Below, piece by piece: positions 1 through 64,000 of a stretch of DNA of 64,000 bases. The notes under the pieces were generated by a model that was not told the origin of the DNA, did not search any database, and saw only the letters and a program-made list of their open reading frames with translations. The position numbers and the translations under genes were made by a program. This DNA is from Bryoerythrophyllum caledonicum (Eukaryota; Streptophyta; Bryopsida; Pottiales; Pottiaceae), in contig OZ020523.1 in the NCBI GenBank assembly GCA_963971425.1, positions 11,466,867 to 11,530,866 on the forward strand, given 5' to 3'. The first letter of the stretch is position 1; every line of letters begins with the position of its first letter.

Positions 1-213
1 CTCCATCTCGCATCCATAGACCCTCAAAAACTTGGAAACATTCTTGCCATCAAACCTCCCTAATTTGTTGATGACAGTCTTCAAAGCCTTCGTAGCTCCT
101 TGTCCCGATGTATTAGCAGCTTGTTGGCCCATAAGCATTTGCATGGCCCTCATAAACTCCTCCGCAAGATTCTGACCACCTCCACCAACTCGAGTTCCTC
201 CAGAATCATCCAT
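1..213 (-). CDS. gag-like polyprotein, N-terminal part (partial)
   Basis: The first 71 codons of an open frame that continues past the window start. It begins MDDSGGTRVGGGG, has a glycine-rich opening, a methionine-rich helix (MRAMQMLMGQQ) and then LGRFDGKNVSKFLRVY. The last motif resembles the 'F.G.NV..FL..Y' start of the capsid region of plant Ty3/gypsy gag. It starts about 50 bases inside the LTR boundary, directly after the primer-binding site, which is where gag is expected. The start is the first in-frame ATG after the LTR. It is part of the retroelement and not a host gene. Confidence 0.6.
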   Translation of the reverse strand, partial: MDDSGGTRVGGGGQNLAEEFMRAMQMLMGQQAANTSGQGATKALKTVINKLGRFDGKNVSKFLRVYGCEME

Positions 214-245
214 CTTTCCCTCTTAACCAAATGCCCTAAAGCACT

Positions 246-261
246 CTCAGTGGAAGCACCA
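246..261 (-). other. primer-binding site of the giant-LTR element
   Basis: The plus strand ends in CCA two bases before the LTR edge at 264 (CTCAGTGGAAGCACCA), so the minus strand reads TGG... as expected for pairing with the 3' end of a primer tRNA. The position fixes both the orientation (minus) and the inner LTR boundary. I could not assign the tRNA species. Confidence 0.6.
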
Positions 262-1672
262 AATGTCGTGTAGAGAGTCTTTGCTTCAGGAAAACGCAGG
301 GTTCTTGGCTGCACTTAGTTTAGAGAGGAAAAGGGAGAATATGGAACATATAATTTTGTGTTCAAGTCCATATAAACTCATAAGTCCTCATTCAGCATAC
401 GAGAAAGACCTCCAATCTTCAACTTGTATAATAAAACTCGATGTACATATAATAAGACATGATGCAGATGTCTTGTAGAACTTGTCTCCCAAAAACTTAA
501 CTCAAAACATTAATTATCCTTAATCTAAATCAAGCCTTAATTAAACTCTGATTAAATTAACTAATTTCACTTAATAATAATTAATTAATAGTTAAGATAA
601 TTATATTTAAATAATATGATTAATCTTAATTAATCCACTTAATCTTAGTTAAACTAATTAATTACAATTAGACTAGTTAATCTTATTTAACACAATTAAC
701 CTTGATTAAGATAATTAATTCCCTAATTAACCACAATCCCACATACCCTTACCCTTACATACCCTAACCACTTCATACCCTTCTCCTATATACCCTTACT
801 CCCTTTGAAATCATTTCTCTAACCTCTCATTAAGTATTAAACCGAACTCAAACTCTCCTTTAAACTCTTGATTAACCTTCTAATTCAAAAGACCACTACG
901 GTTTCATACAAACTCGGAATGAGACGTGCTATAGCTACTTGAAAAGCCACTAAAATATACCACATACACACCAAATTTCACTTCCAGAAACTCATTTGGC
1001 CAGCCGCTATGTGCAATCAAAGTTACTTCTTACAAAAACTCAAGTCAGCTGACCCCTCTTCTTTCAAACTAGTGCTATGACTTCACAAAAGCTCGAAATA
1101 GAGCATAAGATAGCTCTTTGGAAAGCTATTTACAGTGTACAAACACTCACCAAATATTTCATTTAGACATACTTTGTACAACTCGCTACAAGGCTTCAAA
1201 CCTACTGCTCATGAAGACATGGGGCAGCAGACCCCCTTGTGTTCCACAAGGCGCCGTTCACTCATACTTTTAGCTCTAAGACCGAGTGATAGCTTCATAG
1301 AGAGCTAACAACAAGGGCTACAACATACTCAAAATCCAAAACAAACTACAACAAAAACAACCCGAGAGAGCCCCCGCAGTCCAACCCCTCCTTGGTAAGG
1401 AAGAACCCAACCCCGAAAACGGGGAAAAGAGCCAATCACAACTAACCTCAGCCCATTCAAAGGCCACATGGGCATCTTAAATCCCATTGGTTGCTCAAAT
1501 TCTCCCCCTTATCAACTCTTATCATCCCTCTATCCCTTCTATTCTTTGCATTTTTAAACACTAACTACCTGGTCATCAATCTAAAGACCGGGTTTCTTCA
1601 ACAACAACAACTAACTACAAATATATTAAGAAAAATAACAATAAATGGTCTCAACTTCAGCCCCTAGATGGA

Positions 1673-2104
1673 TTAAACATGTAAAAAGTCAAGAATCTCA
1701 CGAAGAACAGCAGCAATGTAACTCGATCGCCTTTCACTACCCAAGTGTCTGAGCGGGCCTTGAAGCCAAAGACGGTGACCAAGGTCATTGGACAAGCGGG
1801 TTACCATTTGACCTTCGTTAGTGTTTTGAAAACACCCTTCAAACACCACTTGATGGCCTTCGACAAGCACATCTCCAACCTCCAAGACGATTACTAAAGT
1901 TCTTGCCTCCGGTTGTAAACTTCTTAAACTTGTCAAAGGAACTTGCTGAGGATCAAAAGCGGTACGTGGTTGAACACGACGCTCAGAAGGCCCTGCTTCC
2001 TCTCGCTCACGTCGCCTTGATGTTGATGGTTGAGAAAGTTGAATTAGATCATCCGGTGACTGAGCTAAAGAAAACTCCCAATCATCAGGGTCTTGAGAAG
2101 CCAT
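1673..2104 (-). CDS. LTR-internal ORF, 143 aa, unknown function (copy 1)
   Basis: Open frame of 143 codons in element sense wholly inside the LTR. It starts at the first ATG about 90 bases after a TATA-like box. The protein opens with an acidic motif (QDPDDWEFSLAQ), then a basic serine/arginine stretch (QPSTSRRRER), AGPSERRVQPR, a hydrophobic strand (RTLVIVLEV) and a conserved C-terminal half containing VVFEGCFQNTNEGQM, GHRLWLQGPL and SSYIAAVLREILDFL. No signal peptide or membrane segment is visible. The same protein occurs at 40845-41276 with very few changes and at 4351-4773 with about 60 percent identity judged by eye, also open. I do not recognise a family. It could be a regulatory or accessory protein of the element, which is only inference. 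Confidence 0.6.
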   Translation of the reverse strand: MASQDPDDWEFSLAQSPDDLIQLSQPSTSRRREREEAGPSERRVQPRTAFDPQQVPLTSLRSLQPEARTLVIVLEVGDVLVEGHQVVFEGCFQNTNEGQMVTRLSNDLGHRLWLQGPLRHLGSERRSSYIAAVLREILDFLHV

Positions 2105-2189
2105 ACTATCAACCTATAGAAACTAAGAAGAAACAATCCAAACTAATAATGACCTGAAGTAATGCATAAGGCACGGCAACCATCTACCC

Positions 2190-2195
2190 TTTATA
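2190..2195 (-). promoter_or_regulatory. TATA-like box ahead of the LTR ORF
   Basis: Minus strand reads ATATAAAGGG about 90 bases before the ATG of the LTR ORF. The equivalent box is present in the other two LTR copies (41362-41367 and 4845-4850), so it is probably the LTR's own RNA polymerase II promoter. Confidence 0.45.
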
Positions 2196-3228
2196 TGTTT
2201 TTCGATAACTTCATCAAGAAGCTTGCCTTCCCTAACATTAACTCAATGACATTTCTTTAATTGGAAACGGCTAAGCAAATTTAAGTAGCCATAGATGCCT
2301 TTCCATCTAAAAGATGGTCCACAGTAAAATCAGATTAAGAAACAAACGACTTATCTGTAGTAGTATAAGACTATTGCAGGCTCGATGATAATCGCCAAGT
2401 TGCAGACTTGGTTGGCTGTTAGAGCCCGTTTGTTATCCGCCGACTGATTCCGAGTTCGAGTCTCATTGAACTCGTTGAACTGTTCGGGCGGCTGCGGCTT
2501 GGCACTTGCTAGTGAGAGCAGGAAAATAAGCAGCCAACTGGCCACCTACCTACCCCTGAGCTAGAGACAAGAGATGCAGTACATCCAAGCTAGGCTAACA
2601 AGCTCCAAATGTTCCCACATTGAATTAAACTGTAGGTCACTCTACGACCACACTTTTTGTATCTATATTATCTTTTTACATAGTGTAGTAATTTTCAACA
2701 CGACAACGCTGTCGAGTAGCGAGAGTTTTCTTTGGGAAATCGCGGAGATCCTAGCTGCTGCTAGAAATGGTTTGAGAACAAAGGTTGTCTCCAAATAAAT
2801 CTCTAGTCTTGACCACGAATTCCTCTTGTCTTCAAGTCTTTAGTCTTCACTCTTCATTCTTCAGTCTTCAATCTTCAAACTCCTCCCCGTCGGCCTATCC
2901 TGTGGTGGTTCTAAAGGGTTAAAGGTAAGGGTAGGTGATAAGAAACCACGGTCTCGGACGGGTAAAACGGGACGGCCAAACCACGAGCTGACCGTCCGAA
3001 AGATTGGCTCCTAAACTTCAAACCCACGGTGACCAGCAATCGCGCCTCACCGGTGGGAACAACATAAACACGACCGTGTGGGCCATTAACCCCACTTCGC
3101 CGCAACAAAGTTTACGAAGCAGAATTGAAAAACAACTAGCCTCCAAAACTGGCTGGGAATAACAAATAAAGACAACGAGCCTCCAAAGCCGGCTAGGAAT
3201 AACAAAGCCACAAGCCACAACACGCGAG

Positions 3229-3273
3229 TCTTCTTGTCTTCTTATCTTCAAGTCTTCATGTCTTCTTATCTTC
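3229..3273. repeat. TCTTC-type short tandem repeat
   Basis: Irregular TCTTC/TCAAG repeats within the diverged solo LTR. A related run of TCTTCA units lies at about 2823-2879. Confidence 0.6.
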
Positions 3274-3379
3274 AAGTCTTGAAGTGTTCAAAAACACAAA
3301 AGACCTCCCAAAGTTCTTTACCACACTAGCTGCGAGCTTCTAATTGATGCCACAGATGGTTCGAGCCGCCAAATGTCAA

Positions 3380-3990
3380 GTGCTATAACTTTTTGGAAAG
3401 CTGGTGCAATAAACTAACACCCTCCAAAATCTCAGGTTATTCTAAACTACCTTCTAAAAGTTAAGGAGGTTCAAAGTTTGTGCCTTCTTATGTCGATGGC
3501 AGCAAACCCTCTCCAACTTCGGCGGCTATAACTTCTATACTACGATTCTAAATGAGCCGTATAATAGCTTTATAGAAAGCTAGTTTAATAAGCTACAATT
3601 CCTCTAAATTTCACTTCAAACTAATCTACTAACTAAAAGTTATGTGAGCTTAAAACTCACGCCTCTTCACTTCCAAGATAGCAGAACTCTCTTCTACTTA
3701 GATGACTATAACTTTTTCATAGCACACTTAAATGAGTCGAGTGATAGCTTCTTAGAAAGCTAGTTCAATGAGGTATACTTCTCTCAAATTTCAAGTCCGA
3801 ACACAAAGTATCGAAGCCATGGTGAAGGCCCGAAGTTGCTGCTCCTTTAATTGGGTAGCGGCCAACTACTCCTCACTCAATCTCTCATAACTTTTGCGTA
3901 TGAACTCCAAATTGAACAAAAACACCGCTCAAAGAAGCGCAACTTCACAAGGAACAACTTCACAAATTTTCATAACATTCTCATAAAAAA
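3380..3990. repeat. Diverged tandem units of about 180 bp inside the solo LTR
   Basis: The phrase 'ctATAACTTttt' followed by 'gagt/gc..TAGCTT..TAGAAAGCTAGTT' recurs near 3380, 3523, 3704 and 3886, with spacings of about 143, 181 and 182 bp. The better preserved LTRs show similar units near 900, 1070 and 1257. The long LTRs therefore grew partly by internal duplication. Confidence 0.5.
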
Positions 3991-4350
3991 CGAGTACACA
4001 CCGCCCGATCTTCCTCTCGGGAATTTTTTTACAGCACTCTCTACACACCAAAAACACACACCAAGAGGAAAGGAGAGTCGCCCCTTATCCTTCCACATCA
4101 GCCCATGGCTAAGCCACATGGGCATCTAAAGCCTATTGGTTAACCTCCAAAAGCACTCTAAAGTCTATCAAGTTAAGATAGGAAAGAAACCCCAACCATT
4201 GGGCTTCAAAAGGTGTGGTTCCAAAAGAATTCTAAGACGGTCAAATTTTTTCTTAGTTTCTTTTCTTTTTCTTTCTTGGATCTTGATCTAATGTAAACAT
4301 AAACACATAACAAACTCCTATATTAACAACTAAATGGATTCTACCTTCAT

Positions 4351-4773
4351 CTAACTGTATAAAAACTCTATAATTTGACGGAGTACCGCTGAAACATAAC
4401 TTGCTCTCCGTTCATCGCTTAAAAAGGTCAGCGGCCCTCGAAGCCAAAGACGGTGGCCCATCTCATTAGAAAAGCGACTCACCATTTGGCCTTCATTGGT
4501 ATTTTCAAAACACCCTTCAAACACCATCTGACGGCCACCCGTCAATGAAGCTTCAGCCTCCAATACAATCACTAGAACTTTCGCGTCCGGTTGTAGATTC
4601 ACAAATGCAAGTTGCCGTAGACTTGGATCTGGACGTGGTTGAACACGACGCTCGGAAGGCCCCGCTTGATCTCGCACTCGCCGTCTGGAAGTTGATGGCT
4701 GAGAAGATTGAAACGGATCCTCCGGTAATTGCGATAACGACAACTCCCACTCATCTGGATCTTGAGAATCCAT
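4351..4773 (-). CDS. LTR-internal ORF, 140 aa, unknown function (diverged copy)
   Basis: Diverged relative of the ORF at 1673-2104, at the same place in its LTR, about 76 bases after a TATA-like box. Shared blocks include SQDPD.WE.SL, QPSTSRRR, AGPSERRVQPR, LVIVLE, VFEGCF.NTNEGQMV, GHRLWL.GPL and SY..AVLR.I..FL. Many of the differences are conservative (E/D, I/V, K/R) and the frame is open from end to end, although the surrounding LTR has drifted far. Function unknown. It may be a fossil reading frame that simply has not yet broken, but that is less likely at this level of DNA divergence. Confidence 0.55.
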   Translation of the reverse strand: MDSQDPDEWELSLSQLPEDPFQSSQPSTSRRRVRDQAGPSERRVQPRPDPSLRQLAFVNLQPDAKVLVIVLEAEASLTGGRQMVFEGCFENTNEGQMVSRFSNEMGHRLWLRGPLTFLSDERRASYVSAVLRQIIEFLYS

Positions 4774-4844
4774 ACTATCAACTCTAAGCTATCCAAGCTA
4801 TTGGCTTGAAGCAAATCATGTGAGGCAAAGAAACTATCTTCTTT

Positions 4845-4850
4845 TTTATA
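4845..4850 (-). promoter_or_regulatory. TATA-like box in the diverged LTR
   Basis: Minus strand reads GATATAAAAAAG about 76 bases ahead of the ORF start at 4773, in the same relative position as the TATA-like boxes of the other two copies. Confidence 0.4.
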
Positions 4851-5523
4851 TCTCTCAGTAACTTCTTTAAGAAGCTTGCCTTCACTGAATTACTCAAATA
4901 GCCATAAATAATTCTATTTTAACTAAAAGTAGCCCGCATCAAAAGATCTGGCTAAAGGACAAGGTCGCGACATTGTACAGTCCCTCAACAGTTGTATAAA
5001 GCCACCTTGAGTCCACTAATGGTCGCCAAGTTGCGGACTTGGTTGGCTGTCAAGGTCCGTCGACTGTTGCCTGCCGGTTCCGGGTTCGAGCTTTATCAAA
5101 CTCGTTGAACGGCCTGGATAGTTGCAACTTGGTACTTGCTAGTGAAAGCAGGAAATAAGCAGCCAACCGGCCACCTACGCTTCCCTGAGCTACAGTGACA
5201 AGATGCAGGCTTCCAAGTTATGCTAACAAGCTCCGGTTACCCCCCCCATTGAACCAAACCGTGGATTTCTCCACGACCCCAACCTTTTGTATCCTTCTCC
5301 TCATATTCTATCCGATGTCTAAGGCAACATCTTTAATATTTTCACACAATATATTAATTTACAACGCGACAACGCTAACTCGAAGGACGGGTTTATAACA
5401 AGCGACCTTGCTTGCCCCTAGACCTCGATAGTTGTAGGGTTTCTAAATCCAATCTTCCATTTGGAGAAGCCCAAGCGGTTGGTGTTTGTTAAAGGGAGGT
5501 TGATCTACAAACTCTCTTTCACA

Positions 5524-5559
5524 TAAACCCTAGAAACCCTAGAAACCCTAAGAAACCCT
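5524..5559. repeat. Telomere-like AAACCCT motifs
   Basis: Four AAACCCT motifs in 36 bases (spacing 9, 9 and 10). The motif is the complement of the plant-type telomere repeat TTTAGGG. Such short interstitial runs also occur as 'telo-boxes' in plant promoters. No gene is visible next to it. Confidence 0.6.
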
Positions 5560-5738
5560 GATTTGCTCAAAATACCTTGTAAGACCTCAAATCACGTTGG
5601 ATTTTATTGGCTAGCTCATTGTTTGTACATGGCAAAGTCTCTCCAACTCAATGTGACCTCAAAACCTCTACAACTCCTTAAAATCTAATCGTGTCTAGGC
5701 TCTAACTCTAAGTTCCAAGTTGCAAGTGTGTGAGAGTC

Positions 5739-5754
5739 TGAGAGAGAGAGAGAG
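5739..5754. repeat. (GA)n microsatellite
   Basis: About eight GA units. The stretch 5376-6040 around it contains no coding sequence that I can support. Confidence 0.7.
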
Positions 5755-5792
5755 CTCCAAGCTCCCCCTCCATGTACACCAAATCCTAACTG

Positions 5793-5975
5793 AAGTCATC
5801 CGGCGGATGAACACTGACTGGATGGAAGTCATCCAACTGCCCATGTTCATCCAATTGACGGATGAAAACTAGTTAGGACGGAAATCATCCGCCTGGCTAG
5901 GTTTCATCCGACCAACCAAATGGATGAAACATTGTCCAGGACAGGAATCATCCACCTGGCCAGGTTCATCCACTA
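5793..5975. repeat. Tandem repeat, units of about 60 bp with ATCATCC / GGATGAA
   Basis: Three to four degenerate units starting near 5793, 5823, 5880 and 5943. Each has a GAA(G/A)TCATCC opening and a TTCATCC core, and some also have GGATGAA. The inverted relation of CATCC and GGATG means the units can form short hairpins. Confidence 0.6.
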
Positions 5976-6039
5976 GAGAGCTAAAAAACTCATCGGGAGT
6001 CCAAAAATGAAAATTACTACCCTTGTCCTCTAATCCTAG

Positions 6040-7460
6040 TTCTCCGCTTAACAGTGTTCAAGTGGGCAAGGATTTTCTTGGGTGCCATGCGGGGGAAGAT
6101 CACTGTCGATTAGGCGTCATTGATTCAAGACCTAGTGGAGGGATTGGTCAAGGGCCTCCATCAGACAAGGAAAACCGGATTGCCGCTTCTGTCTTACCTA
6201 ACCCATCTCGACATCAAGCACGATTTGCTGAAGCTAGTAGAGCAAGACGAGTATGAAGAACTTCTGAACATTCAGAAATATGGCGGATCGGAAATCGACT
6301 CCAAAGACAAGACCGAAGCTGCAGAGCCGTCCCCGGTCGAAACTCCTCAAACCCGGAAGCAAAGTCGATCGGTGGAGCTGAAGGCGGAACGAGCGGAATT
6401 GCCACCGACCCAAATAGACACGATCTCCACGGATCTGGCAGCGGCAAGCCCATCCACATGATCGCCACGAGTACCGAATGTTGAGCCTCCGAAACTCTGC
6501 GGAAAACCGTCACAGAACATTATGGAGTTACTCAAGCACTTAGCCTGGAGGACCTCGATGCTCAACCAGTTCATTGCAGACAGCTCGTAGATGATGTTCG
6601 AGATCATGAACAAGCTCAAGTTGGATCAGGTATTAGAGGTTATGGCCCGATTAAAAGACCTCTGTTACGTCAAGGCCCGGTTGACCATGTTAGAGCGAGA
6701 GAGCGCCCAGAGTGAGAGAGCGCCCTGAGGCATTGGAGATGAGCGCAAGGTCAGGCCTCCTACTCTCCAGGGTCCGGAAGTAGCTATAGGGGTGGAAAAT
6801 ATTGTAGAGGAGGGCCTGGTATTCCCCAGTAGATGGAAATTTCGTCCAAACCAGATTCCGGTTGCGGTCGGAGTTTGCCTCCACGATTAGGATCAAAAGT
6901 TAATTTTGTACGTCCAATAGGCAGTCCGAAGATAACTACAGAGTTGGGAGGAAGAGAGAGTTGAATCGAACCTAAAGGATGTTGTAGACGGATTGAACTC
7001 TGCGTGCCCGCATCCGGATGGCCATCCGGGTGATGTGAGAGCAACGATCCGGACACAACATTGTACACCGGTTAGATAGTAGGATAGTGGGTGTCCAGCC
7101 ACTTTAAGTCACGGGATAGTGAACGTCCGGACTCTTGAACTACCGGATAGTGGGGCATCCAGCCACTCGAAAGAAAAGGATCAGTGGCCTTCCGGCCACT
7201 TGTTTAAATAGTCCGGAAGACCTCTGGGGAGTACAGAGTTTAAAACCAATCTCCATGGAATGATGTAAGATAATAATAGAATGCTTTAGCTTAATCCGGA
7301 TTGGTAGACGGATCCGGAAAGAAGTAGAACCCTAGGGATAAGTTAAAGTAGTAAAACCGGTATACATAGGGGGTGACTATAGTTCTAAGCAAGGAAAATA
7401 TTAGGTCTCTGTGGGAACAATCTGGTGCGGATTACTATTGGACTACACTTAAACCATTTT
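6040..7460 (+). mobile_element. Family X element, plus-strand fragment (copy X1)
   Basis: Fragment of the CCGGA-rich family X. The plus strand carries the end of ORFa and the first part of ORFb (about 6065-6460, including QDLVEGLVKGLHQTRK and EQDEYEELLNIQKYGG), a later ORFb part (about 6490-6720, including NIMELLKHLAWRTS), then the LTR-like terminal region (about 6800-7460) with CCGGATCCGG-type motifs and CTGTGGGAAC near its end. The pieces match minus-strand copies at 42.0-48.6 kb. The element is broken, with several breaks. Superfamily uncertain: an LTR-retroelement gag-like region is my best guess. Confidence 0.6.
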
Positions 7461-7474
7461 GAGTGTATTTTGAA

Positions 7475-8330
7475 GGAATACTGACCCTAAGATCTATGAC
7501 AAATAACTCAAACGCGTACCAATCGATAGAATACGGTGTCCACTTGCGCTTCTCCTTTATCCATGTCTGGAATGGAAGCTTCTAATCACGTAGGAAGATT
7601 TCCCCAGCCCGTTCTGAGAATCAATCTCGCATGACATGATGGTGATTGTCTTCTATGTTGTCAAAAGTGCCGACACCTCAAATCTGTAGCCTACGATCGG
7701 TATCCAACGTCAAAATAGGCCTAAAAGCCTTGTCGATATCCGACCCTCGCCCAAGACCTACAGTGGACGCACTCTTTGGATAGTCTGGTGAAGAGAGCGA
7801 TGTTATCGACTCCAGGTAGTCATCATAAACACAACCCCCTAGAAAACTATCCACGAAAACTATCTAAAAGGATAAGGGTAAGAACGGGCAGCTTGCATTT
7901 GCAAAATCACTAGACTATGCAATTGAGCGATCATCACTTCCGGCAATCACAATTCCAACAACCACCCCTTAAAAAGGCCATGCCAATCATCACCTCGACT
8001 TCACTTCTACAATATGCCTATCATAAACTAGTAAGAAAGATAAACGGGACCACTAAAAAACTTCGGCAACAACAACCTGCAACACAAGGGAGGTACCATA
8101 AATAGAATTCATAAATTTTAAACCAAATCCTCTCCCTCAACAACATTAAAGCAGAAATTGAAAAGGTTTGCGCCATTGGCACACGCCTGCAATGGATGAC
8201 CCCAAGTAGCAACACCTACAAAACAAAGGAAAATACTTATAGTGTTTTTCCAACGTCTAAACTAAAGAAGTAGTGGGACAATTGATTGCGGTATTCAAAA
8301 ACACAAACTTTTCCAATTTAAATGGCTACA
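7475..8330 (-). repeat. Repeat family Y, copy 1 (degraded)
   Basis: Matches 50755-51575 along its length. In the minus-strand reading both copies preserve peptide blocks such as AF.PIL.LDT and GTFDNIED..H.VMRD, so this is the remnant of a coding mobile element. This copy is broken in several places. Boundaries were judged by eye. Confidence 0.5.
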
Positions 8331-8564
8331 ATGAGTGATATAACACTCTGTCGTAGTATGCGTTGGCAAGTATTCACATCTTAACACAAAGATACCCTTA
8401 AGGTAATCATTCCCACAGAGAGTCACTGAGAACTACAACGACTAACATCAAGCCACGATCTGTACAATGTCAAATATACAATAGATACATCAAAAGAAAG
8501 GAGAGAAGGGTTTAGATCACAAGGTGTCAGTGGTAATTACACCAACCGCCTCACCCAAGTGTTT

Positions 8565-8619
8565 TACATGGCCTGGATCGTACATGGCCCGGATTGTACA
8601 TGGCCCGGATCCCACATGG
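8565..8619. repeat. 16 bp tandem repeat, three and a half units
   Basis: Units of the form TACATGGCCCGGATTG repeated with one or two changes each. Confidence 0.75.
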
Positions 8620-9313
8620 ACTTTACAACTATGTACATTATGGACATCCGGGATACTTGCGTATCCAAAGAGTGTTTTATCACCATGAACGACGGTTCAC
8701 GGACTCAAACAAATTTTAGTAAACGACAATTCTTCCTCACAGTTTCTCCAATCACTCCTACTCACTAACTTGGGATGGTTGTGGTGTCACTGGGTTCCCC
8801 CCGTAAGAGGGAATAAGGCTTGGGCTTTAAGGACTAACACTACTCTGGTGGCAAGTACGTGGTTTACCTACCATTCGAGCTGTTAGACCTTCCTTCACCT
8901 CAGAATCAGCTAAAGGAGTAGTACCTAGCGGAATCGCCTAGCCCTTAGCCTCGGGAATACCCGATTCTACTCCTTTTCTTCAGGAAACAAAGTCCTCCTC
9001 CTATTACTCCGATGGTCACCTCGCAAAGGGGTTAGTTGGATCTCCATTCTTTTCTCAAGATAATCCGAGCTGTTAGAGTCGTTCTGGGCTTACTACCCTT
9101 GGGTCAAGCCAGTCTACTCTGTCCTCAACACAAAGGATTAATGGTATGTAATGCTCCTATGGATCAACCTATTCGACCAAAGGTTGATGCATCCGGGATC
9201 CAAAGTACATCCTCACAATCGATGACATCCTGCCGCTGACCGGTCACACAAGACATATCAAGACTCCTTCCTCATCCGTCACTCCCCCCTCGTCCTCCCC
9301 TAACCACTGATAA

Positions 9314-9478
9314 TCTCACCTGTTATTCCCATCCACCCGGACTAACTCTACTTGATGGAACAAGGAAACAATTACAAGGGGTCAGAGTTAGAGTCACGCC
9401 CAACTAACAATCTAACCATCTCACCTGTTATTCCGATCCACTCGGACTAACTCTATTTGATGGAACAAGGAAACAATA
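9314..9478. repeat. Duplicated 60 bp segment, 106 bp apart
   Basis: 9314-9373 and 9420-9478 are near-identical: both begin CTCACCTGTTATTCC and end TGGAACAAGGAAACAAT. Local duplication in otherwise unclassified DNA. Confidence 0.75.
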
Positions 9479-10091
9479 ACTTTGACGGTTAGTATGGACT
9501 TGAGGAGTGGACTACTTGAGATGGTACTCACAATCATATAGAATCCGAGCTCTCCAACCGTCAAAGGTTTTCTGAGAGCGTAGGTTTAGAATTAAACTGA
9601 AAGCAAGTACACACATCAAGCAGTGAAGAGAGAGGCCACGAGACTCCTCTCTTATACTGCCAAGGACTCACACAAGAGTCCAAACTCAAAAGATACCTTC
9701 TAACTAAAAACGGTGACATTAACTATTCTTGGCGGCGGTGCTGCCACTCCCCATGACGTGCACCGTCAGAGGTCATTTATTACACAAAACCCAAGGCAAA
9801 ACCAAGTCAAAACCAAAGTCAACTGGGGGCCAAATCCCGGACTGAACAGTGACCTACAAACCAAGATCCTGGCCTACTTCCGGGCCAGCTCCTCGAATCT
9901 CTTCCGCTCCTCCCTCCTCTTGCGCTTCTTGAGACTCCGGCTTGAAGTCGGGGTGGGCGCGGCTACTACAAGTGCCACCAATGGCGTAAACACATTGGTG
10001 GGAGGCGTGGGTTGGGTAGTCGTTGCCCTCAACAAGGTTTCCCTTGAAGGCAAGGAGGAATCCGGGCCATCCGGAGTAAGTGGCACGGTAG

Positions 10092-11351
10092 TCATGCCCG
10101 GATGAAGCCCGGATCGTGACGGGGGACCGATACCTGACTTGAGGTGCCCATGATGACATCCTGGCCGGATATCTGTCTTGGAGTGTACAAGTAAGAGGAG
10201 CTCTCACTTGCGGTCTTCCCAAGGTGAAGCCCGCTTAGCAAAGGGGCCACAATCGGTGTAGTGCGCGGGAGGTCACTGAGTGGCAGCTGGCGAGGGTGCA
10301 CAGGGAGTGGGGGCTCCATCGCAACACCCGAGCGTTCCTTCCAACCGCTCTGCATCGGTGTGGTGACCTCCGAAGGGAATGGTCCTGCCGGGACCCTCGA
10401 ACTCAGGAGTTGAGGGGGCAGATCCGGGCTGTCAAGGTCCACCACTTCCTTCTTCTTCCGTGAGCCGTGATCACCGAGGCAACGCTCCTCTGGGTTGGTC
10501 TCCGAACCCGAGTCTCCATCCTTGTCGGAACTGTCAGAGTCTTCCACAAACTTGGGTAGAATGTGAGTGAGATTGCTCACCAATAACCTCATGTTGGCAT
10601 AAGCCACCTCAACCTTCACGGTTACGAAGGCAATCACCCACTTGCTGGAAATGTGGTCATCCCTCTCCAATCGAGCATCAAACATCTTGGCCTTTAGTAC
10701 CACACCTGCGGGAAAACGTAATGCTTCGTCTACCTGCTGTAATGCTGCCGCCGAGGCATTAGCTTGGAGAAGAGCCGCCTTGCAACTCCTCTCTGCCTCC
10801 AACGCTCGACTCTTCACCTTTGTCACATCGAGTGTGAGTCCGTTGACCTTCTGCTCCATGAGACGTAGATCGCCAGCTCCTCCGACCTTCTCCTTGATTG
10901 TAGCGATCAACCCTTCACGCGGAGGGTTACCCACTAAGCTGCTTGCTTGTCCCAAAGTTCTATCCGCATCTTCCACATATACGCGAATGGCTTCTAGTAG
11001 CTCAGAGGCCGGATAAGACTTGCCTCCAAGTTGCGCCGGTCCGGTGGTTGCGGCACAGATGGCTGCGCGGGTGCGGGTGGAAGGGGCTCCTTCCTGTCTT
11101 TGTCTCTGGCGCTTGGGATTTGGTACAACCTCCTCTCTTGACTGTGATAAGCTGCTCCTTCCTTCAGACCCCGGTTCAAGTTCTGATTTTGTCCCTTCAA
11201 ACTTCTTCATCATCAGTTGCGTTCCATACGCCATGTCCTCCTCAGGAGTAGTCTCCTTGAAATGGTGATATTGGTGGATCAGAAACGGGCAGAGGGATGC
11301 ACGCTTGACATTGTGAATGCTCCTGGTCAACCAAATCACCACATCCTTCAC
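10092..11351 (-). CDS. Family X ORFb, 419 aa, unknown function
   Basis: Long open frame directly after ORFa on the minus strand. It starts with a helical, basic segment (VVIWLTRSIHNVKRASLCPFLIH), then an acidic/basic low-complexity part with nuclear-localisation-like PNPKRQRQRQ, then a helical, probably coiled-coil region (roughly residues 120-270, with VNGLTLDVTKVKSRALEAER and ANASAAALQQVDEALRFP), and ends with a serine/proline-rich tail preceded by an acidic EDSDSSDKDGDSGSE run. No catalytic motif is visible. Architecture matches the 366 aa frame at 44395-45495. A gag-like structural role is possible but not shown. It might also be a host-derived gene, but its repetition argues for an element protein. 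Confidence 0.5.
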   Translation of the reverse strand: MKDVVIWLTRSIHNVKRASLCPFLIHQYHHFKETTPEEDMAYGTQLMMKKFEGTKSELEPGSEGRSSLSQSREEVVPNPKRQRQRQEGAPSTRTRAAICAATTGPAQLGGKSYPASELLEAIRVYVEDADRTLGQASSLVGNPPREGLIATIKEKVGGAGDLRLMEQKVNGLTLDVTKVKSRALEAERSCKAALLQANASAAALQQVDEALRFPAGVVLKAKMFDARLERDDHISSKWVIAFVTVKVEVAYANMRLLVSNLTHILPKFVEDSDSSDKDGDSGSETNPEERCLGDHGSRKKKEVVDLDSPDLPPQLLSSRVPAGPFPSEVTTPMQSGWKERSGVAMEPPLPVHPRQLPLSDLPRTTPIVAPLLSGLHLGKTASESSSYLYTPRQISGQDVIMGTSSQVSVPRHDPGFIRA

Positions 11352-11360
11352 AATGATGGC

Positions 11361-11849
11361 TCAATTCACCACCCTCTCGCCTAGGTAGGAGCCATACACG
11401 GTGTTAGCAAGAGTAACCGTCACTTGGGTGGGTTTCTCGGGGTGTAAGATTGGTACAAGGAATGTGAAGACCCTTCTGGCACGGGGGTCCGCACAATCTT
11501 GTACCGCATAACCATTCTTGGCGTTTTTGTTACCGAACTTCCCCTTGGCATACTCCTCCTTCATACTTGTCCATCCCGCCCCTTGTCGTGGAAAGCCATA
11601 CACCTCTTGCCACCTCCCCATGGTCCATCTATCCGAACAAGCCCGGATGCTATCTCCATCGGGTTCCGGTAAGGGGTCTTGCCTCATCTCCTGCACGGTT
11701 GATTCCACCCACAAACTCCAACAGAAATCCATCAGAGAAAGACATCCCATGCAAAGAAGATCTTCTTTGAGCTCGGTGAGCTCTAGAATATCCTTGGGAA
11801 TGACCGGGGTAATGTCATTCTTCCCTGATGGCACCAAGTTGGAGGCCAT
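11361..11849 (-). CDS. Family X ORFa, 162 aa, unknown function
   Basis: Open frame immediately before ORFb. It begins MASNLVPSGKNDITPVIP and contains KEDLLCMGCLSLMDF, WTMGRWQEVYGFPRQGAGW, a KNAKNGYAVQDCADPRARR block and FTFLVPILHPEKPTQVTVTLA. The same ordered blocks (Y.GC.GLLE, W...Y.F....., K.GYN.QDL, GFLNPIFHP..P..VV) occur in 45502-46053 and, in part, in 47107-47484. The arrangement recalls plant 'putative transposon protein' domains found beside retroelements, a comparison from memory and not a search. No enzyme motif. Confidence 0.5.
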   Translation of the reverse strand: MASNLVPSGKNDITPVIPKDILELTELKEDLLCMGCLSLMDFCWSLWVESTVQEMRQDPLPEPDGDSIRACSDRWTMGRWQEVYGFPRQGAGWTSMKEEYAKGKFGNKNAKNGYAVQDCADPRARRVFTFLVPILHPEKPTQVTVTLANTVYGSYLGERVVN

Positions 11850-12388
11850 TTTGATTCGGGTGGTAGGACTTGCTCTCCTTTACCCTCGGCTGATGCCCTC
11901 CTTCAAGTTGGCCCGGTTATGAGCTAAGGTCCTCTTCTTGTGAGTTGTGGTGCTCCTCACAGGCTGGCCCGGACGGGGTTGGGATCCTCCTCGAGCAAGT
12001 TGGCCCAGAGGTGACTCGTGACACTCCTCGTATGAGCTATGGTGCTCCTCGTCTCGCTTCGGTGCTTCTTGTCACGCTACGGGCTCCCTCACCTTGCTGC
12101 GGTCTTCCTTACGCTACAGGCTCCCTCACGCTACGGGCTCCTTCACAGGCTGGCCCGGATGAGAGCTTATGGCGCTCCTCGTGTGAGCTGTGGACTCCCT
12201 CACCTTGTTGCGGGCTTCCTCGTCAACCTGTTGCAGCTTTTGGAGTTACATACCTTGGTCGTGTGATTGGTACAAGTTGGCAGCGTCTCCCATCACTGTG
12301 GATGCTCTTTGTCCTGCTCGGCTCTTGATGACCTTCGTCTTGCTCTCGTGTACTGTGGCCTCCTTGTGCAGGCTGGCTGTAGCTCCTC

Positions 12389-12509
12389 GTGCAGGCTCGC
12401 CCAGAGACCATCGTGCAGGCTGGCCCGGAGACCCTTGTGTAGGCTGGCCCAGAGACCCTTGTGCAGGCTGGCCCGGAGACCCTCGTGTAGACTGGCTCGG
12501 AGACCCTCG
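12389..12509. repeat. 24 bp minisatellite, about five units
   Basis: Unit close to GTGCAGGCTGGCCCGGAGACC plus CTC. Because the period is a multiple of three, the minus strand reads as an octapeptide repeat TRVSGPAC. Confidence 0.75.
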
Positions 12510-12761
12510 TCGTGCTCTCCGCCTTATTCTCCCCTGAAAGTTGCAAGGTCCTTGTGCATGCTGGCTGTAGCTCCTCGTCTTGCTTTTCGTGTAGGCTGGC
12601 CCAGAAGCTCCTCCTGTGGTGCTCTTTAGCGTGCTCCCGCAAGCTGCGATGCCTCTCGTCCTGTTGGCTGTGATGATCTTCCTCGTTGAAGCCGTCTTTA
12701 TGCCCGGGGCTCAGCATCTTGGAGACCTTCCTGGTTCTTTCCAGTCCCGCTTCTTCCCACC

Positions 12762-12841
12762 TTCCGGGCCAGATTCGGGTTGCGTCCATTTTCCGGGCCA
12801 GATTCGGGTTGCATCCCTTTTCCGGGCCAGATTCGGGTTGG
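12762..12841. repeat. 29 bp minisatellite, three units
   Basis: Units start TTCCGGGCCAGATTCGGGTT with CCGGGCCAG at 12764, 12793 and 12822. Confidence 0.8.
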
Positions 12842-13139
12842 AGTCATTGGTCTTGATTTTCTTACGTTAGCTGGCCTGGAGGATGGCATTCCTCGTATTG
12901 AGCTGTCGAGCTCCTTGTATCAGTCTCTACATGGGTTCGGGGCCCGGGAAATCGATTCTAGGCTAGAGTCTAGGCTAGGGCCCGAGGTCCCTTCTTATCA
13001 TTTTTAAGGCTTTCATAAAAGCCCCGTATTCCTCCTATCCTAATCTTACCTAAAGATTAATCTTGGGTGGGGATAAACTTCTAGCCTAGCTATCTTGCCT
13101 AATTTTAATTCCTATATCTACCTAACTAAAAATAAATAA

Positions 13140-13345
13140 AAAATCGTGGTATGACACACTCCAACAAGCCAATTCAACTCTAAAATTGGATTTAGTGGCA
13201 AATTTCCAACCATAGGTGCAAATTTCACTCACATCCAAGTCAAAATGCCCTTGCAAACTACCTCCAAAGTTTAGATACTTATCTTTTTTATGTAGCCTCA
13301 TAAAATTGTGATTTTTCAAAGTTCTAATAACTCATTCTTTTCTTT
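13140..13345. repeat. Repeat family Z, copy 1
   Basis: Aligns with 51590-51780: shared phrases include CTAAAATTGGA, TAGGTGCAAAT, GTCAAAATGCCCT and GCAAACTACCT, followed in both by an A/T run and a GTGGTTTT/GTGATTTT block. In both places a W repeat follows, so Z and W are probably parts of one larger element. Confidence 0.6.
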
Positions 13346-14070
13346 TTCACTAGTCTTATATTGCCCCAAAAAACCCAAATCCGCAATTGGAACTCAAAAA
13401 TATCAAAATTGCGAAAGTTAAAAATTTGAGTTTTCAACTTCAAGGATAATCTGAAATTTGGTTCAACAAACTGGCGCCTATAGAATTTTGGCACACATTT
13501 AGGGATAACTATAGAATAACATCCTTGCTTGATTTGGGTCTAGGCCGCAATCATGTTCCTTAGTTGTCCTCTATTTCCCGCGGGCCACGTCCAACCAAGG
13601 ATGAGGACTTGTGGCCAGATTGCTTGTCGTTGTCCTTGTGGACGGATGTCAACAGATGTCTCCCTCTCAGGCTGCCTTGTTCAACCACCTGGTTGGTCAT
13701 GTTGCCCATACAAGACCGCACCTCCAGTTGACTTCAATTGTCCTCGTCAATCGGATCCAATCACGTCCTCCTGCCCCGCTCTCAAGTTGCCAAGCTTTCT
13801 CCTCACATCGGAAGTATATTCTCGTTTCCTCAAGTCCTGAAGTCAACATAGTCTCACCTTTTCTAGTTTTGTCTAGTCACGATCCAACTTTAGTAACCCA
13901 ACCTTGGTGACTCATAGTTGGCTCATCATCCTCGCAGTCTCATCATGTTGTAGTCATGGATAAACTTTGGTCCTCCCTGTCGGACGAGGATCACCACTCC
14001 TGAATGAAAAATTAGGTTGAACAACTGACTTACTCAAAATTGGTTTGGTTCTGTAGAGCTTCTCTCTCCA
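13346..14070. other. Gene-free stretch upstream of the LINE
   Basis: Mixed-composition DNA with no supported open frame. The LINE's 5' target site duplication starts at 14071, so this stretch and 21356-22697 were contiguous before the LINE inserted. Probably the same W/Z-type repeat. Confidence 0.4.
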
Positions 14071-14085
14071 AAGTATGAGCTCTCA
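14071..14085. repeat. 5' target site duplication of the LINE
   Basis: AAGTATGAGCTCTCA, repeated exactly at 21341-21355 after the poly-A tail (the first two A's could belong to the tail). Confidence 0.9.
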
Positions 14086-14417
14086 AGGGAAGGATTTCGA
14101 TAGGTCACGATGAGAGCTCGCTCAAGGCTGCGATATGGCAGCTAACCAGCCGAGACTGCGCATCAGCACATCGACACCTCTTCGGTAAAACTTTCTCCTC
14201 AATCCACAGCTTGTTTCTGCGATCTGTTTAGTATTCGGTAGAATCAGATCGACTTGCTTCAGGTGGAGGAGACCTAGATCTAGGAACTTGTATGTAAATG
14301 TGTGCACAGATCATTGGATCCACTCTGCAAACCCTAGCCCAAGCACCTCGTGTGCGTCTCAGTGCCCGTAGACCGTAGAGCCATAGCCGGAAGCTCATAT
14401 CATACCTGGTGAACGAG

Positions 14418-16769
14418 ATGCGACGCACACAAACAGGAAAACAAGCACGTGAGCTCAGAATGAGGGCACCAACCAGGAGCGGAACAAGGCGAGAGAGCGA
14501 CCAGCTTCCGATTCAACAACAAGAACATGGGGTAGGGAATGCAAGGCCGAGCGGGAACGTGACCATCCCGAACCCTAATTCGAGGCCAGCCCTGCCAGCA
14601 GATTAGGGACAGACAACACGAGATGCCCCTCCAGGCCCTCGGCGCAGCACATCGACAGCGAGCTACGCTGCAGCACTCACATCAACATTGGCGCACGCGC
14701 CCATCACAGCAACCAATTCAGAAAATGCGAGGAGAGCGGAAGACCTTAAGCAACAGGAGAACATAGAACCGGAGCTAATAGCGGCGGCGGCACATCTGGG
14801 ACAACATGCGGAATTCAACCCGACGAGACCGCTTCCTGGTGAAAAACTCCCAACTTCTCTTTTTTGCACAAGTGCTGGCTTCTTAGTCAGGAAGGAAGCT
14901 GCAACCTTCACCGTAGACGCAGAGCGAGTAAAAAAGGAAATGGAGCGTTTCCAGAAGAGCGTGGTGATAGCGTACTTTGTAGGAGAGAGGCCAAGATGGG
15001 AAGAACTCCAGCAGTGGACTACGGCTGTATCGAAGGAAGCAAAGGGCGAGTGCCAAATTGGCAGAGACCTAGGGCACGGTTTTTTCCAAGTAACAACACA
15101 AGAGGAAGCAACTACACAATCACTACTAATGCTTACCCCTCACCTCTCGAGGTGGGGCACGTGCATCATGCAGCCGTGGGTTGCAGGGTTCAACTCAAGC
15201 ATGCCGGCCAAGGCACAAATCCCGGTCTGGATCACGTTGAAAGCAATTCCTGACGAGCTACGAAGCAGCGGTCAGGACATTGCTCAATGCCTGGGTAGAG
15301 TGGTAGGCCGACATAAAGGAAACCTCTACGCCTCTGATCAGAAATTCTGCATAGTAGTTCAGTCTGGGAAGCCCTTCATAGTAAAGATAGATGTCACTAA
15401 CCCGATCTCCAAAGAAGTTACAGAAGTGGAAGTGGACTACAACAATCTTCCCATTCGTTGCCGATTCTGCCTAGCCACTTCCCACTTAATCAAGGACTGC
15501 AAAGCCCTACAGAACTCAAAGCGATCCCCGCAGCCTCAAGTAGCCACAGTAGCCAGGGTAGCGTCCATCTCCAGCACCTTAAGCCCGAATCAGGAGGAAC
15601 GAGGCAGTCTGGAGGAGGATACAGCAAAGACGGTCGCCACGGCACGGACCACCCCACCACCGAGACCAACCCCGCAACACAGAGGCGAGGAAATCAGACA
15701 AGACGAGAGGACCCCAGGGAATCAACAACAAAAAAAGACTCAACGCAAAACGGACGGTGCAGCAGGAGCAGACCCTTCTACCAGAATCTGGCAACGAGGA
15801 CTTAGAGTAGAGGAATGGAGAGAGAGAGAAAAGGTCAGAGGATACGCCTCCTCACCGAACACGACGGAATTCTCTGAGGTAAACGAGCTTAATGCGGCTT
15901 GTCAAGAATGGCGCCTAAGGGACGAGCTCCCACATGAAGCACCTATTCCTGCGTTCAGTGCAGGGGATGGAGGCAGTGTACAAGCTCGCGAGCTCAGACG
16001 AAACCTGGACATCCACATGAGAACGTCTCGAACGCTTCAGGAACAAGCCACACTAGAAGTAGACAGAAACAAAGAAACCAGCATTGACCCCGAAAATCGA
16101 AGGGAAATAGGGGAGGAAAGTAGTTCAAAGGAACTCACCCATTCGAGAGTACCGGAGAACATCTCATCAACTTCATCTGGAGATCCACTGATCCCCCCCA
16201 GCGATCATAGTGGCAACGTGACAGATGCGGCCTACACAATTACAAGATTCGGAGCTCCAGAAACGATGACAGAAGTGGAAGATGTCGTGATGAACGAGAT
16301 TGAGCCACAGCCAACTAACCCAGCTTGGAAACCTCATCGTCAGCTGGACCTGAACACCGGGGGAGACTCCCGCCTTACTGGACGAACCTACGACACTGAC
16401 GGACTCAGTCTAGGAATAGATGACCTCCTGGAGCAAGACGATAGAACCAAAAGAGGGCACGCAACTTCATTGCAAACAGGGAAGAACCAAAAGCAGATAC
16501 CTGCTCATGTTGAATCAGCACTGAGGGACTGGCTCCGAGAGCAGGGGCTCGGCGATATACCCCTCACGTACTCCCCGGTGAAAGCCAGACTACCTTCAAG
16601 GCACCTCGTACACAGCAAGCTCGGCCGACGACTACAAGGCCATCGACAAGGCGAACAAGGGGTTCTACCCCAGTCCAAAAATAAGACGTCCAGAGTTCCC
16701 CGACAGCCGCCCCACACCGAAAGTACGAGCATAGCCTTGGTACCCGCGAACCCCCCCACCCAATCATGA
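14418..16769 (+). CDS. LINE ORF1 protein (RNA-binding, CCHC), with one in-frame TAG
   Basis: ORF1 of an L1-type LINE, presumed nucleic-acid-binding chaperone of the retrotransposition particle. The frame is open from ATG 14418 to TGA 16767-16769 except for TAG at 14604-14606. After that stop no ATG occurs before 14940, so the true start is probably 14418 and the TAG a later change. The central part (about 14830-15440; FFQVTTQEEATTQSL, WGTCIMQPWVAGFNS, IPVWITLKAIPDEL) looks like the DUF4283-type region of plant LINE ORF1. A knuckle CRFCLATSHLIKDC (CX2CX4HX4C) lies at about 15458-15499. The C-terminal 400 residues are polar and low in recognisable structure. The stop codon overlaps the ORF2 start (ATGA), suggesting termination-reinitiation. 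Confidence 0.85.
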
Positions 16770-19700
16770 AGGTCACAATTATCAGTCAAATCGTTCAGGG
16801 CATAAATGACCCTGTTAAAGTAGACGTAATACGGAATTACTTCAGAAGCTTGTTACGCACGACGGAGGTGCTCTGCTTGCAGGAAACAAAACTTCGAGGG
16901 AGAAAGTTTCAGGCTTTTGCAGACTCACTCTGGCCAGGCGCAAGATTCCTGGGACTAGAAGCGGAACCGGCGTACAACAATAATGTAGAGACAGAAGGAG
17001 TAGGGAGCGGAGGGATCGGAATGTGGATCACCCCCAAACTTACTCATCTTATTGGGACTCATGGCCATTCCTCGCGTGGTAATGCGCAATGGGTGCGACT
17101 TACGGGAATCCCGGGCGGAGATATTGCTATTCTCAATGTGTACTGTCCACACACGTCAACTGAACGAAGCATACTCTGGAGGGATCTTATGGCTACCCTT
17201 CCCAGAGATTGCCGGTGGATCTTTGCCGGTGACTGGAACTTCGTTGAAAGAGAAACGGACAAGTCCAACCTTAGAGACTCCCCTAGGTCCGAGGAAGAAA
17301 AACACATGTTTGAAGAACTCAAGTCAATATTCGAAGTCGAAGACCCATTCCCGAAAAGCAACAAAATAAGGTTTTCCTGGGACAACCGACGTCAAGGGCG
17401 ACACCGGGTATTAGCTCGCCTGGACAGGATTTACACCTTCGAAGGGAGCAACCCAACAGCGTCCAATCACACATACCGTATTCTAGGGGACACATCTCAC
17501 TCCGACCACCTCCCTGTGAAGAGAGAGGTCTGGCTGGAAAGACAGGAAAAACGGCGCTCACCATACGTGATGAACGCCTCTCATTTAAAGATGCATGAAG
17601 TCCAAGAACAGGTGAAGAAGATCTGGCAGGACCATCATCACCTCACTTTCTTTGGCAAACTTCGACGAGTAGTCAAATACATCAAAATATATGGAAAGAA
17701 GAAGGCACAGGAAGGTCGGGCGGCAGAAACGAACCTGAGATGGAACTTGGAGACAGCAGTAACAACACTGCAGGCGGAGCCCCTACTACAGTGTTCACAG
17801 GACCAAGTCTCGACACTGCTTGGCGACCTCCAAAACCTAGAAAAGAAGAAGGCAATAGGGCAGCGCCTCCGGAGCAGGATCAAATGGCACGAGGTGGGCG
17901 ATAAATGCTCGCGTGAATTTTTCGCGTCCCACAAGGCACGTTCTTCGGCATCTCACATCACCGAACTCAGGGACGAACACGGCGTGGTCCAAACCTCGAA
18001 AGCAGGCCTGGAACGAACTTGCAAACGCTTCTACGAGCAGCTGTACACTGCTCGACCCCCTTCACCAGCATCTTCAGGAGCCGAACACCAAGTCCTGCAG
18101 CTCTTAACAGACAGACTCTCCCCCGACATGAAGGCCTCGCTCAATGCCCCAATCTTGAACTCAGAGTTGAAGAGAGCACTATTAGACATGAAACCAGGAA
18201 AGTCACCAGGTCCGGATGGGGTAGTATTAGAATTCTATCAAGTTTTTTGGGACCTGCTGGGTCAAGAGTTCACAGACATGATCGCTAACAGTATCGCGAC
18301 AGGGAGACTCCCAAACGGAGTTACGCACGGGACACTCGCGCTTCTCCACAAAGCCGAAGCACGCAATGAACTCACGAACAGGAGACCTATATCTTTATTG
18401 AACGTAGCATACAAGATCTACGCAAAAACTTTACAACTTAGATTACAACCCATTCTGATGGAGATAGTGAGCCCAGAACAATCAGCCTTCCTCCCCCTAC
18501 GCTTCATATTAGACAACCTTCTCCTCACGCATGAGACTATGGCGTGGGCTGAACAGACAAACCAACCCCTACTTTTCCTAAAACTCGACTTCACGAAGGC
18601 ATATGACATGGTGGATTGGAGCTGCATGCTCAAAATCCTGGCAGCGTTAGGTCTCCCTCCAGGATTCATAGACATGATCCGGATCCTTCTTCAGGACGCA
18701 TCCTCCTCTGTAAAGATCAACGGCACCACCTCCCCCCAGTTCCCGATTAACAGAGGCGTGAGACAGGGATGCCCGCTGGCTCCCTACTTGTTCATACTAG
18801 TGGCAGAGGCCCTCAACAGGATGGTCAAAGAAGGAGAAAGATCGAACAGGATTTCGGGCATCCAGCTTCCAGAGGAAAGCAGACAACAGACCATGGCGCA
18901 ATATGCCGATGACACTTCCTTCACCCTTCTTGGAAAAGAAGAACCTGTCCGCAACCTAGTGTACACACTGGACGTTTTTTGTCTCGCAACAGGGCTGGTG
19001 ATTAACTGGAATAAATCTAGTGGATATTGGCAGGATTGGTCGGGATTGGGTTGTCCGAGGTGGACGGATCAGCTCAACATCAATTGGGCTGATAACTCAG
19101 AGGTGAGTAAACTACTCGGGTCTCCTTTTGGAATGTCTCTCTCGTCAAAATCAGTCGACGACTTCCTTGTCGACAAAGTCACCAAGAAACTGGCATTCTG
19201 GAGTTCCACCAAAATCAACCCCACAGGTCGGAGCATTGTCGCGAACAGCGTTCTCCTCTCGGCCCCACTTTATTATCTATCATTATGGGGACGAACGAAA
19301 CAAGGTGTGAGAAGAGTTCGTAGCTTAGTGATGAACTATATCGCGGCAGGAACGATGAAGCGGTCGCGGATCAAAATAAGTTGGCTACAATGCTGCCAAA
19401 CCAAGGCTAAAGGGGGAATCAACCTTATCAACATTGAAGATGCCACCACGGCGCTCATGACAAAATGGATCATGAAGGCCGTAGAACCTGGCTCTTCTAA
19501 CCTCCACTACATGCTTCGATATAGACTTGCTGCATACCAACCGTTCTCTGGAGGAAGGTGGCCATGCAGTTTGGACTACTTCACCATGCCGCGACATCAA
19601 GCACACAAAGGCTCACGCGTCTGGAATAGGGCCACCACTGCATGGAAACTTCTCCTACCCTCCCTAGTGTTCGTCAGGCCTTCAAATACTGAGGAACTCC

Positions 19701-21205
19701 TAAATTGTAGTTTCTGGAACTGCCCCGGAATTCGGAGCATTGGACCGGGCTTCTCACGTATCAGAGCACTGGCCCTTCATAAGGTCGGCCTCAGACAACT
19801 GCGGGATGCATGGTGTAATGGAAACTTCATCCCTTTCGAAGTGGCGCGACAGAGGTTCGATCTTGCCCCTACGGAGGCCGGAGCTTGGCAAAGCCTTATG
19901 TACAACTTCCAACAAGAGCATCAAAATCTGTTGCGGCGATCGTCGAACCTTGCTGCAAACAGTGAATGGGTTGCTCTCTATCGGGCTGAAGAGGACGTCT
20001 CACCGGATCTCGTCTTTAGAACCAGTGAGGAATGCAGACCCCAGCTTGATTGGTCGACACTTGAAATTCCGGCCGGCACGCTTACCTTTTCCGTACGCAG
20101 CACCACTGCGAGTCTCCAACCCGTCGAATGGGGAGCCCGAGGCCCTCTCGCAGGATGGAACACAAGAGGTGATGACTACGCCACTACCCACATTGGCTTT
20201 ATCAGGAGAGTCCGAGTTGTACAAGTTGAAAGGGGCCCGAAGAAGACTATCATCTCCTTGTTCTACGGCCGGTGTGACCAACTTGCATGGGACCCCGACA
20301 GGTATTCTTGGCTCGGGGAAGTTCCCTTCATGAAGTTCACGGCTAGACTGGGGAGAACCATCCTCAGAGATAGGCGAAAACTGCCTTCCGTGGTTGAACG
20401 AAAATGGAGTGGGATCCTCCCTCCATCCTATAAGCTTCGCTGGCTTAACATTTGGGATGGGACCAGAACGCGAAAAGAAGGCGGTCTTCTCTGGCATGTA
20501 TGGCATAAAGCGGTTGCCGTCAACGTATGGAGAGGTAGGGTCCAGAATTCGGTCGACCAACAGTGCCCGATCTGCGTGGACGCTACGCCGGAGACTATCA
20601 TCCACAGGTTCTGGACGTGTCCCTCTGCCCAGGTCGCCTGGCAATGGAGTCTCGATACCTTGCAGAAGATGCTTCCTCAGGCCAGAGCTAAGGCGATCAT
20701 CGAAGGCAATGTGCCCGACGCCCAGAACAGTCACCGGTCTTCGTCTCAGTCACAAGACGATACCCACACTCAGGTCCATGTTGCCGAGAATACCAATGCT
20801 CACATTGGACCCGTGCTTACGTGGAAGCATGGTATTTTTGCTCACAGGATGCTCAGAAGATTCAAGCCTATCAGCTTCATCTAGCTTATCATGCGGGGAT
20901 TGGTCATTTGGAGTCTCTGGAATGAACGAAATGATACTGTCTTCAATGGCAACAGATGGCCCCGCCCCAAGCTGCAGACTAAGCTCTGGATGAGCCTCAT
21001 TGACCATGGGCGCGCTGCTTGGAACAGGACCCTGGCGAGACGGAGCAACGCGCCGGAGAGATGCGAAAAGCACACCAATGTTTTCAAAGAACTTTGGTGT
21101 CGCAACGACATCTTGGCCTCCTGGGTGGATGGAAGACCTCAGTGGCATCTTCTCCCCGTTTGTACTAGTAATATTTCTAACATTGACATTAGTACTGACC
21201 ACTAA
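16766..21205 (+). CDS. LINE ORF2 protein: endonuclease / reverse transcriptase, with one in-frame TAG
   Basis: ORF2 of an L1-type LINE. The APE-type endonuclease spans about 16766-17530, with LCLQETKLRG, FAGDWNFVE and SHSDHLPV. The opening ISQIVQGIND has Ile where the family usually has Asn (as in SWNVRG), a possible loss of a catalytic-site residue. The reverse transcriptase (about 18340-19020) has RRPISLLNVAYKI, LKLDFTKAYD, GVRQGCPLAPYLF and AQYADDTS. A zinc-binding region (about 20490-20650) has LLWHVWHKA, CPICVDATPETIIHRFWTCP. The frame meets TAG at 20882-20884, then continues in the same frame with RGLVIWSLWNERND, the usual C-terminal motif of plant LINEs, to TAA at 21203. The TAG could come from a TGG tryptophan codon. 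Over 1,370 codons precede it. Confidence 0.9.
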
Positions 21206-21301
21206 CCCGGGAGCTCTTGCTCTGCTCCGCCGGTCCTGGCAGGGTGCTCTCCTCTGTTCCTTTCTTTTCCTGCAATGAAGCTTTCTTCGTTTGTGCTAAA
21301 A

Positions 21302-21305
<4 letters not shown>

Positions 21306-21340
<35 letters not shown>
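21306..21340 (+). other. Poly-A tail of the LINE
   Basis: Uninterrupted run of about 35 A's directly before the 3' target site duplication; it marks the 3' end of the reverse-transcribed RNA. Confidence 0.9.
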
Positions 21341-21345
<5 letters not shown>

Positions 21346-21355
21346 TGAGCTCTCA
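21341..21355. repeat. 3' target site duplication of the LINE
   Basis: AAGTATGAGCTCTCA, identical to 14071-14085. Confidence 0.9.
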
Positions 21356-21510
21356 CTTTCTTCAACACTTACAACTTAAAGAAATCTCACTAAATATTGC
21401 AATTTTTTACACAATACTTAGTGCTAGGAATACCCACTCCTTCTCTATTCTCTCTCCATTATTCCACAAACTCCAATGCAAAAATGGTAAGAAAATAAGA
21501 TAAACATGAG

Positions 21511-22697
21511 AGAATCTTTGTCAAGTGAGAAAGTAGCAAATCACTAACGTAGTAAAGTGTCTCGCACTCCACAAGAGGATAATCAACAAGTGTGAGCGGA
21601 AATAGAGGATGCGGAGCCTTTACTATTAATGATAAACCATCACTTATAAGCAAAAAAACTCACTATCACTCTCTAACCCCTAAAGGACCAAGGCAATTTT
21701 TCCTCAAAAACACTCCAAAACTGCCATTTTCAGCGCATTCAACACGAAATGATACAAAATCATTTTTTTGAAAATTTAACCGTAGGATCTTGTACTAAAC
21801 TTGTATGAGAGTGTGTGGTGAAATTTTTGGTAAGTTTGACCGCACGGATTGAAAGATATTAGCCCTTGAAGTGCGACATAATCTCTTTTTCAGGTCATAC
21901 TATACACCTTCAACAAACTTCGGCCACCTTCTATGGCAACTTTTTGCACTACGGGCCGTGATTTTATTGTCTTAACTTGAAAAGGATCATGTTAGGCACA
22001 TGTGCACCAAATTTTAGAAGTAGAAGAGGTGTAAAAGATGTCCTAAAAAATCTTGTAATGCAACTATGTGCCAAGAATCAACAATACACTTTATATTTTG
22101 CATATACCATATCCTTCTCAAATATTTGAAATTCACAAATCCGTACGGTAGATGCAAAGATCTCAATTTCCTTTCCAAGAGGAAATTTTCTTTCTTTTAA
22201 ATGGACAAAAACTCAAATTTCTATTGAATTTAGAAGTTATTAAAGTTTGGTGCCAGTATTTGTGATATGTCACACTAAACTGCTGCACTTTTTGTATATG
22301 TAAGTGAAAATAAATTGTAACTTTTGAACCGTAAGTCGGAATTCTACGAAATTAGTGTCTACGCAAAGCTAATCAAAAGTCGGCAATTCAATAAAAAATC
22401 TCAGAAAATAATGCCTAGAATTGAGAACGTGGTACCTTACCCAAACTCAAAACGTCCCCCGAGGGGACATCGGTCCTTTAGGGGCTAAACTCACTCACAA
22501 AGCTTGACTTCACAAAGACATTTAGTCAAGCGCGTACGTGCCGCTATACGCACACTCAAAATCCTAACAAATGAAATACATCCGTTGGATGGATGTGGTG
22601 TGGTGGATGTACATTACGAACAAACGTAGATTTGAACTAGCTAATCTACGCTAAGACTATGCAATGTGGTGCAATCCTCGATGCCACATCCCGTGAC
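21511..22697. repeat. Repeat family W, copy a (interrupted by an 808 bp transposon)
   Basis: Matches 26735-27081 and 51865-52236. Shared phrases, in order: AATCAACAAGTG, GGAGCCTTTACTA, TCACTTA, CACAAAGCTTGACTT, GCTATACGCACAC, AATCTACRCTAA and CCCGTGACA. The outer part corresponds to 21511-21676 and 22485-22697; the middle is the inverted-repeat element below. An LTR-like repeat is likely (ends CGTGACA). Upstream parts of the same repeat lie left of the LINE. Confidence 0.6.
21677..22484. mobile_element. 808 bp non-autonomous DNA transposon (MITE-like) with 13 bp inverted ends
   Basis: Begins CCCCTAAAGGACC and ends with its exact complement GGTCCTTTAGGGG, flanked by the direct repeat CTAA (21673-21676, 22485-22488). 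Two related W copies (26.7-27.1 kb, 51.9-52.2 kb) lack it at the corresponding point and so act as empty sites. No coding capacity. The 3-4 bp target duplication (TAA or CTAA) would suit a Harbinger- or CACTA-like mover, but the inverted ends do not match any family that I can name. Confidence 0.8.
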
Positions 22698-23853
22698 ATA
22701 TGGAAGTTTGTAGGTTGATCCCTCTCAATAGCAAAATGTGGAATATCCAAGGGTTTTATTCAAAAACAAGTGTAGATCCTCGTTGTCTACGCTAGGGCAA
22801 CGACAATTCATTAAGACCATGTCCCATTGCAATACTTTACCCAAGGCAAGATCCTATCCTAGCACAATACCATATCTAGGCCTGATACCTTGTCTCAAAG
22901 CCATACCTTGTATAAGCATTATATCCTATTCCAAACCCATATCTTATACAAGTATTATACCATGTCTCAACGCAATACCATGCCCCAATCTAATACGTGG
23001 GCAGTGGGACATAGCATCACACCTAGGTTTGAGCTTCACAAGACATCCTATGTTTATTTATTATAAAGATGGAAATTCAAAGAATTATTAAGTATTCAAC
23101 AAAAATTTGAAACTTGATTCTTTTAGTATGGAGCTATCATTTATTTTTAAGTATTCATTTAGAAATGAATAATATGTCGTGGTACTACAATAATTATAAA
23201 TAGTACTATGAGTAAATATAAATTGTTCTACGTAGAAAGTTACATTTGATTAAAGCTAAAAAGAATAATTTTAATATTAGAGAATGCAACAATGATTGAA
23301 TTGAAATCCAACAAGAAATAGAATCTACAAAATAAATGCGTATTAAAAGTTATGGCTCTCTTTCCTTTGTAAAATTATATGATATTATATAAAAAGGAAA
23401 GTGTTCACTATAATATCTCAGGAGAAGTCAAAAATTTATTGTACCCGACTTTAAATGCTATAACATTATAATGTATTTCAATTAAAATCCTATAATTAGA
23501 TTTGAGTTGTTTTTTGGAATAAAGGAAAAAAAACGTAGTTGAATTTATGTCATTATGTTTTATATTGCATTTTTTGCACTAAGAATAATAAATTTTGGAT
23601 GTATTATATGAGCCAATGTCAAGGACAAGACATAGCTTGAAACCTTGACTATTAAAGAAAATTTAAGTGATGTTTTCATATCATACTCAGCCAAAATGAA
23701 AATTTTACTGAATTTCTTTCTTGTAAAATTACATAAAATTCTTATAAATACATTTGAGACCATATAGACCAAAAATCATTGAACAAAATCTATTGTAAAA
23801 CCACAAAAACTTTAAATTTCAACATTACTAATTAAGATTTTTTAGTTATGTAG
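22698..23853 (+). other. AT-rich intron end upstream of the first visible dynein exon
   Basis: Apart from the minisatellite I see no exon or element here. The acceptor is TTATGTAG at 23846-23853. No earlier dynein exon is visible back to position 1, so the intron is at least 23.8 kb if the locus is correctly assembled. Confidence 0.6.
22815..22995. repeat. Degenerate minisatellite, period about 18-21 bp
   Basis: Repeated (A/C)ATACC(A/T)TGTCTCAA-like units, about nine copies in 180 bases. The open frame across it (IPC.. repeats in translation) is a by-product of the repeats. Confidence 0.7.
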
Positions 23854-23977
23854 GTATGAAATGGGTCTCATGAAACTTGAACAATCTGCTAATGACATCA
23901 ATGCAATGTCAATTGAACTTGAAGCCCTTCAACCAACGCTACAAAAGGCATCAGATGAAGTCATGGAACTTTTCAAG
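23854..23977 (+). CDS. Dynein heavy chain exon 1 (visible): stalk coiled coil 1
   Basis: Acceptor TAG at 23851-23853; one base completes a codon, then YEMGLMKLEQSANDINAMS and ELEALQPTLQKASDEVMELFK. The ELEALQP motif is the conserved start of stalk coiled coil 1. The donor is unusual (AAG/GTTCAC). Ends on a full codon. Confidence 0.9.
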
Positions 23978-24495
23978 GTTCACTCTCTTTTATCTTCTAC
24001 AAAAAATATCTAAAAATCACATAATTCAACTTGAATGGATGTAAAAGACTATTTCTTAATTTGTATCAATCAAGATATAAAAATGTATCATCATTATTCT
24101 TTTTCATGTTAGGATTTTTACACTTTATCTCAAAATACAAGTACACAAAGATTGACATTTTAGTTTTCATTTTTTTAAACCAATGAATAAGATATTATCA
24201 TAATTCAAGTAGATGATTTTAAGGTTGAAATTACCAAACAATCTATCATCTTATAGAATGATTTTGCTCTATGATAATTGGATGGTATTCAAAATTAAAA
24301 TCATATAGAAAAGCATAAGATTTCTAAATTTATATATATGATCTATTATTGAATTTATATTGAAAATATTTCAGAAAATTATATAATCTGAAATGAAACT
24401 TTTAATACTAATACATTATTTTATGTTAAAATGAATTGTTGTGGTTAATTTTGATTTTTCATTATAGTGACATCATGATATTATTTCATAACTAG
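23978..24495 (+). other. Intron 1, AT-rich
   Basis: 518 bp, strongly AT-rich, no element or frame seen. Acceptor AACTAG. Confidence 0.7.
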
Positions 24496-24654
24496 GTAAT
24501 TAATAGAGAAACTACAGAGGCTAATAAAGTCAAAGCAATTGTTTTAGTTGAAGAAGCAGCTGCAAATGTAAAAGCAGAGGCAGCAAATATAATTAAACAA
24601 GATACAGAAGCAGAACTAGCTCTTGTTATGCCTATTTTGGAAGCTGCCCTTAAA
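24496..24654 (+). CDS. Dynein heavy chain exon 2: stalk coiled coil 1
   Basis: 53 codons from VINRETTEANK to LVMPILEAALK. The alanine/lysine/glutamate-rich helix with EEAAANVKAEAANIIKQD and the LPILEAA-like end are the standard second half of coiled coil 1. Donor GTAAAA; reading through it would stop after three residues, which fixes the exon end. Confidence 0.92.
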
Positions 24655-24814
24655 GTAAAAAAATAATTTTCATATGTTATTCTTTCTTCTATTTAATAAT
24701 AAATGGAAAAATATGTGTTCTATCTTTACAAAATTTATTTTGCAATACATATATATATAGATAAAATTTATAGCCTATAAAGAAAATTAAACTAAAGTAT
24801 TTGAATCTATACAG

Positions 24815-24961
24815 GCATTGGATACACTTACAAAAAATGATATTTCAGAACTTAAGGGAATGAAAAGTCCTCCAGCTGGTGTTAAGCTTGTAATGGAAGC
24901 TGTATGTATTATGAAAAGTATCAAACCAACCCGGATGAAAGATCCTGCAGGCTCAGGAAAG
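24815..24961 (+). CDS. Dynein heavy chain exon 3: entry to the microtubule-binding domain
   Basis: 49 codons, ALDTLTKNDISELKGMKSPP to DPAGSGK. The ALDTL..DI.E.K.MK.PP..VK.VMEAVCI block is the conserved junction of coiled coil 1 and the microtubule-binding domain. Acceptor TACAG, donor AAG/GTAATT. Confidence 0.93.
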
Positions 24962-25204
24962 GTAATTAATGGAGAAACCTTAAATCCTAGAATCCAAATT
25001 CTATACCGTTAAATCTTGAAAGCTAAATCCAAAACCTAAATATGACATAGAATACATTATATACAATAAGATTCAATATATTTCAAAATCACATTGAAAT
25101 TATTAAAGTATGATACACTATATAAAATTACTATTATTAGATCAAATAATAATCATTATAATAAAAATGATTGAAATTCATATTTGAACATTATACAAAA
25201 ATAG

Positions 25205-25323
25205 ATGATTGAAGATTATTGGGAGAGTAGCAAAAAAATGCTTACAGACAATGATTTCTTAAAAAGTTTAAGAGAATATGATAAAGATAACATATCTCCT
25301 GATATTATACTGATGATTCGACC
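25205..25323 (+). CDS. Dynein heavy chain exon 4: microtubule-binding domain
   Basis: MIEDYWESSKKMLTDNDFLK, then REYDKDNISPDIILMIR and two bases of the next codon. The K.L.D..FL.SL..YDKDNI.P.I motif is typical of the microtubule-binding domain. Strong donor GTAAGTA. Confidence 0.92.
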
Positions 25324-26219
25324 GTAAGTAGCATATATAATTTTTTACATTATATTTTTGAGCTATAAATTTTTGAGTAATACAAATAAATAATCAATTA
25401 ATTTCCGTTTCACAAAGAACTTATATCTATTTTTCATCCCAAATTCATATTATTGACATTGACATAAAGGGGGACTTTTCTCTTCTTTGTTTATGTTGAC
25501 CTTATGACATATTGTGAAATATTCCTTGATTTTGATGATATTCTGTAATAAAAGTTTCAAGAGCCAATTATTCTCAAAAGCAACCATTCTTTTATGCTTT
25601 AAACCACAGAAACAACTCCTCAATATAGCTACTAAGGTATTTATTAGTTTTTAAAAATAGAATTTTACCATCATATGGTTTGAAAGATTATATCAAAGAA
25701 TTGTTTTTGAAACCATGCTTTATGTTGTCATATGGCTCTAGTTCCTTGTGGATTGATTTTCTTACATTATTTCAGTTATATATCTTCTATCATATAAAAA
25801 AGATACATTATTTAATGATATTTCACTAATTAGTAGAAGAACCATAGTGTTTTTGTATAGAATGTGGAAGGGTAAAAAATAATCTTTTACCTTATTTGTG
25901 ATGGATAAGAAATAATTACTTCTTTCTTAATTTGGATTATTTTACCATAGAAAAGATGAATTTTGAAAATCTTACGGGGTATTGAATTGATTAATTGTGT
26001 ATCAAATTCTTAAAGGTAGTAAATTGGTGTGATACAAGAATTTGTTTTTCCGTTTCAATATATTTTATGATATTAAAAAAATAATGAATAAGAACCATAT
26101 TAATATTTTACTTGATGAATTGTCTATCAATTATGGTTAATTATTGAAAAAATATATAATTAAACTATAAATAATAGGTTCCATATATTTTATTTATTGA
26201 AAGAACTAAATGATAATAG
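25324..26219 (+). other. Intron 4, AT-rich
   Basis: 896 bp, AT-rich, no element recognised. Two candidate acceptors occur, at 26177 and 26219; the latter is preferred (see exon 5). Confidence 0.6.
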
Positions 26220-26427
26220 GTACTTGGCTAATCCTAATTTTGCACCTGAACTTATCAAAAAAATATCAAAAGCAGCTTATGGTTTATGTTGTTGGATTGG
26301 AGCTATGGAATCATACGACACAGCAATTAAAGTTGTTGCTCCAAAGGTTATTGCTTTAAAAGCTGCAGAGGCTGAATATAATGATGTTATGGCTCAATTA
26401 GCACTCAAGCAAGCAGATTTGAAAGTG
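26220..26427 (+). CDS. Dynein heavy chain exon 5: microtubule-binding domain end and coiled coil 2
   Basis: One base completes a proline codon, then YLANPNFAPELIKKISKAAY, GLCCWIGAMESYDTAIKVVA and the start of coiled coil 2 (ALKAAEAEYNDVMAQLALKQ). The acceptor at 26219 is chosen because it gives IRPYLANPNF, matching the family spacing; the acceptor at 26177 would add 14 residues. The donor GTATGAG opens the 26 kb intron. Confidence 0.88.
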
Positions 26428-26621
26428 GTATGAGTCTAAATATTTTAGAAATTTTACCACAATATGTATATGCATTCAAAATATAATTTACTTAAATACT
26501 ATCGAATATTTTTTTATCAAAACACCTAAAAAATCATTTAATCTATTATTTGATTAAATGAAGCATCAAACCTATCATCATACCAAATTGATACATTTCT
26601 AAAGACTTTTAGAAAACGAAT

Positions 26622-27081
26622 TGTTGTGTAAAGAAAGATCGATAACCACAAACGATCAAGAGTCCGAATCAACATCAAATAAACAAAAAAATATACTCTA
26701 AAACAAGTATACGTAGTACACCCTCAAGGAATAACTAGCAAATCACAAGAGTAGTCAAGCGTCCGCACTCCACAAAGCGAGAATCAACAAGTGCAAGCAG
26801 TATAAAAGAATGCAGAGCCTTTACTAATGATAAACAATCACTTACAAGCAAAGGTAATCACTAAACACTCTCTAACTAACTCACAAAGCTTGACTTGACA
26901 AAGTCGTCAAGTCAAGGACGTGTGCAGCGCTATACGCACACACAGGTCTAAGTGGATGGAAATCATCCATGGATGACTACACTGCGCCGCTCTATGTTCC
27001 TAAACCCGTAGATTAGTAACAAACTAATCTACACTAATACACTACAATGCAGAGAGGCCCTCAACGCCACGTCCCGTGACA
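26622..27081. repeat. Repeat family W, copy b (LTR-like, about 460 bp)
   Basis: Begins TGTTGTGTAAAG and ends CCCGTGACA. A 115 bp opening segment (to 26734) is followed by the core shared with 21511-22697 and 51865-52236. The opening segment recurs directly after this copy at 27085-27200. Confidence 0.6.
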
Positions 27082-27084
27082 ACT

Positions 27085-27200
27085 ATTGTGTAAAAAAAGA
27101 TCGATAACGACAACAAATCGAAAGTTCTAACCAACATCAAACAAACAAAAAACATACACTAAAATAAGTATACGTAGTACACCCTTAAGTGCCCCCTAGC
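27085..27200. repeat. Second copy of the W opening segment
   Basis: TGTGTAAAAAAAGATCGATA ... AAGTATACGTAGTACACCCT matches 26625-26734. Reads as the start of a further W repeat that is then cut off. Confidence 0.55.
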
Positions 27201-27530
27201 GGATAAAGGGACCTATCTAGCTAAGATCAAGTAGCACTAACAAGACTAAACGCCATAGTGATGTCGCTGCAACAACTGTACGTATCGAGTCGAAGATGTC
27301 ATTTGTCGCCGAATCAATAAGCATATGAAGAAGTAACAAAGAGAAGATAGGTCGGGTGCAATGTGAGCCCCATCTTTAATCGCCTTTAGAATATTTGTTG
27401 CCAAGCCCTTCGTCAATCTTCACGTTGCCCATCCCTTAATCAAACCCAAGAACTCCAACTCAATAGCAATACACCACATAGTGACAAGTCCATAAGGAAT
27501 TCAAGCTGTTTCATCGGGTAAAACGTGGCT
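27200..27530. other. Unclassified stretch with a family X-like motif
   Basis: No supported gene. At about 27355-27386 it has GTGCAATGTGAGCCCCAT plus TAATCGC, the same motif that occurs in the X terminal regions near 39177, 44005 and 48570. Confidence 0.4.
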
Positions 27531-27830
27531 TGAAGACCTTCGACAACGAGGGCAAGTCCAATCCCCGGAGAGTAGAGTAGAAAGAGGCGGCCTCAAGCAA
27601 GCCATATGCCAACCACGCTAGCAATGATCACAAAGCAACATGGTGGTCGCGCCCTTCTTCTCACCACAGACAAAACACAGAAGACCGTCTGGCACAACGA
27701 CCAATTCCGGATGAACGGAGTCATCAATGGATAAATGAAATGGAACACAATTCTGGGAGTGTTCCGGACACTTCCTGCCATCTTTGCCTTCCAGGCTCCA
27801 ACAACAAGATGCCACTGGATAAGACATCCA
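27530..27830 (-). pseudogene. PHD-finger relic (C4HC3 zinc finger)
   Basis: The minus strand shows LLCFVCGEKKGATTMLLCDH followed by GWHMACLRPPL and GDWTCPRCR, the ordered CxxC...CxxC...HxxC...CxxC pattern of a PHD finger, a chromatin-reader module. About 27565-27690 holds the finger; upstream (to about 27830) the frame reads CPEHSQNCVPFHLSIDDSVH. The frame is not intact. It may be a fragment captured from a host chromatin gene or part of a retroelement polyprotein, since some retroelements carry chromatin-binding modules. The context (between a W repeat and a copia LTR) does not decide. Confidence 0.6.
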
Positions 27831-27847
27831 TCAGGCAAAGAATAGTC

Positions 27848-28236
27848 ATTGATGTTAAAAGAAGTAGAGAGATGGTTGCACAAACAAGCAAAAGATACAC
27901 AAGGTAGTACAAACAATGCTTGGAGTGAGATATTGCCTTCTTTCAAAGTTCCTTACTTATACTACCACTTAGTGGCGTCTAAAGTATCTTGCAAATGGCT
28001 TCTCAAGCAACTTGCAAGTCCCACTATGCCAACTCATGGCCACCTATTTGTCCTTGCTTATCCCATGCAAAATATGTGGGTTGGTCCTACCTCATTGACC
28101 TTGCGCCATACATGTACCTTTCAATTTCCTTTCACCTCTTTTCCTTTTCTCCCCATTTATTTTTTCCTCTAAATCTACCTCAATAACTATTTACAATGTT
28201 GTAAAAACTACAAGCAACTCTTAACTCTGATACTCT
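27848..28236 (-). repeat. 3' LTR of the minus-strand copia
   Basis: About 390 bp. In reverse sense it aligns with the 265 bp LTRs of the plus-strand copia (shared GAGGTAGATTTAGA, CTTTGAAAGAAGG-like, ATCTCACTCCAAGCAT and ATCTCTCTACTTCTTTTAA blocks), with an extra stretch in the middle. Boundaries approximate. Confidence 0.7.
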
Positions 28237-29113
28237 GACTTTGCAAGTAGTTACCATCTCGCAATTTCATCGCCATAGGTAATATTTTACGTTGCTCTCT
28301 CCCATCTGCCTTCGTCAACATATTCGCCACCATGTCTTCCTTTGGACAATACTTCAAGTTAATCTTGTCGCTCTCCAACTTCTCGCGAATGAAGTGATGT
28401 TGTACATCAATGTGCTTTGTACGTGAGTGGTGTGTAGGGTTCTATGCAAGGGCTATGCACCCTTGATTGTCACACATGATGGTCGTTGCTCCTTCTTGTA
28501 CAAATCCCACATCCGCCAAGAGCTTGCAAAGCTAAATGGACTCTTTCGTACTTTGGCTAGTTGCCATGTACTCCGCCTTCATTGTGGACAAGGCAATGGT
28601 GGGTTGCCTATTGCAATTCTAAGAATTGACAGCATCTCCAACAAAGAATACATATCCCGTTGTTGAACAACGCTTGATCGCATCTCCAGCCCAATCCGCA
28701 TCACAATATCCCTTCAAAGCAATGTCCTAACCACCAAGCTACAATTTGTAGTCCTTCGTACCTTGCAAGTACCACATGATGCGCTTCACCGCACTCCAAT
28801 GAGATAGACAAGTCCTAGACATGAATTGGCTTACCATGCTCACCGCTAAAACAAGTTCAGCCCGTGTGGCCACCATGGCATACATCAATGACGAAACTTC
28901 ACTCTTGTACAACACGCCTTTCATTTCACCTTAAATGGCTTGAAACTCTTCCTCAAAGATCTTCAACAACTTGACATTTGTATTAAGTGGTGTATTCATG
29001 GCTTGAACTCTCCAATGTTGAAGCGCTTGAACACCTCCTCCATGTACTTCTTTTGGCTCATGGTACTGGTGCATACTTTGCGGTCCCTTCCTGTAATCGT
29101 AAAATTCTACACT

Positions 29114-30434
29114 CGCAAAACACCTAAGACTCACACAAGTCTCCATTTGATTCTAAATTCTTCCTGGGATGGTCTAACGTCTAGTGTTTAGGTAATTTAA
29201 TCTAATTATCTCATAAAAAGTGTCTTCTATAATAATACTTAAAGCTATAATGCATTCTTTTACAGGTTCTGGGTTAAACAATCTACACTCTTTAAGGATT
29301 GGGAACTCTCAATGTTAATCCAAGAAGTGATTGCTACAAAGAGCCTTGCTCTTTGTCTTTCTTGTGTGTGTGCCCAACCTCTAACAAAGCCTTGCTAGGC
29401 TAATGGAAGCTTGTCCATTGTTATGGCTCATTGCTTTTGTTTATTTATTATTTGGTTGTTTATCAATTCATCACTTACTTCAAGCAACTAATGCTCCTTC
29501 TTCAATCACGTACGTCCATGACTAAACTCTTATGCTCCAAGTAGCTCATCAAATCACACACATTAACTTAAACAATTCCATTTGTTATAAATAAATTAAA
29601 AATAATTCTCTTTGAATTCTATATTCTAACACATTCATATTCAATCAAATTTATTCCCTTTAATTAAATTTATCATTTAATACTCTTAAGCTTAAAGTAA
29701 ATGCATTCTTCTAAAATAACTCTATTATCTTTAATGCAATTAATTCTTTAGGATTTAATCAATTTACTTCCACTAAAAGAATTCTTATCTTATAATTTGA
29801 TTATTGTTATAAGAATTCTTTCTCACAAGTATATTTAATTTTAAAATATATTTTATTTTCTTTTAATGTCCCTTATTCAATAAGTGCATTATTAAATCTT
29901 CTTCAATTGCCTAAGAATTTAAGGTATTACAATCAAATAAATTTCCACTTTCTATATTATTAAGAATCACTTACACAAGTTATGTGTGCAAAGTTTACTT
30001 AATCAATTAGAATCAATACAATTTACACAACACAATATAAATTCATATAAATATTCTTACAACCATTTGCAAGAATTACTAGCTTCAAGCTAGGACTCAC
30101 AATTGCTTCTTCAATGTGGTGAATTCAAAAATGAATTCCTACTCCACTTAAGCTGAATCTATGAAGAGACACTATTTTTTAAAGGGTTTCTTCTTTATCC
30201 ATTACAACCTTTCAAGTTTCTTAAACCCTTTCAACTATTTAAAAGGTATGACAATTATTTTAAGTCTTTTCCTTAAGTCCTTTCATACTAGCATTATTTC
30301 CTTTAAGCTACTTTAATTTTTTCACCTATTTTTAAAGTTTTTCTTAACTTTTGTTATTAACTAATTACTTTTTTAGTTACTTTAACTCTTTTAAGCTATA
30401 AGTTTTAGAAAAAAACTAAAATTGACATTTAGAC
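29114..30434. mobile_element. 1.32 kb AT-rich insertion in the minus-strand copia, 8 bp direct repeats
   Basis: The copia reading breaks off at about 30435 and resumes at about 29113. The octamer TCTACACT lies at both junctions (29106-29113 and 30435-30442), an 8 bp target duplication. The insert is non-coding and AT-rich. An 8 bp duplication is typical of hAT transposons, but I see no clear terminal inverted repeats, so class is open. Confidence 0.65.
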
Positions 30435-30941
30435 TCTACACTTACATATTCCACACCAAGACAATATTTCAACTCGCCAAAATTGGTCATGTCAAACTCT
30501 GCGCCAAGCTTGCCTTTGAGCCTCGTCAACTTGGCCAAAATGCTAGCCAAGATGATCAAGTCATCCACATCGATGAGCACTATCAACAAGTACTTACACG
30601 TTTGTTTTATGTACAATGAGTGATCTGCTTCACTTCTTGTCAACATTTTTTGATGAAAAATGAGTTGATCCATTGGTACCAAGCTCTTGGTGATTGCTTG
30701 AGTCCGTACAACGACTTCTTGAGTTTGCACACAAGATACTTAAAGTCCTTCTTCTCAAAACCTTGTGGTTGGCTCATGTAGATGTCCTCTTCCAAATCGT
30801 CATTCAAAAATGCGGTCTTCATATCCATGTGATGGATCTCCAAATCCAATGCGGCTCCAAGCGCAATAATGCACCGAATGGTGTTGAACTTGGCAACGAG
30901 AGCAAAGGTCTCAAGGAAGTCCACTCCTTCAACTTGAGAGT

Positions 30942-31206
30942 TGTTCGAGAATAGAATTTCTTGTTATTATTATGATATCGTAAATATTTGAGGTAGATTT
31001 AGAAGGGAAAATAAAAAGGAGAAAGTGGAGAGAGGTGAAAAGAACTTAAAGGAGTCCCATATGTATTGGCAAATGTTGTTACCAATTGGTACTATAAGTA
31101 AAGGCTTTCAAAAGAAGGCCAAATCTCACTCCAAGCATGGTTTGTAATACCTTATGTGTTTCAATTGCTTGTGCAATCATTTCTCTACTTCTTTTGAACT
31201 TCAATA
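30942..31206 (+). repeat. 5' LTR of the plus-strand copia
   Basis: 265 bp, begins TGTTCGAGA and ends TTCAATA. Preceded by AGAGT. Confidence 0.85.
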
Positions 31207-34200
31207 GGTTATGGGCTCACTCATGTGAGTTGTGTGTGTAGAGTTTTGGTGTAAATTGATAGGAAAAGATCTTGAGAGTCTTTGAGTGTTGGAGGTGCAC
31301 AAGATTCAATTTGGAGCATCAGAGGTGTACAAAAGTTGACTCAAGGTTGTTGGAACATTGGAGGTCTGCAAGTATTGATTCAAGGCCGTTGGAAGCAAAG
31401 GAGGTGATTGAAGCCGACCCAAGATATTTCTAGAAGCATTGGAGGTGATTGAAGACGACCCAAGGAGTTTCTAGGAGCATTGGAGGTGCACATTCAAGGA
31501 TCTTGACTTTGTAAGTGTTTACATTTGTACTTTTCACTTTTGGACTTCGCCGATATACATAGTACACAACTTATATGGGTAGCCCTAAAATTTGAATGCA
31601 ATAGGTGCATAAGTGCACATTAAAAGTTAGAAGTTAATGTTGAAGTGCAAATATGGCAACATATGATGGCGAGAGTGCTAGAGTCATTGACAAGTTCAAA
31701 TGTGAGAATTTCAATCTTTGGAAGTTCAAGATGGAGATGGTGTTGGCATCCATGGACCTTTGGAAGATTGTAGATGACTTCGAGGAGCCTCCAACGGAAG
31801 ACAATGATCCAAAGGTGAAGGACTATGTTCGGCTTGTGAAGAAGGTCATATCTGTCATTGGCCTCAACTTGGTGGACAATCAACTTGCACACATCAAGAG
31901 TTCCAAGAGACCCGCAGAAGCATGGAAGACTTTGTGCAACATCCACGAAACAAGGAGCTTGTCCAACATCTTTTTTATTTGCCGCAAGCTCTTTACAAAT
32001 TACAATCAAGATGCAAGAGGGAGATGATTTATTGAATCATGTCAATGAAGTGAAGGCACTTGCGGATCAAGTCACTTGCTTAGATGTCCCGGTGAGAGAT
32101 GACGATGTGGTCATGACCTTGTTTGAGAGTTTGTAGCCTTCATATGAACACTTGATCACGGCCTTGAAGACCTTGGTAATGAAGGAGCTCACCATGGAGT
32201 TTGTGACGGCGCGGTTGATGCACAAAGTATCCAAGCGCAATGAGAAGGAGCCCAATGGTGACGATGTGGCTTTGTTGTCAAAACAAAACAAGTGGGGAGG
32301 CTCTTCTTCATCATGTGGCGAGCCCAAGGTATATTACAATTGTGGCAAACCGGGCCATCTTGCACGAAATTGCCTCAAGCCAAAGAAGTGGGAGCGGGAC
32401 AGTGCGAACCAAGCAAAGGAGAAGGAGAACGCCAATCATGCAAAGGAGGATGATTACTACGCATTTACAACTGAAGGTAGACCACATTCCAAGTCCATAT
32501 GTAAGTGGATCATGGATTCGGGCGCCACAAAACACATGACACCTCATAAGACGACATTTGACACGTATGAGGTAATTACTCCATGGAATGTGCATTTGGA
32601 TGATGATAGTGTTTTGGAGGCCGTTGGCGTCGGATCTATTGTTGTCAAAGTACTTGTGAGGGGTTGCTCTAAGAGGTTTAGAATCAAGGACGTTCTCCAT
32701 GTGCCCAAGTTGCAAGCGAACTTACTCTCGGTGAGAAAATTTGTGACAAGTAGAATGAAGGTGCAATTCAACGTGGATGGATGTGTGTTGAGGGCACCAA
32801 ACAAAGATGTTCTTGTGGTAGCACCTCGTGAAGGCAATATCTATCAAGCATCTTTCATGAAAGTGTTTGAGGCAGATGCAACAAACGTGGCACAATCATC
32901 AACAAAGAGTGGTGCATTGGAGTTTTGGCATTGTCGTCTTGGTCATTTGAACGCGAGAAGTGTGCATTGACTTGAAAGCATGGTAAGTGGCATGACTCTT
33001 GGCAATGATGAATTATCAATGTCATTTTGTGAATGATGCGTGCAAGGCAAGCAACATAGGGGACCATTTCTGAAGGATGGAGCGACGCGTGCAACAAAGC
33101 TTTTGGAGATTGTGCATTCAGATGTGTGCGGCCCCATGAGGACCACTTCCATAGGTGGTGCAAGGTATTCTGTGACCTTCATTGATGACTTTTCGAGGAG
33201 GGTGTGGGTGTACATCTTGAAGACAAAGAAGTTATGCCCTAAGAAGTTCAAGGAGTTCAAGGCCCTTGTGGAGAAGCAATCGGAGCACAAGATCAAGGTG
33301 TTTTAAATGGAAAATGGTGGGGAGTTCATATCCAAACGCTTTCAAAGTTTCTTGAAGAAGCATGGCAATGAGAGGCACACGTCAACACCTTACACGCCAA
33401 AGAAAAATGGAGTTGCGGAGCGTGCAAATTGTACCATAGTGAAAATGGCGAGGAGAATGATCCATACACAACGCCTAAAGCTTGAACTTTGGGCGGAAGC
33501 GGTCTACATCCGCAATCGATGTCCAACGAGGGCTCTCGTCACCATCACACCCCAAGAAGCTTAGAGTGGCCGCAAGCCATGCATTGCGCATATGTGTGTG
33601 TTTGGATGCATTGCATATGCGATGGTGCCGGATACAAAGAGAAGTGAGCTTGATGCAAAAGGTACAAAGTGTTTATTTTTTAAAGATACTAGTATAAGTG
33701 ATGTTTTGGAGATGAGTCCAAGTGGGGGAAGCGTGATCCCTACTTTGGTGGACAAATCTTCTAAACCACCAACCTTGAAAGATTGCAATGGCGATACTGA
33801 GAAAGAAGAGAGATTGGATGCCGAAGAAAGAGGTGTAGCATCTTCATCAACACCTTCACCAAGCGATGAGGACTTAGGGAACTTACAAGAGCCGCGGTAT
33901 CGAAGAAGAGAGCGTCGCTCGCCCGGTGATTGGTAAAGAGCCACATTTTGCCTCAACATGAGATAGAGCGTGTCAATGTGGCGTCATTGGAGGATCTTTT
34001 AAACATGTATGAGGCTATGCAATCGGAGGATGCAAGCAAGTGGGAGTCGGCCATGCAAGAGGAGTACGACTCACTCATGGCAAATGGCAGGTGGGAGTTG
34101 GCTCCTCTTCTAAAGAATCGCAAGAGCGTTGGATGCATGTGGGTGTTTCGTGCGAAGAAAGATGTTTCGGGTCGAGTGGTGCGCTACAAGACAAGATTAG

Positions 34201-35551
34201 TTGCCAAGGGGTTCTCTCAAGTTGCGGGAGTGGACTTACTTGAGACCTTTGCTCCCGTTGCCAAGTTCACCACCATTCGGTGCATTCTTGCACTTAGGGT
34301 GGCCTTGGACTTGGAGATCCACCAAATGGATGTGAAGACCGCATTCTTCAATGGTGAGTTGGAAGACATTTTCATGGACCAACCCCAATGTTTTGAACAA
34401 GAAGACTTTGATCATCTTGTGTGCAAGCTCAAGAAGTCATTGTATGGACTCAAGCAATCACCAAGAGCATGGTACCAATGCATCGATGTTTTCTTCACCA
34501 AGGAAGGTTTTACATGAAGCCAAGCGGACCATTCCTTGTACATCAAGCAATTGGATGAGTACTTGGTGATAGTCCTCATCTATGTGGATGACTTGATCAT
34601 CTTGACTAGCCTTTTGGCTAAATTAACGTGGTTCAAAAGGTAAACTCAACACGGAGTTTGAGATGAGCAATCTTGGTGAGTTAAAGTATTATCTTGGTGT
34701 GGAATTTGTGAGAGACCGCAAGGCACGCACCATCACCATGAGCCAAAAGAAGTATGTTGAGATGGTGCTCAAGCGCTTCAATATGGAGAATTGCAAGCCT
34801 ATTGATACCCTTCTTGATGTGAATGTCAAGTTATTGAAGCTTTCGAAGGAAGAGTTTCAAGCCATTCAAGGTGAAATGGAAGGCGTGTCATACAAGAGTG
34901 GAGTTGGATCCTTGATGTATGCCATGGTAGGCATACGGCCTGACCTTTCTTTTGCGGTGAGCATGTTCTAGGGCATGCCATACATTAGAGTGTCGTGAAG
35001 CGCATCATGCGGTATTTGCAAGGTACTGTAGACCACAAATTGTGCCTTGGTGGTAAGGACATTGCTTTGAGGGGGTATTGCAGTGCGGATTATGTTGGAG
35101 ATGCAAACGAGCGTCATTTGACAACAGGGTTTGTATTTTTTATTGGAGTTGGTGCCATCTTGTGGAATTACAAGAGGCAACCAACCATTGTCTTGTCCAC
35201 GACGGAGGCGGAGTACATGGCAACAAGCCAAAGTACTAAAGAAGTCATTTGGCTTTGCAAGCTCTTGGCGGATGTGGAATTTCTTCAAGAAAGAGCAACG
35301 ACCATCATGTGCAATAACCAAGGGTGTATAGCTCTTGCAAGGAACTCCACACACCACTCACATACAAAGCACATTGATGTGCAACATCACCTCATTTGCG
35401 AGAAGTTGGAGAGTGGCAAGATAAGCTTGAAGTATTGTCCAACAAAAGACATTGTGGCGGATGTGTTGACGAAAGCACTTGCAAAAGAGCGGCATCATAG
35501 GTTAGCAAAGGCAATGAGATTGCAAGAAGGTAACTACTCACAAAGTGGAAG

Positions 35552-35816
35552 TGTTAGAGATTAGAGTTTATTGTTGTTAATATGATATCGTAAATAATTG
35601 AGGTAGATTTCGAAGGGAAAGTAAAGGGGAGAAAATGGAGAGAGGTGAAAGGAACTTAAAGTAGTCCTATATGTATTGGCAAATGTTGTTATCAATTGGT
35701 ACTATAAATAAAGGCCTTCAAAAGAAGGTCATATCTCACTCGAAGGATTGTTTATAATACCTTATGTGTTTCATTTGCTTGTGCAATCATTTCTCTACTT
35801 CTATTTAACTTCAATA
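35552..35816 (+). repeat. 3' LTR of the plus-strand copia
   Basis: 265 bp, begins TGTTAGAGA and ends TTCAATA, followed by AGAGT. The purine-rich CAAAGTGGAAG lies just upstream. Confidence 0.85.
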
Positions 35817-37348
35817 AGAGTATCCCTTTGCCACCAACCATGCCTTGTAGCAAAGCATCTTTCTTTGTGCAAAACACCCACTTGCAGCCGACGCTCTTGC
35901 AACCCTTTGAAAGGGGAGCCAACTCCCAAGTTTCATTTGCCATGAAGAAATTATACTTCTCTAGGATGGCCGCCTCCCACTTGCTTGCATCCTTAGATCG
36001 CATGGCTTCACACACGTTCAATGGATCGTCAAGAGTGGCCACATTGGCCCGCTCCACTTCATGCTGCGGCAAGATGTAATTCATCCACCACTCTCCAGGC
36101 CGCCGCCCCTCCCTTCTTGGATATCGTGGCTTTTAAGTGCTCCCACTATCCTCATGATCACTTGGTGTTGATGTAGATGTTATTGAAGGCCACACGGTTG
36201 CACCTTCTTCTTTACCATCCACCGTCTTCTCCTTCTTGGGATCACTATCACCCATGGTACTTGGTTTAAAAGATTTGTCCACCAAAACTAGCAAAGGCTT
36301 CTCACTACTCCCACTTGGACTCATTTCCAAACCATGACCAAGACTTGAGCTATTGTCAACAAACACCACATCACGACTCCAAATGATCTTCTTTGTCTCA
36401 ACACACATAAAGCGATATGCCTTGGTGCCCTCGCAATAGCCAAGAAACAAACACTTTGTGCCTTTTACATCGAGTTTATCCATCTTTGCATTTGGCACCA
36501 TTGCATGTGCAATGCATCCAAACACACGCATGTGTGCAATGCATGGCTTGCAGCCGCTCCAAGCCTCTTGTGGTGTGATGGTGACAAGCGCCATTGTCGG
36601 GCACTGATTGCGGATATACACTGCATTGGTCACCGCTTCTGCCCAAAAAGCTAGCTTGAGCCGTTGAGTATGGATCATACTCCTCGCCATCTCCACAATG
36701 GTGCGGTTAGCTCGCTCGGCCACTCTGTTTTGTTTGGACGTGTACGGTGTTGATGGTTGCCTCTTTATGCCGTGATGCTTCAAGTAGCCTCAAAATGCCT
36801 TGGAGATGAACTCTCCACCATTGTGGGACCGAAACTCCTTGATCTTGTGCTCCGATTGCTTCTTTGCAAGCCCCTTGAACTTCTCAAGGCACTCTCCTTT
36901 CGTCTTCAAGGTGTGCAACCACACGTTCCTTGAAAAGTCATCAATGAAGGTCTCAAAGTATCTTGCACCGCCAATGGACGTGGTCCTCATGGGCCACACA
37001 CATCTGAATATACAATCTCTTAAGGCTTTGTGGCACGAGTCCCTCCATCCTTTGGAAATGGTGCCCTACGTTGCTTGCCTTGCACACATCCTTCACAAAA
37101 TCGCATAGATGACTTATTTTTGCCAAGGATCATGTCATTTACCATGCTTTGAAGAAAATGCACACTTCTCACATTTAAATTACCAAGTCAACGATGCCAA
37201 AGCTCCATGGTGCCATTCTTGCTTGATGGTTGTGCCAAATTGGCCGCATCCGCCTCATATACCTCGGTGAAGGCTACTTGATACAAATTGTCTTCACAAG
37301 GTGCTACCGCAAGTACAACTCCATTTGGTGCCTTCATTGAGCACCCGT

Positions 37349-38560
37349 TGTTGCAAGTTGCCGGGTCAATATTCCTCCAAAAGGCACTCAATTGTTGTTA
37401 AATGCTTCCAAAGTAATTGCTCTAGTGTCGTTACCACAGAGACCTATTGTTCTTTCTGAATAAAGTAGAAAAACTAAACTACCAAACACTAATCCACAGG
37501 TTAGTTTTCCTACTCATTCCTTGCTCAATATCCGGATCCTTCTGGATTTTGGACTTCTTACAATAGCTTCCGGAACTAATTTCCGGAGAGCTGGAAGGGA
37601 GTTTTATTTATCTCTGTTCTTCCTCAGAGAGTTTTCCGGGCAATTTAAATAAGTGACGGGAAGGCCACTGATCCTGTTTGTATAAGTGGCCGGATTCCCC
37701 ACTCTCTTGTGACTTAAAGTGACTAGACACCCACTAGCTCGTAACTTAAAGTGGCTAGACACCGGCTCTCTCTACTCCGCTAACCGGTGGACGATTGTTG
37801 TTGCTAGACCCCTAGTCTAACAACATCCGGATAGTTATCCAAATGCGGTCACACAGATATGAGTCCGGACTACAACAACATTCCAATCAGTACAATGGTG
37901 GTTCTACCGAGTGAGCTTTACAGATTGCAAAGAGGATTTCCTTCTAGACATATTGTTGCAAGTTGTAGAGTAAGTATTCCTCTGGATAGCACTTAGTTGT
38001 GGCTAAATGTATCCAAAGTATCCGCTCTAAGTTCGTTCCCAGAGAGACCTATTGTTCCTTTCCTAAATGATAGACAAAAACTAACTACCAAACACTACTC
38101 CACAAGTTAGCTTTCCTATTCATCCCTTTGCTCCCGATCCGGATCCTTCTGGATTCCGGAGTTCTTAAATAGCTACTGGAACTAGTTTCCAGACAGCCGG
38201 AGGATAGTTTGATTTATCTCTGTTCCTCCTCAGAGAGTCTTCCGGACGGTTTAAACGAGTGACCGGAAGGCCACTGATCATGTTTTGTGTAAGTGGCCGG
38301 ATTCCCCACTGTCTTGTGACTTAAAGTGGCTAGACATCCACTGCCTCGTAACTTATAGTGGCTAGACATCCACTCTTCCTACTCCGCTAACCGGTGGACG
38401 TTTGTTGAAATCGGACCCACACTCTCAAATATCCGGATGGCCATCCGGACGCGGTCATGCAGAGGTCAATCCGGACTACAACAACATTCCGGTTGGTACT
38501 ACAGTGGTTCTACTGATGAGTGTTACAGTTTGTAAGTGAACTTCCTTCTAGACATACACA
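37349..38560. repeat. Tandem duplication of the X terminal unit (about 610 bp each)
   Basis: 37349-37961 and 37962-38560 both begin TTGTTGCAAGTTG and end TTCCTTCTAGACATA. Shared blocks include CAGAGAGACCTATTGTTC-like, CCGGATCCTTCTGGATT, CTCAGAGAG, GGCCACTGATC and CCGGACTACAACAACATTCC. Clear divergence between the copies, so the duplication is not recent. Confidence 0.8.
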
Positions 38561-40844
38561 TTAGGCTTTTTCCCTATCGTAGGAAGAGATTTAGGCTTCA
38601 ACCGGAATCCGGGTTCACACGGATATTCCGTGCCGTAGAGACCACTAGGCATACCTCTACAATACATCTCTTCCCCTCTTCGCTGCTTCCGGACCTGGTA
38701 GAATGTCAGGTCTCTACCTAACTCCTCCTTAGCAATTCAACACCCGACACATATTCCGAGCGATCTCCCAATGCAAGATCCGACCGGTTGTTCTAAGTAC
38801 AACCACTTCAACACCCGACACATAAGAACTTAAATCACCATACTCCAACCAGAATGGATCCGCTCCCTCACAAGAGAAACCCTTAATCACCACAAGTTCA
38901 AGAAGAGAAAATGTGATAGATGGAAAATGCTCTTCATGAGAGAAAACAAGATAATGAGTTGTCTAAAACTCACCTATTAAATACTATCTAAATTCCCGAA
39001 TTTAGAATCTACCTTATTCGCAAGAAATCCGGAATATCCTATCCTAATAACAAAAAAGGTCTTTATCCCTAAACATCCGGAAATCCAATCTCATATCCAA
39101 AAATTATGGATCTCAGATCCGGTTTTCCCGCCGGTAAAGAAGTTCATGGAATTAGTTAACCTAAGGTTTGGCAGCCGGGTGCAATCATGAGCTCCATCGT
39201 TTAATCGCTACAAAATCTAAGTAACTAAAAATTCCTAGCTTCAACCCTAATCCTAGCTATGGAGTCTTCTTGTTCCGGTCGCTCCTGCGCAACAGGGATG
39301 CTTCCACCGTTTTCATCCCCTTGTCAGTCTTCTCCAAAGTTGGATCCGAAGCCTGGCTCCTGCTTCCAGAAACTGGGGTTTCTATCTCCGGTTTGTTAGA
39401 CAAGGGTGCCGCCTGGGTGGCCTTCTCGGCCGTGCCGGTGTCGTGTAGAGTCTTTGCTTCAGGAAAACGCAGGGTTCTTGGCTGCACTTAGTTTAGAGAG
39501 GGAAAGGGAGAATATGGAACATATAATTTTGTGTTCAAGCCCATATAAACTCATAAGTCCTCATTTAGCATACGAGAAAGGCCTCCAATCTTCAACTTGT
39601 ATAATAAAACTCGATGTACATATAATAAGACATGATGCAGATGTCTTGTAGAACTTGTCTCCCAAAAACTTAACTCAAAACATTAATTATCCTTAATCTA
39701 AATCAAGCCTTAATTAAACTCTGATTAAATTAACTAATTTCGCTTAATAATAATTAATTAATAGTTAAGATAATTATATTTAAATAATATGATTAACCTT
39801 AATTAATCCACTTAATCTTAGTTAAGCTAATTAATTACAATTAGACTAGTTAATCTTACTTAACACAATTAACCTTGATTAAGATAATTAATTCCCTAAT
39901 TAACCACAATCCCACATACCCTTACCCTTACATACCCTAACCACTTCATACCCTTCTCCTATATACCCTTACTCCCTTTGAAATCATTTCTCTAACCTCT
40001 CATTAAGTACAAACCGAACTCAAACTCTCTTTTAAACTCTTGATTAACCTTCTAATTCAAAAGACCACTACGGTTTCATACAAACTTGGAATGAGTCGTG
40101 CTATAGCTACTTGAAAAGCCACTAAAATACACCACATGCACGCCAAATTTCACCTCCAAAAACCCATCTGGCCAGCCGCTATGTGCAATCAAAGTTACTT
40201 CTTACAAAAACTCAAATCAGCTGACCCCTCTTCTTTCAAACTAGTGCTATGACTTCACAAAAGCTCGAAATAGAGCATAAGATAGCTCTTTGGAAAGCTA
40301 TTTATAGTGTACAAACACTCACCAAATATTTCATTTAGACATACTTTGTACAACTCGCTACAAGGCTTCAAACCTACTGCTCATGAAGACATGGGGCAGC
40401 AGACCCCCTTGTGTTCCACAAGGCGCCGTTCACTCATACTTTTAGCTCTAAGACCGAGTGATAGCTTCATAGAGAGCTAACAACAAGGGCTACAACATAC
40501 TCAAAAACCAAAACAAACTATAACAAAAACAACCAGAGAGAGCCCCCGCAGTCCAACCCCTTCTTGGTAAGGAAGAACCCAACCCCCAAAACGGGGAAAG
40601 GAGCCAATCACAACTAACCTCAGCCCATTCAAAGGCCACATGGGCATCTTAAACCCCATTGGTTGCTCAAATTCTCCCCCTTATCAACTCTTATCATCCC
40701 TCTATCCCTTCTATTCTTTGTATTTTTAAACACTAACTACCTGGTCATCAATCTAAAGACCGGGTTTCTTCAACAACAACAACTAACTACAAATATATTA
40801 AGAAAAATAACAACAAATGGTCTCAACTTCAGCCCCTAGATGGA

Positions 40845-41276
40845 TTAAACATGTAAAAAGTCAAGAATCTCACGAAGAACAGCAGCAATGTAACTTGATC
40901 GCCTTTCACTACCCAAGTGTCTGAGCGGGCCTTGAAGCCAAAGACGGTGACCAAGGTCATTGGACAAGCGGGTTACCATTTGACCTTCGTTAGTGTTTTG
41001 AAAACACCCTTCAAATACCACTTGATGGCCTTCGATAAGCACATCTCCAACCTCCAAGACGATTACTAAAGTTCTTGCCTCCGGTTGTAAACTTCTTAAA
41101 CTTGTCAAAGGAACTTGTTGAGGATCAAAAGCGGTACGTGGTTGAACACGACGCTCAGAAGGCCCTGCTTCCTCTCGCTCACGCCGCCTTGATGTCGATG
41201 GTTGAGAAAGTTGAATTAGATCATCCGGTGACTGAGCTAAAGGAAACTCCCAATCATCAGGGTCTTGAGAAGCCAT
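40845..41276 (-). CDS. LTR-internal ORF, 143 aa, unknown function (copy 2)
   Basis: Same protein as at 1673-2104 with only a few substitutions (for example FPLA for FSLA and VLIEG for VLVEG), open throughout, about 90 bases after a TATA-like box. That both recent copies and the diverged copy at 4351-4773 keep the frame suggests that the protein was useful to the element. Function unknown. Confidence 0.6.
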   Translation of the reverse strand: MASQDPDDWEFPLAQSPDDLIQLSQPSTSRRREREEAGPSERRVQPRTAFDPQQVPLTSLRSLQPEARTLVIVLEVGDVLIEGHQVVFEGCFQNTNEGQMVTRLSNDLGHRLWLQGPLRHLGSERRSSYIAAVLREILDFLHV

Positions 41277-41361
41277 ACTATCAACCTATAGAAACTAAGA
41301 AGAAACAATCCAAACTAATAATGACCTGAAGTAATGCATAAGGCACGGCAACCATCTCCCC

Positions 41362-41367
41362 TTTATA
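41362..41367 (-). promoter_or_regulatory. TATA-like box in the solo LTR
   Basis: Minus strand reads ACATATAAAGGG, 90 bases before the ORF start at 41276, as in the first copy. Confidence 0.45.
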
Positions 41368-41987
41368 TGTTTTTCGATAACTTCATCAAGAAGCTTGCCT
41401 TCCCTAACATTAACTCAATGACATTTCTTTAATTGGAAACGGCTAAGCAAATTTAAGTAGCCATAGATGCCTTTCCATCTAAAAGATAGTCCACAGTAAA
41501 GTCAGACTAAGAAACAAACGACTTATCTATAGCAGTATAAGACTATTGCGGGCTCGATGATAATCGCCAAGTTGCAGACTTGGTTGGCTGTTAGAGCCCG
41601 TTTGTTATCCGCCGACTGATTCCGAGTTCGAGCCTCATTGAACTCGTTGAACTGTTCGGGCGGCTGCGGCTTGGCACTTGCTAGTGAGAGCAGGAAAATA
41701 AGCAGCCAACTGGCCACCTACCTACCCCTGAGCTAGAGACAAGAGATGCAGTACATCCAAGCTAGGCTAACAAGCTCCAAATGTTCCCACATTGAATTAA
41801 ACTGTAGGTCACTCTACGACCACACTTTTTGTATCTATATTATCTTTTTACATAGTGTAGTAATTTACAACACGACACCGGTCGTGGTCCCTACCACATC
41901 TTTGATACTGGAGATCTCTTCCGGAAGACCCCTGGACAATGGGAAAGTCGTCTTCCAGTGGGTGGAGGACGGGGAGAAAGGAGGTAT

Positions 41988-42620
41988 CTAGAAGACTAGG
42001 GGAGTCCCCTGGAACAGTGCTGCCGGAAGAGGGCTCTTCCAAGTCTTTCCCGTCTCCGAACTGTTATGAGGGACCTTGTTCCAGTGTTCGGATGGAACCG
42101 CATCGGGTGTGCCAAAGGTCTCATCCGCCAGCCGCTTATCCTTGCCGGAAATTTCCCGTGCCTTCCTTGATGGTTTGGCTACATCCGGGGATGAGCCGAG
42201 GTCAATTGGAGAGTTCAGCGCCACCGATTCCATCTGGACCACGATGTTGGCCACGTTGTTTGCCAGCAGCTGCATCTGCTTCCATGTCTTCTCCATCTTC
42301 CGGGCGTGGTCCATGAGAAACATTATAATCTGCCCACGATTCACTTTACCTTCCTTCTCCAAGCGCTTGTTGAAGACAAGGCTTCGGTTGACTGTGTCCA
42401 CCGGAAAGCTTAGCACCACCCGAATCTCCACGAGAGCTCGAGCAAATGTGGTGGCCCTGTCTTCCGCTTCCTTCCGTGTTGCTCGTGCCTCCGTCACCGT
42501 GGCTTCTGCCATCACCAAGTCTTGCTGCAGCTTTGCCCTGGATTGGACTATCGGTAAGTGTTGTTCCTCCATCACCATCAACCGGGCCTCGACATGCGAG
42601 AGATCCTTCAATCGGGGCAT
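41988..42620 (-). CDS. Family X ORFb, 210 aa piece, unknown function
   Basis: Open piece of ORFb in copy X3. It has long helical segments (LKDLSHVEARLMVMEEQHLP, VMAEATVTEARATRKEAEDR), then RVVLSFPVDTVNRS and IIMFLMDHARKMEKTWKQMQ, matching ALEFPIDVINRS and IIRFLLDQADKIGRTWEQMK in the 366 aa frame at 44395-45495. The C-terminal tail is polar. No enzymatic motif. Confidence 0.5.
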   Translation of the reverse strand: MPRLKDLSHVEARLMVMEEQHLPIVQSRAKLQQDLVMAEATVTEARATRKEAEDRATTFARALVEIRVVLSFPVDTVNRSLVFNKRLEKEGKVNRGQIIMFLMDHARKMEKTWKQMQLLANNVANIVVQMESVALNSPIDLGSSPDVAKPSRKAREISGKDKRLADETFGTPDAVPSEHWNKVPHNSSETGKTWKSPLPAALFQGTPLVF

Positions 42621-44394
42621 GACCTCCGATACATGTCGACCTTGAGCTCGTCTAGGATTTTGTATATTAGCGTTGAGCTATCGGCAAGGTATTGGTTGAT
42701 CCGCGTGGTCCTCCAGGCTACGTGCCGTAGTAACTCCATGATGTTTTCCACCGGCTTTCCAGTGAGTTCCAGAGGTTCGGGGGTCCCTGTTGCAGTCTGT
42801 AGAGACAGAATCCCTCCGGAATGCACCCAATCGTCACTAAGTGCTTTCCAAAGTAACCGCTCCGGTTTCGTTCCCACAGAGACCTAATGTTCTTTTCCAA
42901 ATACTCCGGATTACTAAACTTATTACAGCGAGTCGTTTATAAGTTAGCTATAATCTTTACTTACGTAGGGTAGATCCGGATCCTTCCGGAGTCCAGATTA
43001 TATACAATGGGTTCCGGAAAGTAGTTTCCAGAAGTCTGGAGGGTAGTTTGATTTGTCTCTGTTCCTCCTCAGAGAGTCTCCTAGAGTTTTTAAGCGAGTA
43101 GCTAGAATCCACTGATCTTGTTTCGTGTAAGTGGCTGGATTTCCCACTGCCCTGTGACTTAAAGTGGCTAGGCACCCACTGTCCGGAACTTATAGTGACC
43201 GAACACCACTCTCCCTACACTGCTAACTGAAGATTTGATTGCTGCTGCTAGACTTAGACTCTCACGACACCCGGAAGGCCTTCCAGATGCGGTCACATAG
43301 AGACAAGTCCGGACTACAACGACATTCCGGTAAGTAAGGTTGCAATTCTCCGGAACAGAGGCTCACCGCTAACTATGACTCATGAGTATTCCGTCTAGAT
43401 CTTTGTATTAGGCTTTTTCCTATCTTAGGGGAGAACTCCGGAACTTGTCCGGAATCCAGTTTAACACGGAATCTTCCGTAAACTAGAGATTACCAAGAAC
43501 ACCTCTGCAATTCATCTCTTCCCCTCCTGGCTATTCCAAACTCTGGAGACTACCAGGAACACCTCTGCAATAGCTCTCTCCAGCTCTCCCAGGCGATCTC
43601 CTGACACTGACCTAGATAGTTTCCCCCTCTGGCAGAACACATGAGTTATTCTATTCCGGAAGAACCACTCACACAACCACACACACAGGAATGGATCCGT
43701 CTCTCCCAAGTTCCACACGTCACACCATAAGCACGAGATAGCAAGTCTAGTACAAAAATATAACGTGTATTTCCAGGTTAGAAGAACAAGATAAAAGGTT
43801 TTGCCCAAAACCTCACTACTAAGTACTAACTAAGTTCCTTCTAAACTTAGCTTTCCTCCCGGAAGTCTGCTAGATCTTATTTAAAAGATCCGAGAAATCC
43901 GGAAAAGTTCCAGATCGGATCTCAGATCCAAAAATCACGGAACAGTTCCGTCTCCGGAACTCCTACTCTAACTACAAAACCAGCATTCGATTCCGTCAGC
44001 AGCCGGGTGCACTTGGGGCCCCATCGTTAATCGCTGTTGATCCGGAATCATAAACCCTTACAGAAATATAAAAACCTAACTAACCTAAGTCGGAGCACCT
44101 GGGCTCCAATTTCTCCCACTCCTACGGGAAGGTCGCTAGAGTCACACCAACCACCGGAGTCCTGGCGTCCGGTGGTGAAGGGGGTTGTTCCGGTGATCCT
44201 TTCGGAACTGGCGGTGCTGGCAGTTCCTTCGCGGAAGCTGACCTGGTCTCTTGGACCAAATCTCTATAGCTTCCGGACGGACTCCTTGGTCTGGGCGCCA
44301 ACCTCTAGGACACAGACTTGGGTGGTACCGGAAACTCGCCTTCTACCGGAGGATCTGGCAGGCGCATATTGGGCGGCGACAGAAGATCCGGAAG

Positions 44395-45495
44395 CTACTT
44401 CAGGATTTCACTCGTACTCGGATTGGAAAGTACGATACCCTCCGTTGGTGACGGAATGTCGAGAGACTCCGGATTTGCTGAGGTGCCCGGAGCTGGAGTG
44501 GTCTTGGTCTGTGGTTCCGGCGGGACCGTAGTTCGTGTTGGGGTCGTAGTGCCTTCCGGTCCAGGTGCTGCCGGGTCTTCCGGAAGCTCCTTGGCGATGT
44601 TATCGACCAGCAGCTTCATCTGCTCCCAGGTCCGTCCGATCTTATCCGCTTGATCTAGGAGAAACCGGATGATGTTGGCCCTGGTGACCTTCTCCTTCTT
44701 CTCCACTAGTTCGGTGAAGAGCCGGCTCCGGTTGATAACGTCAATCGGAAATTCCAGGGCCGCCCAAACCTCTATCAAGGCAGCCGCGGAAGCATTGGCC
44801 TTTGCCTCAACCAGCTTCCAGGCCGTCACCGCCAGAGCTGCCTCTGCAAGGTATTGCTTCACTCTCTTCTCCATCTCCGTACTGGCCTTGTACATGGAGG
44901 AGATCTGGGTGTGCAGCGCCTTCGTGCCCATCTCCCGGCTCCGGAGTTCCTCCACCCTATTGATGGCGTCCTCCAGCCAGTCGAAGTCCAGACTCCGGAA
45001 GATTTGCTCCATGCTGGTGGTGATGATGTAGTTGGTTTCCTTAACGAACCCAACTCTCCAGCCAATATCGTGTGTGAGCTCATCCATCAGTTTGAACTGA
45101 CCCTTAGAGTCGTCCCGGTCAACCTTCCTCTTCTTCCAGCTGGTCCCTCGTGAGGGTCCGGACTCGTCTTCTCCGGATGATGCGGAGGAACTGTGGATGT
45201 CCGGACTCTCCGCCTTGGGCTCCTTCCCTCGAGGTCTCTTTGGAGCCTTCCGGCCTTCCGGAGTGCCTATGGTTGTTGCTTCCGACACCGGCTCCTTCCC
45301 TCCGGACTCTTCTTCCTCCGACTCGTCCCCTCCATACCTCTGGAAGTTTAGGACTTTGTCGTACTTCCGGATTTCCGCCTGAGTTAGCTGCTGGTGGTGA
45401 GCATAGAGGTGCACCACATACGAGGCCAGAGGTGTCGCGGATTTCTTCACCTTCTGGAGATTGGCCACGAGACGGTTGATCACCTCGGTCATCAA
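44395..45495 (-). CDS. Family X ORFb, 366 aa, unknown function
   Basis: Open frame directly downstream of ORFa. It begins with a helical segment (MTEVINRLVANLQKVKK, then SYVVHLYAHHQQL and VLNFQRYGG), has an acidic run (DESEEEESGGKE, about residues 57-68), a basic stretch (APKRPRGKEPK), then a long, probably coiled-coil region (about 135-310; NASAAALIEVWAALEFPIDV, LLDQADKIGRTWEQMK) and a proline/threonine-rich tail. The opening block is shared with copies X1 and X5. No catalytic or zinc-binding motif. A structural or nucleic-acid-binding role is conceivable. Confidence 0.55.
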   Translation of the reverse strand: MMTEVINRLVANLQKVKKSATPLASYVVHLYAHHQQLTQAEIRKYDKVLNFQRYGGDESEEEESGGKEPVSEATTIGTPEGRKAPKRPRGKEPKAESPDIHSSSASSGEDESGPSRGTSWKKRKVDRDDSKGQFKLMDELTHDIGWRVGFVKETNYIITTSMEQIFRSLDFDWLEDAINRVEELRSREMGTKALHTQISSMYKASTEMEKRVKQYLAEAALAVTAWKLVEAKANASAAALIEVWAALEFPIDVINRSRLFTELVEKKEKVTRANIIRFLLDQADKIGRTWEQMKLLVDNIAKELPEDPAAPGPEGTTTPTRTTVPPEPQTKTTPAPGTSANPESLDIPSPTEGIVLSNPSTSEILK

Positions 45496-45501
45496 CGTTC
45501 T

Positions 45502-46053
45502 CTAGTCGACGACGATCTTTCCCTGCAGTGCTCCAAGGAAAGTGCAGGCCCACTTCGCCACTACCCGTCTCGGCGTTTTTGGATGGAAGATAGGATTTAA
45601 AAACCCTAGCACGAGCTGGGCATCCAGGTGCCGAAGGTCTTGAAGGTTGTAGCCATCCTTCGGGTCCGCTGGTCCCCCGAATTCGTCAGCTAGAAACTCG
45701 TCCCGCCGTTCCACCACATTGGTGCGGCTGGCCCGGAAGTCGTACGCTTGAGACCATTCCAGGACTCCCCAGACTTCCGGATGGGCTCTCATTAGCCCCT
45801 TGTATTTATTGTCCGGCGTCCCTACCAACTCCCGGACGTAGACCTCCTCCCGGATGCCCCATGGGACTTCAAGCAAACCCTCACAACCCATATACTTCAG
45901 GCTATCCTTCAGCATGCTGAGTTTGTCCGCGTGTTCTGGGATTTCCGGGAGAACGCGGGTTAAGGGAGGGAGTGCAACTGCCGGCTCCTCGTCTCTCCGG
46001 CCGCGCCCATCCCTATCCGTCCTCTTCTTCTTCGCCATCGGCACAGACTTCAT
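45502..46053 (-). CDS. Family X ORFa, 183 aa, unknown function
   Basis: Starts MKSVPMAKKKRTDRDGRG (basic), then ADKLSMLKDSLKYMGCEGLL, VPWGIREEVYVRELVGTPDN, AHPEVWGVLEWSQAYDFRAS, DPKDGYNLQDLRHLDAQLVL and GFLNPIFHPKTPRRVVAKWA. The block order is conserved in 11361-11849 and 47107-47484. It ends within ten bases of ORFb. Resembles in outline the plant transposon-associated domains found in retroelement-rich DNA, from memory. Function unknown. Confidence 0.55.
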   Translation of the reverse strand: MKSVPMAKKKRTDRDGRGRRDEEPAVALPPLTRVLPEIPEHADKLSMLKDSLKYMGCEGLLEVPWGIREEVYVRELVGTPDNKYKGLMRAHPEVWGVLEWSQAYDFRASRTNVVERRDEFLADEFGGPADPKDGYNLQDLRHLDAQLVLGFLNPIFHPKTPRRVVAKWACTFLGALQGKIVVD

Positions 46054-46550
46054 GAGACTTGCCTATCACCTCACAGTCTCTTATGGTTGTCCCTACACGC
46101 ACCAACCTCACAAAAACTCTCCCTTACGCACGCACGTCCGTTCGAACCGTCTAAGTTTCAAACCCTAATGGCAAGCGGTTCAAAAAACCGTAAGAGTGAG
46201 AGTAAGAAAGAGAGAGCTGGAGCCAAAACCTCGACATGCGAAAACGAAGCGAAAAGAAAGAGTCTCCTACGGAACCCCAACCTTAAGTAGTCTGGCCGTT
46301 AGTACGGCTCATGATGACAGTTGATGGTGACCTTTCCGGCTAACGGTTCCGGATAACTGACTGCCCCAGAATTCCGGTAACTACTCCGGCTTCGTTTTTA
46401 GCAGCTTTAGGCTTAATTAGGGTTTGCAGTCAGGCCCATCCGACTTTATTATTGCATCAAGACTATAGGCTGTATTCTAGCACAAACCATCGTAACTAAT
46501 TAACTAATTTTTTTGTTTTGGCCAGAATTTAAGGTTAACTTCCGGCACCA

Positions 46551-47946
46551 TGTGGGAACGGAGTCTCACAATCCCTACTTCTCCTAGTCGTGTGAAAGGG
46601 CCTGCCGCATCCGGACCTTTGGAGGTTGTGTCCATCCGAGCCGGTGGTGATTCCGCCGGCGCCGCCTCTGGCTGTATTGACCCACTTCGCTTCCGGGTCA
46701 GAGGGATTTCGGCCGGAGCTAGCTCTGCATCTTCTATTTTGTCCTCGGAGTCCGTCTGCGGCCCGCCATACTTCTACATATTCAGAAGCTCGTCGTATTC
46801 GTCTTGCTCCGCCGGCTTCAGTAGTTCGTGCCGGAAATAGAAGTGAGCCAGGTAGGCCAGGAGTGGTGATCTGGCCTTCCTTGTCCGGTGGAGGCCCTTG
46901 ACCAATCTCTTAACCAAGTTTTGCATCAATGACGACCAATCGACGGTGACCTTCCCCCGCATTGCTCCCAAGAAGACACTCGCCTACTTGAACACCAGTC
47001 GCTTGGGCTTCTCCGGATGGAAGATTGGATTTAGAAACCCAATCACAATCCGGGCGTGAGGGTCGATGAGGTCACTTGTTGTGAAGGCGTCTTTTGGGTC
47101 GGCATTTCAGTGGAACTTCCGGTCCACGATGTTGTCTTTCTTCTCCGCCACCTTGACGTCCCCGTCCTGGAAGCCATACGTGCGCTTCCACTCCGACCGG
47201 GTCGACTTCTCCAGGTGCGCGCGGAGACTTCTGTCATAATGGTTGTCCGGGTCCCCGATCAACTTCGTCACCATCCTTTCCTCCTTCGTTCCCAATGCCA
47301 CCTCCAAGAGCCCGGAACACCCCATCTTGTTGAAGAAATGAAATAGAACGTGTAGATCCTTGACTTCCGTCGAATACTTTGGCATCACCTTTACAATTGG
47401 CGGCGCTCCAGCGGTCGCGCTCTTCACCTTCCCCGGTTTCCCGGCTTGCTCTCCTTCAACCATGACGGTCGCTCTTCCTTCCATCCGATCGCACCTGCAT
47501 GCACTGACCTCACAAAAGCACTCGTACTACAGTAATACTACCGGATGCTGAAAAGCAAATGGAAACTAGGACAGAAAATGAGGAAGAGAGAGAGAAGGAG
47601 AAGGAGAAGGACCGGAAACGACAACTGTGAAGAATTCCCGTTTCTGCCCCCTTGTATAATGGGTGCAACGTACGAAATCCATAACGGCTCTGACGTCGCT
47701 TCCGAAACGTCATAATGACGGTTCTGCTTCCGGTTATCCTTCGGAATACTCTGGACATTTTCCGGTTATCCGGATGTCTGGTTTCTGGAAAGTTGCTAAG
47801 GACAACGGTTTCTAACAATTCTATTTTAACACATAATTCCTATTTCCTATTTCTTATCTAGTTATACTAGTCTACACCGTTTTAATCACTAATTTTTTAA
47901 TTTTTCTTTAATCACTGGATTTTAAAGGTTATATCCGGAACCTTGT
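46551..47946 (-). mobile_element. Family X element, minus strand, partial (copy X5)
   Basis: Carries ORFa (about 47484-46985) and the start of ORFb (about 46970-46600, with GLHRTRKARSPLLAYLAHFY and EQDEYDELLNM), then a leader up to 47946. Broken, with a few breaks. It is closest to plus-strand copy X1. A TGTGGGAACG motif stands at both ends (46551 and 47947). Confidence 0.5.
47107..47484 (-). CDS. Family X ORFa, N-terminal piece, unknown function
   Basis: Begins MEGRATVMVEGEQAGKPGKV and contains VLFHFFNKMGCSGLLEVALG, MVTKLIGDPDNHYDRSLRAH and SEWKRTYGFQDGDVKVAEKK, matching the same blocks of the 183 aa frame at 45502-46053. It is only the first part of the protein in this copy. Confidence 0.5.
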   Translation of the reverse strand: MEGRATVMVEGEQAGKPGKVKSATAGAPPIVKVMPKYSTEVKDLHVLFHFFNKMGCSGLLEVALGTKEERMVTKLIGDPDNHYDRSLRAHLEKSTRSEWKRTYGFQDGDVKVAEKKDNIVDRKFH

Positions 47947-48663
47947 GGGAACGAATTCCCACACATACTCATTAGGTTTTTCCCTATCATAAAAGGAGAT
48001 TTCGGCCTTAACCGGAATCCGGGTTCACACAAATATTCTGTGCCCTAGAGACTACCAGGCACACCTCTGCAATACATCTTTTCTCCTCCTAGCTACCTCC
48101 GGACCCTGAATAATGTCAGGGTTCTCCCTAAACTCTTCTCCAACTCTTCCGGGCATTCTCCCAATGCAAATCCCAATCGGTTACCTCAAATATAAACACT
48201 CTAACATTCATCACAAGAAAACTTAATCACCACACCACAACCACAATGGATCCGTTCCTCACAAGAAAACACTCAATACCACAAGTTTGAGATAAACAAC
48301 ATGATAATACGTTGAAAAATGTTCTTAGCTAGAGAATCAAGATGATGAGCTTCCTAAAACTCATCCACTAAATACTAGCTAAGTTTCCTAATTCTAAGTC
48401 TATCTTATCCGTGAAAAATCCGGAAAATGTTATCCTAACAGCAAAAAGGCCTTATCCCCAGAGTCCGATAATTCCGGGCTCAGATCCAAAAAATTTGGAT
48501 CTGAGATCCAAATTTTTTGTTCCAAAAATCTTAAAGTAGGTATGAAATTTCTTAGTCTAGGGTTTGGTAGCCGGGTGCAATTCGGAGCCCCATCAGTAAT
48601 CGCTACTAAACCTAAATAACTAAGAATTTCCTAACTCTAATCCTAGATCTAACTAGGGAGTCT
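47947..48663. repeat. Family X terminal region (copy X6)
   Basis: Begins TGTGGGAACGAATTCCCACA, then CATTAGGTTTTTCCCTATC, CCGGAATCCGGGTTCACAC, and ends after GGTGCAATTCGGAGCCCCAT and AATCGC. Matches 38561-39230 and 43410-44060. In element sense it is the likely upstream terminal repeat of copy X5. Confidence 0.55.
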
Positions 48664-48686
48664 TTTGGACACCCTTATTACTACCA

Positions 48687-49122
48687 AGGACTAATCCCCG
48701 GAAGACTGCTCCATAGGTGTCGAAGTAGCAATGGCCTCAAATGCAAAAATAGCCTCCGCCGCCAACTTGGCCCGCATTGCGATTAAATCTTCCTCAATGG
48801 ATAGAGCCAATCATCACTAATTGAGATCCGGAGTCCAACACAACACGTAGGGAGGTAGCTCAAGTGGGGTTCATGTCCGTACGGCCAACCACCATGACTC
48901 CATCGTCATTCACCAAACGTACCACCCTTAGACGCACACTCCGTCGCTCCGTGCTGACCAGGCTGCAACGTCAGACAAATAAGCCACTCTAGAAAACAAG
49001 GACTAATCTGCGGAGGACAACTTTATAGGTGTGGAAGTGGCATTGGCCTCAATTGCGAAAATAGCCTCTGCTGCCAACTTTGCCCGCATTGCCACTAAAT
49101 CCTCTTTGGTGGATAGAGCCGT
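48687..49122. repeat. Direct duplication of 125 bp, 311 bp apart
   Basis: 48687-48811 and 48998-49122 are related copies: AAGGACTAATC, TAGGTGT.GAAGT, AAAATAGCCTC, GCCCGCATTGC and GGATAGAGCC occur in both in order. In minus sense both encode a similar alanine-rich peptide. Confidence 0.7.
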
Positions 49123-49203
49123 CACTGCCTGCAAGACCTTCAACAATGGTATGGACACCTTGTCCTCCAACATATTGCCCGCCAAGTGGAATACACCGGA
49201 AGG

Positions 49204-49671
49204 TTAAAAATCCGGTGTCACAAAGTCCACACCGGCAAACACCGGCAACTGCAACACTTTATACGCCAAGGTGTGTGTGGCATCTCTACAAATGGATGAA
49301 ATTGTTGGGATTGGGGTCGGAGTTGGAGGAGCAATAGAAATCGCCACATCCGTAATGTTGAAAGAGAGAGGTAATTTGGACTGATCAATGTAGTCTGGCA
49401 AACTCGTGTGGCGTGGATGGCCACTGCCACCTAGCATAGAGGGAGAAGGTGCCACCCCTTGTGCGGTAGTCTGAGCACGAGTTGCAACTGCTCCCACCAC
49501 CTCCCCTTTAGCGCCATAAAAATAGCAATCTAGGGTTGAAGATAAACTATGACCCCTCATTGGAGGTCGTGTGTCTGTCACTTGTCCCAAAAAAGCCATT
49601 TCGTTTATCTGCTCCTTCAGCTCCGCCAGTTTGGCCCGAAATGTCTTCACGACATTTGATCCAGCAACCAA
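49204..49671 (-). CDS. Family Y gag-like open piece, 155 aa, unknown function
   Basis: Begins MVAGSNVVKTFRAKLAELKE in a helical segment, then QTTAQGVAPSPSMLGGSGHP, and a C-terminal part with SLPDYIDQSKLPLSFNITDV and proline-rich APPTPTPIPTISS. Lies downstream of the zinc-knuckle-like block in element sense. No family recognised. Confidence 0.35.
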   Translation of the reverse strand: MVAGSNVVKTFRAKLAELKEQINEMAFLGQVTDTRPPMRGHSLSSTLDCYFYGAKGEVVGAVATRAQTTAQGVAPSPSMLGGSGHPRHTSLPDYIDQSKLPLSFNITDVAISIAPPTPTPIPTISSICRDATHTLAYKVLQLPVFAGVDFVTPDF

Positions 49672-50111
49672 AGATTCTAGGCGCTTCTCTGGTGAAGAGC
49701 AAACAAATTCTCATCATTGTCGCCAGACTTGCCAGAGTGTGAACACGTCACGGTCCTCTTCCCCTTGCCCACAGCTTTCTCTGCAAGCTTGGTTGCCTCG
49801 GTCTTAGGCTTGGCCTTCACCGTGCCTGCCCCATACTTCTTGGCACAATTTTGATTCTTCTTTATATGATCGGCCTCTCCACAAGCCTAACAATGCACAA
49901 CATTTTGCTATTTTTATGGCGTAACCAAATCCGTGACCTCGCTCACGCCCAATGCTGTATCAAGTGCTTCCACCTCGGCGACGCTTGTGCCAATGTGGCA
50001 TTGTCGTTATATCAAAAATGAAGATGCGAACTAATCAATTCCACCATCTGCTTATCCAACTTCGAGACAGGGTTGTCTACATAGACGAACAGGGGCCCAA
50101 AGACAGCGAAC

Positions 50112-50145
50112 GGACGGACAGTCGGACAGACGGACAGGACGGACA
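50112..50145. repeat. (GGAC)n-like microsatellite
   Basis: Degenerate GGACGGACAGT/GGACAGA units, followed to 50245 by repeated AATATTC motifs. Confidence 0.65.
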
Positions 50146-50710
50146 TCACCCTTACCGGACAGATGCATAGAATATTCCAAAGAATATCCCCCAAATCTAA
50201 AGGAATATTCTAGATTATAACCAAATATTCTAGAATATTTTCTACCGGACGGACGCTGGAATAACCCTGCTTTGAGATGAAGATCGTCACCAATTGGCGC
50301 TTTGTGAACACATCACCGGCCTCCACTGACAATTGCGCCAACTGGATGTATATAGTGGGTCGAGCATCCTCTTTTTCCCAGCAAAAATCTTAAATGCGGT
50401 ATATCAAATCACACCTAAACCCCCCGTACTCCACTTCTAGATGTGCCATGAACTATGCTAGTGGATCGAAGGGTGGCGGATTGCCAACCGCCATCAATGT
50501 TGGACGTGTGGCTACGACCAAAGGGGACATCACTGCTATGCTAGCCCATTCGCCCACAATGGCAATACCCTTGCCCTGGAGTCTTCACCGAGAAAATCCT
50601 CTTTTACCTTGGGCTCCTCGGTGGAAATCAGGAGTTGGGAAACCACACTCTCCTTAAGCACAGTCACCAACTCCACACATGGCGCCACTACTCCTCAATG
50701 GGGTGCAATT

Positions 50711-50995
50711 CTACCTTGTGCTACATGGTCTACCCCCCGTAAGTATGAAGGGCCACCAGCTCGATATGTTGGAGTAATAACTCAAACGAATACCAGTTGT
50801 TAAACGACGGCGTTCGCTAGGGCTTCTCCTTTCTCCATTGGGCAGAAAGATGCCTCCAAAGAGCCTCCAGAATTGATCGCGCATGACATAATGGAGATCA
50901 TCCTCTATATTGTCAAACGTGCCGTCACCGTAGACTCGAAGCCTACAATTGGTATCTAATGCCAAAATGGGCTCAAAAGCCTTGTTGGTATCCAA
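50711..50995 (-). CDS. Family Y conserved piece, 94 aa, unknown function
   Basis: Contains KAFEPILALDTNCRLRVYGD, GTFDNIEDDLHYVMRDQFWR and LFGGIFLPNGERRSPSERRR. The same peptide blocks can be recognised in the minus strand of 7475-7790, which shows that they are real coding remnants and not chance. Function unknown. Confidence 0.4.
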   Translation of the reverse strand: MDTNKAFEPILALDTNCRLRVYGDGTFDNIEDDLHYVMRDQFWRLFGGIFLPNGERRSPSERRRLTTGIRLSYYSNISSWWPFILTGGRPCSTR

Positions 50996-51589
50996 CTTTG
51001 GCCTTAAGTCTGTGGTGGAAGCACTCTTCGGGTGGTCTGATGAGGAGGGCGGTAATACTGACTCCGGGTACTAAGAATAAACAAAAACCACCCCAAGATC
51101 TATCTACGGGTACTATCTAAAGGGTAAGGGTACAAACGGGCAACCTGCACCTATAAAACCACTAAACTTTGTGGTTCACCGGTCATCACCTTCGGCTAGC
51201 ACAGGTCCAACCACAACCCTCCACATAAAAAGATCTTGTCGGCCATAAACTCAACTCCACCCCTACGGTACCCTATCACAATCTGCAACAATAAGAAATG
51301 GGGCCACTGGAAAACACCGGCAACAAGTTTGCAACACAGAGGAGGTACCGCACAAGAATCCAGAAATCAAAACCGGATCCTCTCCTCCAACAACATAAAA
51401 GCAGTAAATGAAAATTACTAGAGACACTGGCACACGCCTGTAGTGGATGGTCACTAGTTGCAAAAACCTGCAAGAATTCTAGGGGAACACCCAAAAGTGT
51501 CATTTTCCAAGTCTAAAACTAAGGAAGTAGCGAGCTAATGCGGTTGCGGTGTTTAAAAATACAAGCCTCCTAAATAAAAATAACACATT

Positions 51590-51780
51590 GGATAACAAAC
51601 GTGCCAATATGCCAATTTAACACTAAAATTGGACAAATAGCGGAATATCCTAGCTGTAGGTGCAAATCGTACTCATATCTGAGTCAAAATGCCCTCGCAA
51701 ACTACCTTTAAAGTTTAGACATTAATCTTTTTTTTTAACAACCTACAATAATGTGGTTTTGAAAAAAAAATCCACTTAAA
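51590..51780. repeat. Repeat family Z, copy 2
   Basis: Aligns with 13140-13345; lies just before W copy c. Confidence 0.6.
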
Positions 51781-51864
51781 TTTTTCTTTCCTACTTGAGA
51801 GAAATTCCTATAGAGAGCTCAAATCCAAATTCGAAATTTAAAAAAAAACATTTTGGGACGTGGG

Positions 51865-52236
51865 AGGATCTTTGTCAAGTGAATAACTTGTAAATCACAA
51901 GAGTAGTCGAGCGTCTTGCACTTCACAAAGGGAGAATCAACAAGTGCAAGTAGTATAAGAGAATGCGGAGCCTTTACTAATGATCAACAATCACTTACAA
52001 GCAAAGATAATCACTAAATACTCTAACCCGCTCTCAAAGCTTGACTTGACAAAGACGTCAAGTCAAGGACGTGTGCAGCGCTATATGCACACACACAGAA
52101 CTCAAAGTGGATGGAAAACATCCACAAATGACTGCGGTGCGCTGCCGTACGTTCTTAATTCCGTAGATTAATAACAAACTAATCTACACTAAAACACTAC
52201 GATGTGGGAAGGCCCTCGACTCCACGTTTCGTAACA
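51865..52236. repeat. Repeat family W, copy c
   Basis: Aligns with 26735-27081, ends CGTAACA, and is followed at once by AAACGA and ordinary dynein intron. It forms the right edge of the nest. Confidence 0.65.
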
Positions 52237-52611
52237 AAACGATGAAGTTTAGTTTAAACTAAAACAATAATAACATGCCATATGACCTTTAGATCTTGTT
52301 TGAATTTTTAAAAATAGAAAAAAAAAAACTCAAATTCATAGTTTTATAATTAATATTGATTACATGGTATTCATATTATTAAAAAATGATACTTCTTTGT
52401 AAATAAAAATATGCCATATCTTTATATGTTTCAAAATAAAATATAAATATATTTATCAAGAACCAAATATTAATTCATTATATACACAGCACACTATCCT
52501 CTCAGAATATAACCAAACTTTGAAAAATGATCATATAGTGTGTTACTATGTGAGTTTTTCACCATTGCTATTCCAATATCATAAACATCACAGTGACGTT
52601 TTGTATCATAG

Positions 52612-52884
52612 GTTGAGGATAAGTTAGCACTTTTAGATGTTCAAATAAAGGCAGCACAAGCAAAACAAAAAAAAGTACAAGATGAGGCTGATGCAACTCA
52701 TACTAAAATTGAGCGTGCCAACCAATTGATGACTGCGTTAGGCGGTGAGAAAACAAGATGGACAGCTTCAGCTATAATGTATGGAAAAATGTATATAAAT
52801 TTAACTGGAGATATTTTACTTTGTGCTGGAATGATTGCTTACCTTGGAACTTTTACACCAATGTTTAGAGAAAAAATAACACAT
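52612..52884 (+). CDS. Dynein heavy chain exon 6: coiled coil 2 and start of AAA5
   Basis: 91 codons: VEDKLALLDVQIKAAQAKQK continues coiled coil 2, then RANQLMTALGGEKTRW, the conserved end of the stalk, and NLTGDILLCAGMIAYLGTFT, the start of AAA5. It joins exon 5 in phase across the 26 kb intron (KQADLKV to VEDKLALL). Strong donor GTAAGT. Confidence 0.93.
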
Positions 52885-53276
52885 GTAAGTTATGAGTTTT
52901 TATATTTGATAAAATGATAAAATATATTTTTTTCCAAAAATTATCTAATGATTATAATTTCAAAATATATTTTTTCTAGAATTTGAAAAGTATAAACATT
53001 TGTAATGAATTTTGATTTAGAATGAGTAGTGTAGTCAAATTTTTTTTTCATAAAATACAGTACATTATTTTTTTGTGATTATAATAACATGAGATCTAAT
53101 ATTTAATAGAAATCTTTTAAATCATGCTTTCTAAAGATGAAATGTAGTCTATTTGATATGCATATATTTTGCAATATAATTTTGTATATAAACGGTTAAA
53201 TTAAATACAATGTTTTTTTATTTTTTATTTATTTTAATAATGCAATATTCATCTTTTATATTTCAAATTTATTTAG
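52885..53276 (+). other. Intron 6, AT-rich
   Basis: 392 bp, AT-rich with T runs, nothing else seen. Confidence 0.7.
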
Positions 53277-53465
53277 AATTGGTTGACTACTTGCAAAGCA
53301 CGAAGAATCCCTTGTTCAACAATTTTTTCTCTAAGTTTTATTCTTGCGGATCCTATGCAAATTCGAGCATGGAACATTGCTGGGTTACCAAAAGATCAAA
53401 GTTCCATAGACAATGGAGCCATTGTTTCAAGTTGTCGTCGTTGGCCATTAATGATTGATCCTCAA
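53277..53465 (+). CDS. Dynein heavy chain exon 7: AAA5
   Basis: 63 codons: NWLTTCKARRIPCSTIFSLS, then ADPMQIRAWNIAGLPKDQSS, IDNGAIVSSCRRWPLMIDPQ. The W.I.GLP.D..SI.NG.I...RRWPL.IDPQ motif is diagnostic of AAA5. Donor GTAAAA. Confidence 0.95.
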
Positions 53466-53742
53466 GTAAAAAAAAACTCGGATCTTTCCAAAAACATAAC
53501 TAAATAAAACCATTTTGTGTATCTATATTTGAAAAGATTAAAGCTAAGTTTTAGTATTTAAATTAATGCTAAATTCTTAAGATTATTCAAGTTACATTAT
53601 GAATTTATCATTTTTTTGTTGAAAGATACTTTTATATATGTAGAGAGAGTCAAATGATATTCATGAGTTTAGCATAAGTGTAAAAAAACTTATATATAAA
53701 GTTGGAAAATTGAAATATTTTCAATAATCGTATATTTAATAG

Positions 53743-53844
53743 GGTCAAGCTAACAAATGGATTAAAAATATGGAAGGAGCAAAATTGGTAGTTGTAAAAT
53801 TAACAGATGGAGATTATTTACGAAAACTTGAAGATGCTATCCAA
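53743..53844 (+). CDS. Dynein heavy chain exon 8: AAA5
   Basis: 34 codons: GQANKWIKNMEG, then VVVKLTDGDYLRKLEDAIQ. Continues IDPQ/GQANKWI, invariant in the family. Acceptor ATTTAATAG, donor GTATGT. Confidence 0.95.
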
Positions 53845-54504
53845 GTATGTACACTAAAATATCAAATTTCAACTATTGTCATTTTATTATTGTTAAAGCC
53901 ATAGATATGTTTATTGTACACCTAATATTTTATTGATGGGCTTTAATTTAATATCACATGAGTATTAAATAAATTGATCTAATGTAAAAATATCATCTTT
54001 AAATGCTTAGATTAATTGATACAAGTACAAAAGGTAAAAAAAATTTGGCTCAATAACTAGAAAAACCGTGAAATATCTAAAGTGAATTTAGAAGATGAAT
54101 TTAATATTCTCTTTCAAACACAATTTACTACAAGTGTGAACATCCTCATGTTGTATAATTTTATGTAAACTCAAATTTCAAAATGAATATTTTATTCTTT
54201 GAATCTTTTCAAGAAAAAACAAATCTTCATATTCTACTTAATATGATGAGAGTATTGCACAGTCTTTGTAAAACACTACATTTCTTTGGTTTTTAAATTT
54301 TGGAGTATGTTTTGAATTATAAAAGCCATTATAACCATTAAAATTTTATATCTTTTATATTTGAATCTTGTGTATTATTTTGTAAAATTTGTGACCCATC
54401 ATCTTTCATACATACTTATTAAAAATCATATTTTTTTTGTTTGAAATTCAAGATGAAATTTGATACATGGGTGATTTGTATTCCAACTTTATTTTAATGT
54501 GCAG
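53845..54504 (+). other. Intron 8, AT-rich
   Basis: 660 bp, AT-rich, no element recognised. Acceptor AATGTGCAG. Confidence 0.7.
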
Positions 54505-54708
54505 TTTGGTAAACCACTTCTAATTGAGAATGTTGGTGCTGAACTTGATGTGGCATTGGAACCTTTATTATTGCGTCAAACATTCAAGCAAAGTGGTCAA
54601 ATTTGTATTAGACTTGGTGATAATGTTATTCCTTATGCGGATCAATTCCATTTGTATATATCAACAAAACTTCAAAATCCTCACTATAGTCCTGAAATTT
54701 CTGCCAAG
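54505..54708 (+). CDS. Dynein heavy chain exon 9: AAA5
   Basis: 68 codons: FGKPLLIENVGAELDVALEP, LLLRQTFKQSGQICIRLGDN, then FHLYISTKLQNPHYSPEISA and K. The PLLIENVGEELD-like and F.LYI.TKL.NPHY.PE motifs identify it. Donor GTTTAG is weak, but the join to VTLLNFMIT is exact. Confidence 0.94.
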
Positions 54709-54968
54709 GTTTAGATTATATCATCAAATATATTTATTTTATATTTAAGTGTTATTGAATATGTTTGGATTAAAGCGTGAAATCATTTTTTTTATAAATG
54801 AATTAAAGTTTGAAGATATTCAATATCATTGAGATATCCAGTGATTTCTTTTTACATTTATGAATTAACTTGTTACAAAGGTGTTGAGCATTATTTAAGA
54901 ACATATTTATGACTATAAATATATCTATGTTGCATTTATTATACTTTTTAAAACGTCTATTTTGATAG

Positions 54969-55184
54969 GTGACTTTATTAAATTTCATGATTACAACCGA
55001 AGGCCTTATTGATCAAATTTTGGGTATTGCGGTTGCAAAAGAAAGGCCAGACCTTGAAAAACAAAAAAATGAATTGATCTTACAAGGAGCTCAAAACAAA
55101 CAAATGTTGCAACAGATTGAAGATAAAACTTTGGAAGTATTATCTCAAGAAGGCAACATTCTCGAAGATGAAACTGGAATTCAA
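54969..55184 (+). CDS. Dynein heavy chain exon 10: AAA5 to AAA6 linker helices
   Basis: 72 codons: VTLLNFMITTEGLIDQILGI, VAKERPDLEKQKNELILQGA and KTLEVLSQEGNILEDETGIQ. The ERPDLE..K..L and EGNILEDE motifs are near invariant; this part forms the buttress helices that touch the stalk. Confidence 0.95.
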
Positions 55185-56471
55185 GTATATATAAATAAAT
55201 CAATAAATATATATAATAAATATAAATATGAAAAAAAACAAATATGCACACTTTAAAATCATTTTAATTTATAATAAAATAAACAAAACGTGTTCAACAT
55301 ATTAAAAAATGTTGAAATGAATTTGGAATTTATCAAAATGTCGAATTTGAAGTTTACATTTTTTTAATAATCTAAATTCTATTATAATGCAAAATTTAAT
55401 AGAAAAATAATTAGGGTTTTGAAGATTTTAAAACTTAGATACAATTTCTCTAAATTTAAATTAAACTAGTAAATTATTTATTTTAGTATTTGATAGATTT
55501 ATAATATGGTAGACCTTCTAGATCCTTTATGCTGCAGCCACCATTTCTATGCTTAATGATAGAAGTTATATTAGTCTCCATAGGATATTTGAGCAATGAG
55601 TATTATCATTATTTGAGCATGAATTTGTATATGCTAATTTCATGTACTTACACAAGATTAGAAGGATTATAAATATAACAGAATACATATGTTATAAAAA
55701 CCACCATATAAAAATGATTTGATCATTTTAGGCATTTTTCCATTGCAAATATTTTTGGTGCCTTGAAGCTTAAATTAGATTATGTTTTTCTATTCTCATA
55801 TAAGGCACTTTCAACTAAATAATAAAATTACCTTTAGAGATTAAAGAACTTTTAAAGTATCTAAATATTGGCTACTCAACTTTAAAAAGTACTTTTAACA
55901 CTTTTATCTTTATTTATTTAAGTGAATTACAATTAACCGTATACTTAATTAGATTTATTTCCTTGAGAATAATTTTTTTTAGACTAATAATTAAGATGAA
56001 CATAGGATAAAAACTATAGATTTTATTTTGATATATTAAGTAAGAATCAACACTCTTGTTTTAATTCAACAAACTTAAGCTATTTCATATGTTGATAACT
56101 TGAAACAAACCAATCTTTAATATAACTTGTATTCTATAAAGTTTCTACATATTTCAATACACAATTCTTGATACATGATTTTTTTAAGTTAGGTAATAAG
56201 AATAGAATATTTATGTATTTATATCTTCAATCATATTTTGTATAATCTCAACAAAAACATCTAACTTTTAAATAAATTCTATAAGATAATGATTTTCATA
56301 ATAATCATTCAATACACAACATTACAATCTATTAGATAGATTATATTTCAAAACAAGTAGTTAATAAGGATTTTTTGAAACTTTAATGAATAATTTTGGG
56401 TTATGAACTCTTACAATGCTATTTAATCCATTTAAATGAATTTAATTTTAATTTGATTATTTGTATTTAAG
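55185..56471 (+). other. Intron 10, AT-rich
   Basis: 1,287 bp of AT-rich DNA; I found no exon, element or structured repeat. Acceptor TATTTAAG. Confidence 0.6.
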
Positions 56472-56616
56472 GTATTGTCCCAATCAAAGTTATTAGGTGA
56501 AGAAATTCAAGAAAAACAAAAAATAGCCGAAACTACAGAAAAAGTCATTGATACAACTCGAAATTCATATGCTCCAGTTGCCTTTACAGCCACAATTTTA
56601 TACTTTTGTGTTGCAG
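56472..56616 (+). CDS. Dynein heavy chain exon 11: AAA5-AAA6 linker
   Basis: VLSQSKLLGEEIQEKQKIAE, TTEKVIDTTRNSYAPVAFTA, then TILYFCVA and one base of the next codon. The LF/LYF...L segment preceding the 'IDPMYQYSL' block is typical. Donor GTACAA. Confidence 0.93.
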
Positions 56617-56841
56617 GTACAAAACCAAAAATGAATTCAATCACATAAAAATATTTAAGAATTAATAAATGAAAAATATATATTTGGAATTATTTAAAGT
56701 GTAAAGATTTATACTTTGAACTTAACATTTACAATATAAAACTTTTTCAAAATAAATAATTTTAAATAGATATTATTTAGAATTTATTACATAATTATAA
56801 ATTAGATTCATATAGTACATAATAACAAATTAATTTAGATA

Positions 56842-56866
56842 TTATATATATATATATATATATATA
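56842..56866. repeat. (TA)n microsatellite in intron 11
   Basis: About twelve TA units, 27 bases before exon 12. Confidence 0.9.
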
Positions 56867-56893
56867 ATTTTAAAAATTCATAAATATCTACAG

Positions 56894-57141
56894 AGATGTG
56901 CAATATAGAACCTATGTATCAATATTCACTTCCATGGTTTACAAGTTTATTTATTTTTTCAATTGCCCAAAGTGAAAAATCCAATGATCTTCAAATTCGT
57001 TTAAAATTCCTCACGGAGCATTTTATATACAACTTATATTGCAATATATGCCGGTCTTTATTTGAAAAAGATAAAATCCTATTTTCATTTATTATGGCTA
57101 TTCAAATGGAAGCGGCTACTGGAAAAGTAGACATGGAAGAG
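56894..57141 (+). CDS. Dynein heavy chain exon 12: AAA6
   Basis: Two bases complete Glu, then [60 protein letters not shown] and [18 protein letters not shown] is the AAA6 signature, and [11 protein letters not shown] is strongly DNAH1-like. Donor GTTTTT is weak; the chosen end lets RFLLTGG follow in phase. Confidence 0.92.
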
Positions 57142-58686
57142 GTTTTTTTTATATCACTCTATCAAGTCCTTGTAAATATATTCTGGAACAAATATTTTAA
57201 TTAAGATATTTTTTTCCAAAATAAATTAATATCTGTACTTGCAAATTTTAACTAGCTTGCAAATTCTAACTAGCTTGAAACTTTTAAACAAGTTTAAACA
57301 ACACAAAAATCATATCGTGCCCATCAAAAGGGAAAAATTGGTTTAAAAATTGCACACTCTACTAAACTATACTTTGACATCTATCATCTAGGTATGATGG
57401 AAATTTCAAAGATGTGGCAATTGTTAACGGTTTTTAAACTTAAACTTATACAATTTTAATCAGTAGATTATAGAAGGTTTCAATAGTCAATTTCACTTCA
57501 TACATTATTTTGACGTTTTTGTAAGAAAAAATAGAATGAATGTGTACTGTACATTGCACATGCACTTGTAACATAAATAATATGCCCAATAGAAACTTAC
57601 ATAAAAAATTACAATATGAAAATAAAAACTTTAAATATGATACTTCCTTATAATCATGACAACTATGAATTGCAAGGACATCCATGTGTTTCACTAGTTC
57701 CAAATCTTAAAAAAATTTAATGTACCGTATATCTGATTTTGTCTAAGGTATATAATCCCAAATTTAAGTTTTTTTATTCAAGATGAATTGGAAGTATGTT
57801 TAGATATTTTCCTTTTTTTAATTTATTAAATTCAATTGTCATAAAGTAGGTTTATTAAGATTTTGAGTAGCCTCCCAAAATTTGATTTTGATGACAAAAT
57901 TTTGTAGATTTTTATTTGATTGTGAGAAGGTATTAGCTCTGAAAGACAAAAAAATAATTTTATACCAAACATATAGAAATAAAGTTAGAATATAAAAATT
58001 AAATAATCCATTTATCTATAATTCCAATCTATTTATTAAACCCCTCAATTACCTTTAAAAGTTGTTATACAAGTACCTAGCATGATATTTTTAATATTGT
58101 TGGAGAAAACCTACTATAATGCAAAAACTCACTAACAAAAGAATCAAAGTTTTATTTTCTTGACAAATTAGGTATAGATATTTTTATTTTATTTTAAAGA
58201 TTTCATTTTCATCTTCCTCAAGAAATAATACAAATCTATGTCAAAATGGTTTCTTTTCATTATCTACAAGAAAATAATTTCTTAAAACAATTGAATGAAT
58301 GTCGACAATGTCTAAATGTACATATCTTGCATGTATTTTTAGAATTTCTATAAGTTCTACTACATCCAAAATTTTATGTGCAAAGAATTAACATAATATA
58401 TTGCATATTGGCTATAGGCCTTCTAAAGTGCAATATTTGACACAAGGATAAGTAAAAATTTATTGATCTTCTTTATATTGAGAAAATAAAACCTTTAACT
58501 CTACCATAGATCAAGATTCTATAAATGCATATGGCAATGGGAAATTTTAGAGAATACTAGTGATTAATGGACATTAAATATTGAATAATTTTTTAATATG
58601 ATAATGAATGTAAAAAATTGTACTTAAATGATAATTTTTCTCTTTAGTTATAACATGTATTTATTGGATTTGTGGTGGTTTTGTAG
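57142..58686 (+). other. Intron 12, AT-rich
   Basis: 1,545 bp. Contains a short local duplication near 57240-57280 (TTCTAACTAGCTTG-like units) but no element that I recognise. Acceptor TTTTGTAG. Confidence 0.6.
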
Positions 58687-58794
58687 TTTCGCTTTCTTCT
58701 TACAGGAGGCATAGTGCTTGAAGCAGAGCCTCCAAAACCTGATATTCCATGGCTTTCAGATAAAATGTGGGGCGAATTTTATAGACTATCCAAG
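58687..58794 (+). CDS. Dynein heavy chain exon 13: AAA6
   Basis: 36 codons: FRFLLTGGIVLEAEPPKPDI and PWLSDKMWGEFYRLSK. RFLLTGG and P..PWLSDK.W.E are conserved in axonemal heavy chains. Donor AAG/GTAAAA. Confidence 0.95.
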
Positions 58795-60028
58795 GTAAAA
58801 CAAAAAAAAACACCACATTATCATGATTAATGTTGAAAACATAGAGGTCTAAAATCTGACTCTATAATTAAAACACATGGATCTCTTTGATTCAAAAAAT
58901 GATAGTGTGTTCAAATATGTTGCAACTATATTAGTTTTAAATAATAAAATAAATTATAATTGATTTCATTATCTAGCTTAGGTCATATCTTAGTCAAATC
59001 ATTGGCACATTATATTATTAGTAGAAAATTCTAATTGTATTCATACAAAAAATCAAGTTAAATCATTTTTAATAGTAGAATAATTGTACATGTATTATAA
59101 ATTTCATTATTGATGCTAGTAAATAGTAGAGCCTTTCTAAATAAATATGATTGAGACTATTGATTTAGAAAGGTTATTGAATAAGGCTAGTTGGTAGTTG
59201 GAAAATCTACTATAGATTGGTTTGAAGTTCACAAAACCTCAAGAGCGTAGACCTAGGTAGTTTGTAGTGTGGTACAGGGCCAAATTAGGCAATGGGTTAT
59301 AGTTTTCAAGGATTGAATGGGTGGTATTAAAGTTTTCCTGAAAGTGCTTCGTGAAGGGGCAAGTCATGAGGAATATGGTGCCAGACATTATGAGATGTAT
59401 AAAGGGCAAAAAAGAGAGCATGAGGAAATTTCATATCGCCTTTTTCTGCACCAATGAAATGCTTTGCAATCAATGTTTTTGGGCCCTAGCCCATGCAAGC
59501 TAAAGTTCCCCCATAGTACCCTAAGTTCTTAAGAGATTGACCAATAGTTCCCCCAAACCTTTCCCAAACCAAGACACCATGTGCATGTGGTCCCGGTTAC
59601 GAACATAAGACCTTAAGATTTGGGGTACCTATCTAGTGTATTTGGTGATTTTCAGGAAAACTCTATTGTGTAAGACATGTTTTATTCTAAATAGCAATCA
59701 TTTATTAAAATTTATGAAATTTTATATTAAGAGTTCAATAATTTTATATTCAATGGAATTAAAATGCATATGTTATGTATCATTAGCCATTGCATGTGAA
59801 TTATTCTTTTCGGATTATAGTGATAAATTAAAGAATCATAATTTCTAATATTTTAAATTGTGATTCACTTTTTTAGTATTATAGATAGTTTTTTACAAAT
59901 AAACGAATAACTTCAAAAATTACTTACATGTAAACTCACCATTTGTTATTTTATAGCTAGAACTATAGTCTTTAAAATTTTCAACATATATTGATTTGTA
60001 TTTTTATATGTGGCATTTTTTTAAGCAG
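58795..60028 (+). other. Intron 13, with an inserted-looking segment
   Basis: 1,234 bp, AT-rich except about 59215-59670, where base composition rises to near equal. That segment includes the 13-mer AGTTTTCCTGAAA at 59331-59343 and its exact complement at 59650-59662. No coding sequence. Confidence 0.5.
59331..59662. repeat. 332 bp segment with 13 bp inverted ends in intron 13
   Basis: AGTTTTCCTGAAA ... TTTCAGGAAAACT. Higher GC than the rest of the intron. May be a small inverted-repeat transposon, but no clean flanking duplication was found. Confidence 0.4.
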
Positions 60029-60112
60029 TTTAAATCTTTTGAAGGATTATACCGTGGTATTGTATTAAAGGAAGAACAATGGAGAGCCATATTTGATAGT
60101 CCATCACCCCAA
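60029..60112 (+). CDS. Dynein heavy chain exon 14: AAA6 region
   Basis: 28 codons: FKSFEGLYRGIVLKEEQWRA, then IFDSPSPQ. Matches the '..F.GL...I......W...FDS..P' stretch after the RFLLTGG block. Acceptor TTAAGCAG, donor GTATAT. Confidence 0.92.
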
Positions 60113-60285
60113 GTATATAAAACTAAATTAAAAAATCAATTTATTCAAATGTTTAAAATATATATGATCTGCTATATAATTTATCCAAGAAATATAATAT
60201 TCCATATTTTAGTATTATATAAATTTAAAATTGATTCAATGGGTTTTTATTCATATACATATAATTCTTTTATGATGTATTATAG

Positions 60286-60369
60286 AGTGAAAGGTGGCCG
60301 GAACCATGGAATGAGTCATTATCTATATTTCATAAACTTGATATATTACGATGTATACGACCAGATAAG
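60286..60369 (+). CDS. Dynein heavy chain exon 15: AAA6 region
   Basis: 28 codons: SERWPEPWNESLSIFHKLDI, then LRCIRPDK. LRC.RPDK is near invariant. Acceptor ATTATAG; donor GTTTTT is weak, but the next exon joins as RPDK/IVLAVSNYV. Confidence 0.93.
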
Positions 60370-60546
60370 GTTTTTTATTAAGTATTTATGAATAAGATCT
60401 TATTGTAAAATATAATGTATATTTATATGTGTATATATATATACATAATAATAATTTTGACAAGCATATCTTAGATTGTTAATTGAAAGCTCTCTTAAAT
60501 ATCAATTATCCAAATTGTAAATTTTTTTAATACAAAATTAATACAG

Positions 60547-61137
60547 ATCGTGCTTGCTGTATCCAATTATGTTGCTCAAGCTATTGGACAAAGATTTGTT
60601 GAACCTCTTCCTTTGAATTTAGAAGCTTGTTATAAAGATTCACGAAATATTGTTCCACTAGTTTTTATCTTATCTGCTGGTTCAGATCCTATGTCTGCAT
60701 TATTAAAATTAGCTGGAGATAATGGTGCAAAATTACAAACTGTTTCATTAGGACAAGGACAAGGACCAGTAGCAACAGCTCTATTGAAAGAAGCAGCAAT
60801 TGATGGATCATGGGTTGCTCTACAAAATTGTCATTTAGCCATATCATGGATGCCAACATTTGAAAAGTATTGGGAACAAGAATTAACAAACAAAGATAAA
60901 GTACATGAAAATTTTAGATTGTGGTTAACAAGTTATCCATCAGAGCATTTTCCAGTAGCAGTACTACAAAATGCAGTGAAAATGACTAATGAACCTCCAA
61001 ATGGATTAAAAGCAAATTTGACAGGAAGTTATTTGATGTATCCAATTTCTGATGAAGAATTTTTTAATGGTTGCTCTAAAGGGAAAACATGGAGGCGCAT
61101 GCTTTATGGACTATGTTTCTTCCATGCTTTTGTACAA
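60547..61137 (+). CDS. Dynein heavy chain exon 16: C-terminal part of AAA6 and following helices
   Basis: The largest exon, 197 codons. IVLAVSNYVAQAIGQRFVEP, VPLVFILSAGSDPMSALLKL, QTVSLGQGQGPVATALLKEA, WVALQNCHLAISWMPTFEKY, HENFRLWLTSYPSEHFPVAV, VKMTNEPPNGLKANLTGSYL, KTWRRMLYGLCFFHAFVQ. These motifs are the hallmark of the last third of the dynein motor. The frame is intact. Donor GTAAAG. Confidence 0.97.
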
Positions 61138-61613
61138 GTAAAGAATTCATTTATTTTTAATTTTTGATTGTATAAATGTAATATAAATTAACTTTAAATA
61201 TTAAAAAAATCATGAACTCAAATAAATTGAAAAATAAACTTGCATTTATACTTTATGAAATAAATCAAATATTATGAATCATTAGCATAAACATATATTG
61301 ATAAATCATAAGTATAGAAGAGCTTGGAGGTCTATTACAACAGTTTAGAAGTAATTTTAGCTCCAATTAAGAAAAAAAGAGGGCTCCTGGTGTACTTTAA
61401 AAAAATTCCTCATTTTTTCTTTATTTACTTTTTTATAAAATTTTATAGATATTCAAAGCTAATTTCAACATTAAAAATAATAACACTGATCAAAATTTAT
61501 GCCATCTTTTACTTATATATAAATTAACTCTAACAAAAATATTATAAAAAAACATATGATTAAATTTTTTATAAGTTCTGTTTTTATAATGAATAAAATT
61601 AATTTTAATGTAG
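61138..61613 (+). other. Intron 16, AT-rich
   Basis: 476 bp, AT-rich, nothing else seen. Acceptor AATGTAG. Confidence 0.7.
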
Positions 61614-61727
61614 GAACGAAGAAAATTTGGTCCATTAGGTTGGAATATTCCTTATGAATTTAATGAATCAGATTTAAGAATTAGTGTTCGCCAACTAAAA
61701 ATGTTTCTGGACGAATATCCAAACTTT
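61614..61727 (+). CDS. Dynein heavy chain exon 17
   Basis: 38 codons: [20 protein letters not shown] and [33 protein letters not shown] is invariant in the family. Donor GTAAAT. Confidence 0.97.
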
Positions 61728-61886
61728 GTAAATCTTTAAACTATAGTTTAAATTTATTATTATTAAAAATGTATTAGATCATATTTACACATGTTGTTTA
61801 TACATTATTATATAGGAAATTAAAAATTGAAGTTGTAATAAAAACTTCATTGCAAGGTATTTGAGATATTACATGTGCAATTATAG

Positions 61887-62061
61887 GTGCCTTATAAAGC
61901 ATTAAATTATCTTATTGGTGAATGTAATTATGGAGGGCGTGTTACTGATGATCATGATCGTCGTACTCTTGTAACAATACTTGCTGCATATTATTGTGAA
62001 GACATTAATAAAGATTTTTTTTCTTTTTCGGAAAGTGGAAAGTTTCAAGCTCCTCCTGACG
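61887..62061 (+). CDS. Dynein heavy chain exon 18
   Basis: VPYKALNYLIGECNYGGRVT, DDHDRRTLVTILAAYYCEDI, then FFSFSESGKFQAPPD and one base. The GE.NYGGRVTDD.DRR motif marks the start of the C-terminal domain. Donor GTATGA. Confidence 0.97.
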
Positions 62062-62725
62062 GTATGAAAATTTGAAATAAATATTTTATAGGAACAAAAA
62101 ATCTCATGCAATTATTTATCTCATACAATCATATTATTTGCTCACTTGGCAAAAACAAAATCAAATTATCATAAAGAATTATTTTAAATGATAAGAATAT
62201 CATCCATCAAAAACAAATTGAATAAAAAATAAAACTAGATTATTTATATTAGAATCAAATGTGGTATTAATTTTTATTTTTCTCAAATAACTAATTTTTT
62301 TGTTTAAAGTAAGGATATAATATTAAAAAGGTGAATGCAAATTTATGTGAATATTTTAAGATTCAATTAAAAAAAATTAATTCAAATTTTTTATATTTGA
62401 TTTGTAATTGTTAAGAAAATATAACTAAAAATTTATGTTTTGTAATATTTACAATGCAATTTATTCTACATAAGTTTAATTTTATATATATATGTATATT
62501 TATTTCATCTAGGATACATTTAGTTTGATTAAAAAAGAATTGTTATTTAATTTGAATGTATCCAATATAATTTTATATCAACAATTTTCATTGTTTTGTG
62601 AAATTTAATGTGTTTATATACATATAAGATGGTGCAATCTACAAAACCTAATAAAGCTTGTGAATTTTTATTGGTTATCATTGTTTAATAAAACATGTGA
62701 TTGGTGGTTGACGTGTTAAATTCAG
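62062..62725 (+). other. Intron 18, AT-rich
   Basis: 664 bp, AT-rich, no element recognised. Acceptor AAATTCAG. Confidence 0.65.
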
Positions 62726-63162
62726 GTGATTATAATAGTTTTCTTGAATTTATCAAAGGATTACCAGCTCAACCACAACCAGAAGTTTATGGTTTCCATA
62801 GCAATGCAAATATATCAAAAGAAAACACAGAAGTAAATAGACTGTTAGCTTCACTTTTACTTGCAGTTCCAATTAAAGATGCAAAAAAAGAAGGTGAAGG
62901 GGAAGAAGAATTGAATGAACATCAAGATGAAAAAAATGAAGTTGAACATATAGAAGGAGAACTTGCTGAAGGAGTTGAAGGAGCTGGAACAACGGAAGAA
63001 GTACATGACAAAAAATCACCTGGTCCAATGACATCTGAAGAAGTAATGCAAAATTTATCAGCTGACATACTACATAAACTTCCATCAAATTTTGATGTTG
63101 AACAAGCTCAAATGAAATATCCAGTCATATATTATCAATCAATGAACATTGTTTTATGTCAG
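62726..63162 (+). CDS. Dynein heavy chain exon 19, with an acidic insertion
   Basis: 145 codons plus two bases. Conserved flanks are DYNSFLEFIKGLPAQPQPEV, YGFHSNANISKE, then SADILHKLPSNFDVEQAQMK and PVIYYQSMNIVLCQ. Between them (about 62881-63027) lie some 50 residues rich in Glu and Lys (KEGEGEEELNEHQDEKNEVE and a second EGELAEGVEG half), where the family normally has a short loop. The frame is intact. Likely a surface loop of the C-terminal domain. Donor GTGTTT. Confidence 0.93.
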
Positions 63163-63465
63163 GTGTTTATTTCATTGTGAAATTTCAATTGAATCATAGA
63201 AACAAAAATAATTGTATCAAATCATAATATACTTAAAAATATTGTTCATTGAGAAAATAAATATTATGCAATAAATTTACCAAATCATAAATTTATGGAT
63301 CAAAAAGTAAAAGATCACTCTTTCAAATTATAAGTAGATTATATTATTACATTTTTGTATAATATATAAGTGATTTTATTGATGGTATTTTATTATAAAA
63401 AAATCAAAGGAAGATTTAAAATCCTATAAAATGTCAATTTTTTCATTTCCATCATTTTATTTTAG
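63163..63465 (+). other. Intron 19, AT-rich
   Basis: 303 bp, AT-rich. Acceptor TATTTTAG. Confidence 0.7.
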
Positions 63466-63843
63466 GAACTTGAAAGATTCAATAAGCTTCTAACAATTAT
63501 TCGAAGTAGTTTGTTGGAGCTTCAAAAAGCTGTCAAGGGTTTGATTGTAATGAGTGCTGAACTTGAATTATGCGGAAGAACCTTAGTTATTGGACAAGTT
63601 CCTACTATGTGGATTGCTAAATCTTACCCATCAAGAAAGCCATTAGCAAGTTATATAGTTGACTTAATAGAACGTGTTACATTTCTTCAAAATTGGATCA
63701 CCAATGGCATGCCTATTATATATTGGCTTTCGGCTTTTTTTTTCACACAATCTTTTTTAACCGGGGCTAAACAAAATTTTGCACGAAATCGCAAAATCCC
63801 TATCGATAATATTGATTTTGAGTTTCAAATTTGTGAAAAGCCA
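63466..63843 (+). CDS. Dynein heavy chain exon 20: C-terminal domain
   Basis: 126 codons: ELERFNKLLTIIRSSLLELQ, KAVKGLIVMSAELELCGRTL, MWIAKSYPSRKPLASYIVDL, FLQNWITNGMPIIYWLSAFF, FTQSFLTGAKQNFARNRKIP. The AELELCGRTL and NWITNGMP parts favour DNAH1-type over DNAH3/6/7/12 (memory). Strong donor GTAAGT at 63844. The last part of the C-terminal domain is beyond the window. Confidence 0.95.
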
Positions 63844-64000
63844 GTAAGTATTTTAATTTATAATTTCAAATATATGTTTCAAAATTTTATAAATGAAAAA
63901 GAGCTTTTAATATACTTAGTACCATTCAATAATATTTTTGAAATTTATACTATAATTTTTAATTGTATATTTAATACTTATTTATTAATAGTAATGATCT

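Follow-up and report, generated by a model that had tools for sequence, protein, structure and literature searches.

A selectively conserved open reading frame on the sense strand of long terminal repeats in a probable plant retrotransposon family

Three related long terminal repeats (LTRs), all with their sense strand on the minus strand, lie within the 64,000-nucleotide stretch of Bryoerythrophyllum caledonicum DNA analysed here (hereafter the window). LTR A occupies positions 264-2705, LTR B 2710-5371 and LTR C 39439-41877. The initial annotation had called them giant; long they are, at 2.4-2.7 kb, although "giant" is a relative term. All three begin with TGTCG and end with GACA, and so have the TG...CA termini of LTRs. 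A and C are near copies (97.99% identity over 2442 positions), while B is a distant relative of A that has diverged strongly except in a few modules.

The flanks and surroundings of the three copies differ. CCGG stands on both sides of C and GCGT on both sides of B, as target-site duplications would; because of these matching flanks, C is a solo LTR, as judged from the sequence, and B is probably one too. LTR A has GCGT upstream, the upstream flank being the only one inside the window. Directly after LTR A on the minus strand comes the stretch TTTGGTGCTTCCACTGAGAG (244-263), which is like a primer-binding site (PBS) by position alone and in which a TGG-starting stretch lies 2 nt past the LTR. 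It is followed, 50 nt past the LTR, by an ORF that looks gag-like by eye (1-213, minus strand, ATG at 213). Its 71 codons up to the window edge gave no Pfam gag match. Since a PBS-like stretch and then a gag-like ATG follow it on the minus strand, A is read as a 5' LTR, whose element body, with pol and the second LTR, would extend beyond the left edge of the window. The GCGT between B and A (2700-2715) is the same as the GCGT preceding B (5365-5380). It seems that A either inserted exactly at the target-site duplication of B or arose with B as a tandem pair.

A LINE at 14940-20884 on the plus strand has unbroken ORF1 (609 aa) and ORF2 (1372 aa) with a 4-base overlap and is possibly a young copy; its ORF1 matches DUF4283, presumably a plant domain, at 27.2 bits, which is exactly the Pfam cut-off. 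Inverted and direct pieces of Ty1/copia elements form a nest of insertions at 30444-37336, with an RVT_2 domain at 34005-34514. A sequence of about 605 bp is present twice in tandem at 37348-38556 (81% identity), and a third, partial copy lies near 42810-43526. Long ORFs were also found on the minus strand at 10092-11234, 11361-11849, 41988-42620, 44395-45492, 45502-46053 and 47107-47484. Pfam assigned no convincing family to these six, giving at best weak matches below the cut-off, and by eye some of them look like one gag-type protein shared by additional elements. An axonemal dynein heavy-chain exon lies at 60691-61167 on the plus strand; its best matches (over 60691-61164) are DNAH7 and DNAH3, which we take to be inner-arm chains, the exon then being of inner-arm type. 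The exon points to a host with motile cilia and, together with the DUF4283 match, suggests a land plant whose sperm swim, such as a moss, lycophyte, fern, cycad or Ginkgo.

Each of the three LTRs contains one ORF of 140-143 codons, as had been proposed earlier; to that description can be added the strand, which is the minus strand and thus the sense strand of the LTRs. Copy A runs from 2104 to 1673 (143 codons), copy B from 4773 to 4351 (140 codons) and copy C from 41276 to 40845 (143 codons), and all three are unbroken, in keeping with the claim that the frame is nowhere disrupted. Translated on the plus strand, 1673-2104 contains nine stops. The proteins of A and C are 99% identical. Those of A and B share 88 of 140 ungapped positions (63%), with one three-codon gap in B, close to the 60% first estimated for the strongly diverged copy. 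By eye, each of the three start codons stands in a good context (A at -3, G at +4), and the 3' region after the ORF is U-rich.

The TATA-like box reported upstream of the ORF was found in every copy as TATAAA on the minus strand, beginning 91 nt before the ATG in A (2190-2195) and C (41362-41367) and 77 nt before it in B (4845-4850). Just above it in A lies a conserved 19-bp box, AAGCTTCTTGATGAAGTTA (AAGCTTCTTgAtGAAGTTA), at 2206-2224 on the minus strand, of which 17 of 19 positions are unchanged in B (by eye). Consensus and conservation together support the TATA box as the putative promoter of the LTR ORF. In organisation alone, a complete sense-strand ORF and a predicted promoter both lying within the LTR, this is the arrangement of an LTR-encoded accessory gene of the sag type, described below.

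The evidence that the ORF encodes a protein comes mainly from its pattern of divergence. With A and C almost identical, the deep comparison is effectively a single one, A/C against B, and its dS, near 1, is imprecise and close to saturation (A-B: dN 0.236, dS 0.98). Maximum-likelihood codon analysis of this one effective lineage pair gave a dN/dS of 0.23 (2ΔlnL 36.7 against a ratio of 1), so that the ratio, proposed at the outset as a check, is not near 1. Analysed separately, codons 1-48 gave 0.20 and codons 61-143 gave 0.21. Differences between A and B fall 31/27/61 on the three codon positions (p = 1.7e-4) with no stop. When the A frame was mutated neutrally to the same distance, start and frame were kept in only 24 of 5000 runs, and protein identity averaged 49% with a maximum of 58.7%, against the 63% observed. 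The A-C pair, with five synonymous and two non-synonymous changes, points in the same direction (Fisher p = 0.009; 2ΔlnL 4.7), and its deficit of non-synonymous changes relative to the remaining LTR is borderline (p = 0.054).

An open frame without a product, arising by chance, was considered, since an ORF of at least the observed length turned up in first-order Markov versions of the LTRs, read in six frames, 3 times in 500 for A and 11 times in 500 for B. However, conservation across diverged copies at such a dN/dS is far stronger evidence than this test of ORF length. The codon analysis of A and B, including its codon phase, and the neutral simulation led us to reject a chance frame, which retains a barely perceptible probability. 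Codon phase likewise excludes conservation at the DNA level without coding as an explanation for the ORF; for LTR positions 1-340, described below, that explanation is adopted. Taken together, dN/dS, codon phase, neutral simulation and a non-coding LTR start free of codon phase show that the protein is under purifying selection. The initial annotation's central claim, that the LTRs contain a genuine and conserved gene for a protein, is thereby upheld, and we regard the coding status of the ORF as close to certain.

Conservation of the rest of the LTR is modular. At an E-value of 1e-5, blastn of B against A returned only 1752-2116 (the ORF, 76%) and 2392-2663 (75.5%), and a more sensitive comparison added short matches downstream of the ORF. 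The conserved modules comprise LTR positions 1-340, the promoter with the ORF, a CCAAT/GCCCAT/ATGGGCT block, a region of degenerate repeats and the last 55 bp. Over the non-coding LTR start (2366-2705, minus strand, in A), 92 of 337 aligned positions differ between A and B (73% conserved), with one 36-base and five 1-base gaps, and the differences show no codon phase (31/31/30). This segment of A contains four CCAAG/CTTGG motifs. Over its first 640 bp LTR A has four such motifs and LTR B five; of 1000 shuffles, 37 had at least as many as A and 15 at least as many as B, a modest enrichment in a motif picked after inspection. By eye, the plus strand of the conserved start (about 2385-2480) also resembles a decayed tRNA-type A-box and B-box, in B too; ARAGORN and Rfam reported nothing at this stretch.

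The CCAAT/GCCCAT/ATGGGCT block lies at 1445-1492 on the minus strand, 181-228 nt after the ORF stop in A, and is identical in B at 39 of 48 positions. Its best score (42.5 bits) and that of the repeat region (44.0 bits) both exceed the best of 60 shuffles (35.4 bits), whereas the last 55 bp (39 of 55 identical), at 35.4 bits, merely equal it. The block is a possible promoter of the genomic RNA. Between A and B, alignment downstream of the ORF ranges from 37 to 61% per 100 bp; shuffled units of 179 nt average 46%. Near position 40305, C reads TATAAATAG, and the corresponding stretch of A, which differs at base 1133, reads TGTAAATAG; this may be a second LTR promoter altered in one copy.

The degenerate repeats form three units in each LTR, all on the minus strand: 179-bp units with TAGCTTTCYAARAAGCTATCACTCG-like starts in A (771-1307), units of 179-180 bp in B (3225-3762), the first two 64% alike, and three TAGCTTTCYAARAAGCTATCACTCG-like motifs 179-180 bp apart in C (39943-40479). 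The 25-bp TAGCTTTCYAARAAGCTATCACTCG-like motif occurs three times per LTR, against a mean of at most 0.04 in 50 shuffles, while the whole units of about 180 bp, apart from the first two of B, mostly match one another no better than shuffled sequence. The motif spacing of 179-180 bp is near the nucleosome repeat length.

The main rival to an accessory gene with its own transcript is that the TATA box of the ORF is the sole promoter of the LTR, in which case the genomic RNA would have the ORF as its first cistron, in R/U5, and access to gag-pol would depend on reinitiation, shunting or splicing. The ORF could then encode a leader protein serving translation or packaging instead of a regulator of transcription. 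By eye, TATAAA is the only clear TATA box at a common place in A, B and C, and the motif of C near 40305, altered in A, is not matched by anything at the equivalent position of B, both of which favour a single promoter. Set against this, the conserved block downstream of the ORF resembles a second, downstream promoter, and a single promoter at the TATA box would impose a leader of about 1.9 kb before gag. We consider this arrangement somewhat unlikely.

Database searches with the protein brought up no relative. Pfam contained no family for proteins A, B and C, and NCBIfam and PHROGs none for A and B. Two matches among PDB sequences, with E-values of 0.75 and 1.4, are at chance level, and none was significant. 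In IMG/VR and GTDB there were 29 and 65 pattern matches, respectively, none of which was confirmed by tblastn. Apart from PDB chains and Pfam, the databases searched hold little or no eukaryotic sequence; IMG/VR and GTDB consist of viral and prokaryotic DNA, and the null result there therefore says little about plants.

Two AlphaFold models reached a pLDDT of 45.1 and 45.7, and the second has, at very low confidence, four strands and a C-terminal helix. Foldseek with the second model gave no match at E ≤ 0.001 among the best 50 of 363 in PDB or the best 50 of 830 in BFVD. The top three BFVD matches among those 50 (E 0.088-0.17, probability 0.96-0.98) are unnamed and nothing was drawn from them. 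Pur repeats consist of four strands and then a helix, and Pur-alpha chains ranked 23 and 33 among the best 50 of 363 PDB matches; their E-values of 2.0 and 2.5 are noise at a pLDDT of 45, and this candidate was rejected. By eye, an acidic N-terminus (DPDDWEFSL) is followed by an arginine-rich stretch (SRRRERE...SERRVQPR) and then by a conserved domain. This composition fits a nuclear regulator that binds nucleic acid, and other roles would fit it too.

One such role would be to suppress RNA silencing in general, or to counter the host in another way, with no action on LTR DNA. The viral proteins that suppress silencing are often small orphans, and the LTR protein is small, carries a basic stretch and found no relatives in the databases searched. 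It shows no significant likeness in fold or sequence to any suppressor, although the models are too poor for this to exclude one, and its C-terminal part evolves under purifying selection (0.21) and not fast. We judge this role improbable. Still less probable is that a fragment of a host gene was captured in the LTR of a founder element and has since been carried along. Capture of genes by LTR elements is known (PMC7264820), and the Pfam scan revealed no relative among known element proteins; but passive carriage sits poorly with a gene maintained in two diverged lineages, in which selection has continued and the promoter-like box is conserved.

The reading we favour, tentatively and at slightly less than an even chance, is that the LTR carries an accessory gene and that the encoded protein acts on the LTRs of its own family. 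The LTR would comprise a complete sense-strand gene, with an upstream control region, the TATA box, a short leader, a single ORF and the U-rich 3' region, and transcription would start from the gene's own TATA box independently of the genomic RNA. With its acidic N-terminus, arginine-rich stretch and small domain, the last modelled at very low confidence, the protein may be nuclear and may act on its own LTRs as a transactivator or as a sequence-specific anti-silencer similar to VANC. Such a regulatory role, over the element or, as also first suggested, over the response of the host, is plausible from the location of the gene, its conserved non-coding partners and the composition of the protein; no sequence or fold match lies behind it.

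Three features count towards a protein that acts on the LTR: the 73% conservation, free of codon phase, of the LTR start, the CCAAG/CTTGG motifs and the units of 179-180 bp. However, the LTR start must be conserved in any case for integration and transcription, which counts against reading it as a target of the protein.

Because the gene sits in the LTR, a full insertion carries it twice and a solo LTR retains it. Solo LTR C and the probable solo LTR B both keep promoter and ORF, and solo LTRs could on the favoured reading continue to supply the protein in trans. The fullest form of this reading, that the LTR is by itself a complete gene, encoding an anti-silencing or activating protein which binds its own LTR in a sequence-specific manner, that solo LTRs are autonomous trans-acting genes and that the control protein thereby survives removal of the element by LTR recombination in the host, is rather unlikely. 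LTRs are usually regarded as non-coding and solo LTRs as footprints. With a gene under selection inside the LTR of a plant element, a protein encoded by an element could outlast deletion of that element, and solo LTRs are worth checking as genes.

Several known systems share parts of this organisation. Tax, Bel1/Tas and Nef are products of retroviral accessory genes located outside gag-pol, and these may act on the LTR or overlap it. With the LTR protein, the search of PDB sequences returned no significant match of any kind. A clear precedent, by analogy, for an LTR gene that persists in solo LTRs is sag of mouse mammary tumour virus (MMTV), which, like the ORF described here, lies on the sense strand of the LTR, has one of its promoters inside U3 and is retained in solo LTRs. 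According to the account of sag-containing contigs in PMC4667437, which also treats LTRs as ordinarily non-coding, 490 of 527 such contigs had no match to other retroviral genes, which indicates solo LTRs. Sag is, however, an immune ligand of animals, and the majority, not all, of its gene lies in U3, whereas the ORF described here lies wholly within the LTR of what is probably a plant element. The likeness is one of organisation, the LTR protein having no detected relative and no Pfam family.

Among plant elements, gene23 of the maize Ty3/gypsy element Grande is the closest precedent. It too is an accessory gene: it has a promoter of its own, and its protein is nuclear and has no known relatives (PMC7264820). 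In contrast to the ORF described here, which is in the LTR and in sense orientation, gene23 is antisense to gag-pol and lies internally, between pol and the 3' LTR (PMC7264820). Other additional ORFs (aORFs or eORFs), such as the env-like gene of Athila, those of RIRE2 and Retand and ORF0 of Retrosat2, are likewise extra genes retained by plant elements, but the aORFs of that review are internal, unlike the LTR ORF (PMC7264820). The element bearing Retrosat2 ORF0 has LTRs of more than 3.2 kb, and as far as the description in PMC3485330 goes, ORF0 is placed upstream of gag-pol and not in the LTR. The REXdb survey, as its description of eORFs in PMC6317226 states, counted them from 250 codons up, and an LTR ORF of 143 codons would therefore go unlisted there. 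No plant LTR with its own complete ORF was found in the open-access literature by a search that depends on wording. Two candidate cases were set aside: PMC1560396 concerns a gene inside a retrotransposon and PMC11117352 is loosely worded.

The mechanism proposed on the favoured reading has its nearest counterpart in VANC of the VANDAL DNA transposons, with which it would share the logic of a protein that is encoded by the element and acts, in a sequence-specific way, on non-coding repeats of that element (PMC10398659). VANC belongs to another class of transposon and its gene occupies a different position, and the likeness is one of proposed logic. The three motif-bearing units of 179-180 bp in each LTR recall the tandem repeats that VANC binds, as these are described in PMC10398659. 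VANC-type anti-silencing may have a counterpart among retrotransposons, for which the LTR protein is a concrete candidate.
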